DNA of 36,826 nt, taken from IMG/VR virus record IMGVR_UViG_3300047560_001306, positions 1 through 36,826 of that record. The stretch is one strand, 5' to 3'. Shown piece by piece: positions 1 through 36,826 of the stretch. Both the position numbers and the translations under genes were made by a program. The notes below the pieces were generated by a model. It was not told the origin of the DNA, did not search any database, and was given only the letters and a program-made list of their open reading frames with translations. Positions within the stretch are counted from its first letter, which is position 1. Each line of letters starts with the position of its first letter. The stretch is from a virus.

Positions 1-389
1 TGGATGTCGTAGAATTAGTTAATAAGTATGGCTTCCCAATCGTAATGGCAGTTGGGATGGGGTTCATCATCAAGTATGTATGGACTTGGGCAACAACGGA
101 AGTAAAGCCTGTTATCAGCGATGCTAATACTGTGCTTATTGCACTAATAGATCGCATCCGTATGTTAGATAACGACTTAATTCGTTTAAACCAAAAAGTA
201 AACACAGTATTACACTTGCGTGGTAAGATGATTGAATCAGATCGTGTTATGGAAACTCAAAAGGTCGAGGCACAAGCTAATGCTAAGTTTCACGAAGCGA
301 TGGACGAAGCTGACCATTTGGCAAAGTTTCCTAAAGAGAAAGACATTGATCCATCGGACAAGAAAGAAGCTGCCGGAGGTAGCTCGTAA
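1..389 (+). CDS. Small holin-like membrane protein, 5'-truncated by the window edge
   Basis: The frame is open from the first bases. Reading from base 3 gives DVVELVNKYGFPIVM before the first in-window ATG at 45, and bases 1-2 are TG, so the true ATG probably begins one base outside the window. An N-terminal hydrophobic helix (KYGFPIVMAVGMGFIIKYVW) resembles the YvrJ/BhlA type of short phage membrane proteins. It is followed by a long charged helix likely to form a coiled coil, and a Gly/Ser tail. One membrane segment plus coiled coil suggests a holin-like or membrane-anchored accessory protein, but the lysis role is inference. A similar design (coiled coil plus one membrane helix) occurs at the other end of the window. 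Confidence 0.6.
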   Translation, partial: DVVELVNKYGFPIVMAVGMGFIIKYVWTWATTEVKPVISDANTVLIALIDRIRMLDNDLIRLNQKVNTVLHLRGKMIESDRVMETQKVEAQANAKFHEAMDEADHLAKFPKEKDIDPSDKKEAAGGSS

Positions 390-406
390 AGAACACACCT
401 TAGGAC

Positions 407-445
407 CGGTATTAAGTTACCGTAAGTGTGGGGCGGCTGCTGCCC
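407..445 (+). other. Two short hairpins in the 141-nt gap between the first two genes
   Basis: The gap 390-530 holds no convincing gene. It contains a 5-bp stem CGGTA/TACCG (407-411 with 418-422) and a GC-rich stem GGGC/GCCC (431-434 with 442-445). Neither is followed by a clear U-run, so termination is possible but not shown. Confidence 0.3.
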
Positions 446-494
446 AGGGTACCACGATTCGCTACCGTAATCCCTGAAGTGAGCATTTTTTACG

Positions 495-503
495 AATAAA
501 TAC
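495..503 (+). promoter_or_regulatory. Late-promoter-like element AATAAATAC
   Basis: The sequence is close to the T4 late promoter consensus TATAAATA and lies 28 nt before the Rieske gene. It matches similar octamers in front of other genes in this window. An alternative -10-like TATAAT lies a few bases downstream. Confidence 0.4.
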
Positions 504-530
504 TCCAGATATAATATACTGGGAATCGTA

Positions 531-1403
531 ATGTTTTTAGGTCATGTAAATGATTTGAAGGATACAGAATGGCGTGTGTACCCTCAACTCAACAATTGGG
601 CGTTGTGTAACTCAAATGGAAAGTACTTCCTAAGCAGTAACATTTGCCCCCATCAAGGTTCAATTTTAAAAGATACCTCTGGTAAGAAAGCTAGAGTATG
701 TCCGTACCATGGGTGGTCATTTAAGTATACTGGCGAACCATTAGGGTCTGGAACCACCGAACATCAGTGTAAGAACTTAGAGACTTTAGAAACTAAAGAA
801 GTATATATTTGGGAAGGGTTCATCTTTTCAGAACAACATGATCTTCCACCTGCAAGTTTTATCAACACTACACATTTAAAGCTAGTAGAACAACGAGTTG
901 ACACAGTTAAGTCTAATGCTACTAGCATTTTACATTTGTTCCTAGATGTAGACCATATTCCGATTGTACACCCTAGAGTTTATAATCAATTAACTTCAAC
1001 TGAGATTAAATGGGACATTAGAGAATCTAGTAGTGTACAACTAGTTCCTGCAACTAAAGACTTTACTAGCGACTATACTGAATCATTCTTAGAAGAAGAT
1101 AAAAACTTAACTTATGGTGCAGGATGGTTTACTGTTTATCCATACACTATGATGGAATGGCAACCTGGCGCTTGGTTTATTACTGTGTGTAGTCCTAAAG
1201 ATAATTCAACTAATGTAACAGTATACAAATATAAAGATACAAGATACTCTGAAGACAACTGGAAGTTAAACGAAGAAATATGGGAAACTGCCTGGTCACA
1301 AGATTGCGAACAGAGTGAATTAATATCTCCTAATTTTAATTCTAAATATTTAGAAAAACAAAAGGTACACTACAATGAGTGGGTCTCAAAACATAGACTA
1401 TGA
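531..1403 (+). CDS. Rieske-type non-heme iron oxygenase
   Basis: Residues 39-60 hold a complete Rieske [2Fe-2S] motif: C39-P-H41, fifteen residues, then C57-P-Y-H60-G-W. Downstream, DVDHIPIVH (D-x2-H-x4-H) matches two of the three mononuclear-iron ligands of ring-hydroxylating oxygenase alpha subunits. At 290 residues it is shorter than typical alpha subunits (about 350-450), so the catalytic domain is compact. Such enzymes use electrons from a ferredoxin or reductase for O2-dependent oxidation; no partner reductase is visible here and the substrate is unknown. The 3' end overlaps the next gene by 29 nt, which implies co-expression with the PP-loop ATPase. Confidence 0.8.
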   Translation: MFLGHVNDLKDTEWRVYPQLNNWALCNSNGKYFLSSNICPHQGSILKDTSGKKARVCPYHGWSFKYTGEPLGSGTTEHQCKNLETLETKEVYIWEGFIFSEQHDLPPASFINTTHLKLVEQRVDTVKSNATSILHLFLDVDHIPIVHPRVYNQLTSTEIKWDIRESSSVQLVPATKDFTSDYTESFLEEDKNLTYGAGWFTVYPYTMMEWQPGAWFITVCSPKDNSTNVTVYKYKDTRYSEDNWKLNEEIWETAWSQDCEQSELISPNFNSKYLEKQKVHYNEWVSKHRL

Positions 1404-2325
1404 TAGCCTGCCTGGAATGGGCAAAGATAACTGGATCAAATATAGTTTTAATAGAAGTTATACTAATCCTTATCCTGAAGAGGGCGAGATGAAAGTGTAT
1501 TTGCGTCCGCAAGGACCTAGTGAAATTGTTCCTATGGATCAAGCTGCAGATAATGTAGCAAGAGACATTTATTCTAATTACAAAAATTTATATGTTGCTA
1601 TGAGTGGCGGCATAGACAGTGAGTATGTTGCTAAAGTATTGCATAGATTAAACATTCCATTTACTCCAATTATATTTCAACTAGAAGATTTAAATGCTAC
1701 TGATATATGGTGGGCGCATAAGTGGTGTAACGAAAATGGTTATACTCCTAAAGTTGTAAGTACCACCGGCGAAGAGTTTGTTAAGACTATGGTAATGATA
1801 TGCAAAACATATTGTACAAGAGCCGCCGGAGGCCCATCGGCAATGTATCATATGTCAAAGTATGTTCGAGAACAGGGCGGAGTGTTATTAACAGGTGCTG
1901 CCTTTATAGAATATTTCCCTGACGAAAATTTAGATTACTTACTTGCAGAAAATTGGAGGGACTCATCAGTACATGACGCAGATGGTAATGTTAATAAGGA
2001 AGGTTATATATTCCACGAACCCGACTTAGTAAATCGATTTGTAGTCGATGACATGCCATTTAATTTTTTAAGTTGGACTCCAGAGATTGTGTTAGCCTAC
2101 TTTGCGGCCAGAGACATGACAATAACTAGTGCTGAGAACAAGGCTAGAATATTTGATTGCTTGCCAAGACCGAAGTTGGCAGTTGCTGCACCTAATGTAT
2201 TCTTTAGGCAATTCCAACCTGCGTGGGCATTGATGCAACTTAGGAAGTCAGGACTAGGTACTACTGAAATTGATTATCTTGGCACTAAGGACGAGTTGAT
2301 CGAACTTTTAAAGACAGGCATATAA
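1375..2325 (+). CDS. PP-loop ATPase (adenylating N-type ATP pyrophosphatase)
   Basis: The PP-loop signature SGGIDS is at residues 77-82, preceded by a hydrophobic strand (LYVAM). This is the ATP-binding loop of the asparagine synthase, NAD synthase, QueC and tRNA-thiolation superfamily, whose members adenylate a carbonyl or amide substrate. No glutaminase domain precedes it, so it is not a full asparagine synthetase. The remaining 230 residues do not reveal a subfamily to me. The start at 1375 overlaps the Rieske gene; an internal ATG at 1417 is an alternative. The stop overlaps the next ATG (TAATG). The tight packing suggests that the oxygenase, this ATPase and the following protein act in one modification or biosynthetic route, but the product is unknown. 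Confidence 0.75.
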   Translation: MSGSQNIDYDSLPGMGKDNWIKYSFNRSYTNPYPEEGEMKVYLRPQGPSEIVPMDQAADNVARDIYSNYKNLYVAMSGGIDSEYVAKVLHRLNIPFTPIIFQLEDLNATDIWWAHKWCNENGYTPKVVSTTGEEFVKTMVMICKTYCTRAAGGPSAMYHMSKYVREQGGVLLTGAAFIEYFPDENLDYLLAENWRDSSVHDADGNVNKEGYIFHEPDLVNRFVVDDMPFNFLSWTPEIVLAYFAARDMTITSAENKARIFDCLPRPKLAVAAPNVFFRQFQPAWALMQLRKSGLGTTEIDYLGTKDELIELLKTGI

Positions 2326-2762
2326 TGAAAACTACAGAAACACTTGATTGCTCGGTATTTTTATTTTCTGATTGGTGGAATGACAATGTTCCACAATACA
2401 GTCTTTATTTTGATGATGAGTTAATTTCATCTGGAGAAATGCCTAAGAAACAAAACCACGAAATTAAATTTCAACGAACAGTAGGGTTTGGTCCACATTC
2501 TATCAAGGTCAGGTATGAAAATAGACTCCCTACAGATAACTTGTTTAACAATGGGGTATCTGTTAGAAGTAATTACATTCATGTATATCAACTACGCCTA
2601 AATCAATTTTGGGCTAAAGATTTCTTAGATAAAGAATCAACATTAATTGTCGATAATGAACCAACATACAGTACAAGCCGGCCATCGTTACTAGATAAAA
2701 CTAGCACTTATTCCTTTAATTTTGAATCTCCGTTTGCATACTTTTTCTTACCAAAGATTTAA
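2325..2762 (+). CDS. Unknown 145-aa protein, probably beta-rich
   Basis: I do not recognise this protein. It has no signal peptide or membrane helix. It is rich in aromatic residues and in alternating hydrophobic and polar stretches (for example YSLYFDDELISSGEMP and HSIKVRYENRLPTD), which suggests a beta-sandwich such as a carbohydrate-binding or jelly-roll fold. It starts on the last base of the PP-loop gene stop codon (TAATG), so the two are translationally coupled, and it sits between that ATPase and a desaturase. The function is open. Confidence 0.65.
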   Translation: MKTTETLDCSVFLFSDWWNDNVPQYSLYFDDELISSGEMPKKQNHEIKFQRTVGFGPHSIKVRYENRLPTDNLFNNGVSVRSNYIHVYQLRLNQFWAKDFLDKESTLIVDNEPTYSTSRPSLLDKTSTYSFNFESPFAYFFLPKI

Positions 2763-2767
2763 AGTTG

Positions 2768-2775
2768 TTAAATAC
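2768..2775 (+). promoter_or_regulatory. Late-promoter-like element TTAAATAC
   Basis: An imperfect match to the T4-like late consensus, ending 3 nt before the desaturase ATG. If used, its transcript would be essentially leaderless, so it may be fortuitous. Confidence 0.25.
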
Positions 2776-2778
2776 TAG

Positions 2779-3486
2779 ATGAACGAGATAATCTACACCT
2801 TAGTAGTAACACATATAACCATAGTCTGTGTAACAGTATTTTTACATAGAGGACAAGCTCATAGAGGACTACAATTTAACTTTCTGTTAGAACACTTTAT
2901 GAGATTCTGGCTCTGGCTAACAACCGGGCAGGTTACTAAGCAATGGGTTGCTATACATCGCAAGCATCATAGATTTAGCGATAAGGAAGGTGACCCACAT
3001 ACACCGCATGTATTTGGCATCTGGACTGTACTGTTTAAAGGTGCTGTGCTGTACCACAAAGCTAGCAAAGATACTGCAATGGTCGAACAATACGGTGCAG
3101 GCACACCTAACGATTGGATTGAGCGTAACATTTATACACCCCATAGCCGCCTCGGTATTCTTCTAATGCTAGTCATAGACTTATTGTTCTTTGGACCGTG
3201 GGGCCTAGTAATATGGGGTGTACAAATGATATGGATCCCGTTCTGGGCAGCTGGCGTTGTTAACGGACTAGCACATTGGATAGGATATCGTAATGGAGAA
3301 ACTAAAGATCATAGCCGTAATATTAGCCCTTGGGGCATTATTATCGGTGGCGAGGAGCTTCATAACAACCACCACTTGGATCCAGCGAGTTCCAAGCTCA
3401 GTAAAAAATGGTGGGAGTTTGATATAGGATGGGCGTACATTAAACTGTTCTCATATATGCGTCTGCTTAAAATCAAAGATAAATAA
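2779..3486 (+). CDS. Membrane fatty-acid (acyl-CoA/acyl-lipid type) desaturase
   Basis: All three histidine boxes of integral-membrane delta-9-type desaturases are present: HRGQAH (23-28), HRKHH (60-64) and ELHNNHH (193-199). They alternate with hydrophobic segments near residues 5-22, 40-50, 127-142 and 144-165. These boxes bind the di-iron centre that introduces a double bond into acyl chains using O2. The 235-residue length is short for the family (about 260-380) but the core is complete. Desaturases are known as auxiliary genes in some marine phages; a role in membrane fluidity during infection is inference. The gene follows the Rieske/PP-loop cassette after 16 nt and its stop overlaps a late-promoter-like motif. 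Confidence 0.88.
   Translation: MNEIIYTLVVTHITIVCVTVFLHRGQAHRGLQFNFLLEHFMRFWLWLTTGQVTKQWVAIHRKHHRFSDKEGDPHTPHVFGIWTVLFKGAVLYHKASKDTAMVEQYGAGTPNDWIERNIYTPHSRLGILLMLVIDLLFFGPWGLVIWGVQMIWIPFWAAGVVNGLAHWIGYRNGETKDHSRNISPWGIIIGGEELHNNHHLDPASSKLSKKWWEFDIGWAYIKLFSYMRLLKIKDK
3478..3485 (+). promoter_or_regulatory. Late-promoter-like element GATAAATA
   Basis: GATAAATA overlaps the stop codon of the desaturase and ends 5 nt before the next ATG at 3491. The same octamer occurs in front of several minus-strand genes here. Confidence 0.4.
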
Positions 3487-3490
3487 TACT

Positions 3491-3865
3491 ATGAGAGCAA
3501 CAGAATTTATTACTGAAACTGGAATGAAGAAGATCAGCAAAGATCAAAAAGCCGCTATGAAAAATGCGTCTACTTTGCCCGCACTTAATATGTCCACTGG
3601 TTCACAATATATGAACTATCGTATGGGAATTGCGTTAGCAGGTGCTCCTGACTTTCCTACTAAGATGGAAGCTGATAACTGGATCGGCGGTGACCCGTTG
3701 ATTAGTACATATACCGAAGAAGAATTTGAAATGGTTAAAGCAGCGGCCAAGCAAGTTGGTGCGGGTACTATTCAAAATTGGTCTGGTAAGCGTAGCGAAG
3801 AAGTGGCTGATGTTAATAAAACTAGCCCTGTTGCTAAAAGAAAGAAAAACAAATACGGCGTTTAA
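3491..3865 (+). CDS. Small phage protein with capsid-targeting-like N-terminus
   Basis: A 124-residue basic protein starting MRATEFITETG. This start closely resembles the capsid-targeting sequence of T4 internal head proteins, known to begin MKTYQEFIAEA, and contains I-T-E, which fits the L/I-x-E rule of the T4 prohead protease. The rest is hydrophilic with a lysine-rich C-terminus (VAKRKKNKYG). Packaging inside the capsid and injection with the DNA is therefore plausible, but this is inference from the N-terminus only. It is the last plus-strand gene and its end overlaps the convergent D,D-peptidase gene by 4 nt. Confidence 0.7.
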   Translation: MRATEFITETGMKKISKDQKAAMKNASTLPALNMSTGSQYMNYRMGIALAGAPDFPTKMEADNWIGGDPLISTYTEEEFEMVKAAAKQVGAGTIQNWSGKRSEEVADVNKTSPVAKRKKNKYGV

Positions 3866-4596
3866 TAATGTGTAGCAATGAATTCCGCTTCAGGAATTCT
3901 TGTGTGAGTATTCTTGCTACCTAATACTACTACAATCCTGCGCCCAATCTCAGTATCAAGCATCATAACAATGCACCCTCCACTGGCTCGTATGTAGCCA
4001 GTTTTGCTGACTATAAACTCGTGTCGTTTACCAATGATAGGGTTTGTGTTATTAAAGATAAACCACTTCTTCTTTAGTTTAATCTTAACTTGATTTGTCT
4101 TACTGTTTTCTACAATCTCAGGATACTTTGCAGATTCTAAAACAATTTTAATTAGTTCTTCTGCTGTACTAACATTCATAACACTAAGACCAGTTGCTTC
4201 AATATAGTGTGTGTTCTCTAAACCTAACTGTCTTGCCTTGGCGTTCATAGCACGAACACAGTCATCCTTGCCGCCTGGATAGTAATCACATAACATCTTA
4301 GCGGCGGTGTTGTCACTCTTTACTAGAGCTAGTTGAATTAGCTCTTTACGAGTATAAGGTTTTAAAAATTCGTCTTGATCTTGTTTAGCATCTAACACTA
4401 CCATTACGGTCATTAGTTTTGTAATGCTAGCAATTGATCTTTGTTGTTGTGTATTTTCACCTTGTATAATTTTACCAGTGCTGTCTGCAACTAGCCATGA
4501 GTTCGCGGTGATGGACACAGGTTTGGTATCGGCGGCGTTTGATTGCCCATTATATAGAAAGGTAAAAAATACCAGTATAGATAAGATTCTACGCAT
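3862..4596 (-). CDS. D-alanyl-D-alanine endopeptidase/carboxypeptidase (peptidase S11, PBP7-like)
   Basis: The three catalytic motifs of S11 penicillin-binding proteins are present: S57-I-T-K60 (SxxK), S94-D-N96 (SxN) and K198-T-G200. A signal peptide (about residues 1-21, ending SNA) sends it to the periplasm. At 244 residues it lacks the C-terminal beta domain and amphipathic anchor of PBP5/6 and matches the PBP7/PbpG endopeptidase class. It would cleave D-Ala peptide bonds in peptidoglycan. It lies 36 nt downstream of the cyclase gene at the end of the curli-like operon, so it could remodel the wall for a secretion pore or assist lysis; neither is shown. Confidence 0.85.
   Translation of the reverse strand: MRRILSILVFFTFLYNGQSNAADTKPVSITANSWLVADSTGKIIQGENTQQQRSIASITKLMTVMVVLDAKQDQDEFLKPYTRKELIQLALVKSDNTAAKMLCDYYPGGKDDCVRAMNAKARQLGLENTHYIEATGLSVMNVSTAEELIKIVLESAKYPEIVENSKTNQVKIKLKKKWFIFNNTNPIIGKRHEFIVSKTGYIRASGGCIVMMLDTEIGRRIVVVLGSKNTHTRIPEAEFIATHY
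3876..3902. terminator. Inverted repeat at a convergent gene junction
   Basis: GAATTCC (880-886 of the 3.8 kb block, i.e. 3880-3886) pairs with GGAATTC (3893-3899) across a 6-nt loop, extended by CAA/TTG with one bulge on each side. It sits in the last codons of the minus-strand peptidase and just beyond the plus-strand stop at 3865. This is the expected place for a bidirectional terminator, although a U-run is weak. Confidence 0.4.
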
Positions 4597-4632
4597 TTGT
4601 CTATTGTATATTCTGCAAATAATAATGTCAAA

Positions 4633-6684
4633 TTATTTTTCATGTGCAATAAACTCGCCATTCCAATTATCTGGCAAATCTTGTTGCTTCATAAAGTCAC
4701 AGCGTTCAATCCAAATCTTATAGTACTTGTCCATCTGACCGCCAAAGTTACCTTTTAGCTTTTTACACATAGCAGCTGCTTCATCAAACTTCTTAGCTTT
4801 GTATAAGGCATGCATGGCTTCGTGTTGCTCTTTGTCTTTGGAATAATCTACGCCGCGTGTTCTTAATGCTGTATAAATTAAATCTGCTACAGTCTTACCT
4901 TTTGGTTGTAAGTTATCTAACATCAAGTAGAAGAAATCATCTTTAGTACGGTTGTATGTTTCTGCACCAATAATACATAATACACCATATGCTTTACAAC
5001 GAGCTTCTAAACGAGCGGCAGTTGATACCATATCACCTAAGATGTCATAACTGTGTCGTTCTGTTGAACCCATTTCACCAATAAAGCCAATGCCTGAGTT
5101 ACAACCCCAACCCATTGCGGCTGGAGGTAATCCTTGTGCTTCCATTAGCTTGGTATACTCGTCTACCTTGTCCAACATCTCAAGTCCTACCTTAACGATA
5201 GTACGAGCATGGTTAGGATCTTCAATAGGAGCGCCGTGTATGTGCATTGATGCGTCACCTACATACTTGATAACCATACCTTTGTTATCTAGCATAGGCT
5301 GACTGATAGCATCCATGTAACCGTTCATGTACTTGCCAAGTCCAGCAACATCATCACCGTAGTGTTCACCAATAGGAGTAAATCCACGCAAGTCACTAAA
5401 CATAACTGATACATCTTTACGCACACCACGCTTGATTAAGTCTGGATCTTTTTGTAGTAGTTCTACAACTTCTTTAGAGCAGTAGCCAGCAAACTGTTTC
5501 TTAATTGCTTGTTTTTGTAAGAACTCACTTACGAACTTAACACCGTAAGCATGAAGGAGAATAAGAGTAGTACCAACAGCAATGGCGGTAATGTCAACAA
5601 GCCAAAGATTAGCCGTGTACATATACTGAGATACAGGGTACAAAATACCAAGAGCGATAACACCACTAGCAAGTCCAACATAAGTCCACCTCGTTAAAAA
5701 GAGTAAAGCTATGCCCAGTACAGCTAGGGCTAAAATTTCTGCGCCATCGGCCCAATCCGGACGCTGAATAACAACACCATTTACCATAGTGCCAATAATT
5801 GCTGCCTGTGCCTCATGCGGCCACACAGCACCAAGGCTTGTTGGTAATGGATTACTGATACCTGCGGCGCTTGGTCCTACTATAACAATAGCACCGCCTA
5901 GGTCTTTAGGCAAGTCTGTTAAACTTACTGATTTAGATTTTTGACTCCAGTCGATCCAAACTCGTCCTAGGTTATCTGTAGTAACAGGACCAAACTTTGG
6001 AATACGCATTTTCTCAACACCGTTCTCGTTGAGTTTAACCTGGAAGGTTGAATCGCCTGCTGCAACTCTGAGTGTCTCCATAGCTATGCTGGGGTATAAC
6101 TTACCATCAACTGTTACAATTAAAGGTAATCGGCGATTCACACCATCCACCTCTGGGAGTGTGTTAACTATTCCAATACCTGCGGCACTATTTTCTAACG
6201 AGGGAATGTTAGCAATGAGTCCGGGGTATTGTACGATTTGATCTAGCCACTCTGGTCCTAGTACAGCACTACCTGGATTGCGTGGAATGTTTTTTGTTTT
6301 TTGTGCAGGAGCACTACCTAAGATTACCGGAAACTCTTTTAGAGTTTTACCCAGGATGTAGTCACCACCCGTACGGTCTGGTTCTGGCATGAGAATATTA
6401 AGTACGACAAGGCCTGCTCCCCTTGAATATAAATCTCGTATAATTTTGGCATACTCTGCTCTAGGTAAAGGCCATTGTCCATATTTGTCTAAACTTGCCT
6501 CATCAATGTTAACTGTTACAATATTATTTACAGTTGGTTCTTTACTAGTAATTAGTGTATCGAAATATCTTAACCTTACACTTTCGACAAATGTAGGATC
6601 AGCAACTCTAATACCTACAACTAAGACTAGTGTTAATAATGCCGTCCATGGTGATACTGCTATTTTCTTTAATAATTTTTTCAC
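4633..6684 (-). CDS. CHASE2-domain class III adenylate/guanylate cyclase
   Basis: Layout: an N-terminal membrane helix (about 12-28), a periplasmic CHASE2 sensor (about 35-305), three membrane helices (about 312-385), a class III cyclase domain (about 420-610) and a C-terminal helical tail. Metal-binding aspartates are D431 (SDLRGFT) and D477 (VGDASM). K473 sits where adenylate cyclases carry the purine-selecting lysine; the partner position holds S545. The transition-state arginine R558 is present, but the usual catalytic asparagine (VNxAARLE) is S554 (VSTAARLE), so activity may be altered. The GTG start overlaps the stop of the upstream lipoprotein gene (GTGA). FecR plus CHASE2-cyclase pairs are known from bacterial genomes; here both lie in a curli-like operon, suggesting an envelope signal read-out. 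Confidence 0.88.
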   Translation of the reverse strand: MKKLLKKIAVSPWTALLTLVLVVGIRVADPTFVESVRLRYFDTLITSKEPTVNNIVTVNIDEASLDKYGQWPLPRAEYAKIIRDLYSRGAGLVVLNILMPEPDRTGGDYILGKTLKEFPVILGSAPAQKTKNIPRNPGSAVLGPEWLDQIVQYPGLIANIPSLENSAAGIGIVNTLPEVDGVNRRLPLIVTVDGKLYPSIAMETLRVAAGDSTFQVKLNENGVEKMRIPKFGPVTTDNLGRVWIDWSQKSKSVSLTDLPKDLGGAIVIVGPSAAGISNPLPTSLGAVWPHEAQAAIIGTMVNGVVIQRPDWADGAEILALAVLGIALLFLTRWTYVGLASGVIALGILYPVSQYMYTANLWLVDITAIAVGTTLILLHAYGVKFVSEFLQKQAIKKQFAGYCSKEVVELLQKDPDLIKRGVRKDVSVMFSDLRGFTPIGEHYGDDVAGLGKYMNGYMDAISQPMLDNKGMVIKYVGDASMHIHGAPIEDPNHARTIVKVGLEMLDKVDEYTKLMEAQGLPPAAMGWGCNSGIGFIGEMGSTERHSYDILGDMVSTAARLEARCKAYGVLCIIGAETYNRTKDDFFYLMLDNLQPKGKTVADLIYTALRTRGVDYSKDKEQHEAMHALYKAKKFDEAAAMCKKLKGNFGGQMDKYYKIWIERCDFMKQQDLPDNWNGEFIAHEK

Positions 6685-6824
6685 GATCTAATTCCTGCCC
6701 CGTTTGTAGTAGCAGGATCCCAATGGCGGCACCCAGGAGGTTGCCCTTTATCGTTACAGAATGGTATTCCTGCACAGCCTGCTAGGCTCAGTATAAACAC
6801 TAATAATAAGATGTTTTTAAGCAT
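6681..6824 (-). CDS. Very small lipoprotein (47 aa)
   Basis: ATG at 6822-6824, TGA at 6681-6683. The protein starts MLKNILLLVFILSLAGC, a textbook type II signal peptide with lipobox LAGC, leaving a mature peptide of about 31 residues with three further cysteines and a GQPPGC segment. The stop overlaps the GTG start of the CHASE2 cyclase (GTGA) and it follows a tiny membrane protein after 7 nt. A membrane protein plus short Pro-containing lipoprotein recalls Rz/Rz1 spanins, but the position in the curli-like operon makes an accessory role in curlin secretion or cyclase signalling equally possible. A GATAAATA motif (6829-6836) precedes it. Confidence 0.7.
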   Translation of the reverse strand: MLKNILLLVFILSLAGCAGIPFCNDKGQPPGCRHWDPATTNGAGIRS

Positions 6825-6831
6825 CCAATAT

Positions 6832-6996
6832 TTATCTAGATTTTAATAGGGAGTTTTTGTAATTTTCTAGCTCTAGTTTGTGCTGTAAGCGCAACTTTTC
6901 AAGCTGTAGGTTCTGGTACTTAGTGAACCCATAGTCAATTAACCAAGCTATTGTTAGTCCGAGGATGCCGCCTAGTATTTGTACCAATAGTATCAT
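6832..6996 (-). CDS. Small inner-membrane protein with charged C-terminal helix (54 aa)
   Basis: ATG at 6994-6996 overlaps the stop of the upstream curlin-repeat gene (TAATG), so it is coupled to it. The N-terminus (MILLVQILGGILGLTIAWLI) is one membrane helix; residues 21-54 form a highly charged, Gln/Leu/Lys/Glu-rich helix likely to be a coiled coil. The layout is that of a one-pass anchor such as an i-spanin-like or scaffolding protein. No family is recognised. Together with the next gene it fills an otherwise unexplained 310-nt gap. Confidence 0.65.
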   Translation of the reverse strand: MILLVQILGGILGLTIAWLIDYGFTKYQNLQLEKLRLQHKLELENYKNSLLKSR

Positions 6997-8912
6997 TATT
7001 GTCCTTGATTAACAGTAATTCTAGCACAGCCGCCAACTGTTGTACAGTTAGATGTAATAGAATAAAATTGCTGAGTTGATCCGCTTTGTGTTAAGCTAAG
7101 GCTGGCAGGTTGTGGACCAGTTAGTGTTACACTAGCCATATGTGCGGCACTACCTTGTTGAGTAATGTCTACTGATTTATTTCCGCCACTGACACTAACC
7201 TCGGCATAATGATTTCCACTATCCTTTTGTTGGACAACAATATTATTGCCACTGTCGTTAACAGTAATAAATGCACCCTTTATGCCGCCAGTACTTTGTT
7301 GAGTAACACTAACAACATTACTATTGCCGACGAGTGATATATCAGTATAGTTGGCAATAGTACTAGCATTTCCACTTTGGTTAATTGATATATCATTACT
7401 ACTACCATTACCATAATACTTGGCATAGTTATTTTTTGTCCCGCTTTGGTTTACAGTAATAAGGTTAGCGTTACCTACTTGTTCAATGTAGACTTGGCTA
7501 TCAGCTGTTGTTCGGTTGACAAAAGTTTGTACCTTTGCTGTGTTTGTGTTGTTAGCATTAAACGGTGCAGCACTACCACCACAGCATAAAGTATTAGCTG
7601 CTGCCGTTACTGGGTCAACAATAGTAGAACTTGTTGCGGTTGATGTTGTTGTGCTGTTAGCATCGTAGTAATATGTTAGTTCAGCAATCTGCATACTATC
7701 GCAGTTTAGTCCACAACCGTCGCCTGCTTTAGTTGTTGGGAATAACATAAAGTAATAAGCATAGGCTGTAGTGTTTGCTACATCTACTACTGAACTTGTA
7801 GTGTATCTGTTTTCACTTAGACTGATAGCGTCTTCTTTAATCAGCGTCCATGTTGACCCATCATTACTTCCATATAGTTTGTAACTTGTAGGATCACGGC
7901 CACTAAAGTCGTTAGCTGTTGTAACTGTGAATCCAGTAACAGCTCGTCCAGTATTCAATTGTACAGTAACACCGGCATTCTTTTTATCAAAGTTTAGGTA
8001 CTTAGTACTTGTGTTATTATCAAAAGCATTGTTAGGGCCTTCACCGTTAGGACTGTTGCTAGTAGTAGGAATAGCTCTTGTAATTTTTACAGTAGCATTG
8101 TTCATATAGATAGCTGTTGGGGCAGGTGGAGGCGGGCCTCCAGCTGTCGCTCCTGTGCCAGCATTAGTTACTGTCATAGTATTATTATATCCGCCGGCTG
8201 TACCGCTAGTTGTACCACCACTAGCACTTGGGCCGCCACCGTTTGCGTTAGCAACTAGACCAACAGTACTAGTACCTGGCACACCATCACTGTTAACAAT
8301 ACAGGCATTCGATCCACCCCACGCTCCTTGACAAGCACCAAAGCCCGGACTGCTTGTCCAACCTTGTGCTGTTATATTGTTGTAAGGACCAAACTCCGGG
8401 TTATACAATAAGTTACCGCCACCATTAAGTTGTAGTGTAGGAGCACGATACCAAGGACCATAATCACCTGCCCAGTAACTTCCGTCAATGCCATACATAC
8501 TGACTCGAGCATAAGCTACTTGTGATGCTTGTAGAGCAGACAATGTTGTGCTGGTAGTTAATGTTGACCAAGGAACTGTAGTATCAATACAAGGATTACC
8601 ACAAACGGCATTCGGGTTTGGAAGGTTGGCACTATATGCCGATGCTGTTTGTGTTATTAATGCGCCGCTAGCGTTCAAGAATTCTATCTTCACATTGGCT
8701 GTGTCACTTTGTCCTGCACGACCACCACCGTTGTGTGCTAATACACTAAATGTAAAGTTGCCGCCTTGTTGCATAGTGCTGTTGAATACAACATACTGAC
8801 TAATCGTAGTTGTAACATAAGCGGTAGCAATAGCATTGTAAGTCACAGCCTGACTATATGCGCTAAAACATAATGTTATTAAAACTGAGAACAATATTAA
8901 AAAGCGTTTCAT
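6996..8912 (-). CDS. Secreted curlin-repeat protein with discoidin-like domain
   Basis: A signal peptide (about 1-22) precedes an N-terminal beta-rich region (about 23-240) and a region around 275-425 with features of an F5/8 type C/discoidin carbohydrate-binding domain (STKYLNF, YKLYGSNDGSTWTLI). A C-terminal block of about 170 residues carries curlin-type repeats (VYIEQVGNANLITVNQSG, NDISINQSGNAS, and others) following the N-x-x-x-x-x-Q pattern of CsgA/CsgB. Curlin repeats stack as amyloid beta-arches. The design suggests a fibre subunit or nucleator with an attached glycan-binding head. It shares the VYIEQVG segment with the curlin-like protein at 10014-10886. The gene abuts the FecR gene (8912) and the small membrane gene (6996). 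Confidence 0.82.
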   Translation of the reverse strand: MKRFLILFSVLITLCFSAYSQAVTYNAIATAYVTTTISQYVVFNSTMQQGGNFTFSVLAHNGGGRAGQSDTANVKIEFLNASGALITQTASAYSANLPNPNAVCGNPCIDTTVPWSTLTTSTTLSALQASQVAYARVSMYGIDGSYWAGDYGPWYRAPTLQLNGGGNLLYNPEFGPYNNITAQGWTSSPGFGACQGAWGGSNACIVNSDGVPGTSTVGLVANANGGGPSASGGTTSGTAGGYNNTMTVTNAGTGATAGGPPPPAPTAIYMNNATVKITRAIPTTSNSPNGEGPNNAFDNNTSTKYLNFDKKNAGVTVQLNTGRAVTGFTVTTANDFSGRDPTSYKLYGSNDGSTWTLIKEDAISLSENRYTTSSVVDVANTTAYAYYFMLFPTTKAGDGCGLNCDSMQIAELTYYYDANSTTTSTATSSTIVDPVTAAANTLCCGGSAAPFNANNTNTAKVQTFVNRTTADSQVYIEQVGNANLITVNQSGTKNNYAKYYGNGSSNDISINQSGNASTIANYTDISLVGNSNVVSVTQQSTGGIKGAFITVNDSGNNIVVQQKDSGNHYAEVSVSGGNKSVDITQQGSAAHMASVTLTGPQPASLSLTQSGSTQQFYSITSNCTTVGGCARITVNQGQ

Positions 8913-10012
8913 TATCTTCTCAGCACACCAGAATTCTGTTTAATATACACTACATTACCGCCACCGCTGCCGTCACCAATTAGTTCAGTTGCAGGAGCAT
9001 CGTTGTGTACGATTGTAATTCTTGTATTACTACTATACCCCTGTGTTTTAACTTCTGCATAATGATCTTCGTTTGTACGAAATGCAGTTCCTCGACCTTT
9101 TGTTTGTATATCTTGAGCTTCGGGGTTAGTCCATACTACACAAATGTTAGTGCTAGGATTGCATCCAGCTTTGCCAGCTGCTTCCATCATAGCTAAAATT
9201 CTAGCTTGTTCAATAGCATCTGCATTATCTTTAACACGCTGAGCAACTCGCCTTGCCGCTTCTGCTTCAATTTCTTCCATCTCTTTATCTTGTTTAGTTT
9301 TGGCTGCTTCTTTCATTGCTTGTGCAACTTCAGTAGGTCTAACTAAAATTAAATTGTTTCCAATTTTACTTTCAACAGTATTAATTACAACAGGAGGACT
9401 TGGTCTTGAGTTAAGACTAGTAACATAAGTTGCCTCAAATGCTTTATCAAGCTCAACACTACCTGCGCTGTTAGTGACTATAATCTTGCCAACCTTACAA
9501 CGCTGTTCTTCTAACTCATATTTCTTTTGTTCACTATCGTCTTTACAACTAGGTAACAGAACAACAAGACTTTGTCCTGACTCATCAACAGTCATAGAAA
9601 AGTCAGTGCCTCGTACGGCTACTGTAGCTGTAGGAGTATTAACGGCAACTTGTTGTGGATTATTTTTAGCAATTTGTCCGCTAGCATAACGAACAGTTCC
9701 CATGCCAACTTTAAGTGCTAGTTTACCAGCATCGGATTTCTTTGGATCAAACACAAAGTCGTCAATAAGTAATTTTGAATTTTCATTTACTTTTACTTTA
9801 GTGTCGTCTTTAAATGTAAGAGTACTTACACATGCTTGTGTAATATAGGTATCCATGCTTTCAACACTTGAACCTTTTGCACCTGGGAGTTTGTTTTTGC
9901 CGCGTTGGAGTTCACACGCATTTCCCTTATTTTCTGTAACCGAGCCGATACTATCGCCGGCTTTCACGGTTACAGAAAATGTTAGCAGAATGGCTAACAG
10001 GAAAACACGCAT
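8912..10012 (-). CDS. FecR-domain periplasmic protein
   Basis: A signal peptide (about 1-18, ending VKA) is followed by a FecR-type domain (about 25-150) with the hallmark NTPTATVAVRGTDF at 125-138. Next comes a charged helical, coiled-coil stretch around 230-280. The C-terminal 70 residues (DHYAEVKTQGYS, GGGNVVYIKQNSG) resemble the curlin-like proteins encoded on both sides, so the tail may be a degenerate curlin repeat that docks on or senses the fibre. FecR domains usually transmit envelope signals; there is no sigma factor here, but a CHASE2 cyclase lies downstream in the same operon. It lies 1 nt after the upstream curlin gene and its stop overlaps the next start. Confidence 0.82.
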   Translation of the reverse strand: MRVFLLAILLTFSVTVKAGDSIGSVTENKGNACELQRGKNKLPGAKGSSVESMDTYITQACVSTLTFKDDTKVKVNENSKLLIDDFVFDPKKSDAGKLALKVGMGTVRYASGQIAKNNPQQVAVNTPTATVAVRGTDFSMTVDESGQSLVVLLPSCKDDSEQKKYELEEQRCKVGKIIVTNSAGSVELDKAFEATYVTSLNSRPSPPVVINTVESKIGNNLILVRPTEVAQAMKEAAKTKQDKEMEEIEAEAARRVAQRVKDNADAIEQARILAMMEAAGKAGCNPSTNICVVWTNPEAQDIQTKGRGTAFRTNEDHYAEVKTQGYSSNTRITIVHNDAPATELIGDGSGGGNVVYIKQNSGVLRR

Positions 10013-10013
10013 A

Positions 10014-10886
10014 TTACCTCGCTATTGCTGTTGCTGGCAAAAGAATAGTTGCACTACTTGTACGAACTGTAACTGTGTTATTGCTACCGTTAGTACGAAT
10101 ATCTACAGTAGTATCATTAGTACCCTGCTGTTGTGTTGTTATACTATTAAAGTCGCCAGTTATTACTTGTTTTAAATAATGACCGTTTGCACCTGCTGCC
10201 CCGACCTGTTGAATATTCAACACGTTGCTATCACCAGTAATGCTTATATCACTAGTACCATTTGAACTCTTTAATTCTTTAGTAATTTGGTTACTATTGC
10301 CGCCAATTATAGTTGTGCTAGTAATGTCACTACCTACAATATTTTGCATAATCAAATTACTATCACCAGTGATCGATTCTGTAACAATGTTTCTTAAGTT
10401 ACTAGCATTGTTTAAATCACCGATCTCTAATTTAGTTTGGTTGCTGTGTCCAGTAACAGTACTTGTGTATTGATTATCATTACCTTGAATACTATACTGA
10501 GCACTATTGCCATTACCTGTTTGTGTAATAGCTAATATGTTTGAACTACCTGTGATAGTTCCGTAGTTTGTTGAGCTAGGAGCCAATGCTAAAAGTGTTG
10601 TTACACCTGTAGCGTCAACTGTTTTACTAGTCACACCTACACCACCAACATTATTGGAACCACCAACTTGTTGGATTGTTACTGTGTTGCTATCACCGAC
10701 TTGCTCGATGTAGACCTTGTTAGGTCCGGTTGCAGCACTTTGAGCGACAGCTATTCCCGATACTGGCATTGCAGCCAATACTAGTATAGTGAGTAATTTT
10801 CTCGACAACCCACCACCGCCTTTCAATCGTTTTTCCATTCTACTACATAAACAAATTTGGATTCTCTGTTTACGCTCCTTGGTCAT
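10014..10886 (-). CDS. Curlin-like repeat protein (CsgA/CsgB-like)
   Basis: After a basic N-terminus and a signal peptide (LLTILVLAAMPVSGIAVAQS), most of the protein is a run of about ten repeats of roughly 20-25 residues with a (G)(D/N/S)SN-x-(V/I)-x-(I)-x-Q-x-G core, for example GDSNTVTIQQVG, GSSNILAITQTG, GDSNVLNIQQVG. This is the curlin repeat of CsgA/CsgB. The start is uncertain: ATG 10886 has a weak AGG; an in-frame ATG at 10838 (MEKRLKGGGG) gives a more usual signal peptide. TATAAATT lies just upstream (10897-10904). The gene follows csgG by 44 nt, so it is the obvious substrate of that pore. Confidence 0.85.
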   Translation of the reverse strand: MTKERKQRIQICLCSRMEKRLKGGGGLSRKLLTILVLAAMPVSGIAVAQSAATGPNKVYIEQVGDSNTVTIQQVGGSNNVGGVGVTSKTVDATGVTTLLALAPSSTNYGTITGSSNILAITQTGNGNSAQYSIQGNDNQYTSTVTGHSNQTKLEIGDLNNASNLRNIVTESITGDSNLIMQNIVGSDITSTTIIGGNSNQITKELKSSNGTSDISITGDSNVLNIQQVGAAGANGHYLKQVITGDFNSITTQQQGTNDTTVDIRTNGSNNTVTVRTSSATILLPATAIAR

Positions 10887-10930
10887 TGACCTGTTATAAT
10901 TTATAGTTGTGTTGCTATACTACCTCTATT

Positions 10931-12181
10931 TTACTGCTGCTGTTTGTTAACAAGCACATTCTTGTTAACAAAACCTTTACGCTTATTAGCGTCTCTCACT
11001 TCAATCCAATCTCCTTGTGTACTAAGGATTAGGACCAGTGTGCCCTTAGGAAACTGCCAAGTTTTCTGGCTCTTATCATTAGCTTCCTTATAAACATAAG
11101 CAAGCTCTTTAAAAATCATCTCACTTGGTAACTTCTCAAGGGGTACTACTTCTTTTTTTGAGTCTTTGTTGGACTCAACTGTTTTGCTTGTTCCAGTGCT
11201 TTCTGTGTTGCTGGGCTGCGGTGGTGTGGGTGCAGCTTCTGGGGCTCTTTGACCCGAGGTTTGTGATTGAACCAACTCATCTTTCTTCTCCTCTACTTTA
11301 ACTTCTGGGGCAGGGGCGACTTTAGGCGGAGTCATCATTGAAACTACATCAGGCGGCATAGGAGCTGATTTAAACTCATCTTTAAACGCCCAGTGTCCCT
11401 TACGAGCACCTTCATTAATAGTAGCAACTACAGCAGCTTGAATCGCCATTGCTGTTGCCTTATTAATACTTTCATTAATGCTTCCGCCTGTTTCTGCTTC
11501 TACCGCTGTAGTTCCGCTGTCAACAAACTTTAATACACCAAACTTATCCATGTAACTTAATACAGTTTTTGTAACAGTGACGCTAGTTAATACTTCACCT
11601 GAGCTTACACTAACAGTTCTTAAGTTTACAGTAACCGTGTCACTTTGATATTGAGTAGTAGCACCAATACCAAATAGTCGTACACCACTGCCGCCTGTTG
11701 TTGTATTAGAGTCGTATCCAATGATACCACCTTCTACTATAATTCCAGCAAACATCATTGGAGGTAATGGTTTAGCATCACGGCCTTGATATTGCTCGCG
11801 CATCTGACGAATCATTTGGCGCTCTTTAATTAAGTTGTCTAGGCCTACACGCTCAAGTACTGTGAACCAACGCTGTTCACCTACATCTTGTAGGGCCTTG
11901 ATCAAGTAGCTTTCTGCACCTTGTGTAACAGCACTAGATAAACTAGCAATGTTTGGGATACTCTTACGCTGGCCAGTCTTATCTTGGAAAGCATATACAG
12001 CAACTGGCACTGGGCCACCTGCTGGTGGTTTTAGTTTGTTAGTTTCTTTCTTTAAGAAAACACTTTGTTCTAATTCAGGCTCATCAAATTGTTTACCTGT
12101 AACCTTTTCACGAATTGCAGAACCAGTCGCACATCCTGTTAAAATAGTTACAACAGCTAAGGATATAATTGTCTTTTTCAT
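10931..12181 (-). CDS. csgG: CsgG-family curli secretion lipoprotein with C-terminal SH3-like extension
   Basis: A lipoprotein signal peptide with lipobox LTGC (Cys17) is followed by a full CsgG domain (about 35-265): VYAFQDKTGQ, LERVGLDNLIKERQ, VEGGIIGYDSN, RLFGIGATTQYQ and VNLRTVSVSSGEVL all match E. coli CsgG segments. CsgG forms the nonameric outer-membrane pore of curli export. It is 416 residues against 277 in E. coli; the extra part is a Pro/Lys/Glu/Ser-rich linker (about 280-350) and a terminal SH3b-like domain (about 355-416; GDWIEVRD, KGFVNKNVLV). The loop equivalent to the E. coli constriction (Tyr51, Asn55, Phe56) reads SIPNIASLSS, so the aromatic gate is not conserved. csgF lies 10 nt upstream. 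Confidence 0.92.
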   Translation of the reverse strand: MKKTIISLAVVTILTGCATGSAIREKVTGKQFDEPELEQSVFLKKETNKLKPPAGGPVPVAVYAFQDKTGQRKSIPNIASLSSAVTQGAESYLIKALQDVGEQRWFTVLERVGLDNLIKERQMIRQMREQYQGRDAKPLPPMMFAGIIVEGGIIGYDSNTTTGGSGVRLFGIGATTQYQSDTVTVNLRTVSVSSGEVLTSVTVTKTVLSYMDKFGVLKFVDSGTTAVEAETGGSINESINKATAMAIQAAVVATINEGARKGHWAFKDEFKSAPMPPDVVSMMTPPKVAPAPEVKVEEKKDELVQSQTSGQRAPEAAPTPPQPSNTESTGTSKTVESNKDSKKEVVPLEKLPSEMIFKELAYVYKEANDKSQKTWQFPKGTLVLILSTQGDWIEVRDANKRKGFVNKNVLVNKQQQ

Positions 12182-12191
12182 AGTTTAGTCC

Positions 12192-12674
12192 TTAGATCTT
12201 AAATGCCGCATAAGGCATAACCATTTCTGTATAATTTCTAGGATTGCCAATTTCTTCAATTCTAACGATAATATTACCGCCTTGGATTCTCCAAGTAATG
12301 TTCTGTCCTGCAAGATCAATATCTCCACAATTACCTTGACTGTTTGCTGTACAAGTTGGTTGTGTTGTAGTAGAGCCAAATAGGCTGTCGCTAATGCGTT
12401 TAGCAAGTTCGCTGTAAACTCTAGTTTCCATACTTGCTTGGAATCTAGCCTGTGGCGTATTTGCCGCGTCTCTTTCAGCCGCTGCTTTTAAAGCATCTGC
12501 AGCCGCTTTGTTTTTATCTTTTTGTTGGTCTTCTAATTGCTTAATTGTAAGCACATGAGAACTATAACCAACACCACTAAATGCTGGGCTATTAAAACCG
12601 TGTTGTAATTCTGCGCCGAATGCTGGTGCCATTAGACAGCAGATCGCTCCCACTGACGCTAATATCTTCTTCAT
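12192..12674 (-). CDS. csgF: CsgF-like curli assembly factor
   Basis: A signal peptide (MKKILASVGAICCLMAPAFGA) is followed by HGFNSPAFSG, matching the N-terminal FRNPNFGG segment with which CsgF plugs the CsgG pore. A helical middle (KQLEDQQKDKNKAAADALK) and a C-terminal beta region (GDIDLAGQNITWRI) correspond to the CsgF layout. CsgF caps CsgG outside the cell and anchors the nucleator. I chose ATG 12674 because GGAG lies 8 nt before it; an ATG at 12686 would add MERK. It heads the operon directly before csgG, the order expected for a functional pair. No CsgE or CsgD was recognised. Confidence 0.85.
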   Translation of the reverse strand: MKKILASVGAICCLMAPAFGAELQHGFNSPAFSGVGYSSHVLTIKQLEDQQKDKNKAAADALKAAAERDAANTPQARFQASMETRVYSELAKRISDSLFGSTTTQPTCTANSQGNCGDIDLAGQNITWRIQGGNIIVRIEEIGNPRNYTEMVMPYAAFKI

Positions 12675-12696
12675 TTTTCGCTCCATCCATGAATAA

Positions 12697-12735
12697 TTAG
12701 GAGAAACTCCCTAACTATTCGTATTAGTATTTACT
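12697..12735 (-). promoter_or_regulatory. Putative promoter and leader hairpin of the curli-like operon
   Basis: AGTAAATA (728-735 of the block, i.e. 12728-12735 on the minus strand) is one or two mismatches from the late consensus and lies upstream of csgF. Just downstream is a near-perfect hairpin (12697-12714; TTAGGGAG with CTCCTAA, one bulge). The remaining bases up to 12780 show nothing else. Confidence 0.4.
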
Positions 12736-12780
12736 TATGAATGGATTAGAATAATGCTATCTGTTTAATCTAGATTAAAC

Positions 12781-14349
12781 TTATTCTACTTGTATGCCTG
12801 CGTTTTTCTTAATTCTATCTAATTCTGCTGGATTAGATTCATCTGGTTCTGTAGGTTGAACAGTATCAGTAGCAGGTGCAATGGTATTCATTCCACTAGG
12901 AATGCCACTTGCTTGTGGTTCTACTTCAGGTGCTGGCTGTGCAACAACAGGCTCATTCGCTGGTGCTAATTGTTGTTCAGGCCGAGTAGACTTAGTATAT
13001 GTTAAGGTTGTTAAACGCTTTAACATATCTTTCATTTCAATAGTATTCCAGATTTTCTTTTCATCTTCAGTACTACTGTAACGAATGTATAATAAAGGTT
13101 GGCCGCTAGTTTTATCAAATATACGCAACTCTGGTCTAGGATCACCAGTTACTTTGCTAACGCCTTCTCTATATTCACAACTTAAATCAATGTCATCAAC
13201 AATTAATTTGTTGTACAAATTTTTAAAACTGTGTACAGAGCTCTTACCACCAGTTGGGTGTAATGATACTAGTTTAACATTAGGATCGCCACTAGTACCG
13301 TGGTTAGTAGCCATATCAGATATGCGTTTGATAATGCCTGCTTCCTCTTTAGCATCTTTACCAGCTAAGTCTTTCTTTAATTGAGCAGCGGCAATTTTGT
13401 ATGCTTTTACCCAGTATTCAACTTTGCTAGTAATGTTACGCTTAGGTTGTGGAATATCTACACCTAAAGGCCCAAACAGTCTATTAGCATTAAACCAAAT
13501 GCCTTTTTCTGCTGTTGGATTATTAAGTTGACCGCCACCAACTTGTCCAATGTGCGGGCTACCTGCTTTAAGGCTAATGTTAAGGTTCTTTAACTTGCGA
13601 CCATTAACAGTAGCTTCAATGTCTGTTTTACGGCTTTTCTGCTCGCTTTGTCCGTCACTACGAATAACGATAGAGTCTGCTTTACCGTTTAGATAAAAGT
13701 AATCTGCATAGCGGTCAATTTGTCCGCTGTTAGCATAGTGTACAGCACTTGGCAATAGTTTGCCGTATACTTCCCAGAATCTAGGATCTGCCATGAATTC
13801 TAGTGTAGGTGCTCTTAGAGCAATGGTAAATGTAATGTTGTCAGCAATTTTGCTATCTTTGTCATTTACGCTAAATGTTTGGCCGTGTGATGCAATAGCA
13901 TTGTTTAATACATTCTTAACATCATCTTCTGTAATGTCGTCGATGCGATCAGCGCCACGCTTGATTAGTTTAGCAACTACAGCGGCACTTAGTACAGGCT
14001 CGGACAAATCACCTTTGTTTTCTGCTGTACTGCCTTTTTGTCCGGGTGCGTGTGTTAGGCACTTTTCCCAAACTTTTCCGGAACCTTTGATACCAAATGT
14101 TGTTCCATCTGGTCTTTTAAACCAACCTACATCAGCGCCAGCACTAACATCAATAATATTATCTTTAGGACCGCTTGCAACCCACTCTAAATCTTCTGAT
14201 GCTTTAAAGTCAGGTATTACAGCCTGAATCATATCTAATAATGCTTTACCCTTTTTGCTACCTGCTGCAACACGAACTTTGTGACCATATGGATAGCGTT
14301 CCGGCTTGGTAAAAATGCTTGCTTCTGTAAAAATTTCGGAAAGTTTCAT
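12781..14349 (-). CDS. Large phage protein, possible internal head protein; nuclease-like motif tentative
   Basis: 522 residues beginning MKLSEIFTEASIF, very similar to the T4 capsid-targeting sequence (MKTYQEFIAEAS type), so packaging in the head is plausible. The centre contains DIEATVNGRKLKNLNISLKAG, a D...(S)xK arrangement on adjacent strands that recalls, without proving, a PD-(D/E)XK nuclease core; HIGQVGGGQ follows. The last 90 residues are Pro/Ala/Glu-rich and low complexity. No family is recognised with confidence. It is preceded by a perfect TATAAATA, which fits a late virion protein, and lies between the bilin reductase and csgF. Confidence 0.7.
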   Translation of the reverse strand: MKLSEIFTEASIFTKPERYPYGHKVRVAAGSKKGKALLDMIQAVIPDFKASEDLEWVASGPKDNIIDVSAGADVGWFKRPDGTTFGIKGSGKVWEKCLTHAPGQKGSTAENKGDLSEPVLSAAVVAKLIKRGADRIDDITEDDVKNVLNNAIASHGQTFSVNDKDSKIADNITFTIALRAPTLEFMADPRFWEVYGKLLPSAVHYANSGQIDRYADYFYLNGKADSIVIRSDGQSEQKSRKTDIEATVNGRKLKNLNISLKAGSPHIGQVGGGQLNNPTAEKGIWFNANRLFGPLGVDIPQPKRNITSKVEYWVKAYKIAAAQLKKDLAGKDAKEEAGIIKRISDMATNHGTSGDPNVKLVSLHPTGGKSSVHSFKNLYNKLIVDDIDLSCEYREGVSKVTGDPRPELRIFDKTSGQPLLYIRYSSTEDEKKIWNTIEMKDMLKRLTTLTYTKSTRPEQQLAPANEPVVAQPAPEVEPQASGIPSGMNTIAPATDTVQPTEPDESNPAELDRIKKNAGIQVE

Positions 14350-14356
14350 AGTACAA

Positions 14357-14364
14357 TATTTATA
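14357..14364 (-). promoter_or_regulatory. Perfect T4-type late promoter TATAAATA
   Basis: TATAAATA on the minus strand, 7 nt before the ATG at 14349. It lies inside the last codons of the bilin reductase gene. Initiation at the normal distance would give an almost leaderless mRNA. Confidence 0.5.
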
Positions 14365-15046
14365 CTATCTCAGGGAACAAACAATCCTGTATGAAAACCT
14401 TAACATCTTCCTCGTTTAGACCTAAGCTAGTCATAACACGGGGTGTATGTGGGTTTTGTTTTTGATTTGCACAGTAGTAATTTTGTGCAGATTTTGTGCT
14501 TTGCTTGGCAGTATTGTTAGTTTCGCCTACAGCTTCAAGATAATGAGTTAGCCCAGTTTTAACCATGCTAAAGATCTGCTCAAGTTCTTCTTCGTTGCTT
14601 ACATTACCTGCAGCAACCATACACTCTGTAAAGATACGCTCTGCCCAGTCAGGAAGTTTACGAGTTTTATTCCACTGTAGTTTAACAGCTTCTCCAGCAA
14701 ACCAATCAATTAACGGATGTTCACTATCGCCCGCAGGGCTAAAGTCGTAAAAACAGCCGGTAATTTTATTCTTACCAGCTATAACATCAAAACCAAATAT
14801 AGGTGCAGGATTATGCGTATGCGGGAAAATGCAACAATGCATCATCCATAGGCCTTTGGTCTCCCTAGCATCCACAACATCAAGGTGAGCCCGGCGATAA
14901 ATGTCAGAGGCCCAAACACGATTAACCCAACCAGGGCTATTAAAGCGATCCATACCCTCTTCATATACTTCCTTTCCGGTTCGTTCAAATTCGTTTTCAA
15001 AATACTCTTGTATTTGAGTTAATGTATCCCAGACCTTACTTTCCAT
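14360..15046 (-). CDS. Ferredoxin-dependent bilin reductase (PebS/PcyX-like)
   Basis: 228 residues with the FDBR core: NRVWASDIYRRAHLDVVDA, WMMHCCIFPH and PIFGFDVIAGKNKITG. H70 and D87 fall where PcyA-type enzymes carry their catalytic His and Asp. These enzymes reduce biliverdin IX-alpha with electrons from ferredoxin. Phage members are known (PebS in cyanophages; PcyX from marine metagenomic phage clusters beside heme oxygenase); this one most resembles the PcyX type in my judgement, so I leave the symbol open. It overlaps the heme oxygenase gene by 11 nt, giving a heme to biliverdin to reduced bilin route. No phycobiliprotein or ferredoxin gene is in the window. Confidence 0.88.
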   Translation of the reverse strand: MESKVWDTLTQIQEYFENEFERTGKEVYEEGMDRFNSPGWVNRVWASDIYRRAHLDVVDARETKGLWMMHCCIFPHTHNPAPIFGFDVIAGKNKITGCFYDFSPAGDSEHPLIDWFAGEAVKLQWNKTRKLPDWAERIFTECMVAAGNVSNEEELEQIFSMVKTGLTHYLEAVGETNNTAKQSTKSAQNYYCANQKQNPHTPRVMTSLGLNEEDVKVFIQDCLFPEIV

Positions 15047-15581
15047 TGTACAAATCTCGCATCATTTTAATAGCGTATTCAAACGCTACACGAGCTTCGT
15101 CTCCGAGGTCGTCTGTGAGTGTTTGACGAATAGCCATCTTCATTGCATCGGCGTTTTCAAAGTCGTAGAACTTGCCCTTGCTAATGTGCGCCACTTGCTT
15201 TTTAATGATTTGGCCACCGAATAGGTCGCCCATATGGCGGCAATATAAATGCGCCTTAATAAGATGTTTACGGAATTCATCGTTACCTAGTTTGTGTAAG
15301 TATGATTGATACTCAAGTGTTGCTGGAGTTAGATAACAGTAAGAGCCGTCATCAAGTTCCTGGAAGTCTGCGTAGATTGCTTTTAAGCGAGGCAAGTCTG
15401 GCATTGTGTTAAGAAAGCCTTGACGCTTGCAATACCATTCAATTGGATCGTATATTGCTAGTAAGTTGTACAGATAATTTCTGTAATGTTCTTTTTCAAT
15501 CTTGCCGCTAAGTAGCATCTTAGCGAATGTTGTTGTTTCTGCTTCGTGGTGCAGGTCTTTAGTGAGCTCTTTTAAACTCAT
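15036..15581 (-). CDS. ho1: Heme oxygenase (biliverdin-producing, HO-1 type)
   Basis: 181 residues with a proximal histidine in DLHHEAE (H11/H12) and the distal-helix glycine motif GDLFGGQ (118-124), the two signatures of HO-1-type enzymes. It opens heme to biliverdin, CO and iron using reduced ferredoxin. It is coupled to clpS upstream (4-nt overlap) and to the bilin reductase downstream (11-nt overlap), so its product feeds directly into that enzyme. Release of iron may also help the iron-dependent enzymes encoded elsewhere in the window, which is inference. Confidence 0.92.
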   Translation of the reverse strand: MSLKELTKDLHHEAETTTFAKMLLSGKIEKEHYRNYLYNLLAIYDPIEWYCKRQGFLNTMPDLPRLKAIYADFQELDDGSYCYLTPATLEYQSYLHKLGNDEFRKHLIKAHLYCRHMGDLFGGQIIKKQVAHISKGKFYDFENADAMKMAIRQTLTDDLGDEARVAFEYAIKMMRDLYNGK

Positions 15582-15880
15582 TCTTCCTCCATTTTGATTT
15601 GGAGCGGATATCCATTAGCACGGGCTAGGTTAGTAGATTCAACGGCCTTGGCCTCTGCAATTTCAAAGCTGTAAGTGCCAGCAATACCTGAACCAGTTTC
15701 GTGAACCTCTATGGTAATTTCTTGTGCTGTATTGTCACTGTGTTTAAAGATTTCAATTAACAACGATATAACAAATTCCATCGGGGTACTATCGTCGTTG
15801 AGTAGAATAACTTTCCAACGCTTTGGCTCAGAAACTCTGATTTTAATCTTTTCGTCTAGTTTAATGTCAGTACTTGGCAT
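15578..15880 (-). CDS. clpS: ClpS, ClpA adaptor for N-degron substrates
   Basis: 100 residues with the ClpS core: WKVILLNDDSTPMEFV (substrate pocket, NDD-x-TPM-x-FV) and HETGSGIAGTYSFEIAEAK (the H-x-x-G-x-G...A..K signature). ClpS binds N-terminal Leu/Phe/Tyr/Trp degrons and hands proteins to ClpAP. An ATAAGGAT ribosome site precedes the ATG. A phage copy could redirect host proteolysis. It follows hsp20 by 45 nt, across a strong hairpin, and overlaps heme oxygenase. Confidence 0.93.
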   Translation of the reverse strand: MPSTDIKLDEKIKIRVSEPKRWKVILLNDDSTPMEFVISLLIEIFKHSDNTAQEITIEVHETGSGIAGTYSFEIAEAKAVESTNLARANGYPLQIKMEEE

Positions 15881-15899
15881 TACTGTTTATCCTTATAGT

Positions 15900-15919
15900 C
15901 GGGGGAGTTGCCTCCCCCG
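15900..15919 (-). terminator. Strong GC hairpin between hsp20 and clpS
   Basis: An 8-bp perfect stem CGGGGGAG/CTCCCCCG with a 4-nt loop. On the minus strand it is followed by ACTATAAGG rather than a U-run, so it may be a weak terminator or an mRNA-stabilising hairpin. Confidence 0.5.
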
Positions 15920-15925
15920 TTGTTA

Positions 15926-16345
15926 TTATTTAATCTCGATTTGTCGTGGTTTCAGTGCTTCTGGAACTACACGCTTAATATCGATTTGAAGCATACCGTT
16001 ATCAACTTTTGCTCCTACAACTTCCATGTACTCAGCAAGAGTAAATGTTTGTTCAAAGTCGCGAGCTGCCAATCCACGGTGTAAGTATTCTACTGTAGAA
16101 TCGTTAGGGCGATTCTTTACACCACGAATTGTTAGTTGATCCTGATCAACTTCAACTGTTATTTCTTCTTTGCCAAAGCCTGATACAGCTACTTCGATAC
16201 CGTATGTGTCTTCACTGTACTTTACGATGTTGTGTGGCGGGTAATTGCCATTTGGCATCTGTGTTGTAAAGTATCTGTCAAAACCTACTAGTGCTCGGTT
16301 TAGTTGTGCCAATGCGGCTGTGTCTAATGTTCTTAATTGTGTCAT
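15926..16345 (-). CDS. Small heat-shock protein of the IbpA class (Hsp20)
   Basis: 139 residues with an alpha-crystallin domain (about 40-125). VAVSGFGKEEITVEV, EYLHRGLAARDFEQTF and IDIKRVVPEALKPRQIEI match IbpA segments, and the C-terminal IEI is the IxI motif for oligomer contacts. It holds unfolding proteins for refolding by DnaK, which is encoded 69 nt upstream. The leader carries an AAGGAG ribosome site that can be masked by a UUGCU-containing strand (see the leader feature). Phage sHSPs are known, but pairing with a full DnaK is uncommon. Confidence 0.93.
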   Translation of the reverse strand: MTQLRTLDTAALAQLNRALVGFDRYFTTQMPNGNYPPHNIVKYSEDTYGIEVAVSGFGKEEITVEVDQDQLTIRGVKNRPNDSTVEYLHRGLAARDFEQTFTLAEYMEVVGAKVDNGMLQIDIKRVVPEALKPRQIEIK

Positions 16346-16350
16346 TTTAT

Positions 16351-16402
16351 TTCTCCTTAATTAAGCAAGAATATTTGTAGGGCCCGACCATCGGCACCCT
16401 AC
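16351..16402 (-). ncRNA. ROSE-like RNA thermometer in the hsp20 leader
   Basis: In the mRNA, UUCUUGCUU (16371-16363) can pair with the ribosome site AAGGAGAA (16358-16351) around a 4-nt AAUU loop: eight pairs with one bulged G. The core UUGCU opposite AGGA with a bulged G is the defining feature of ROSE elements, which control ibpA-type genes. Upstream is a two-part hairpin (GTAGGG/CCCTAC enclosing CCGA/TCGG, 16377-16402), also typical of ROSE leaders. The same 23-nt segment precedes dnaK with one difference, in the loop. Confidence 0.7.
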
Positions 16403-16414
16403 GCTTCTATTGTA

Positions 16415-18316
16415 TTACTTTTTATCAGTAGGGTCAACTTCTTTGAAGTCAGCGTCTACTGTTTGCTCGCCAGTTTGATTGGCTTGCTGTTTAGCCTGTT
16501 CAGCTTCCTGCTTTTTAGCAAAAACTGGACTTGCTGATTCGAAAAGTTCTGTTACCGATTTAGTAACTGCCTCAGCATCTTCACCTTTCGATGCTTCCTC
16601 AACACCCTTTAGGGCATCTTGGAATTTGGTACGCTCATCTTCTGTAAGTTGGTCTTTAACTTCTTCAAAGTCCTTCTTCAAACTATGAGCTTGTGCTTCT
16701 GCAGAGTTTTTAGCTTCGATAAGTTCTTTTGCCTTTTTGTCTGCTTCTGCATTTTCTTCTGCTTCTTTAACCATGCGTTGAATCTCAGCATCGCTAAGTC
16801 CGCTGTCACTCTTAATAGTGATCTTGTTTTCTTTGCCAGTGCCTTTGTCTTTAGCACTAATGTTCATGATACCGTTTGCATCAATATCAAATGTAACTTC
16901 AATTTGTGGCATGCCACGCATTGCTGGTGCAATACCATCAAGTTTAAACTCACCTAGTAGTTTGTTGTACTTGAATAGTTCACGCTCACCTTGACCTACT
17001 TTGATATCAACAGCTGGTTGGTTATCTTCTGCTGTTGAAAATACCTGTGATGCTTTAGTTGGGATAGTTGTATTCTTTTGAATCAACTTGGTAAACACAC
17101 CGCCCATGGTTTCAATACCTAGGCTTAGTGGAGTCACATCGAGCAACAACACATCAGTCTTGTCACCACCAAGAACAGCACCTTGTACTGCGGCACCTGC
17201 GGCAACAGCCTCGTCTGGGTTAACATCCTTGCGCGGTGCTTTGCCAAACAACTTCTCAACTGCCTCTTGTACTTTAGGCATACGAGTTTGTCCACCAACT
17301 AGAATAACTTCGTCAATATCGCCTGCAGATACATTAGCATCTTTCATAGCAATCTTACATGGCTCAATAGAACGAGTAATTAAATCCTCAACCATTGATT
17401 CAAACTTAGCACGACTGATTGTAATGTTCATGTGCTTAGGACCGCTTGCATCTGCTGTGATGTATGGCAAGTTAACACTTGTGCTTTGTGTGCTAGACAA
17501 TTCAATCTTGGCCTTTTCGGCAGAGTCTTTCAAACGCTGTAAGGCAAGCATGTCGCCTTTTAGATCAATGCCGCTTTCTTTCTTGAACTCGTCAACAAGG
17601 AAATCCATAATGCGTTGGTCAAAGTCTTCACCGCCTAGGAATGTATCGCCATTGGTGCTTAGAACTTCAATTTGTTTATCGCCGTCAATATTTGCGATTT
17701 CAATAATGCTAATGTCGAATGTACCACCACCAAGGTCGTAAACAGCCACTTTGCGATCTTTGTTATCAGTTTTATCAACGCCATACGCAAGAGCTGCAGC
17801 AGTAGGTTCGTTAATAATACGAAGTACTTCCAAGCCTGCGATCTTTCCAGCGTCTTTAGTAGCTTGGCGTTGGCTGTCGTTAAAGTATGCGGGAACTGTG
17901 ATAACCGCTTTAGAAACTGTTTCACCTAAATAGTCCTCTGCTGTCTTCTTCATCTTACGAAGAACTTCAGCTGAAATTTGCGGTGGCGCTAATTTGTCAC
18001 CATTTGCTTCAACCCATGCATCACCATTGTCAGCTTTGACAATCTTGTATGGCATAAGGTTAATGTCTTTTTGTACTTCTTTCTCGTCAAACTTACGACC
18101 AATAAGTCGCTTAACGGCGTACAATGTATTTGTGGGGTTTGTTACTGCTTGTCGCTTTGCTGATGCTCCAACTAAGATTTCGTTGTTAGCATACGCAACA
18201 ATACTAGGTGTAGTCCTAGCGCCTTCGCTGTTTTCAATTACTTTAGCAACTCCGTTTTCTAGAACTGCTACACAGCTATTTGTTGTACCCAAGTCGATAC
18301 CGATGATTTTGCTCAT
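16415..18316 (-). CDS. dnaK: Full-length DnaK (Hsp70) chaperone
   Basis: 633 residues, the full length of bacterial DnaK (638 in E. coli). Nucleotide-binding domain: [11 protein letters not shown] (5-15), [35 protein letters not shown]. Linker: [14 protein letters not shown]. Substrate domain: [20 protein letters not shown]. The disordered tail ends [13 protein letters not shown]. All parts are intact, and similarity to proteobacterial DnaK is high by eye. No dnaJ or grpE is in the window, so host cochaperones are presumably used. It has its own GATAAATA promoter, a leader hairpin and a ROSE-like ribosome site, and hsp20 follows. Full DnaK is rare in phages. Confidence 0.96.
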
Positions 18317-18321
18317 ATCTT

Positions 18322-18367
18322 TTCTCCTTTATTAAGCAAGAATAATGTAAGCCCCGAAGGCGCTTAC
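18322..18367 (-). ncRNA. ROSE-like RNA thermometer in the dnaK leader
   Basis: UUCUUGCUU (18342-18334) can pair with AAGGAGAA (18329-18322) around an AAUA loop, with the same bulged G as in the hsp20 leader. A GTAAGC/GCTTAC hairpin (18347-18367) lies upstream. With GATAAATA at 18373-18380 the transcript would begin near this hairpin, giving a leader of about 50 nt made almost only of these two elements. Confidence 0.68.
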
Positions 18368-18372
18368 AAAAT

Positions 18373-18380
18373 TATTTATC
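18373..18380 (-). promoter_or_regulatory. Late-promoter-like element GATAAATA of dnaK
   Basis: GATAAATA on the minus strand lies directly after the MazG-like gene stop codon and 57 nt before the dnaK ATG, leaving a leader that includes the hairpin and thermometer. Confidence 0.5.
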
Positions 18381-18665
18381 TCAGATATTATCGAGATTTG
18401 AAATAGCTGACCACTTTTTAAGTTTTTCGATTTTAGCTCGTTTTGCTCTATGTAAGTTACCCCAGCTAATAATATCGTTAACCATTAGGATATCAATCAT
18501 AGCAAGCATATCACCTAGTTCTTCTTCTAAGTGTTGTCGATTAGTCTGCTCTGTTTCGTGTTTAGAGTTGTCCATTCCAAATCGGCGAATCTTACTGACC
18601 GCTTGGATAACTTCGGCACATTCCTCTTGGAGGATGTCCATTACTTCATTGTCTTGTTCATTCAT
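18381..18665 (-). CDS. MazG-like nucleotide pyrophosphohydrolase
   Basis: 94 residues from ATG 18665, which follows the upstream stop after one base (TAAAATG) and gives MNEQDNEVMDILQEE. The all-alpha NTP pyrophosphatase signature is present: EECAEVIQAVSKIRRFG (ExxE) followed by EEELGDMLAMIDIL (ExxD). Such enzymes hydrolyse NTPs or (p)ppGpp-like nucleotides; phage MazG proteins are common. A longer reading from 18740 is open but overlaps the exonuclease gene and lacks family similarity at its N-terminus. Confidence 0.78.
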   Translation of the reverse strand: MNEQDNEVMDILQEECAEVIQAVSKIRRFGMDNSKHETEQTNRQHLEEELGDMLAMIDILMVNDIISWGNLHRAKRAKIEKLKKWSAISNLDNI

Positions 18666-18666
18666 T

Positions 18667-19251
18667 TTAGTTAGTCTTTGCAAAAGGCGCAATATATGTA
18701 CCGCCACTTGTGGTACTAGTGCGAAGTGTGTTATAGACATTCTGAATGCCTACTGCCTGGTTCCACGCATCCTCTAAAGCATGGTGGGCCGTTACTGGTG
18801 GGCGTTGCGGATTGATGCCTAGATCAAATGCTGTACGCACATCCCGGATTTCCCAAAACTTCCAAGGTACAGCTCTGCCAACCTTACGGAAGATATGTTC
18901 ACAAATCATAATATCAAAGCAAGATCCATTAGACCATACACGCTTTGCACCCCAACAAAATTTATATAGTTGTGCAAATGCGTCTTCTAAACTAATACGA
19001 CCTTCTGGATCGAAAGCAGCATCTTGGGCTTCCTTACTTTGTTTAGCCCACCATTCAACTGTCTCGTCATTGACTACTAGGCCGTGTGTATCACAACTGT
19101 CTTGATCGATTTTACAATAAAAACTTTCCATTGCTGGGTCTGTAATTTCTCTCCCAAACGGATCGAATTTTACAGCACCTATGGTAAGAATGGCGGCATC
19201 AGTCGATGTCGCCAAAGTTTCTAAGTCAATCATTATATCTGTATTTGCCAT
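18667..19251 (-). CDS. DEDDh 3'-5' exonuclease (RNase T/exoribonuclease-like)
   Basis: 194 residues. The DEDDh motifs are visible: D-x-E in IMIDLETL near residue 8-10, WSNGSCFDIMI in the middle (Exo II, N-x-x-x-F/D) and AHHALEDAWNQA at about 155-166 (Exo III, H-x4-D). The spacing and WSNG context suit the phage and Rv2179c-type exonuclease group more than DNA polymerase proofreading subunits. It would degrade single-stranded nucleic acid ends. A consensus sigma70 promoter lies 28 nt upstream, so it is probably an early or middle gene; MazG follows directly. Confidence 0.85.
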   Translation of the reverse strand: MANTDIMIDLETLATSTDAAILTIGAVKFDPFGREITDPAMESFYCKIDQDSCDTHGLVVNDETVEWWAKQSKEAQDAAFDPEGRISLEDAFAQLYKFCWGAKRVWSNGSCFDIMICEHIFRKVGRAVPWKFWEIRDVRTAFDLGINPQRPPVTAHHALEDAWNQAVGIQNVYNTLRTSTTSGGTYIAPFAKTN

Positions 19252-19279
19252 TTAAGCTCTTTCTTTATTATGAACTTAC

Positions 19280-19308
19280 ATTATAACAGATTAATTAATA
19301 ATTGTCAA
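19280..19308 (-). promoter_or_regulatory. Perfect consensus sigma70 promoter
   Basis: On the minus strand TTGACA (19308-19303) and TATAAT (19285-19280) are separated by exactly 17 nt. The -35 box overlaps the stop codon of the bS21 gene (TAT TGA CA). It would drive the exonuclease and MazG genes using host RNA polymerase. Confidence 0.85.
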
Positions 19309-19541
19309 TACATTTTTTTAGGCAAACTCTCTTTTTCGAGCTTCTTAAGCCAACGGGCCCTTGCGGCACCTTTAGCTCGTTTACGCTTAGTGGTTGGCTT
19401 TTCGTAAAACTCTTTTTCTCTTAAAGTGTCCAAAGTTCCAGCTTCTTCAACCTTGCGTTTAAAACGGCGTAGGGCTTGATTGATATTCTCGTTTTCCCTG
19501 ACCGTAATACCAGTGCCTTTACTCTTCTGATGCATCATCAT
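19305..19541 (-). CDS. rpsU: Ribosomal protein bS21
   Basis: 78 residues. [20 protein letters not shown] is the conserved N-terminal half of bS21 and the basic [16 protein letters not shown] is its C-terminal half. bS21 sits on the 30S platform near the anti-Shine-Dalgarno region and helps initiation. Phage-encoded bS21 is known from aquatic phages and is thought to favour phage mRNA translation. The start is one of three tandem ATGs (ATGATGATG); the gene overlaps its upstream neighbour by 23 nt and its stop lies inside the -35 box of the next promoter. Confidence 0.93.
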
Positions 19542-19926
19542 CCTCTTCTGATTTAAGTTGTTCTACAATCCAATCCAAATTATAAATTCTATTTTTGGAT
19601 ATAAGATTGTAAGGAGTTGTCTCATCCTTAGTTATATAGTGTACATTGCCTTGTGCTAGAAGAAATGTGACAAACATCTTTGTAGTTGGGTCGCAATTAT
19701 CCACATCAATAATTACAACATCAACTTGTTGAGCTACACTAAGTAGCCAATCAATGTCTACTTCCTCTTGATCATATACAAACACATTTACATCGTCAAT
19801 GCTTTGACTCAAAATGGTTTGGAATTGCTGTTTGAGGTGTACGCTGGGCTTAACAAACAAATAACCTAAAGTTAAATTGAATAGTTTATCCGGCGGTGTT
19901 ATTACTGTTATTTTTCCTAAGTTCAT
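19519..19926 (-). CDS. Unknown 135-aa protein
   Basis: Not recognised. A mixed alpha/beta pattern with hydrophobic strands ([24 protein letters not shown]) suggests a Rossmann-like fold, and the C-terminus is acidic (EEDDDASEE). No catalytic motif is evident. It overlaps the bS21 gene by 23 nt downstream and the preceding reading frame by 41 nt upstream, so it is part of a tightly packed run. Confidence 0.65.
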
Positions 19927-20083
19927 AAATTCTGTCTACAAATTTTTCAAGTGTTTCTACTGTATAGTTGCTAAACTTAGGACCCTTAGTTTTAGTCTCT
20001 TCAACAAATGCCCATAACTTAGGATCTGTTTCTTTGTCTATCGTTAGGGTGTTAAATTTATCAATGTTATAAAGAATGTACAA
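19886..20083 (-). CDS. Unknown reading frame without a good start; likely -1 continuation of the upstream gene
   Basis: From a TTG at 20083 it encodes 65 residues (YILYNIDKFNTLTIDKETD onward). The frame is open further upstream without any ATG, GTG or TTG, through segments such as VEYVQNEEQTSPSSLWLRL, back to the A9 run at 20225-20233 in the preceding gene, where it is the -1 frame. This suggests that it is the C-terminal part of that protein, reached by frameshifting or separated by a one-base sequencing or assembly loss. A free-standing TTG-initiated protein remains possible but has only a weak GAG as ribosome site. Confidence 0.5.
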   Translation of the reverse strand: MYILYNIDKFNTLTIDKETDPKLWAFVEETKTKGPKFSNYTVETLEKFVDRIYELRKNNSNNTAG

Positions 20084-20169
20084 TTGGTCTCGAGCTCTTG
20101 ATTGCCCTGCTTGACTAAGTCTTAACCAAAGAGAACTTGGAGATGTTTGTTCCTCGTTCTGAACATATT

Positions 20170-21414
20170 CTACTGACGGTATTTTACTTGTAAATGACCC
20201 TCCTCGTCCTTCATCAGATAACTCTTTTTTTTTGAGTCTTCTGTTTCGACGACTTCAGTAAGGTCAGGCTTATAACGATCACCAGTCACTTCAGAATACT
20301 TTTCAGCTTCTCTTTCGATAATTTCCTTAGATGCCTTTTCTTCTTCTACGGCTTTTTCAGCCTCTTCAATCATCTTGTTCCACTGTTCAATAGAATTACC
20401 TTCTACTGTTTCCTCCGGCGCTGTTATATCACCTCCTAGTGCAGTCGACGGTGTTGTTGTGGAAACTTCTTCCTCTGTGTGTTCGTGTTCAAATGTATCT
20501 TGTGGATGCTCTCCAGCATCTACAAATTTATGTGGTGTGACAGTGACTTCCGAAGTGTCGGGCCTTACTGGGCTGTCACCCTCCGCTAATTCTTCTGCTG
20601 TTGGTTTCTCCCCGACATCTGCAACATATGGATCTGGGGTAAGTTCTTGTTTCTGCTCACGCATCCAACCAAATGTCATTTGTGCGGCTAGCAACATGAT
20701 AACTGCCAACGGGTCAAATACAATAACAATAAGGATAATAATCCATGTCACTGCCTGCTCAAGCATATTTTCATCTGCGCCTCTTTCACCATAGATAAAC
20801 TTAGCAATGTATTTGATTGGTCCAACTTCGGCTTCTACTTTGCGAACTTCTGCACGAATAGGTGCAGCTTCGTCATTAAGTTGGGCAATGAGTTTTTGGT
20901 TAGCTTCGATATCTTTAGCAAGTGCCGCACGGTCACGCTTTTGACTATTACGGATAGCGTTAGCTTTATCAGCACCTTTTTCGTCTGAGCTACGACCCAT
21001 TACTTGGTCAACAGCTTCATCCATTTGTTTAAGTTGCTTGCGGTTAGCTTCAATGTTTTCTTTGGCTGTCTTAATCTTTTCGTCATAGATGGCAATCTTA
21101 CTTTGAACATCGCCGCTTACTAGATTTTGATCATTGTGTGCTTTGGATAGGAAACCAAAAATACCCATTGAGGTAATTAGCATTAAAACCATGACCGCAA
21201 TGATCATGTAGTACTTCATGAAGCGTGGTGCTTTCTCCCAATTGGCTTTTAACCAACTAGCACATACCAGTTTACCAATCTCTAACGCTGAACCCATTAC
21301 TATAATTGGAATAATGGCCGCAGAGAAGATAGCAGTTAAACCTACTACAGAGTAGTAGATTGCAACTGCTGAAATTGTTAAACCGGTGAGAAGTAATAAC
21401 CAGGCTAGAATCAT
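20170..21414 (-). CDS. Membrane protein with central coiled coil (T4-like phage family of unknown function)
   Basis: 414 residues. Membrane helices lie near 1-22, 28-48 and 67-90; a long charged coiled coil runs about 95-215; a fourth hydrophobic segment is at about 225-255 (AVTWIIILIVIVFDPLAVIMLL). The C-terminal third is acidic and disordered. Comparable coil-containing membrane proteins occur in T4-like aquatic phages; their role is unknown. Near the end, TCA AAA AAA AAG holds the A AAA AAG slippery heptamer (20224-20230), and the -1 frame stays open for over 100 codons past it. The start follows the upstream stop directly (TAATAGATG). Confidence 0.72.
   Translation of the reverse strand: MILAWLLLLTGLTISAVAIYYSVVGLTAIFSAAIIPIIVMGSALEIGKLVCASWLKANWEKAPRFMKYYMIIAVMVLMLITSMGIFGFLSKAHNDQNLVSGDVQSKIAIYDEKIKTAKENIEANRKQLKQMDEAVDQVMGRSSDEKGADKANAIRNSQKRDRAALAKDIEANQKLIAQLNDEAAPIRAEVRKVEAEVGPIKYIAKFIYGERGADENMLEQAVTWIIILIVIVFDPLAVIMLLAAQMTFGWMREQKQELTPDPYVADVGEKPTAEELAEGDSPVRPDTSEVTVTPHKFVDAGEHPQDTFEHEHTEEEVSTTTPSTALGGDITAPEETVEGNSIEQWNKMIEEAEKAVEEEKASKEIIEREAEKYSEVTGDRYKPDLTEVVETEDSKKKSYLMKDEEGHLQVKYRQ
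20224..20230 (-). other. Slippery heptamer A AAA AAG in the coiled-coil membrane protein gene
   Basis: In the zero frame, AAA AAG preceded by A is the classic -1 slip site of bacterial frameshifting, here within an A9 run. The -1 frame opens only about eight codons upstream (TGA) and then runs to 19886. A homopolymer undercall would look the same. Confidence 0.45.
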
Positions 21415-21417
21415 CTA

Positions 21418-22128
21418 TTAGTCGGCTGTGATAGTTGTTGTTGTACCGTCAATTTCGTTTACAGCAATATCATTGAAAGCATTCTGATCATTGTTGAATG
21501 GCTTACTAGCTGTAATAGATTCTTGGAAACCTTCACCTTCTAACGGGTCAGATCCCTCGACAGGATGAAATACACGAACTGAACGAGTATGATCTTGGCT
21601 TAATGCCTTCCAAATCATATCACGAATAGCATCTGATGTGTCAGCGATAGCATATTCTTGTCCGCTATATGTCCAGTAGCATGGGTACTCTACATTATCA
21701 TAAGTTGTGTATCCTTCAGCACCTGCACCGTCTTGTTTGCGGATAGCGCAATAGCCTGGGAACACTCCTTCGTCACGATCAAATTTGATAGTGAAAGCAA
21801 TTTGAGTATTATTTGCCATATCTTCGCTGTTTGGATTAGCAGCGTGTTCGATATCTAAAATTTGGCAATCTGCTAATAGGCTTATTGCTTCTACGATGGC
21901 TTGAAAGCGTAAGTTGCCGCGAGCAAGAGCCTGTGCTATTGTTAAAGTATTTGGAAGGTCATTGCCTTCAAAACTGTCCCACGAATATGTAGAAATTTTA
22001 CCTTCTGTGTTAGGACCGTCGCTATCGCCGATTGGGAACCAATATGCGCTGTTATCGCCACATTGAATTACTACACGGTAGTAGCTTGGTGTTAATTGAT
22101 TTTGATCTTGTTGAAATCCTGATGGCAT
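21418..22128 (-). CDS. Unknown 236-aa phage protein
   Basis: Not recognised. It has no signal peptide or membrane helix and is acidic, with beta-type stretches (YYRVVIQCGDNSAYWFPIG, TQIAFTIKFDRDEG) and a Thr-rich acidic tail. Its late-type promoter (GATAAATA, 22150-22157) and AAGGAG ribosome site suggest strong late expression, as for a virion component, but no structural family can be named. The membrane protein gene starts 4 nt after its stop. Confidence 0.68.
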   Translation of the reverse strand: MPSGFQQDQNQLTPSYYRVVIQCGDNSAYWFPIGDSDGPNTEGKISTYSWDSFEGNDLPNTLTIAQALARGNLRFQAIVEAISLLADCQILDIEHAANPNSEDMANNTQIAFTIKFDRDEGVFPGYCAIRKQDGAGAEGYTTYDNVEYPCYWTYSGQEYAIADTSDAIRDMIWKALSQDHTRSVRVFHPVEGSDPLEGEGFQESITASKPFNNDQNAFNDIAVNEIDGTTTTITAD

Positions 22129-22149
22129 TTTATGCTCCTTAATATCTAA

Positions 22150-22157
22150 TATTTATC
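22150..22157 (-). promoter_or_regulatory. Late-promoter-like element GATAAATA
   Basis: GATAAATA on the minus strand, 21 nt upstream of ATG 22128 with AAGGAG in between; one of the cleanest late-promoter and ribosome-site pairs in the window. Confidence 0.55.
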
Positions 22158-22158
22158 G

Positions 22159-22503
22159 TTATTTGAATACGATCAAGGCTAGCAAGGCTGCTTGTACAAA
22201 AAAGCCCAGGCCAATTGTTACAATATTAAGCAGATCTTTTTGGATTGTTGCTTTGATAAAAAACAAGAACAATCCTAGCCAGCTAAACAGTACCATATCA
22301 ACAGGTGGCATTTTTTCAGTCAAGCCAGTCATTACAGCAACCATAGTTGGGATAGTAGCCAAGTGTAGGAGTACAACGGCTACCCATCCTGCTGTTTCAG
22401 CTGAAATGTGCGGTGCGTGTTCTTTAATACTATTAACCCAAACATCTAGATCAAATAGATCGTGTGCAAATTTTTTAACTTTTTCAGTATTCATAATAAT
22501 CAC
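22159..22503 (-). CDS. Small multi-pass membrane protein, possible holin
   Basis: 114 residues with an N-terminal soluble helix and three to four hydrophobic segments (about 39-62, 69-85 and 93-113). The GTG start at 22503 overlaps the stop of the endolysin gene; an internal ATG at 22494 (MNTEKVKKF) is an alternative. Its place directly after a SleB-type wall hydrolase suggests a holin or related lysis membrane protein. I cannot assign it to a holin family, so this is positional inference. Confidence 0.6.
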   Translation of the reverse strand: MIIMNTEKVKKFAHDLFDLDVWVNSIKEHAPHISAETAGWVAVVLLHLATIPTMVAVMTGLTEKMPPVDMVLFSWLGLFLFFIKATIQKDLLNIVTIGLGFFVQAALLALIVFK

Positions 22504-23030
22504 TTATAAAAAATGTGTCGACCAACTTTAGCTACTCGTTCTCTCTTCCAACCTGGATTAATATAATCACCGTGGAAGTAAAGTGCTTCTTTAACTGAAG
22601 GCAAACGGAAACCTTCTAGTAATACTTTTTTGGCAACTTCCATACTTTCGGTATAGACTGGGCCATTCATTGGTTTCTTCAAACTAGCCTGTTCACAGTA
22701 CCAGCTAAACTGGCAAAGTACTTTTTCATAGACTACATTTTTTTGATGTACAACCTGACAGATGTCGCTAGGGAACTGTCCGCTTTCTGTCCTGTTAATT
22801 GTAACCTGAGCTACAGCAACCTTGCCTTCAAAAGGTTCATAGCCTGCTTCGTGGTAAATGTTACGAGCTAGACAGTCTAATTGTTTCTGTCTCATATCTG
22901 CTGTAACTGGGCTCACATTCATTCGAGCCTCTTTTAGGGTGTCAATCTTGTATGTGATTGCCTTATACCCTGCGAATGTCACTGCCGCTAATGCAAGCAT
23001 GAACATTACTAATTTTATGATGCGTATCAT
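22500..23030 (-). CDS. Cell-wall hydrolase, SleB/Hydrolase_2 type (endolysin)
   Basis: 176 residues. An N-terminal membrane or signal-anchor helix (about 5-22) precedes the SleB-like domain: LARNIYHEAGYEP (catalytic Glu61 candidate), GKVAVAQVTINR, FPSDICQVVHQ and CQFSWYC. This family includes lytic transglycosylase-like peptidoglycan hydrolases. The N-terminal helix suggests a signal-anchor-release endolysin that crosses the inner membrane by itself. An AAAGGAG ribosome site lies 8 nt before the start. The overlapping downstream gene may be its holin. Confidence 0.85.
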   Translation of the reverse strand: MIRIIKLVMFMLALAAVTFAGYKAITYKIDTLKEARMNVSPVTADMRQKQLDCLARNIYHEAGYEPFEGKVAVAQVTINRTESGQFPSDICQVVHQKNVVYEKVLCQFSWYCEQASLKKPMNGPVYTESMEVAKKVLLEGFRLPSVKEALYFHGDYINPGWKRERVAKVGRHIFYK

Positions 23031-23052
23031 CTTATTTCTCCTTTACGCTGGA

Positions 23053-23205
23053 TCAGGAATCGCTAGTTCCGTCATTGTTAATATGGCTCTGATACATCTC
23101 CTTGTGCGTTAAAAGCCTTACTGCTTGGTACACCAAACCTTTGGGGTACAATATATAGTTATCCTCATTTTTATGAGGAAAAGTACTATGTTTATAGTTA
23201 GTCAT
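23053..23205 (-). CDS. Small unknown protein (50 aa)
   Basis: ATG at 23203-23205 directly follows the upstream stop (TAAATG) and the frame runs to TGA at 23053-23055. The peptide (starting MTNYKHSTFPHKNEDNYILY) is hydrophilic, with KGLVYQAVRLLTHKEMY forming a likely helix. It fills the gap between the endolysin and the next upstream gene. The coupling and composition support a real gene; the function is unknown. A CCTCAT/ATGAGG stem lies within it. Confidence 0.5.
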   Translation of the reverse strand: MTNYKHSTFPHKNEDNYILYPKGLVYQAVRLLTHKEMYQSHINNDGTSDS

Positions 23206-23604
23206 TTAGCCTCGACGCATTTTGGAAATATCAATCGCTTCTTCGTCACTAAAAACAGGCACTGCATTACTCTTATGCATGGTTGCAATACCTTTTACTT
23301 TGGTACCAGTGTACACTTTTGGCGCTTTGAGTGTTGCATTGCCGCCGGTGTCTACACTTTTAATATGGGCTGTGGTATTTCGACCTTCTGGAATCTTCAA
23401 ACTATAGTGGCCACTCAAACTGGGCGCACTCATAGCTCTATTGCGTTTCTTGTCTTCAACTTCAACTGCCCATTTCTTTTGAAGCTCTTTCCATGACTCG
23501 TCCAATTCTCTAGCCTTTCTTGCATGTTCGGCAGAAGCAAACTTTTTCTTGCCTTTCTTTTTGCCAGTAGTGCTAAGCCAGGGTCCTTCTAAGTGCATAC
23601 TCAT
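23206..23604 (-). CDS. Basic phage protein of unknown function
   Basis: 132 residues from ATG 23604 (MSMHLEGPWLSTTGKKKGKK). An in-frame upstream start at 23646 would lie inside the promoter, so I prefer 23604. The N-terminus is very basic, with GKKKGKKKFASAEHARKARELD followed by a helix and a beta-rich C-terminal half. The HLEGPWLSTTGKKKGKKKF block is one I associate with aquatic phage proteins, but no function is known. A strong sigma70-type promoter with a flanking palindrome precedes it, suggesting early expression. Confidence 0.72.
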   Translation of the reverse strand: MSMHLEGPWLSTTGKKKGKKKFASAEHARKARELDESWKELQKKWAVEVEDKKRNRAMSAPSLSGHYSLKIPEGRNTTAHIKSVDTGGNATLKAPKVYTGTKVKGIATMHKSNAVPVFSDEEAIDISKMRRG

Positions 23605-23610
23605 AGAAAA

Positions 23611-23663
23611 TCCAAAATTGTTAACATAACATATATTATACAACAATTTTGGATCTAAGTCAA
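23611..23663 (-). promoter_or_regulatory. Sigma70-type promoter enclosed by a 12-bp palindrome
   Basis: TTGACT (23663-23658), a 17-nt spacer and TATAAT (23640-23635) on the minus strand. A perfect 12-bp inverted repeat, TCCAAAATTGTT (23611-23622) and AACAATTTTGGA (23642-23653), flanks the -10 box with arms in the spacer and around the start site. This is operator-like. Confidence 0.75.
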
Positions 23664-23673
23664 GTCTAACGAT

Positions 23674-23868
23674 TTACTTTGTTTCTTTTCGAGCGTTCTT
23701 AACTGTAGTAACATCAGTACGAACTTCTTTACACAATTTTGCCAATTCTTGCAAATGCTTACGAACACGGGTGCCAGCAGCGCCAACTTCCTTGTCATAA
23801 AACTTTTCAAAATCGCCTTCCATTGCCTCTACGATAGCTGTAAAATCTGAGTATCTATTTTGTGCCAT
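23674..23868 (-). CDS. Histone H1-like (Hc1-type) DNA-associated protein
   Basis: 64 residues. FEKFYDKEVGAAGTRVRKHLQELAKLCKEVR matches the helical N-terminal domain of Hc1/histone H1-like bacterial proteins (pattern FEKFY...KAAGTRxRK.LQE.K.L...R). The lysine/alanine-rich tail that condenses DNA in chlamydial Hc1 is absent, so it may be a regulator or minor nucleoid protein. AAGGAG precedes the start by 8 nt. An 8-bp inverted repeat lies in the upstream region. Confidence 0.78.
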   Translation of the reverse strand: MAQNRYSDFTAIVEAMEGDFEKFYDKEVGAAGTRVRKHLQELAKLCKEVRTDVTTVKNARKETK

Positions 23869-23903
23869 AATTAATCTCCTTGTCTAATAGTTATATAGAC
23901 TGA

Positions 23904-23935
23904 TGCATAGTAACAAATATTATGGCCACTATGCA
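23904..23935. promoter_or_regulatory. 8-bp inverted repeat upstream of the Hc1-like gene
   Basis: TGCATAGT (23904-23911) and ACTATGCA (23928-23935) are perfect arms around a 16-nt AT-rich centre. A weak promoter reading (TTGCAT, 18 nt, TACTAT) overlaps both arms on the minus strand, so it could be an operator. Confidence 0.4.
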
Positions 23936-23945
23936 AGTCTTTTGG

Positions 23946-24236
23946 TTAAGCTAGTTTAATCCCAGTTGTTGATTCAATAAATTGATCAGCAAATGTTTTA
24001 TCAGTAGCTTCGGCTACTGTAACAGTTGATTTGAGCAAACCAACTATCTTTTCTGGGTTTACTGTAAACAAGTAAGGCATCAAGCCTGGACCTTGTTGTC
24101 CCATTCCGATCACCATTGGGCGTGATAGCTTATAGTGTGTCGGTGTTTCTGAATCTAACTTGGCTACAATTTCTTCGCCACTTGTTAGCTTTAAGGTGAT
24201 TACTTCACCTGCTGTTACGCCTTTGTCGATTAGCAT
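23946..24236 (-). CDS. Small Sm-like beta-barrel phage protein
   Basis: 96 residues. GEVITLKLTSGEEIVAKLD followed by YKLSRPMVIG resembles the strand pattern of Sm/LSm-like barrels (G-x-x-h-x-V-x-L-x-x-G). The C-terminus is helical (FADQFIESTTGIKLA). Small proteins of this look occur in T4-like aquatic phages, but the function is unknown and the fold call is by pattern only. It is the last gene of the nrdA operon, 1 nt after glutaredoxin. Confidence 0.65.
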   Translation of the reverse strand: MLIDKGVTAGEVITLKLTSGEEIVAKLDSETPTHYKLSRPMVIGMGQQGPGLMPYLFTVNPEKIVGLLKSTVTVAEATDKTFADQFIESTTGIKLA

Positions 24237-24237
24237 A

Positions 24238-24471
24238 TTATACCTTTGTTAAAAATTCTTTTAGTTCTGTATACCCACCTATTAATTTATCATCAATAAA
24301 AATTTGTGGGACAGTTCTGGCATTAGGAACAGCTTCTAACAGTTGTTCTTTAGTCCAATTTCCAGAAGATACATTACGCTCTTCAAAGGCAATACCTTTT
24401 AATCTTAATAGTTGTTTTGCTTGATCACAAAATGGGCAAGGTGTTTTGCTCCATACGATTGCTGTTGTCAT
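24238..24471 (-). CDS. grx: Glutaredoxin
   Basis: 77 residues with the active site C12-P-F-C15, the cis-proline motif TVPQIF (53-58) and the glutathione-binding GGYTEL (65-70). It reduces disulfides, in particular the C-terminal Cys pair of ribonucleotide reductase, using glutathione. It lies in the same operon as nrdA and nrdB, as in other T4-like phages. It starts 11 nt after the isocitrate lyase stop. Confidence 0.93.
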   Translation of the reverse strand: MTTAIVWSKTPCPFCDQAKQLLRLKGIAFEERNVSSGNWTKEQLLEAVPNARTVPQIFIDDKLIGGYTELKEFLTKV

Positions 24472-24482
24472 TGTTGTGTCCT

Positions 24483-25688
24483 TTAAAATTGATCTGCTTC
24501 TGTTGAGTGTGCTAGTGCTGTTGTTGAAGTTGCTCCAACGGCAGTACTAATTGCATCAAAGTATGGTACTCCTGCTTCACGCTGATGTTTAACAGTTGTA
24601 AAGCCGCGGTCTTGAGCGGCAAATTCACGCTGTTGCATTTCTGAGTAACCAGCCATACCTCTTGCCTTATAAGCTTCGGCGATTTCAAATGTAGCAAGAT
24701 TAACTGAGTGGAAACCTGCCAGTGTAATGAATTGGAACTTATATCCTAGCTTGCCAAGTTCTTGTTGGAACACAGCACATTCTTCTTCGGATAAGAATTT
24801 ACGCCAGTTGAATGAAGGGGAGCAATTATATGCAAGCATCTGATCTGGGAACTGGGCGTGGATTGCGTCTGCAAACTTTTTGGCCTGATCCAAGTCTGGG
24901 GTTGAGGTTTCAAACCATAGTAGATCAGCGTAAGGGGCATAAGCCAAACCGCGAGCAATGCAGGCGCCAAGACCATTACGGAATTTGTAGAATCCTTCTT
25001 CAGTGCGTTCATTGATAATAAAATCCTTATCTAATGGATCGTGGTCGCTGGTAATTAGTGTCGCGGCTTCTGCGTCTGTGCGAGCCATAATAACAGTATC
25101 GACTCCTGCAACATCTGCTGCTAGTCTAGCGGCATTTAATGTGCGAATCATTTGACTTGTTGGAACAAGCACCTTACCGCCTAAGTGGCCGCATTTCTTT
25201 TCGCTTGCCAGTTGGTCTTCAAAGTGTACGCCAGCAGCGCCAGCTTCGATCATTGCTGACATAAGTTCGTATGCGTTCAACGCACCGCCAAAGCCTGCCT
25301 CAGCATCAGCAACAATTGGTAGGAAGTAATCTGTAGTTACATTACCTTCCAAATGTTCAATTTGATCAGCACGGCGAAATGCGTTGTTAATGCCCTTGAC
25401 AACCTTAGGCACTGAGTCAACTGGATATAGTGACTGGTCTGGGTATGTTGTGTTTGCTGTGTTGTTAGCAGCCGCTACTTGCCAACCTGACAAGTAAATG
25501 GCTTTCAATCCTGCTTTGGCATGCTGTACTGCCATCTGTCCGTTGTATGCACCTAATGTAGCAACATATGGTTCATTAGCTAACAGTTCACGCAACTTAT
25601 ATGCGCCACGCCTTGCTAGTGTGTGTTCTACTTGTACGCTACCTTGTAGCTTTTGTACATCTTCCTGTGTGTAATTTCTCTTTTTCAT
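24483..25688 (-). CDS. aceA: Isocitrate lyase
   Basis: 401 residues with the catalytic signature K164-K-C-G-H168 followed by LGGKVLVPT. Other conserved elements are [38 protein letters not shown] and the C-terminal STEADQF. It lacks about 28 N-terminal residues relative to E. coli AceA (434) but no active-site element. It cleaves isocitrate to glyoxylate and succinate, the first step of the glyoxylate shunt. No malate synthase is in the window. It lies between nrdB and grx with 9- and 11-nt gaps, so it is co-expressed with nucleotide metabolism. I know of no common phage example. Confidence 0.96.
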
Positions 25689-25697
25689 TTACTTTCC

Positions 25698-26798
25698 TTA
25701 TAATGATGGTAATTCGTCATAGTCAATTGCATCACTCATAACACCAATAACATAGTTAGTTGATTCGTTTTCTTGTAATGCAGTTTGTTTTTTACTTGTA
25801 TCGCTGTGCTTGTTAAACCAAGGAATTGGAGTGCTCTTAGGAGCAGGGTTATTATACTTAATACCAATTTCTTTTAATGCGCTTGCAGCTGTATAGTCTA
25901 CAAATTCTTTTAGGATGTTTGCATTAAGGCCAATCACTGGACCTAACTTAAACAAGTAGTCAGCCCACTCTTTTTCTTCACGAATAACATCCATATATAG
26001 TTGATATACTTCCTGCTCGCACTCTGCTTTGATTGCGGCAAAGCGTGGATCTTCTTTAACCACTTGATTGATCAAGAATGCTGTCCAGCCTTTATGTAGC
26101 AATTCGTCCTGTAGAATCAAACTGATAATGTTGCCATTGCCAATAAAGATTTTATTCTCAACCATTGCTAATGATGTAGCAAAGCTAACCATAAAGCGGA
26201 ATGCCTCTAAGGCATAACTTGCATGTAAGGCCATGTAGATTGCTTTGATGTGTGTTACTTCGTCAATCTTTTCGCCAGCTTCTACTAAGCAGTTGATCAT
26301 ATGTAACTTGTCATAGTATGTGCCAACACTAGAAGCCATGTCTACAATCTCTTTAGTGTCATGGATAGTGTTGAACACATCCTTTGGCACATTGTAAATG
26401 TTACGGATGATATGACTATAGCTACGGCTATGAATGTTAGTTTCAAAGAATGTCCAGTTGTAAACTAACGCTTCTAGTTCTGGAAGACTCACAACTGGAG
26501 TAAAGATTTGACTTGGGCCACGACCTTGCAAACTGTCCAATGCTGTTTGACGCAACAGGTTGCTAGTAAAGATGTGTTTGACTGCATCAGATGCATCCTT
26601 AAAGTCGTTAGCGTCCTTGGCTAGACTAATCTCTTCTGGTACCCAAAAGAATCCCCTTGCAGTTTTTTCAAAGTCTGCAATCTTGTTATATTTTACTTCT
26701 TCGAATCGTTGAATGGTAACTGGACCTGCTGGATCCAAAAACATTTTACGATGAAGATAGTCTGTCTTTGTGTTTAAATTATACTGTTGTCTACTCAT
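25698..26798 (-). CDS. nrdB: Ribonucleotide reductase class Ia, beta subunit (NrdB/R2)
   Basis: 366 residues. The di-iron ligands are D88, E119, H123, E198, E232 and H235, and the radical tyrosine is Y127 (IHSRSYSHIIRN). Relative to the E. coli sequence SETIHSRSY there is one extra residue (FETNIHSRSY), making the first ligand pair E-x3-H. The C-terminal tail (DAIDYDELPSL) is the expected docking peptide for NrdA. The gene follows iscA by 2 nt and precedes isocitrate lyase. It supplies the radical for dNTP synthesis. Confidence 0.96.
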   Translation of the reverse strand: MSRQQYNLNTKTDYLHRKMFLDPAGPVTIQRFEEVKYNKIADFEKTARGFFWVPEEISLAKDANDFKDASDAVKHIFTSNLLRQTALDSLQGRGPSQIFTPVVSLPELEALVYNWTFFETNIHSRSYSHIIRNIYNVPKDVFNTIHDTKEIVDMASSVGTYYDKLHMINCLVEAGEKIDEVTHIKAIYMALHASYALEAFRFMVSFATSLAMVENKIFIGNGNIISLILQDELLHKGWTAFLINQVVKEDPRFAAIKAECEQEVYQLYMDVIREEKEWADYLFKLGPVIGLNANILKEFVDYTAASALKEIGIKYNNPAPKSTPIPWFNKHSDTSKKQTALQENESTNYVIGVMSDAIDYDELPSL

Positions 26799-26800
26799 TA

Positions 26801-27127
26801 TTATACCCTAAAACTTTCTCCACATCCACAACGGTCTCGTTCATTTGGATTGACGAATTCAAATCCTTCATTCAGTCCGTTGCGTACCCAATCAATAGTT
26901 AATCCATCCATAAACACTAATGACTTTGCATCAACTAACACTACAAACTCATCAGTAGCAAAATTAGTAACTCCTACTTCTGCTTCATACTTATCTACAT
27001 ACTCTAAGGTATAAGCTAAACCACTGCATCCAGTGGTTCTAACGCCTACCCGAATACCAACACCGTTGCCCCGACTCTTGAGCAATCGTTTAATTTTCTC
27101 TTTGGCCTTGTTTGTTACGGTAATCAT
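26801..27127 (-). CDS. iscA: A-type iron-sulfur carrier (IscA/ErpA-like)
   Basis: 108 residues with the three conserved cysteines of A-type carriers: C34 in TTGCSGLAYTL, and C100 and C102 in RCGCGESF. It receives or delivers Fe-S clusters. It overlaps iscU by 38 nt in another frame and ends 2 nt before nrdB. IscA rather than ErpA or SufA cannot be decided by eye. No host-type iscS, hscA or fdx is nearby. Confidence 0.9.
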   Translation of the reverse strand: MITVTNKAKEKIKRLLKSRGNGVGIRVGVRTTGCSGLAYTLEYVDKYEAEVGVTNFATDEFVVLVDAKSLVFMDGLTIDWVRNGLNEGFEFVNPNERDRCGCGESFRV

Positions 27128-27482
27128 TTATAGCTGCTTTGATCGCGTCTTCAGCAAGTATTGAGCAATGTATTTTAACTGGGGGGAGTGCAAGATGTTC
27201 GGCGATCTCAGAATTCTTAATAGATCCTGCTTCGTCCAGCGTCTTACCTTTGACCCACTCAGTAATGAGTGATGAACTTGCGATCGCTGAGCCACACCCA
27301 TATGTTTTAAATTTTGCATCTTCGATAATGCCATTGCTGTTTACCTTTATTTGTAATTTCATTACATCACCGCAGGCAGGTGCACCAACCATTCCGGTGC
27401 CAACACCCTCGTCATCCTTAGCAAAGCTACCTACATTACGAGGATTCTCATAGTGGTCAATAACTTTATCTGAATAACTCAT
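27090..27482 (-). CDS. iscU: IscU iron-sulfur cluster scaffold
   Basis: 130 residues with the full ligand set at the E. coli numbering: C37, D39, C63, H105 and C106, plus LPPVK (99-103), the HscA recognition motif. It would assemble [2Fe-2S] clusters with sulfur from a host cysteine desulfurase. LPPVK suggests chaperone-assisted transfer; the phage encodes DnaK but not HscA. It overlaps the aldolase gene by 4 nt and iscA by 38 nt. Phage clients could include the Rieske oxygenase. Confidence 0.95.
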   Translation of the reverse strand: MSYSDKVIDHYENPRNVGSFAKDDEGVGTGMVGAPACGDVMKLQIKVNSNGIIEDAKFKTYGCGSAIASSSLITEWVKGKTLDEAGSIKNSEIAEHLALPPVKIHCSILAEDAIKAAINDYRNKQGQREN

Positions 27483-28135
27483 TTTTTGTATTCTCCTGAT
27501 GCAAGTACAATTTTACAAATATGTTCAAGTCGTTCAATGTGCTCATAGGCACGCCATGGGCTTGTATCAATAGCAACAACTCCGTGTCCTTTGATACCTA
27601 CAATGTCATACGCAATATTGCCGTGTTTATCTAATTGTAACATCTTATGGCACTGGTCTGCAAGCTCTTGACTAATTGGCGGAACATCGCCTACATTTGG
27701 TGCTACCTTTGTATATCGATTGAGTTCTGGGAACGACTCGCTAATAGTGCTAAGGTCAATACCGGCATGCATGGCCGCAATACAGTAAGTAGGATGTACA
27801 TGAACTACTACTCGAACATCATTGCTGTGTTGCCCTAATTCTTTTTGTAAGCCAAAGTGCAATGGAAGTTCTCCGCTAGGCTTTAGATTCTTACTGATGT
27901 CACTGTACTCTAACTCTTTACTAACATGATACAACCTCGGCGGCTGATCGTAGTAACCTTTTTCAATGCCAATCTTCTTAAACTGATCAGGTTGTAGCGT
28001 TTGCTTACGCACACCGCTTGGTGTAATATAAAAGTGGTCACGGTCGTGGTGACGAATGCTTACATTACCGTCACGGCTAGTAATCCAATTACGCTTATAA
28101 GCGTCTACCATTATGTCACAGATAGTTTCTAACAT
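27479..28135 (-). CDS. Class II aldolase/adducin-family enzyme
   Basis: 218 residues. Zinc ligands H112 and H114 (VVVHVHPTY) and H184 (IKGHGVVAI), with GN at 23-24 (SRDGNVSIR) for phosphate binding and a conserved glutamate in the SGELPLH segment (E89). The family includes L-fuculose-phosphate and ribulose-phosphate enzymes and methylthioribulose-phosphate dehydratase; which reaction applies cannot be told. It starts on the last base of nrdA (TAATG) and overlaps iscU, so it is part of the nucleotide operon. Confidence 0.87.
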   Translation of the reverse strand: MLETICDIMVDAYKRNWITSRDGNVSIRHHDRDHFYITPSGVRKQTLQPDQFKKIGIEKGYYDQPPRLYHVSKELEYSDISKNLKPSGELPLHFGLQKELGQHSNDVRVVVHVHPTYCIAAMHAGIDLSTISESFPELNRYTKVAPNVGDVPPISQELADQCHKMLQLDKHGNIAYDIVGIKGHGVVAIDTSPWRAYEHIERLEHICKIVLASGEYKK

Positions 28136-30480
28136 TATAACTTACATGCCTCGCAATCATCTTCTAATTCTTCTAGATGATACCCGTTAACTTGAACTCC
28201 GTTAACTTGTGTCATCTCTGGTGCTACATCAGCAATAGCCTTGCTACCTGCTTTGTTAATCAAACTGTAGTAGAATGTTTTCAATCCCCACAACTGTGCC
28301 TGCATCAGGTTCTTGGCAATCAATGTCGTTGGCACTTTACGATCTGGGAAGTGTGCTGGATTGTAGAATGTGTTAGTACTAATTGATTGATCAACATAGG
28401 CTGCAATAACAGCCGCTGTTTTAATGTAGCCATCACAGTCTTTCTGTTCCCACATTAGTTGATACTTGTTTTTCAACTTGTGGTACTCAGGTACAACTTG
28501 TGTAAATGATCCTGCCTTAGACTCTTTAGTACTAATCAAGCTCATTGGCATTTCAATACCATTAGTTGAATTAATAACAACTGAACTAGACTCAACTGGT
28601 GCAACTGCCATTAGTGTAGCATTACGAACACCGTACTGTTTCATATTAGTGCGGAGGCTTTCCCAGTCAAGTTCTGGAGTAAAGTCTGCTAGTTCGTTAG
28701 CACCCTTAGAGCGTAGTTCCCACGGAAATATACCCTTGCCGTAACGAGTCTTATCGCTGTGTAAGCACGGACCTCTTTCTTTAGCTAGTTCAACTGTAGC
28801 TTCAGTAAGGTAGAATGCTTGATGCTCCATCCAGCTCTTAACTTCTTGTAGCGCATCTTTCTCGCCATACTTCAAACTACGCTTGGCGTGCCAGTATGCT
28901 AGGTTAGTAATACCAATGCCTAGCGGTTGGATCTCATCGTTGCTTAGTTTACTTTGAATACTTAGGAAGTCTTGGTAGTCCAATATGTTGCATAGACTAC
29001 GCTGCAGGATGCGGCAAGCTCTACGCATATCCTCAGGATTTCTAAATGCTCCCCAGTTAATGGAGCCCAAAGTACAAAGAGCGATGCGGCCAGCATCGTC
29101 ATCAAGACGCTTAAATGGCTTAGTAGGTAATAGAATTTCACAGCAAAGGTTACTCTGATAAATTGTATGATACTCTGGATCAAATGGTCCTTGGTTCATT
29201 ACATTATCAATGAACACTAGATAGATTCGTCCGGTATCAGTTCTCTCTTTTAGAATGCCGCTTTTGAATACTTCCTCAGCTGACATTGTTTTCTTTCTCA
29301 AACCTTTTTGTTTTTCATACTTAACATACAGTTCTTCAAACAACTCAGTGTTTGAATAAAATGCTTGATACAAGTCAGGTACTTCGTTAGGATCAAAGAA
29401 AGTTATTTGTTCTTTGTTTTTAAATCTTCTCCAGAAGAGGGCGGAAAGCACAACACCGTAGTCCATGTGTCTTACTCGTGTTTCTTCAGTACCTTGATTA
29501 TTTTTAAGAACAATAAGATCATCAAACTGATGATGCCAGATAGGATAAAAAACTGTAGCACTAGCATTACGAATGCCTCCTTGTGAACAACTTCTTAAAT
29601 CACCAAACCACTTCTTCAAGAATGGTATCATACCAGTGTGCATGATCTCGCCGCCTCTGATGGGGCTACCTAGTGGGCGGAGACGACCGATTTCCAAACC
29701 AATGCCTGCTCGCTTGCTGGCATACTTGGCCATCATTTCTCCGCTAGCAAATATACTGTCAAGATCATCGTCGCTACGAATAAGGACACAGGATGAGAAT
29801 TGCTTTGTTGGAGTTCCAAGACCAGCAAGAACAGGAGTAGCAAGAGTAAATAGGCCATCGCTAGCCGCATTATAGTATTCTTTAATATAGCGCATACGGG
29901 CTGTGTTAGGTTCTTCTTTATGGAAGACTGTAGCCGCGGCAACCATGTAACGGATTTGAGGTGTTTCATAAATTTCTTTCGTAGCACGATTACGAACTAG
30001 GTACTTTTCAATCAACTGTTCGATAGCGGCATAAGAATATTGTTCGTCCTTCTCATGCTCAAGCATGTCATTCATCTTGTTCCAATCGTCTTCAGTGTAC
30101 CACTCTAGAAGCTCTGGTGTGTACAAGCCAGTAGCAACATTCTTCTGGATAATGCTGTATAGGTGCGGAACTTCGTACTGTCCGTAGACATCCTTGCGTA
30201 GCATACTTAGGCGTTGCTTGCCTGCAACATACTGATAGTTAGTATGTCCTACATCCGGATTGTGTTCAACATCAATAAGATCAACGATTGCACGAAGTGT
30301 AATCTCGTCAATCTCTTGAGTTGTAATGCCGTCATAAAAATGTGGTTGACTCTTGATTTCAATCATTGACTGACTAACATCAGCAATTCCACTACACACT
30401 TTCGCCACTTGTGCCTGCCATTTTTCAACGGCTAGCGGTTCTTTATTGCCGCTTCTTTTTATAACTGTTATTCTGTTCAT
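28135..30480 (-). CDS. nrdA: Ribonucleotide reductase class Ia, alpha subunit (NrdA/R1)
   Basis: 781 residues. An N-terminal ATP-cone-like region (about 1-95; TVIKRSGNKEPL, FYDGITTQEIDEIT) precedes the catalytic barrel. Active-site elements are SSCVLIRSDD (first redox Cys), SNLCCEILLPTKP (Asn, thiyl-radical Cys, Glu) and LCTLGSINWG (second redox Cys). The C-terminal shuttle pair is C776-E-A-C779. The enzyme reduces ribonucleoside diphosphates with NrdB and glutaredoxin, both encoded downstream in the same operon. A TATAAATA late-type element lies 44 nt upstream. Confidence 0.97.
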   Translation of the reverse strand: MNRITVIKRSGNKEPLAVEKWQAQVAKVCSGIADVSQSMIEIKSQPHFYDGITTQEIDEITLRAIVDLIDVEHNPDVGHTNYQYVAGKQRLSMLRKDVYGQYEVPHLYSIIQKNVATGLYTPELLEWYTEDDWNKMNDMLEHEKDEQYSYAAIEQLIEKYLVRNRATKEIYETPQIRYMVAAATVFHKEEPNTARMRYIKEYYNAASDGLFTLATPVLAGLGTPTKQFSSCVLIRSDDDLDSIFASGEMMAKYASKRAGIGLEIGRLRPLGSPIRGGEIMHTGMIPFLKKWFGDLRSCSQGGIRNASATVFYPIWHHQFDDLIVLKNNQGTEETRVRHMDYGVVLSALFWRRFKNKEQITFFDPNEVPDLYQAFYSNTELFEELYVKYEKQKGLRKKTMSAEEVFKSGILKERTDTGRIYLVFIDNVMNQGPFDPEYHTIYQSNLCCEILLPTKPFKRLDDDAGRIALCTLGSINWGAFRNPEDMRRACRILQRSLCNILDYQDFLSIQSKLSNDEIQPLGIGITNLAYWHAKRSLKYGEKDALQEVKSWMEHQAFYLTEATVELAKERGPCLHSDKTRYGKGIFPWELRSKGANELADFTPELDWESLRTNMKQYGVRNATLMAVAPVESSSVVINSTNGIEMPMSLISTKESKAGSFTQVVPEYHKLKNKYQLMWEQKDCDGYIKTAAVIAAYVDQSISTNTFYNPAHFPDRKVPTTLIAKNLMQAQLWGLKTFYYSLINKAGSKAIADVAPEMTQVNGVQVNGYHLEELEDDCEACKL

Positions 30481-30523
30481 TTTACTCTTCTGTTTATAAT
30501 TCTGGGGGATTCGCTTAGGTTTT

Positions 30524-30531
30524 TATTTATA
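30524..30531 (-). promoter_or_regulatory. Perfect TATAAATA element upstream of nrdA
   Basis: TATAAATA on the minus strand, 43 nt before the nrdA ATG. Nucleotide genes are usually early or middle in T4-like phages, so a late-type promoter here is slightly unexpected. Confidence 0.5.
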
Positions 30532-30651
30532 GTTCAGTAATCTGAGACGCAGGTATCCTGGTACCGGCGATTTTGCCTGTATTAATGCGGGATTTACGGG
30601 GGATGAAAATAGCATAAAATCTTAGCTCGGGTAAGTAAGAAATTATACACG

Positions 30652-30699
30652 CATTTATTGGATAAGTCTAGAGTTTTTGACTTGCTTATCCAATAAATG
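30652..30699. terminator. 15-bp perfect inverted repeat after the tail-fibre gene
   Basis: CATTTATTGGATAAG (30652-30666) and CTTATCCAATAAATG (30685-30699) are perfect arms around an 18-nt loop that itself holds AGTC/GACT. The right arm begins 2 nt after the tail-fibre stop in the minus direction, the place of a terminator; a U-run is lacking. The remaining part of the 220-nt gap (30481-30651) holds no gene. Confidence 0.6.
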
Positions 30700-30700
30700 G

Positions 30701-32302
30701 TTAGGAAGAAATGGTTGAGTATGTGTATGTCAATGTTGCATCGACATCATTTTCAGTGTTGGTGTAGTACACAGCAACAGTATCATCTGTTGTGTCTGAG
30801 TTAGCATCAATGAATTCAGCTGTGAAGAACAATGAATCATCTTTGTCCAACGATCCGGCAAAGTCATAATCGTCTGTCCAACTAACTTCGCCGATTGATG
30901 GGTTAACAATTACTGTAATAGTTCCACGACGACTAATTGACAGGGCCGGACTATTGTATAGATAGGTAATCTTATAGCCTGAGCTGTTAGTAGCTACCGG
31001 CAATCTAAATATTTGAGTAGGTGTTAAACTTTGAACAATCTCACTACTGTAGTTGTTTAGTGATGTATTAGAAGCTGCACCTTCAATTATTCCTAAGAAG
31101 GGTGCTGTTGCATTTACAACACTAAGTACAGTTTCTCTATCAGACTTGTTACCAAATGCGCCATTACCGCCTTCTCTAAAGTAAACTTGTGGGTACAATG
31201 GACTTTCTACACCGCCGCCGTCGTTACCAACATTTGACATTACAGAATTGCTTAGAGTGTTGCCATATCCGTTGTTAATACGAACAGCATTGTGTTTGAT
31301 GTCTTCAAAATAAACATCGTCGATTGTATTATTGTGAGGGCCTGTAACACCAATGTCTAGACCAAGACCAAATGCAAAACCGTGGTAGCAATTAACAACT
31401 GAACCGCCTTGGAAGCGATTAGAATCAATTTCCGAATCTGAATACACACCGTAGGTAAATCCAGACACTCTTACATTGTTAAATTTATTTCTAACACAAA
31501 CAGCACCCGCACCAAATGTACCAAAGTTATTAAGTTCAATACCTTTATTGGCGGCATTAGGAGTATTGTCCCAGTTACCTTTAATCAAGATATCTTTGAA
31601 CGAGCTGTCACGAACAGCATCCATAACGATAGCAACATCTTCTGCAATCGCTGTGTCTATTGTAAAACCTTCTAGTGTTACAAACTTAGCCTGATTAGTA
31701 TAAGTCGATGTGTTTATTGTGCTAGGATTGCCTGGAGTAGCTGTTTCATTTACAAACTTAAATGCAGGACCTGTGCCTTCATACATGATAATTGTTTTAT
31801 CAATACCAGCACCTCTTACATTTGCCCAACTAGGAATGTAAAGTGTATCTGTAATTCTGTAAGTACCTACTTGAAGATTAAGAATCATCTTGGCAACTAC
31901 ATCATTTAATGAATTCAAGTATAGATTGTCTAATGCTCGTTGTAATGCAGCTGTGTCATCTGCTAGGCCATCGCCGATAGCACCAAACTGATTTGCAAAT
32001 ACAACTTGGTCTAAACGAACTTGTAAGGATACTTCAGTTTCGTTACCGTCTGGGCCGGTTTCAATTGTAGTGTCACCTTTTCTAAATGTGTAGTTAAACG
32101 CATCTAGTAAGTAATCTCTATCTGTAAGAATCTTAGTATTACCTACAGCAGGAGCACCTTCGCTGACAGAGCCATTACCAATAAACAATTCTTGGGTATC
32201 TACAGCCCATGCTAATTCACCACTTGCGAGTTGTGGAACTCCTGTGCCGCCGTTTGCTCTGCCACGGCGTACTTGTATTCTACTAATCTGTACGACAGCC
32301 AT
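30701..32302 (-). CDS. Tail fibre/tail spike with right-handed beta-helix
   Basis: 533 residues. The N-terminus (SRIQVRRGRANGGTGVPQLA, GELAWAVDTQELFIGNGS) is a major-tropism-determinant-type adaptor domain seen on many phage fibres. At about 105-125, FGAIGDGLADDTAALQRAL is the entry motif of pectate-lyase-like beta-helix proteins, followed by about 300 residues of beta-solenoid-like sequence. This is a receptor-binding or depolymerising fibre. It has a GATAAATA promoter and an AGAGGAT ribosome site and is followed by a strong inverted repeat, so it looks like a single late transcription unit. Confidence 0.9.
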   Translation of the reverse strand: MAVVQISRIQVRRGRANGGTGVPQLASGELAWAVDTQELFIGNGSVSEGAPAVGNTKILTDRDYLLDAFNYTFRKGDTTIETGPDGNETEVSLQVRLDQVVFANQFGAIGDGLADDTAALQRALDNLYLNSLNDVVAKMILNLQVGTYRITDTLYIPSWANVRGAGIDKTIIMYEGTGPAFKFVNETATPGNPSTINTSTYTNQAKFVTLEGFTIDTAIAEDVAIVMDAVRDSSFKDILIKGNWDNTPNAANKGIELNNFGTFGAGAVCVRNKFNNVRVSGFTYGVYSDSEIDSNRFQGGSVVNCYHGFAFGLGLDIGVTGPHNNTIDDVYFEDIKHNAVRINNGYGNTLSNSVMSNVGNDGGGVESPLYPQVYFREGGNGAFGNKSDRETVLSVVNATAPFLGIIEGAASNTSLNNYSSEIVQSLTPTQIFRLPVATNSSGYKITYLYNSPALSISRRGTITVIVNPSIGEVSWTDDYDFAGSLDKDDSLFFTAEFIDANSDTTDDTVAVYYTNTENDVDATLTYTYSTISS

Positions 32303-32322
32303 AAAAATATCCTCTTATGGGA

Positions 32323-32330
32323 TATTTATC
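32323..32330 (-). promoter_or_regulatory. Late-promoter-like element GATAAATA of the tail fibre
   Basis: GATAAATA on the minus strand, 20 nt before the tail-fibre ATG, overlapping the last codons of the exonuclease gene. Confidence 0.55.
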
Positions 32331-33045
32331 AGTTTTCGCGGTAGTATTGTTCCACTCTATTCCACCACTGGCTTTCCCAATGATTAAACATGTCTGGAGT
32401 TAGGATAAATTCCTGATAAGCAGGATCACCCCAGATTAACGGCTTGATTTCAGGCGGTTTAACGCACATAAACACAACACCCTTACGAATGTTAGTGCCG
32501 TGTACTTTATTGTGTGCTAGAGCATAAGCAACCATTTGCAAGTAGTAATCTTCAATCCACTCTTGCTTTTTAGGCTTGTTAGTTTGCTTATGGTCCATAA
32601 TAGCTTCTTCAGCTAGATGTACACCTACACAGTCAGTTGTGCCTGCGTATAGCCCTGGATAGTATAGGGGTACTTCAACACCCCAAACTTCGTCAACATT
32701 TTTAAGACCATGTTCAACAATGTGTTTGGCCATTTTGTGGCTTTGTACAGAGTATGGATTAGAACCAGGTTCGTTAAGAACACCTTCTGTAATATAGTCT
32801 TCTAGGAACTTGTGCATCCTAGTGCCGCGACTAGCAGCTTCTGTAACAATCTCTTGGGCTTTCTTTTCGCCAACAGCTTTCTTCCAATTGAGCAAGGCTT
32901 GTACCTTTTCAAATGGTTTAGTTTTATCTAGGATTGTTGTTACTGATGGAACTTTGGATCCATCTGGCGTAGCGTATAAACGCTTGCCTTCTACACTTTC
33001 TCTATTAATAGGCGTGTAGTTAAACTTAGTTTTAAGTAGGGTCAT
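32329..33045 (-). CDS. RecB/Cas4-type PD-(D/E)XK exonuclease
   Basis: 238 residues. The motifs in order are RGTRMHKFLED (H78), VEVPLY (E124), AGTTDCVG (D138), IMDHKQTN (D151, K153) and YLQMVAYALAH (Q170 and Y174 of the RecB-family Q-x3-Y motif). This is a complete Cas4/RecB-like nuclease core, as found in T4-like aquatic phages, with a role in recombination or host DNA degradation. The ATG lies only 6 nt after a good -10 box, so the mRNA may be leaderless, and a palindrome covers the start region. Confidence 0.87.
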   Translation of the reverse strand: MTLLKTKFNYTPINRESVEGKRLYATPDGSKVPSVTTILDKTKPFEKVQALLNWKKAVGEKKAQEIVTEAASRGTRMHKFLEDYITEGVLNEPGSNPYSVQSHKMAKHIVEHGLKNVDEVWGVEVPLYYPGLYAGTTDCVGVHLAEEAIMDHKQTNKPKKQEWIEDYYLQMVAYALAHNKVHGTNIRKGVVFMCVKPPEIKPLIWGDPAYQEFILTPDMFNHWESQWWNRVEQYYREN

Positions 33046-33080
33046 GGTGCAAGTATATATGGTCTTGCACCACTTGTCAA
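33046..33080 (-). promoter_or_regulatory. Sigma70-type promoter with operator-like palindrome; probable leaderless start
   Basis: TTGACA (33080-33075), a 17-nt spacer and TATACT (33057-33052), then TGCACC and ATG. The perfect repeat GGTGCAAG/CTTGCACC (33046-33053 and 33064-33071) brackets the -10 box. Initiation at the usual distance falls on the start codon. Confidence 0.75.
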
Positions 33081-33083
33081 GAC

Positions 33084-33394
33084 TTATTTGCCTAGCTTAG
33101 TTGCTCGCTTTGCCATTTTAGAAACTTCACCTGTCTTCTCTGAATGGCCTTGCTGTTCTTTTTCTTTGGTTTTGATAACCAATCCATGTCCGTCAAAACG
33201 GTCTACTAGTTTCTTAAGAATAGCATCATCTGGTTCATCTGAATCCCAACGAGCAGCAAATTCATCATAGCCAATAGGAACGCCCTGATTTTGCAGGGCT
33301 TGCCATGTTAACGGTGCTTGTGTATTTGAGTTGTTAGCAGCCGCCTGTAGAGTCCTTAATAAAATTATTAAAGGATCTACAGACTCACTGATTA
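33084..33394 (-). CDS. Start-less 103-codon frame, probable C-terminal part of the virion protein by -1 frameshift
   Basis: Directly after the A9 run that ends the upstream gene, the -1 frame is open to TAA at 33084-33086. It reads as a normal protein segment: PLIILLRTLQAAANN, GYDEFAARWDSDEP, LVDRFDGHGLVIK, ending KRATKLGK. There is no ATG, GTG or TTG until near its end, so independent translation is unlikely. Joined to the upstream frame it would extend that protein from 313 to about 416 residues. Confidence 0.6.
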
Positions 33395-34333
33395 CTTTTT
33401 TTTTGACTGTGCTAGCAACATGCCTAATCGACGACTGTAGTCGATTGACTCGCGCTTTTCACGACCAGCGGCTTCTGGTGCAGCTGGAGCTCCGCCCATT
33501 GCAGGCTCTGGAGTTTCTTCTGGTTCGCCTAGATCAACACCACCTAGTTCGCCACCTGCTGGTGCGCCCATTGTGTCTGGGCCTTCGCCTGATACAATTG
33601 ATAAACCAGATGTTAAACCTTGACGGCTTGTTTCTAGTGTAGCGTAGATTGCTTCTAGTGCAGGCTTAACTGCATCAGTGTACTGTTGAGCAACATCACT
33701 ACCTTGTTGTTCTCTAATAGCATCTTGTAGTTCTAATAGTTGTTCTGCCTTCATAGCAGCCACATCTTCTAACCAACCAGTGATACGGTCAACCATGTCT
33801 TTAGTAGCCATGATTGTTTCGGCTTTGTCTTCTTCACCTTCTAATAGCATCCAGCTAGCTGTGCTTTCGTTAATGTCATAACGAATAGCTAGTTCTGCTT
33901 TTAGTTCGTCTTTATCAGACTCGCCCAATTCCATACGAGCGATTGCAGAGTCGATCCACTGTTCTGGAACAGATAACTCGTTGCCACGCTGACGGATCGT
34001 GCTAGTAATATAACTTTCACTCTTCATCTTAGGACCCTTTAGATCATCTAGATCTTTTCTCTTTGCGCCACGCTCTTCACTTTCTGCTTCAGCACCAGTG
34101 TACTTGTCGCCTTTAACTTTTGTAGCAGGATGCTTCTTCCCACTCTTGTCAGTCCATGTTGAATCTGTCTTTTCTGATTCTTGAACTTGCTCTTCACGCT
34201 CCATGATCTCTTGATTGATACAATCAAGGAACATACGAGTCTTTTGATACTCTGGGCTTTCGTGGATACTGTCAAAGCTCTCGCTTAGTTCAAATTGACT
34301 AATCTTTGTGCGCAGTTTGTTCAAGTTGAACAT
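33392..34333 (-). CDS. T4-like virion structural protein (central part; frame interrupted at both ends)
   Basis: 313 residues from ATG 34333. LNKLRTKISQFELSES and YQKTRMFLDCINQEIMEREE resemble a virion protein family of T4-like aquatic phages, as far as I recall. The middle is helical (KDMVDRITGWLEDVAAMKAEQ) and the end is Gly/Pro/Ala-rich. No ribosome site precedes ATG 34333, and the residues that should precede it are encoded in an overlapping frame (34299-34433). At the 3' end TCA AAA AAA AAG TAA places a slip site directly before the stop. The complete product is probably 34433 to 33084, about 449 residues. Confidence 0.72.
   Translation of the reverse strand: MFNLNKLRTKISQFELSESFDSIHESPEYQKTRMFLDCINQEIMEREEQVQESEKTDSTWTDKSGKKHPATKVKGDKYTGAEAESEERGAKRKDLDDLKGPKMKSESYITSTIRQRGNELSVPEQWIDSAIARMELGESDKDELKAELAIRYDINESTASWMLLEGEEDKAETIMATKDMVDRITGWLEDVAAMKAEQLLELQDAIREQQGSDVAQQYTDAVKPALEAIYATLETSRQGLTSGLSIVSGEGPDTMGAPAGGELGGVDLGEPEETPEPAMGGAPAAPEAAGREKRESIDYSRRLGMLLAQSKKK
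33395..33401 (-). other. Slippery heptamer A AAA AAG abutting a stop codon
   Basis: A AAA AAG in the zero frame is followed at once by TAA (33392-33394). This is the arrangement of programmed -1 sites, in an A9 run. An A10 undercalled by one base would produce the same picture. Confidence 0.5.
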
Positions 34334-34433
34334 CAGAAAACTGTTCTAAGTTGATTCTGTATCCAAATTTCTTAGCTAGATTCTCGTTGAGTTTCTTGCT
34401 AGTAACTGGTTGACTAAATTCTTTAATTTGCAT
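34299..34433 (-). CDS. 44-codon frame encoding the apparent N-terminus of the virion protein
   Basis: ATG at 34431-34433 with TTAGGAAG 5-10 nt upstream and a perfect TATAAATA before it; stop TAG at 34299. The peptide begins MQIKEFSQPVTSKKLNENLA and continues FGYRINLEQFSDVQLEQ, which would join smoothly to NKLRTKISQF in the overlapping frame by a +1 shift around 34315. It is therefore likely the true N-terminus of the downstream protein, separated by a frameshift or a sequence error, rather than an independent peptide. Confidence 0.55.
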   Translation of the reverse strand: MQIKEFSQPVTSKKLNENLAKKFGYRINLEQFSDVQLEQTAHKD

Positions 34434-34461
34434 GATGGCTTCCTAAGCTGTCTTATTGTAG

Positions 34462-34469
34462 TATTTATA
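34462..34469 (-). promoter_or_regulatory. Perfect T4-type late promoter TATAAATA
   Basis: TATAAATA on the minus strand overlaps the stop of the upstream gene (TATAAATAC) and lies 28 nt before ATG 34433, as expected for a late virion gene. Confidence 0.6.
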
Positions 34470-34923
34470 CAAAAGACCATTTAAACATTCTAGAAATTTC
34501 TTCCTTGTAGAACTGGGCTCTGCAGGTGCTTTCTTCGAGTCTGTTTAACAATACTATATATCTATCGAACTCACTAGCGGATTTAATATTATTTTTAAAA
34601 ATAACGCTATCGCAATAGTGTGCCCAGTACTTATTATCTAGCTCTTTGATTTCATTAAACTTGGTCATTTGCGTATTGTTGTAGGCTTTTGCACCCATTA
34701 ACGCACAGGTCTTAAGAAAGTACTGTTCTACTAGCTCTTTAGTCCTTACATGGAACACTCCCCAGTTGCCATTTTGCATGGGCTTAACTAAGAAGTCTTT
34801 GTAGACCATGTTACCGTTGGGCAGTACAGCCACGGGGAGTTTTGTATCAAGCTCGCTTTTAAATTGCTCTGCAAGCTCTTTAACTAGTTTTTGTTTGTTG
34901 GTCTTTTTATTTGATTTTTTCAT
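34465..34923 (-). CDS. Unknown 152-aa phage protein
   Basis: From ATG 34923 (MKKSNKKTNKQKLVKELAEQ); a TTG at 34929 is possible but less likely. A lysine-rich N-terminus is followed by beta-type segments (VLPNGNMVYKDFLVKPMQNG, WGVFHV) and a helical, Cys-containing C-terminal half. No family or catalytic motif is recognised. It overlaps the upstream gene by 17 nt and its stop carries the late promoter of the following virion gene. Confidence 0.68.
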   Translation of the reverse strand: MKKSNKKTNKQKLVKELAEQFKSELDTKLPVAVLPNGNMVYKDFLVKPMQNGNWGVFHVRTKELVEQYFLKTCALMGAKAYNNTQMTKFNEIKELDNKYWAHYCDSVIFKNNIKSASEFDRYIVLLNRLEESTCRAQFYKEEISRMFKWSFV

Positions 34924-35113
34924 TTGCAACTACTTTAGGATTTTCGTATCCTATCTTAGTTACCAAACTTTTACGAATCATCGACTGAACTTGGAATTGC
35001 TCGTGTTCGCTAAGGGCTGACACAGCAACTGGTTTACTTAACTTTTTAAGAAGCTCTGCTTCTTCGTTAGTTGTCCAGATTTCAAAGTGTTCGATTAGAT
35101 CGCTGATTTTCAT
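34907..35113 (-). CDS. Small helical phage protein (68 aa)
   Basis: MKISDLIEHFEIWTTNEEAE starts an almost wholly helical, hydrophilic protein (ELLKKLSKP, HEQFQVQSMIRKSLV). It overlaps the upstream gene by 4 nt (ATGA type) and the downstream gene, so it is translationally coupled on both sides. Function unknown; similar small proteins sit next to structural genes in T4-like phages. Confidence 0.65.
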   Translation of the reverse strand: MKISDLIEHFEIWTTNEEAELLKKLSKPVAVSALSEHEQFQVQSMIRKSLVTKIGYENPKVVANEKIK

Positions 35114-35676
35114 CTTAAGCCTGCAATAGTTAACATCTGTTGTAGTAGCTTGTCATCAGGGCTTTGTGACTTACGAGATTCTGCAAAGCCGTGCTTCTTA
35201 AGAACTTCCAATCCAGCCTTTGCTACTTCTTCAGGTTTTACAACTTTACCAGTGTATTCTTTTTCATGTCCAAGCTCGTAGTGATCTCTTGAACCGTATG
35301 TCTTGTGACTCACATGTCCGTCACGGCCAGGCTGTGGAGCACTTTTATCCATTTCTTCAACATCAAGTTCAACATCGTTAATCAAGTCATCAGTCTTATC
35401 TTGTACAGCAAAGTCGCCTGTTTCGTCTGCCTTGATAGTAACTTGTGTACCTGGCTTAGGACCTGCTGGCTCGCCGCCGGCGGCAGCTGGACCACCAATC
35501 TCTGGAGTAGGATCATACTCTAGCTCACCTTGGTCATTAGGCTTTAAACTAGCGGCATTCTCTGGCTTGGTTAGATCTAAGTTAATAGTCTTACCGTGTT
35601 CTGGATCATCGATAGTTGCCTGCTTGCCATCGTATGCTTTTAGTACAGCTTCTTTTACAATATCGTTAACTTTCAT
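35110..35676 (-). CDS. Unknown acidic 188-aa phage protein
   Basis: Starts MKVNDIVKEAVLKAYDGKQ. The middle has a flexible Gly/Pro/Ala stretch (GGPAAAGGEPAGPKPG) and is strongly acidic (INDVELDVEEMDK). The C-terminal 60 residues are helical and basic (DKLLQQMLTIAGLR). No family is recognised. The modular, partly disordered design and neighbours suggest a head or assembly protein. Overlaps of 4 nt on both sides indicate coupling. Confidence 0.65.
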   Translation of the reverse strand: MKVNDIVKEAVLKAYDGKQATIDDPEHGKTINLDLTKPENAASLKPNDQGELEYDPTPEIGGPAAAGGEPAGPKPGTQVTIKADETGDFAVQDKTDDLINDVELDVEEMDKSAPQPGRDGHVSHKTYGSRDHYELGHEKEYTGKVVKPEEVAKAGLEVLKKHGFAESRKSQSPDDKLLQQMLTIAGLR

Positions 35677-36383
35677 GTTCTTTCCTTAAGGCTTAATTCA
35701 GCACTTTGCAATCTATCAATGTAACGGCGCAACTTGTCTATTGTACCTCTAGACCTTAACAGTTTAAATGCTAAGTTCTCCACTGAGTACTCACCGCCAG
35801 ACTCTAATCCAGCTTGTCGCAATCGACGAATGTCCGCCATTGTTTTAGTTGCAGTATTTAAGTCATTTGAGCGAAGTGCTTGATTAATCTGCCCTGAATA
35901 ATTACGGGCTTTGCGCTTTACTTCTGCGTCTGATATCTTAGGTACTACCTTTTTAGGAGTACTTAACCATTGATCGTTAAGCACACTATAGATACCAGCT
36001 GAGTGGTGTTTTTGTTTACTATCTTGTACATACAGTTCTACATCTATATCACGAACTGTAATTGAATACTTAGAATTGTATTGATTCTTTTTAGCGTCAT
36101 ACAACTCAAGCATTTCAGGCGAGTCTGTTGGGATATCTACAACTAGATGTAGATCTACATCACTGTTATCTGAATAACCATATGCGGCATTACTTCCGCT
36201 TATTGTGATGTCTCGTAAATTTAATTGGGGGACTTTTAAAAACTGTGCAAAGTGTTTTGCAATATACAATAACTTGTATCGGACTTCTGCTCTTAATCGA
36301 TTATTTTCCCACAGAGCAGGATTTAAAGTATCGTGGAATACTACTGGACTTATAGGTGATTCTGAAAATTCGATTAGTTGCAT
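35673..36383 (-). CDS. Nucleotidyltransferase-fold protein
   Basis: 236 residues. GSNAAYGYSDNSDVDLHLVVD (from G63; here read as GS...D75-x-D77) with a third acidic residue in RDIDVELYV (D112-116) is the Pol-beta-type nucleotidyltransferase active site, which transfers NMP to RNA, protein or small molecules. The C-terminal half is helical and basic. The start MQLIEFSESP contains L-I-E, so it might be a packaged, protease-trimmed protein. The target is unknown; adenylylation of host tRNA or protein is possible. It overlaps the following gene by 4 nt. Confidence 0.75.
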   Translation of the reverse strand: MQLIEFSESPISPVVFHDTLNPALWENNRLRAEVRYKLLYIAKHFAQFLKVPQLNLRDITISGSNAAYGYSDNSDVDLHLVVDIPTDSPEMLELYDAKKNQYNSKYSITVRDIDVELYVQDSKQKHHSAGIYSVLNDQWLSTPKKVVPKISDAEVKRKARNYSGQINQALRSNDLNTATKTMADIRRLRQAGLESGGEYSVENLAFKLLRSRGTIDKLRRYIDRLQSAELSLKERT

Positions 36384-36393
36384 TTATCATTGC

Positions 36394-36759
36394 TCATAGG
36401 CCAAGGAATTTAATAATAGTCTTTATATCAAGATGCCCCATCCAGCCAGTGCCTGCGCCAAATGCTAATAAGAGCATCACATACATTGTCCATTTGTTTT
36501 TAATTTTTTCTAAATTCTCAATCTTAGTAGTTAGCTCTTGTTTGTTAGTTGCTAGTGTGTTATTGAGAGTATCTTGGCTTTCTTGTAGGCGTCGACCTAA
36601 CTCTGCGTGTTGAGTGCATGAAGCATCGTACATGTGATCAAGGCGTGAACTGATAGATACGCCCATGTCGCGTACATCATCTTTAAGTTCGTCAAATCGT
36701 TCGTCTAGGTTAGCAACTTGTACTTCTACAACGCTAACTCGTTCCACAACTGTAGGCAT
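36394..36759 (-). CDS. Coiled-coil protein with C-terminal membrane helix (XhlA-like layout); may extend beyond the window
   Basis: 121 residues from ATG 36759, with GGAG 8 nt upstream. Residues 1-90 are heptad-like (VANLDERFDELKDDVRDM, KQELTTKIENLEKIK), followed by one membrane helix (WTMYVMLLLAFGAGTGWMG) and a short tail. This layout is that of hemolysin XhlA-type lysis proteins. However, the frame stays open upstream to the end of the window, with plausible coding sequence (RLGTCPNTDLDLTFGDGRM), so the gene may begin outside and be longer. Confidence 0.6.
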   Translation of the reverse strand: MPTVVERVSVVEVQVANLDERFDELKDDVRDMGVSISSRLDHMYDASCTQHAELGRRLQESQDTLNNTLATNKQELTTKIENLEKIKNKWTMYVMLLLAFGAGTGWMGHLDIKTIIKFLGL

Positions 36760-36826
36760 TCTGCCATCTCCAAAAGTTAAGTCAAGGTCCGTGTTTGGAC
36801 ATGTGCCTAATCTAAATGCCTGATGT

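Follow-up and report, generated by a model that had tools for sequence, protein, structure and literature searches.

A phage-encoded curli-type gene module with a variable-headed substrate and a modular CHASE2-cyclase

Organization of the locus

The window, by which we mean the whole stretch of DNA analyzed here (36,826 b), is the IMG/VR contig IMGVR_UViG_3300047560_001306, whose other families include a phage ribonucleotide reductase, an exonuclease, and a tail-spike-like protein. An initial annotation, made from the letters alone, had placed a run of nine open reading frames on its minus strand, and all nine were found there. Pfam searches gave matches over the cut-off for CsgG with an SH3b domain, CsgF, FecR, F5/8 type C, CHASE2 and cyclase, and S11 peptidase. 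In gene order, the run comprises:

12192..12674, minus strand: csgF-like gene for a secreted pore-associated protein (Pfam CsgF, PHROG 35372; GGAG-ATGAAG start; ORF as called to 12686)
10931..12181, minus strand: csgG-like gene for an outer-membrane export pore lipoprotein with a C-terminal SH3b tail, residues 359-410 (Pfam CsgG and SH3_4, PDB CsgG)
10014..10838, minus strand: curlin 1, a secreted substrate with curlin-type repeats (Curlin_rpt below cut-off, Q/G/N repeats, beta-arch model; ORF as called to 10886)
8912..10012, minus strand: secreted FecR-domain protein lacking an anti-sigma domain (Pfam FecR; signal-peptide-like N-terminus)
6996..8912, minus strand: curlin 2, with an N-terminal beta-sandwich, a disordered stretch, a discoidin/CBM32-type head (283-397), and seven curlin-type repeats (472-636) (Pfam F5/8C, AlphaFold2, Foldseek)
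6832..6996, minus strand: transmembrane (TM) protein of 54 aa with a single membrane span, not conserved in relatives
6681..6824, minus strand: lipoprotein of 47 aa with an LAGC lipobox, with a counterpart only in L034/L035
4633..6684, minus strand: CHASE2-cyclase, with a periplasmic sensor, membrane spans, and a class III cyclase domain that has Ser at residue 554 for the transition-state Asn (Pfam, motif alignment, spans)
3862..4596, minus strand: S11 D,D-peptidase with SxxK, SxN, and KTG motifs (Pfam, motifs), accessory

The ORFs as called are separated by -4 to +44 nt. From csgF onwards, there are gaps of 10 nt (csgF/csgG), 44 nt (csgG/curlin 1), and 1 nt (curlin 1/fecR), overlaps of 1 nt (fecR/curlin 2 and curlin 2/TM protein), a gap of 7 nt (TM protein/lipoprotein), an overlap of 4 nt (lipoprotein/cyclase), and a gap of 36 nt before the D,D-peptidase. 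Two starts were revised: csgF probably begins at 12674 and not at 12686, because GGAG followed by ATGAAG is found there, and curlin 1 probably begins at 10838 and not at 10886, because M17 is invariant. Sequence-based methods predict signal peptides in proteins of the operon. A scan of the operon for promoters and terminators gave a modest excess over shuffled sequences and no firm operon promoter. A promoter-like site lies at 4631-4603, ahead of the D,D-peptidase, which is possibly driven by a promoter of its own.

The module in other phages

PHROGs has viral families for CsgG, CsgF, FecR, and the CHASE2 cyclase, a first hint that the module was not new. Searches with tblastn matched Pelagibacter phage HTVC008M and Methylophilales phage Melnitz, whose GenBank records carry csgF-csgG-curlin-fecR-curlin-cyclase in the order of the window. 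A scan of viral contigs identified relatives in 67 loci, on contigs of up to 353 kb; the window's gene order is mostly shared by these contigs and the two isolates, often on hundreds of kb of phage DNA. A T4-type portal is encoded on three of the largest contigs (353, 280, and 219 kb). Order and strand are retained where a contig spans the genes, with the exception of L042, in which the cyclase is inverted and displaced. Additional genes separate curlin 2 from the cyclase in some loci, and some others yielded no cyclase within the stretch examined. Because 67 other viral contigs and two isolates carry relatives, we conclude that the DNA is that of a phage and rule out a bacterial contaminant joined by misassembly.

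The phage literature already covers the system, the sensor arm, and the principal ideas on what the system does, and the role of phage curli genes has been a standing question since at least 2020. Zaragoza-Solas 2020 reported CsgF and CsgG and suggested 'sibling capture' (PMC7029224). Wittmers 2022 described a CsgF-CsgG-CsgA/B-FecR-CsgA/B-adenylate cyclase module in phages, noted the absence of CsgE, found transcripts of the module in the ocean, inferred an alphaproteobacterial origin, and listed superinfection defense, aggregation, and import as possible uses (PMC9599517). The FecR/cyclase arm, which had appeared new from the window alone, is therefore not: it is present in the Melnitz and HTVC008M records and was published in that study. 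The same work reports a histidine kinase before csgF in podoviruses, whereas the gene upstream of csgF in the window (12781-14349) has no Pfam match, and no histidine-kinase domain was found in it. Compared with the type VIII secretion (T8SS) module of pelagiphages and Melnitz, the window shares the gene order from csgF to the cyclase on T4-like phage DNA, and adds a CBM32-type head on curlin 2, an SH3b tail on CsgG, a D,D-peptidase, and two tiny genes. To a system that is mostly known, we add a substrate open to testing and a sensor enzyme of striking modularity.

The predicted export pore

Two type VIII (curli) components are clearly present in the window according to Pfam: CsgG (8e-51, 172.7 bits for a cut-off of 20.8), which also matches CsgG in the PDB (2e-49), and CsgF (1.5e-6, 28.8 bits for a cut-off of 25.8). 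The PYPASNF loop of E. coli CsgG, which we take to be the pore constriction, corresponds to SIPNIASL in the window protein, and the E. coli residues are not kept. The tail of CsgG matches SH3_4 (2e-6). Among 25 aligned CsgG sequences, 9 match SH3_3, and tails of this kind can be seen in additional loci. This frequent SH3b tail was not found described in the portions of the phage T8SS literature available to us. CsgE, which is not essential for the type VIII secretion system, was found in none of 13 phage records. The initial annotation had called the locus a complete module of export, substrate, and sensor. Domains, synteny, and predicted folds support such a module on phage DNA, but "complete" is a loose term given the lack of CsgE in these records.

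The curlin-type substrates

Nearly every relative retains two substrates of the curlin type. In the window, their Curlin_rpt scores (20.4 bits for curlin 1 and 16.9 bits) both fall just short of the Pfam cut-off of 20.7. However, the Q/G/N ladder of the repeats is conserved among relatives, Curlin_rpt is matched by 19 of the 37 curlin-2 relatives (best 5e-8), and curlin 1 is modeled as a stack of strands (beta-arch). On balance, the evidence leans towards the curlin-repeat assignment of the initial annotation. The model of curlin 1 had no significant fold match in the PDB.

The discoidin-like head that had been noticed on one substrate is real, and no description of it was found in the literature as accessible to us. 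Curlin 2 has an F5/8 type C domain (Pfam, 1e-12), and AlphaFold2, run on a 28-sequence alignment, predicts an N-terminal beta-sandwich, a disordered stretch, a discoidin-type sandwich, and a repeat tail. In the tail (residues 472-636), it places seven two-strand repeats of ~24 residues each with a pLDDT near 87; the overall pTM is low (0.38), so the relative placement of the domains is not given by the model. Foldseek matched the head best to a GH92 mannosidase (E 4e-8), followed mainly by galactose-binding CBM32 modules, galactose oxidases, and sialidases. Heads vary on the conserved repeat tail: F5/8 C occurs in 17 of the 37 curlin-2 relatives and PA14 in 5. Curlin 2 heads are, as judged from these comparisons, exchangeable and of a putative sugar-binding type, a trait that we did not find described in the accessible parts of the phage T8SS literature. 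A curlin tail that bears a sugar-binding head suggests display at the surface, and the product lends itself to direct testing.

The variable heads bear on the suggestion that a curlin coat hides the receptors of the infected cell and so blocks superinfection (PMC9599517). Surface remodeling of this sort fits the exchanged heads and the LPS-type ORFs (LpxH-like, glycosyltransferase) that neighbor the module in some relatives. Yet head exchange would also fit changing host glycans, and shielding is not separable from adhesion or aggregation on these data. We consider shielding rather unlikely to be the explanation.

The FecR protein and the accessory genes

The FecR domain (1e-9) is the sole Pfam match in its protein, which has no cytoplasmic anti-sigma domain and no mid-protein membrane span, its only hydrophobic stretch being N-terminal. 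Its predicted architecture, with no anti-sigma part, sets the protein apart from the known type of iron regulator. This matters for the proposal that the pore is an uptake channel through which the infected cell would take in nutrients or cofactors, FecR being a sign of a link to iron. The idea was suggested in PMC7029224 and PMC9599517, and it agrees with the lack of a CsgE gate in the 13 phage records. It leaves the two conserved secreted substrates unexplained, and the iron-regulator role on which it draws is unsupported. Uptake therefore strikes us as very improbable.

The D,D-peptidase (Peptidase_S11, 4e-42) has counterparts after the cyclase in 8 related loci. The lipoprotein, which carries a lipobox, is recognizable only in the two near-identical loci L034/L035, and the TM protein, with its membrane span, has a counterpart in none of the related loci; the ORF that precedes the lipoprotein of L034 does not resemble it. 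Judging from this distribution, neither the peptidase nor the two tiny proteins belong to the core of the module. We also considered the TM protein and the lipoprotein as a spanin pair, which conservation does not support, most relatives having neither.

These genes are relevant to the lysis pore suggested for Melnitz CsgGF by Buchholz 2022 (PMC9004378). CsgG and CsgF would form a pinholin-like pore that times lysis, the D,D-peptidase and the TM protein/lipoprotein pair would aid lysis in a spanin-like manner, and the curlins would be secondary. A peptidoglycan enzyme, a small TM protein, and a lipoprotein are indeed found within the operon, but neither the pair nor the peptidase is conserved, and a separate cell-wall hydrolase is encoded at 22500-23030. 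Moreover, PMC9004378 took the fiber genes as missing. Because two substrates are conserved, the lysis pore fits poorly, and we regard it as quite doubtful.

Exchange of the cyclase catalytic domain

The CHASE2-cyclase matches CHASE2 (8e-40) and Guanylate_cyc (1e-13) in the same protein. Motif alignment indicates that it keeps both metal-binding Asp, the base-binding Lys/Asp pair, and the transition-state Arg, roles that we presume from what is known of class III cyclases. Ser takes the place of the transition-state Asn in the window and in 24 of 33 phage and SAR116 rows, the other copies having Asn, and Ser is invariant within the clade of the window's cyclase.

The catalytic-domain tree places the Ser type and the Asn type in one group each, both with full support. 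On the tree built from the sensor halves of the same proteins, these labels need six changes, of which well-supported branches alone force at least four. The sensor halves of L062 (Asn) and L064 (Ser) are 87% identical whereas their catalytic domains are 49% identical; conversely, L016 and L064 have sensor halves 47% identical and catalytic domains 86% identical. These comparisons indicate that catalytic domains have been repeatedly exchanged behind related sensors and that the cyclase is a domain chimera. We did not find this swapped enzyme half of the phage sensor described in the accessible T8SS literature; a limited search, restricted to text within reach, returned nothing on phage adenylate cyclases, nor on FecR with type I secretion, and the available portion of a cyclase survey has no mention of the Asn position.

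The Ser replacement makes the activity of the enzyme uncertain. It could have killed catalysis, leaving a pseudo-cyclase that acts through binding only, and its invariance in the window's clade is compatible with this. Against it, the remaining catalytic residues are retained, and Asn- and Ser-type domains substitute for each other behind related sensors. A dead enzyme thus appears improbable to us, and the fact that catalytic domains stayed intact through at least four exchanges suggests that the output of the cyclase matters to the phage. No cNMP-binding domain or receptor was found in 13 phage records, including two complete isolates, so that a cyclic nucleotide would have to be read by receptors of the host.

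Bacterial relatives

A genome scan identified Ser-type CHASE2 cyclases in three SAR116 genomes, the sole bacterial kin found for the Ser clade. The motif is rare: a strict DNA pattern, which could overlook variants, found it in 1 of 385 genomes of the class (the centre genome itself) and in 3 of 136 genomes of the order. Asn is present in every one of the 27 alphaproteobacterial CHASE2 cyclases whose motif could be read. The SAR116 catalytic domains nest among the phage ones (support 97/95), with 72% identity to that of phage locus L064, while the sensors are only ~23% identical. A secreted FecR-domain gene follows each of the three cyclases. In two genomes, the cyclase-FecR pair closes an operon; the third contig ends just upstream of the pair. 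The operon reads:

L075 1-8980 and L076 1-8706: repeat-rich protein (PPEAM repeats), C39-ABC exporter, cNMP-binding HlyD adaptor, Ser-type CHASE2-cyclase, secreted FecR protein

In L075, Pfam confirms the C39-ABC and the cNMP-binding domain of the adaptor. No CsgG was found in two of these SAR116 genomes. The SAR116 type I secretion operon and the phage module thus have in common a Ser-type CHASE2-cyclase that adjoins a secreted FecR protein and is linked to an exporter; this exporter is a C39-ABC transporter with a cNMP-binding HlyD adaptor in SAR116 and CsgG/CsgF in the phage.

CsgF is over the cut-off in 3 of 289 genomes of the class. One of them, L117, has a well-read csgF-csgG-curlin-curlin operon, with neither FecR nor cyclase found in the 16 kb around it. 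CsgF, CsgG, and curlin-type substrates are common to the phage module and to bacterial curli operons (E. coli csg and the alphaproteobacterial L117), from which the phage module differs by the lack of CsgE and by the added FecR and cyclase. Four loci in bacterial MAGs (L071-L074, from bins of Rhodobacteraceae, Pirellulales, and Flavobacteriaceae) were not taken as bacterial sources. They are short contigs with phage-like curli operons, two of them in one bin with coverage 64 and 5.4, and are probably misbinned phage contigs.

Because the SAR116 cyclases adjoin a secreted FecR protein and a type I exporter with a cNMP-binding adaptor, they suggest a secretion-linked sensor that is portable. The secreted FecR protein and the CHASE2-cyclase might together fit different secretion systems (the phage T8SS, type I in SAR116) and give cyclic-nucleotide feedback on export. 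In phages, the sensor would stay matched to the module, whereas the catalytic half, be it canonical or Ser-type, would be traded among phages and between phages and bacteria. We put this forward tentatively, as an idea with a modest chance of being right. The SAR116 operon nevertheless gives a concrete hypothesis for FecR-CHASE2 cyclases, namely cyclic-nucleotide control of protein secretion.

Proposed function

Our preferred reading, which we hold to be an even call, is that the phage encodes a type VIII (curli-type) export module along with an envelope sensor of its own, and that the infected cell thereby gains a sticky, glycan-binding coat. The sequence itself shows which genes are present, their order and conservation, and the exchange of heads and of catalytic domains; export, fibers, sensing, the signal, and any benefit are inferred. 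CsgG, with CsgF at its mouth, would form an outer-membrane pore, perhaps tethered to peptidoglycan by the SH3b tail, and would export the two curlin-repeat proteins. Curlin 1 would make up the body of the fiber, which curlin 2 would join through its repeat tail, displaying a CBM32-type sugar-binding head (PA14 in some other phages). The resulting coat may alter the contact of the infected cell with other cells or phages. The secreted FecR protein and CHASE2 could act as a periplasmic sensing pair that reads the state of export or of the envelope and drives the cytoplasmic cyclase, whose cyclic nucleotide would most likely act on host receptors.

Domains, synteny, the fold of curlin 2, head exchange, signal peptides, catalytic-domain exchange, and the SAR116 pair of cyclase and FecR point towards this export module, as does the transcription of the conserved module in the ocean (PMC9599517). 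Pointing the other way are the sub-cut-off curlin repeats, the lack of a PDB match for curlin 1, of CsgE, and of a phage cNMP-binding protein, the Ser in place of the transition-state Asn, and the divergent constriction loop. In addition, Melnitz-infected cells were described as free of clumping (PMC9004378).

Neighboring genes

Upstream of the operon, the window encodes a ferredoxin-dependent bilin reductase (14360-15046, minus strand) that overlaps a heme oxygenase gene (15036-15581, minus strand), a bilin pathway pair. Such pairs are known from aquatic phages (PMC11480375), and bilin reductase homologues lie 0.4-4 kb upstream of csgF in many curli loci. Beyond the other end of the operon, on the opposite strand (531-3486, plus), are Rieske-domain, asparagine-synthase-like, and fatty-acid-desaturase genes; L019 and L051 likewise have the desaturase close to the curli module.

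Other loci have different neighbors. A secreted-looking DNA/RNA non-specific endonuclease (domain match for L014) occurs just after curlin 2 in L014 (9700-10515) and L061 (7909-8724). A large amidoligase-like protein lies between curlin 2 and the cyclase in L015 (13674-15683), with kin in L021, L026, L036, and L052, and the cyclases of these loci are of the Asn type. Finally, a PQQ-type alcohol dehydrogenase, by eye methanol dehydrogenase-like, is found near the module in L046 (15551-17416), a viral contig of 104 kb, and related loci have porin and PstS-like ORFs.
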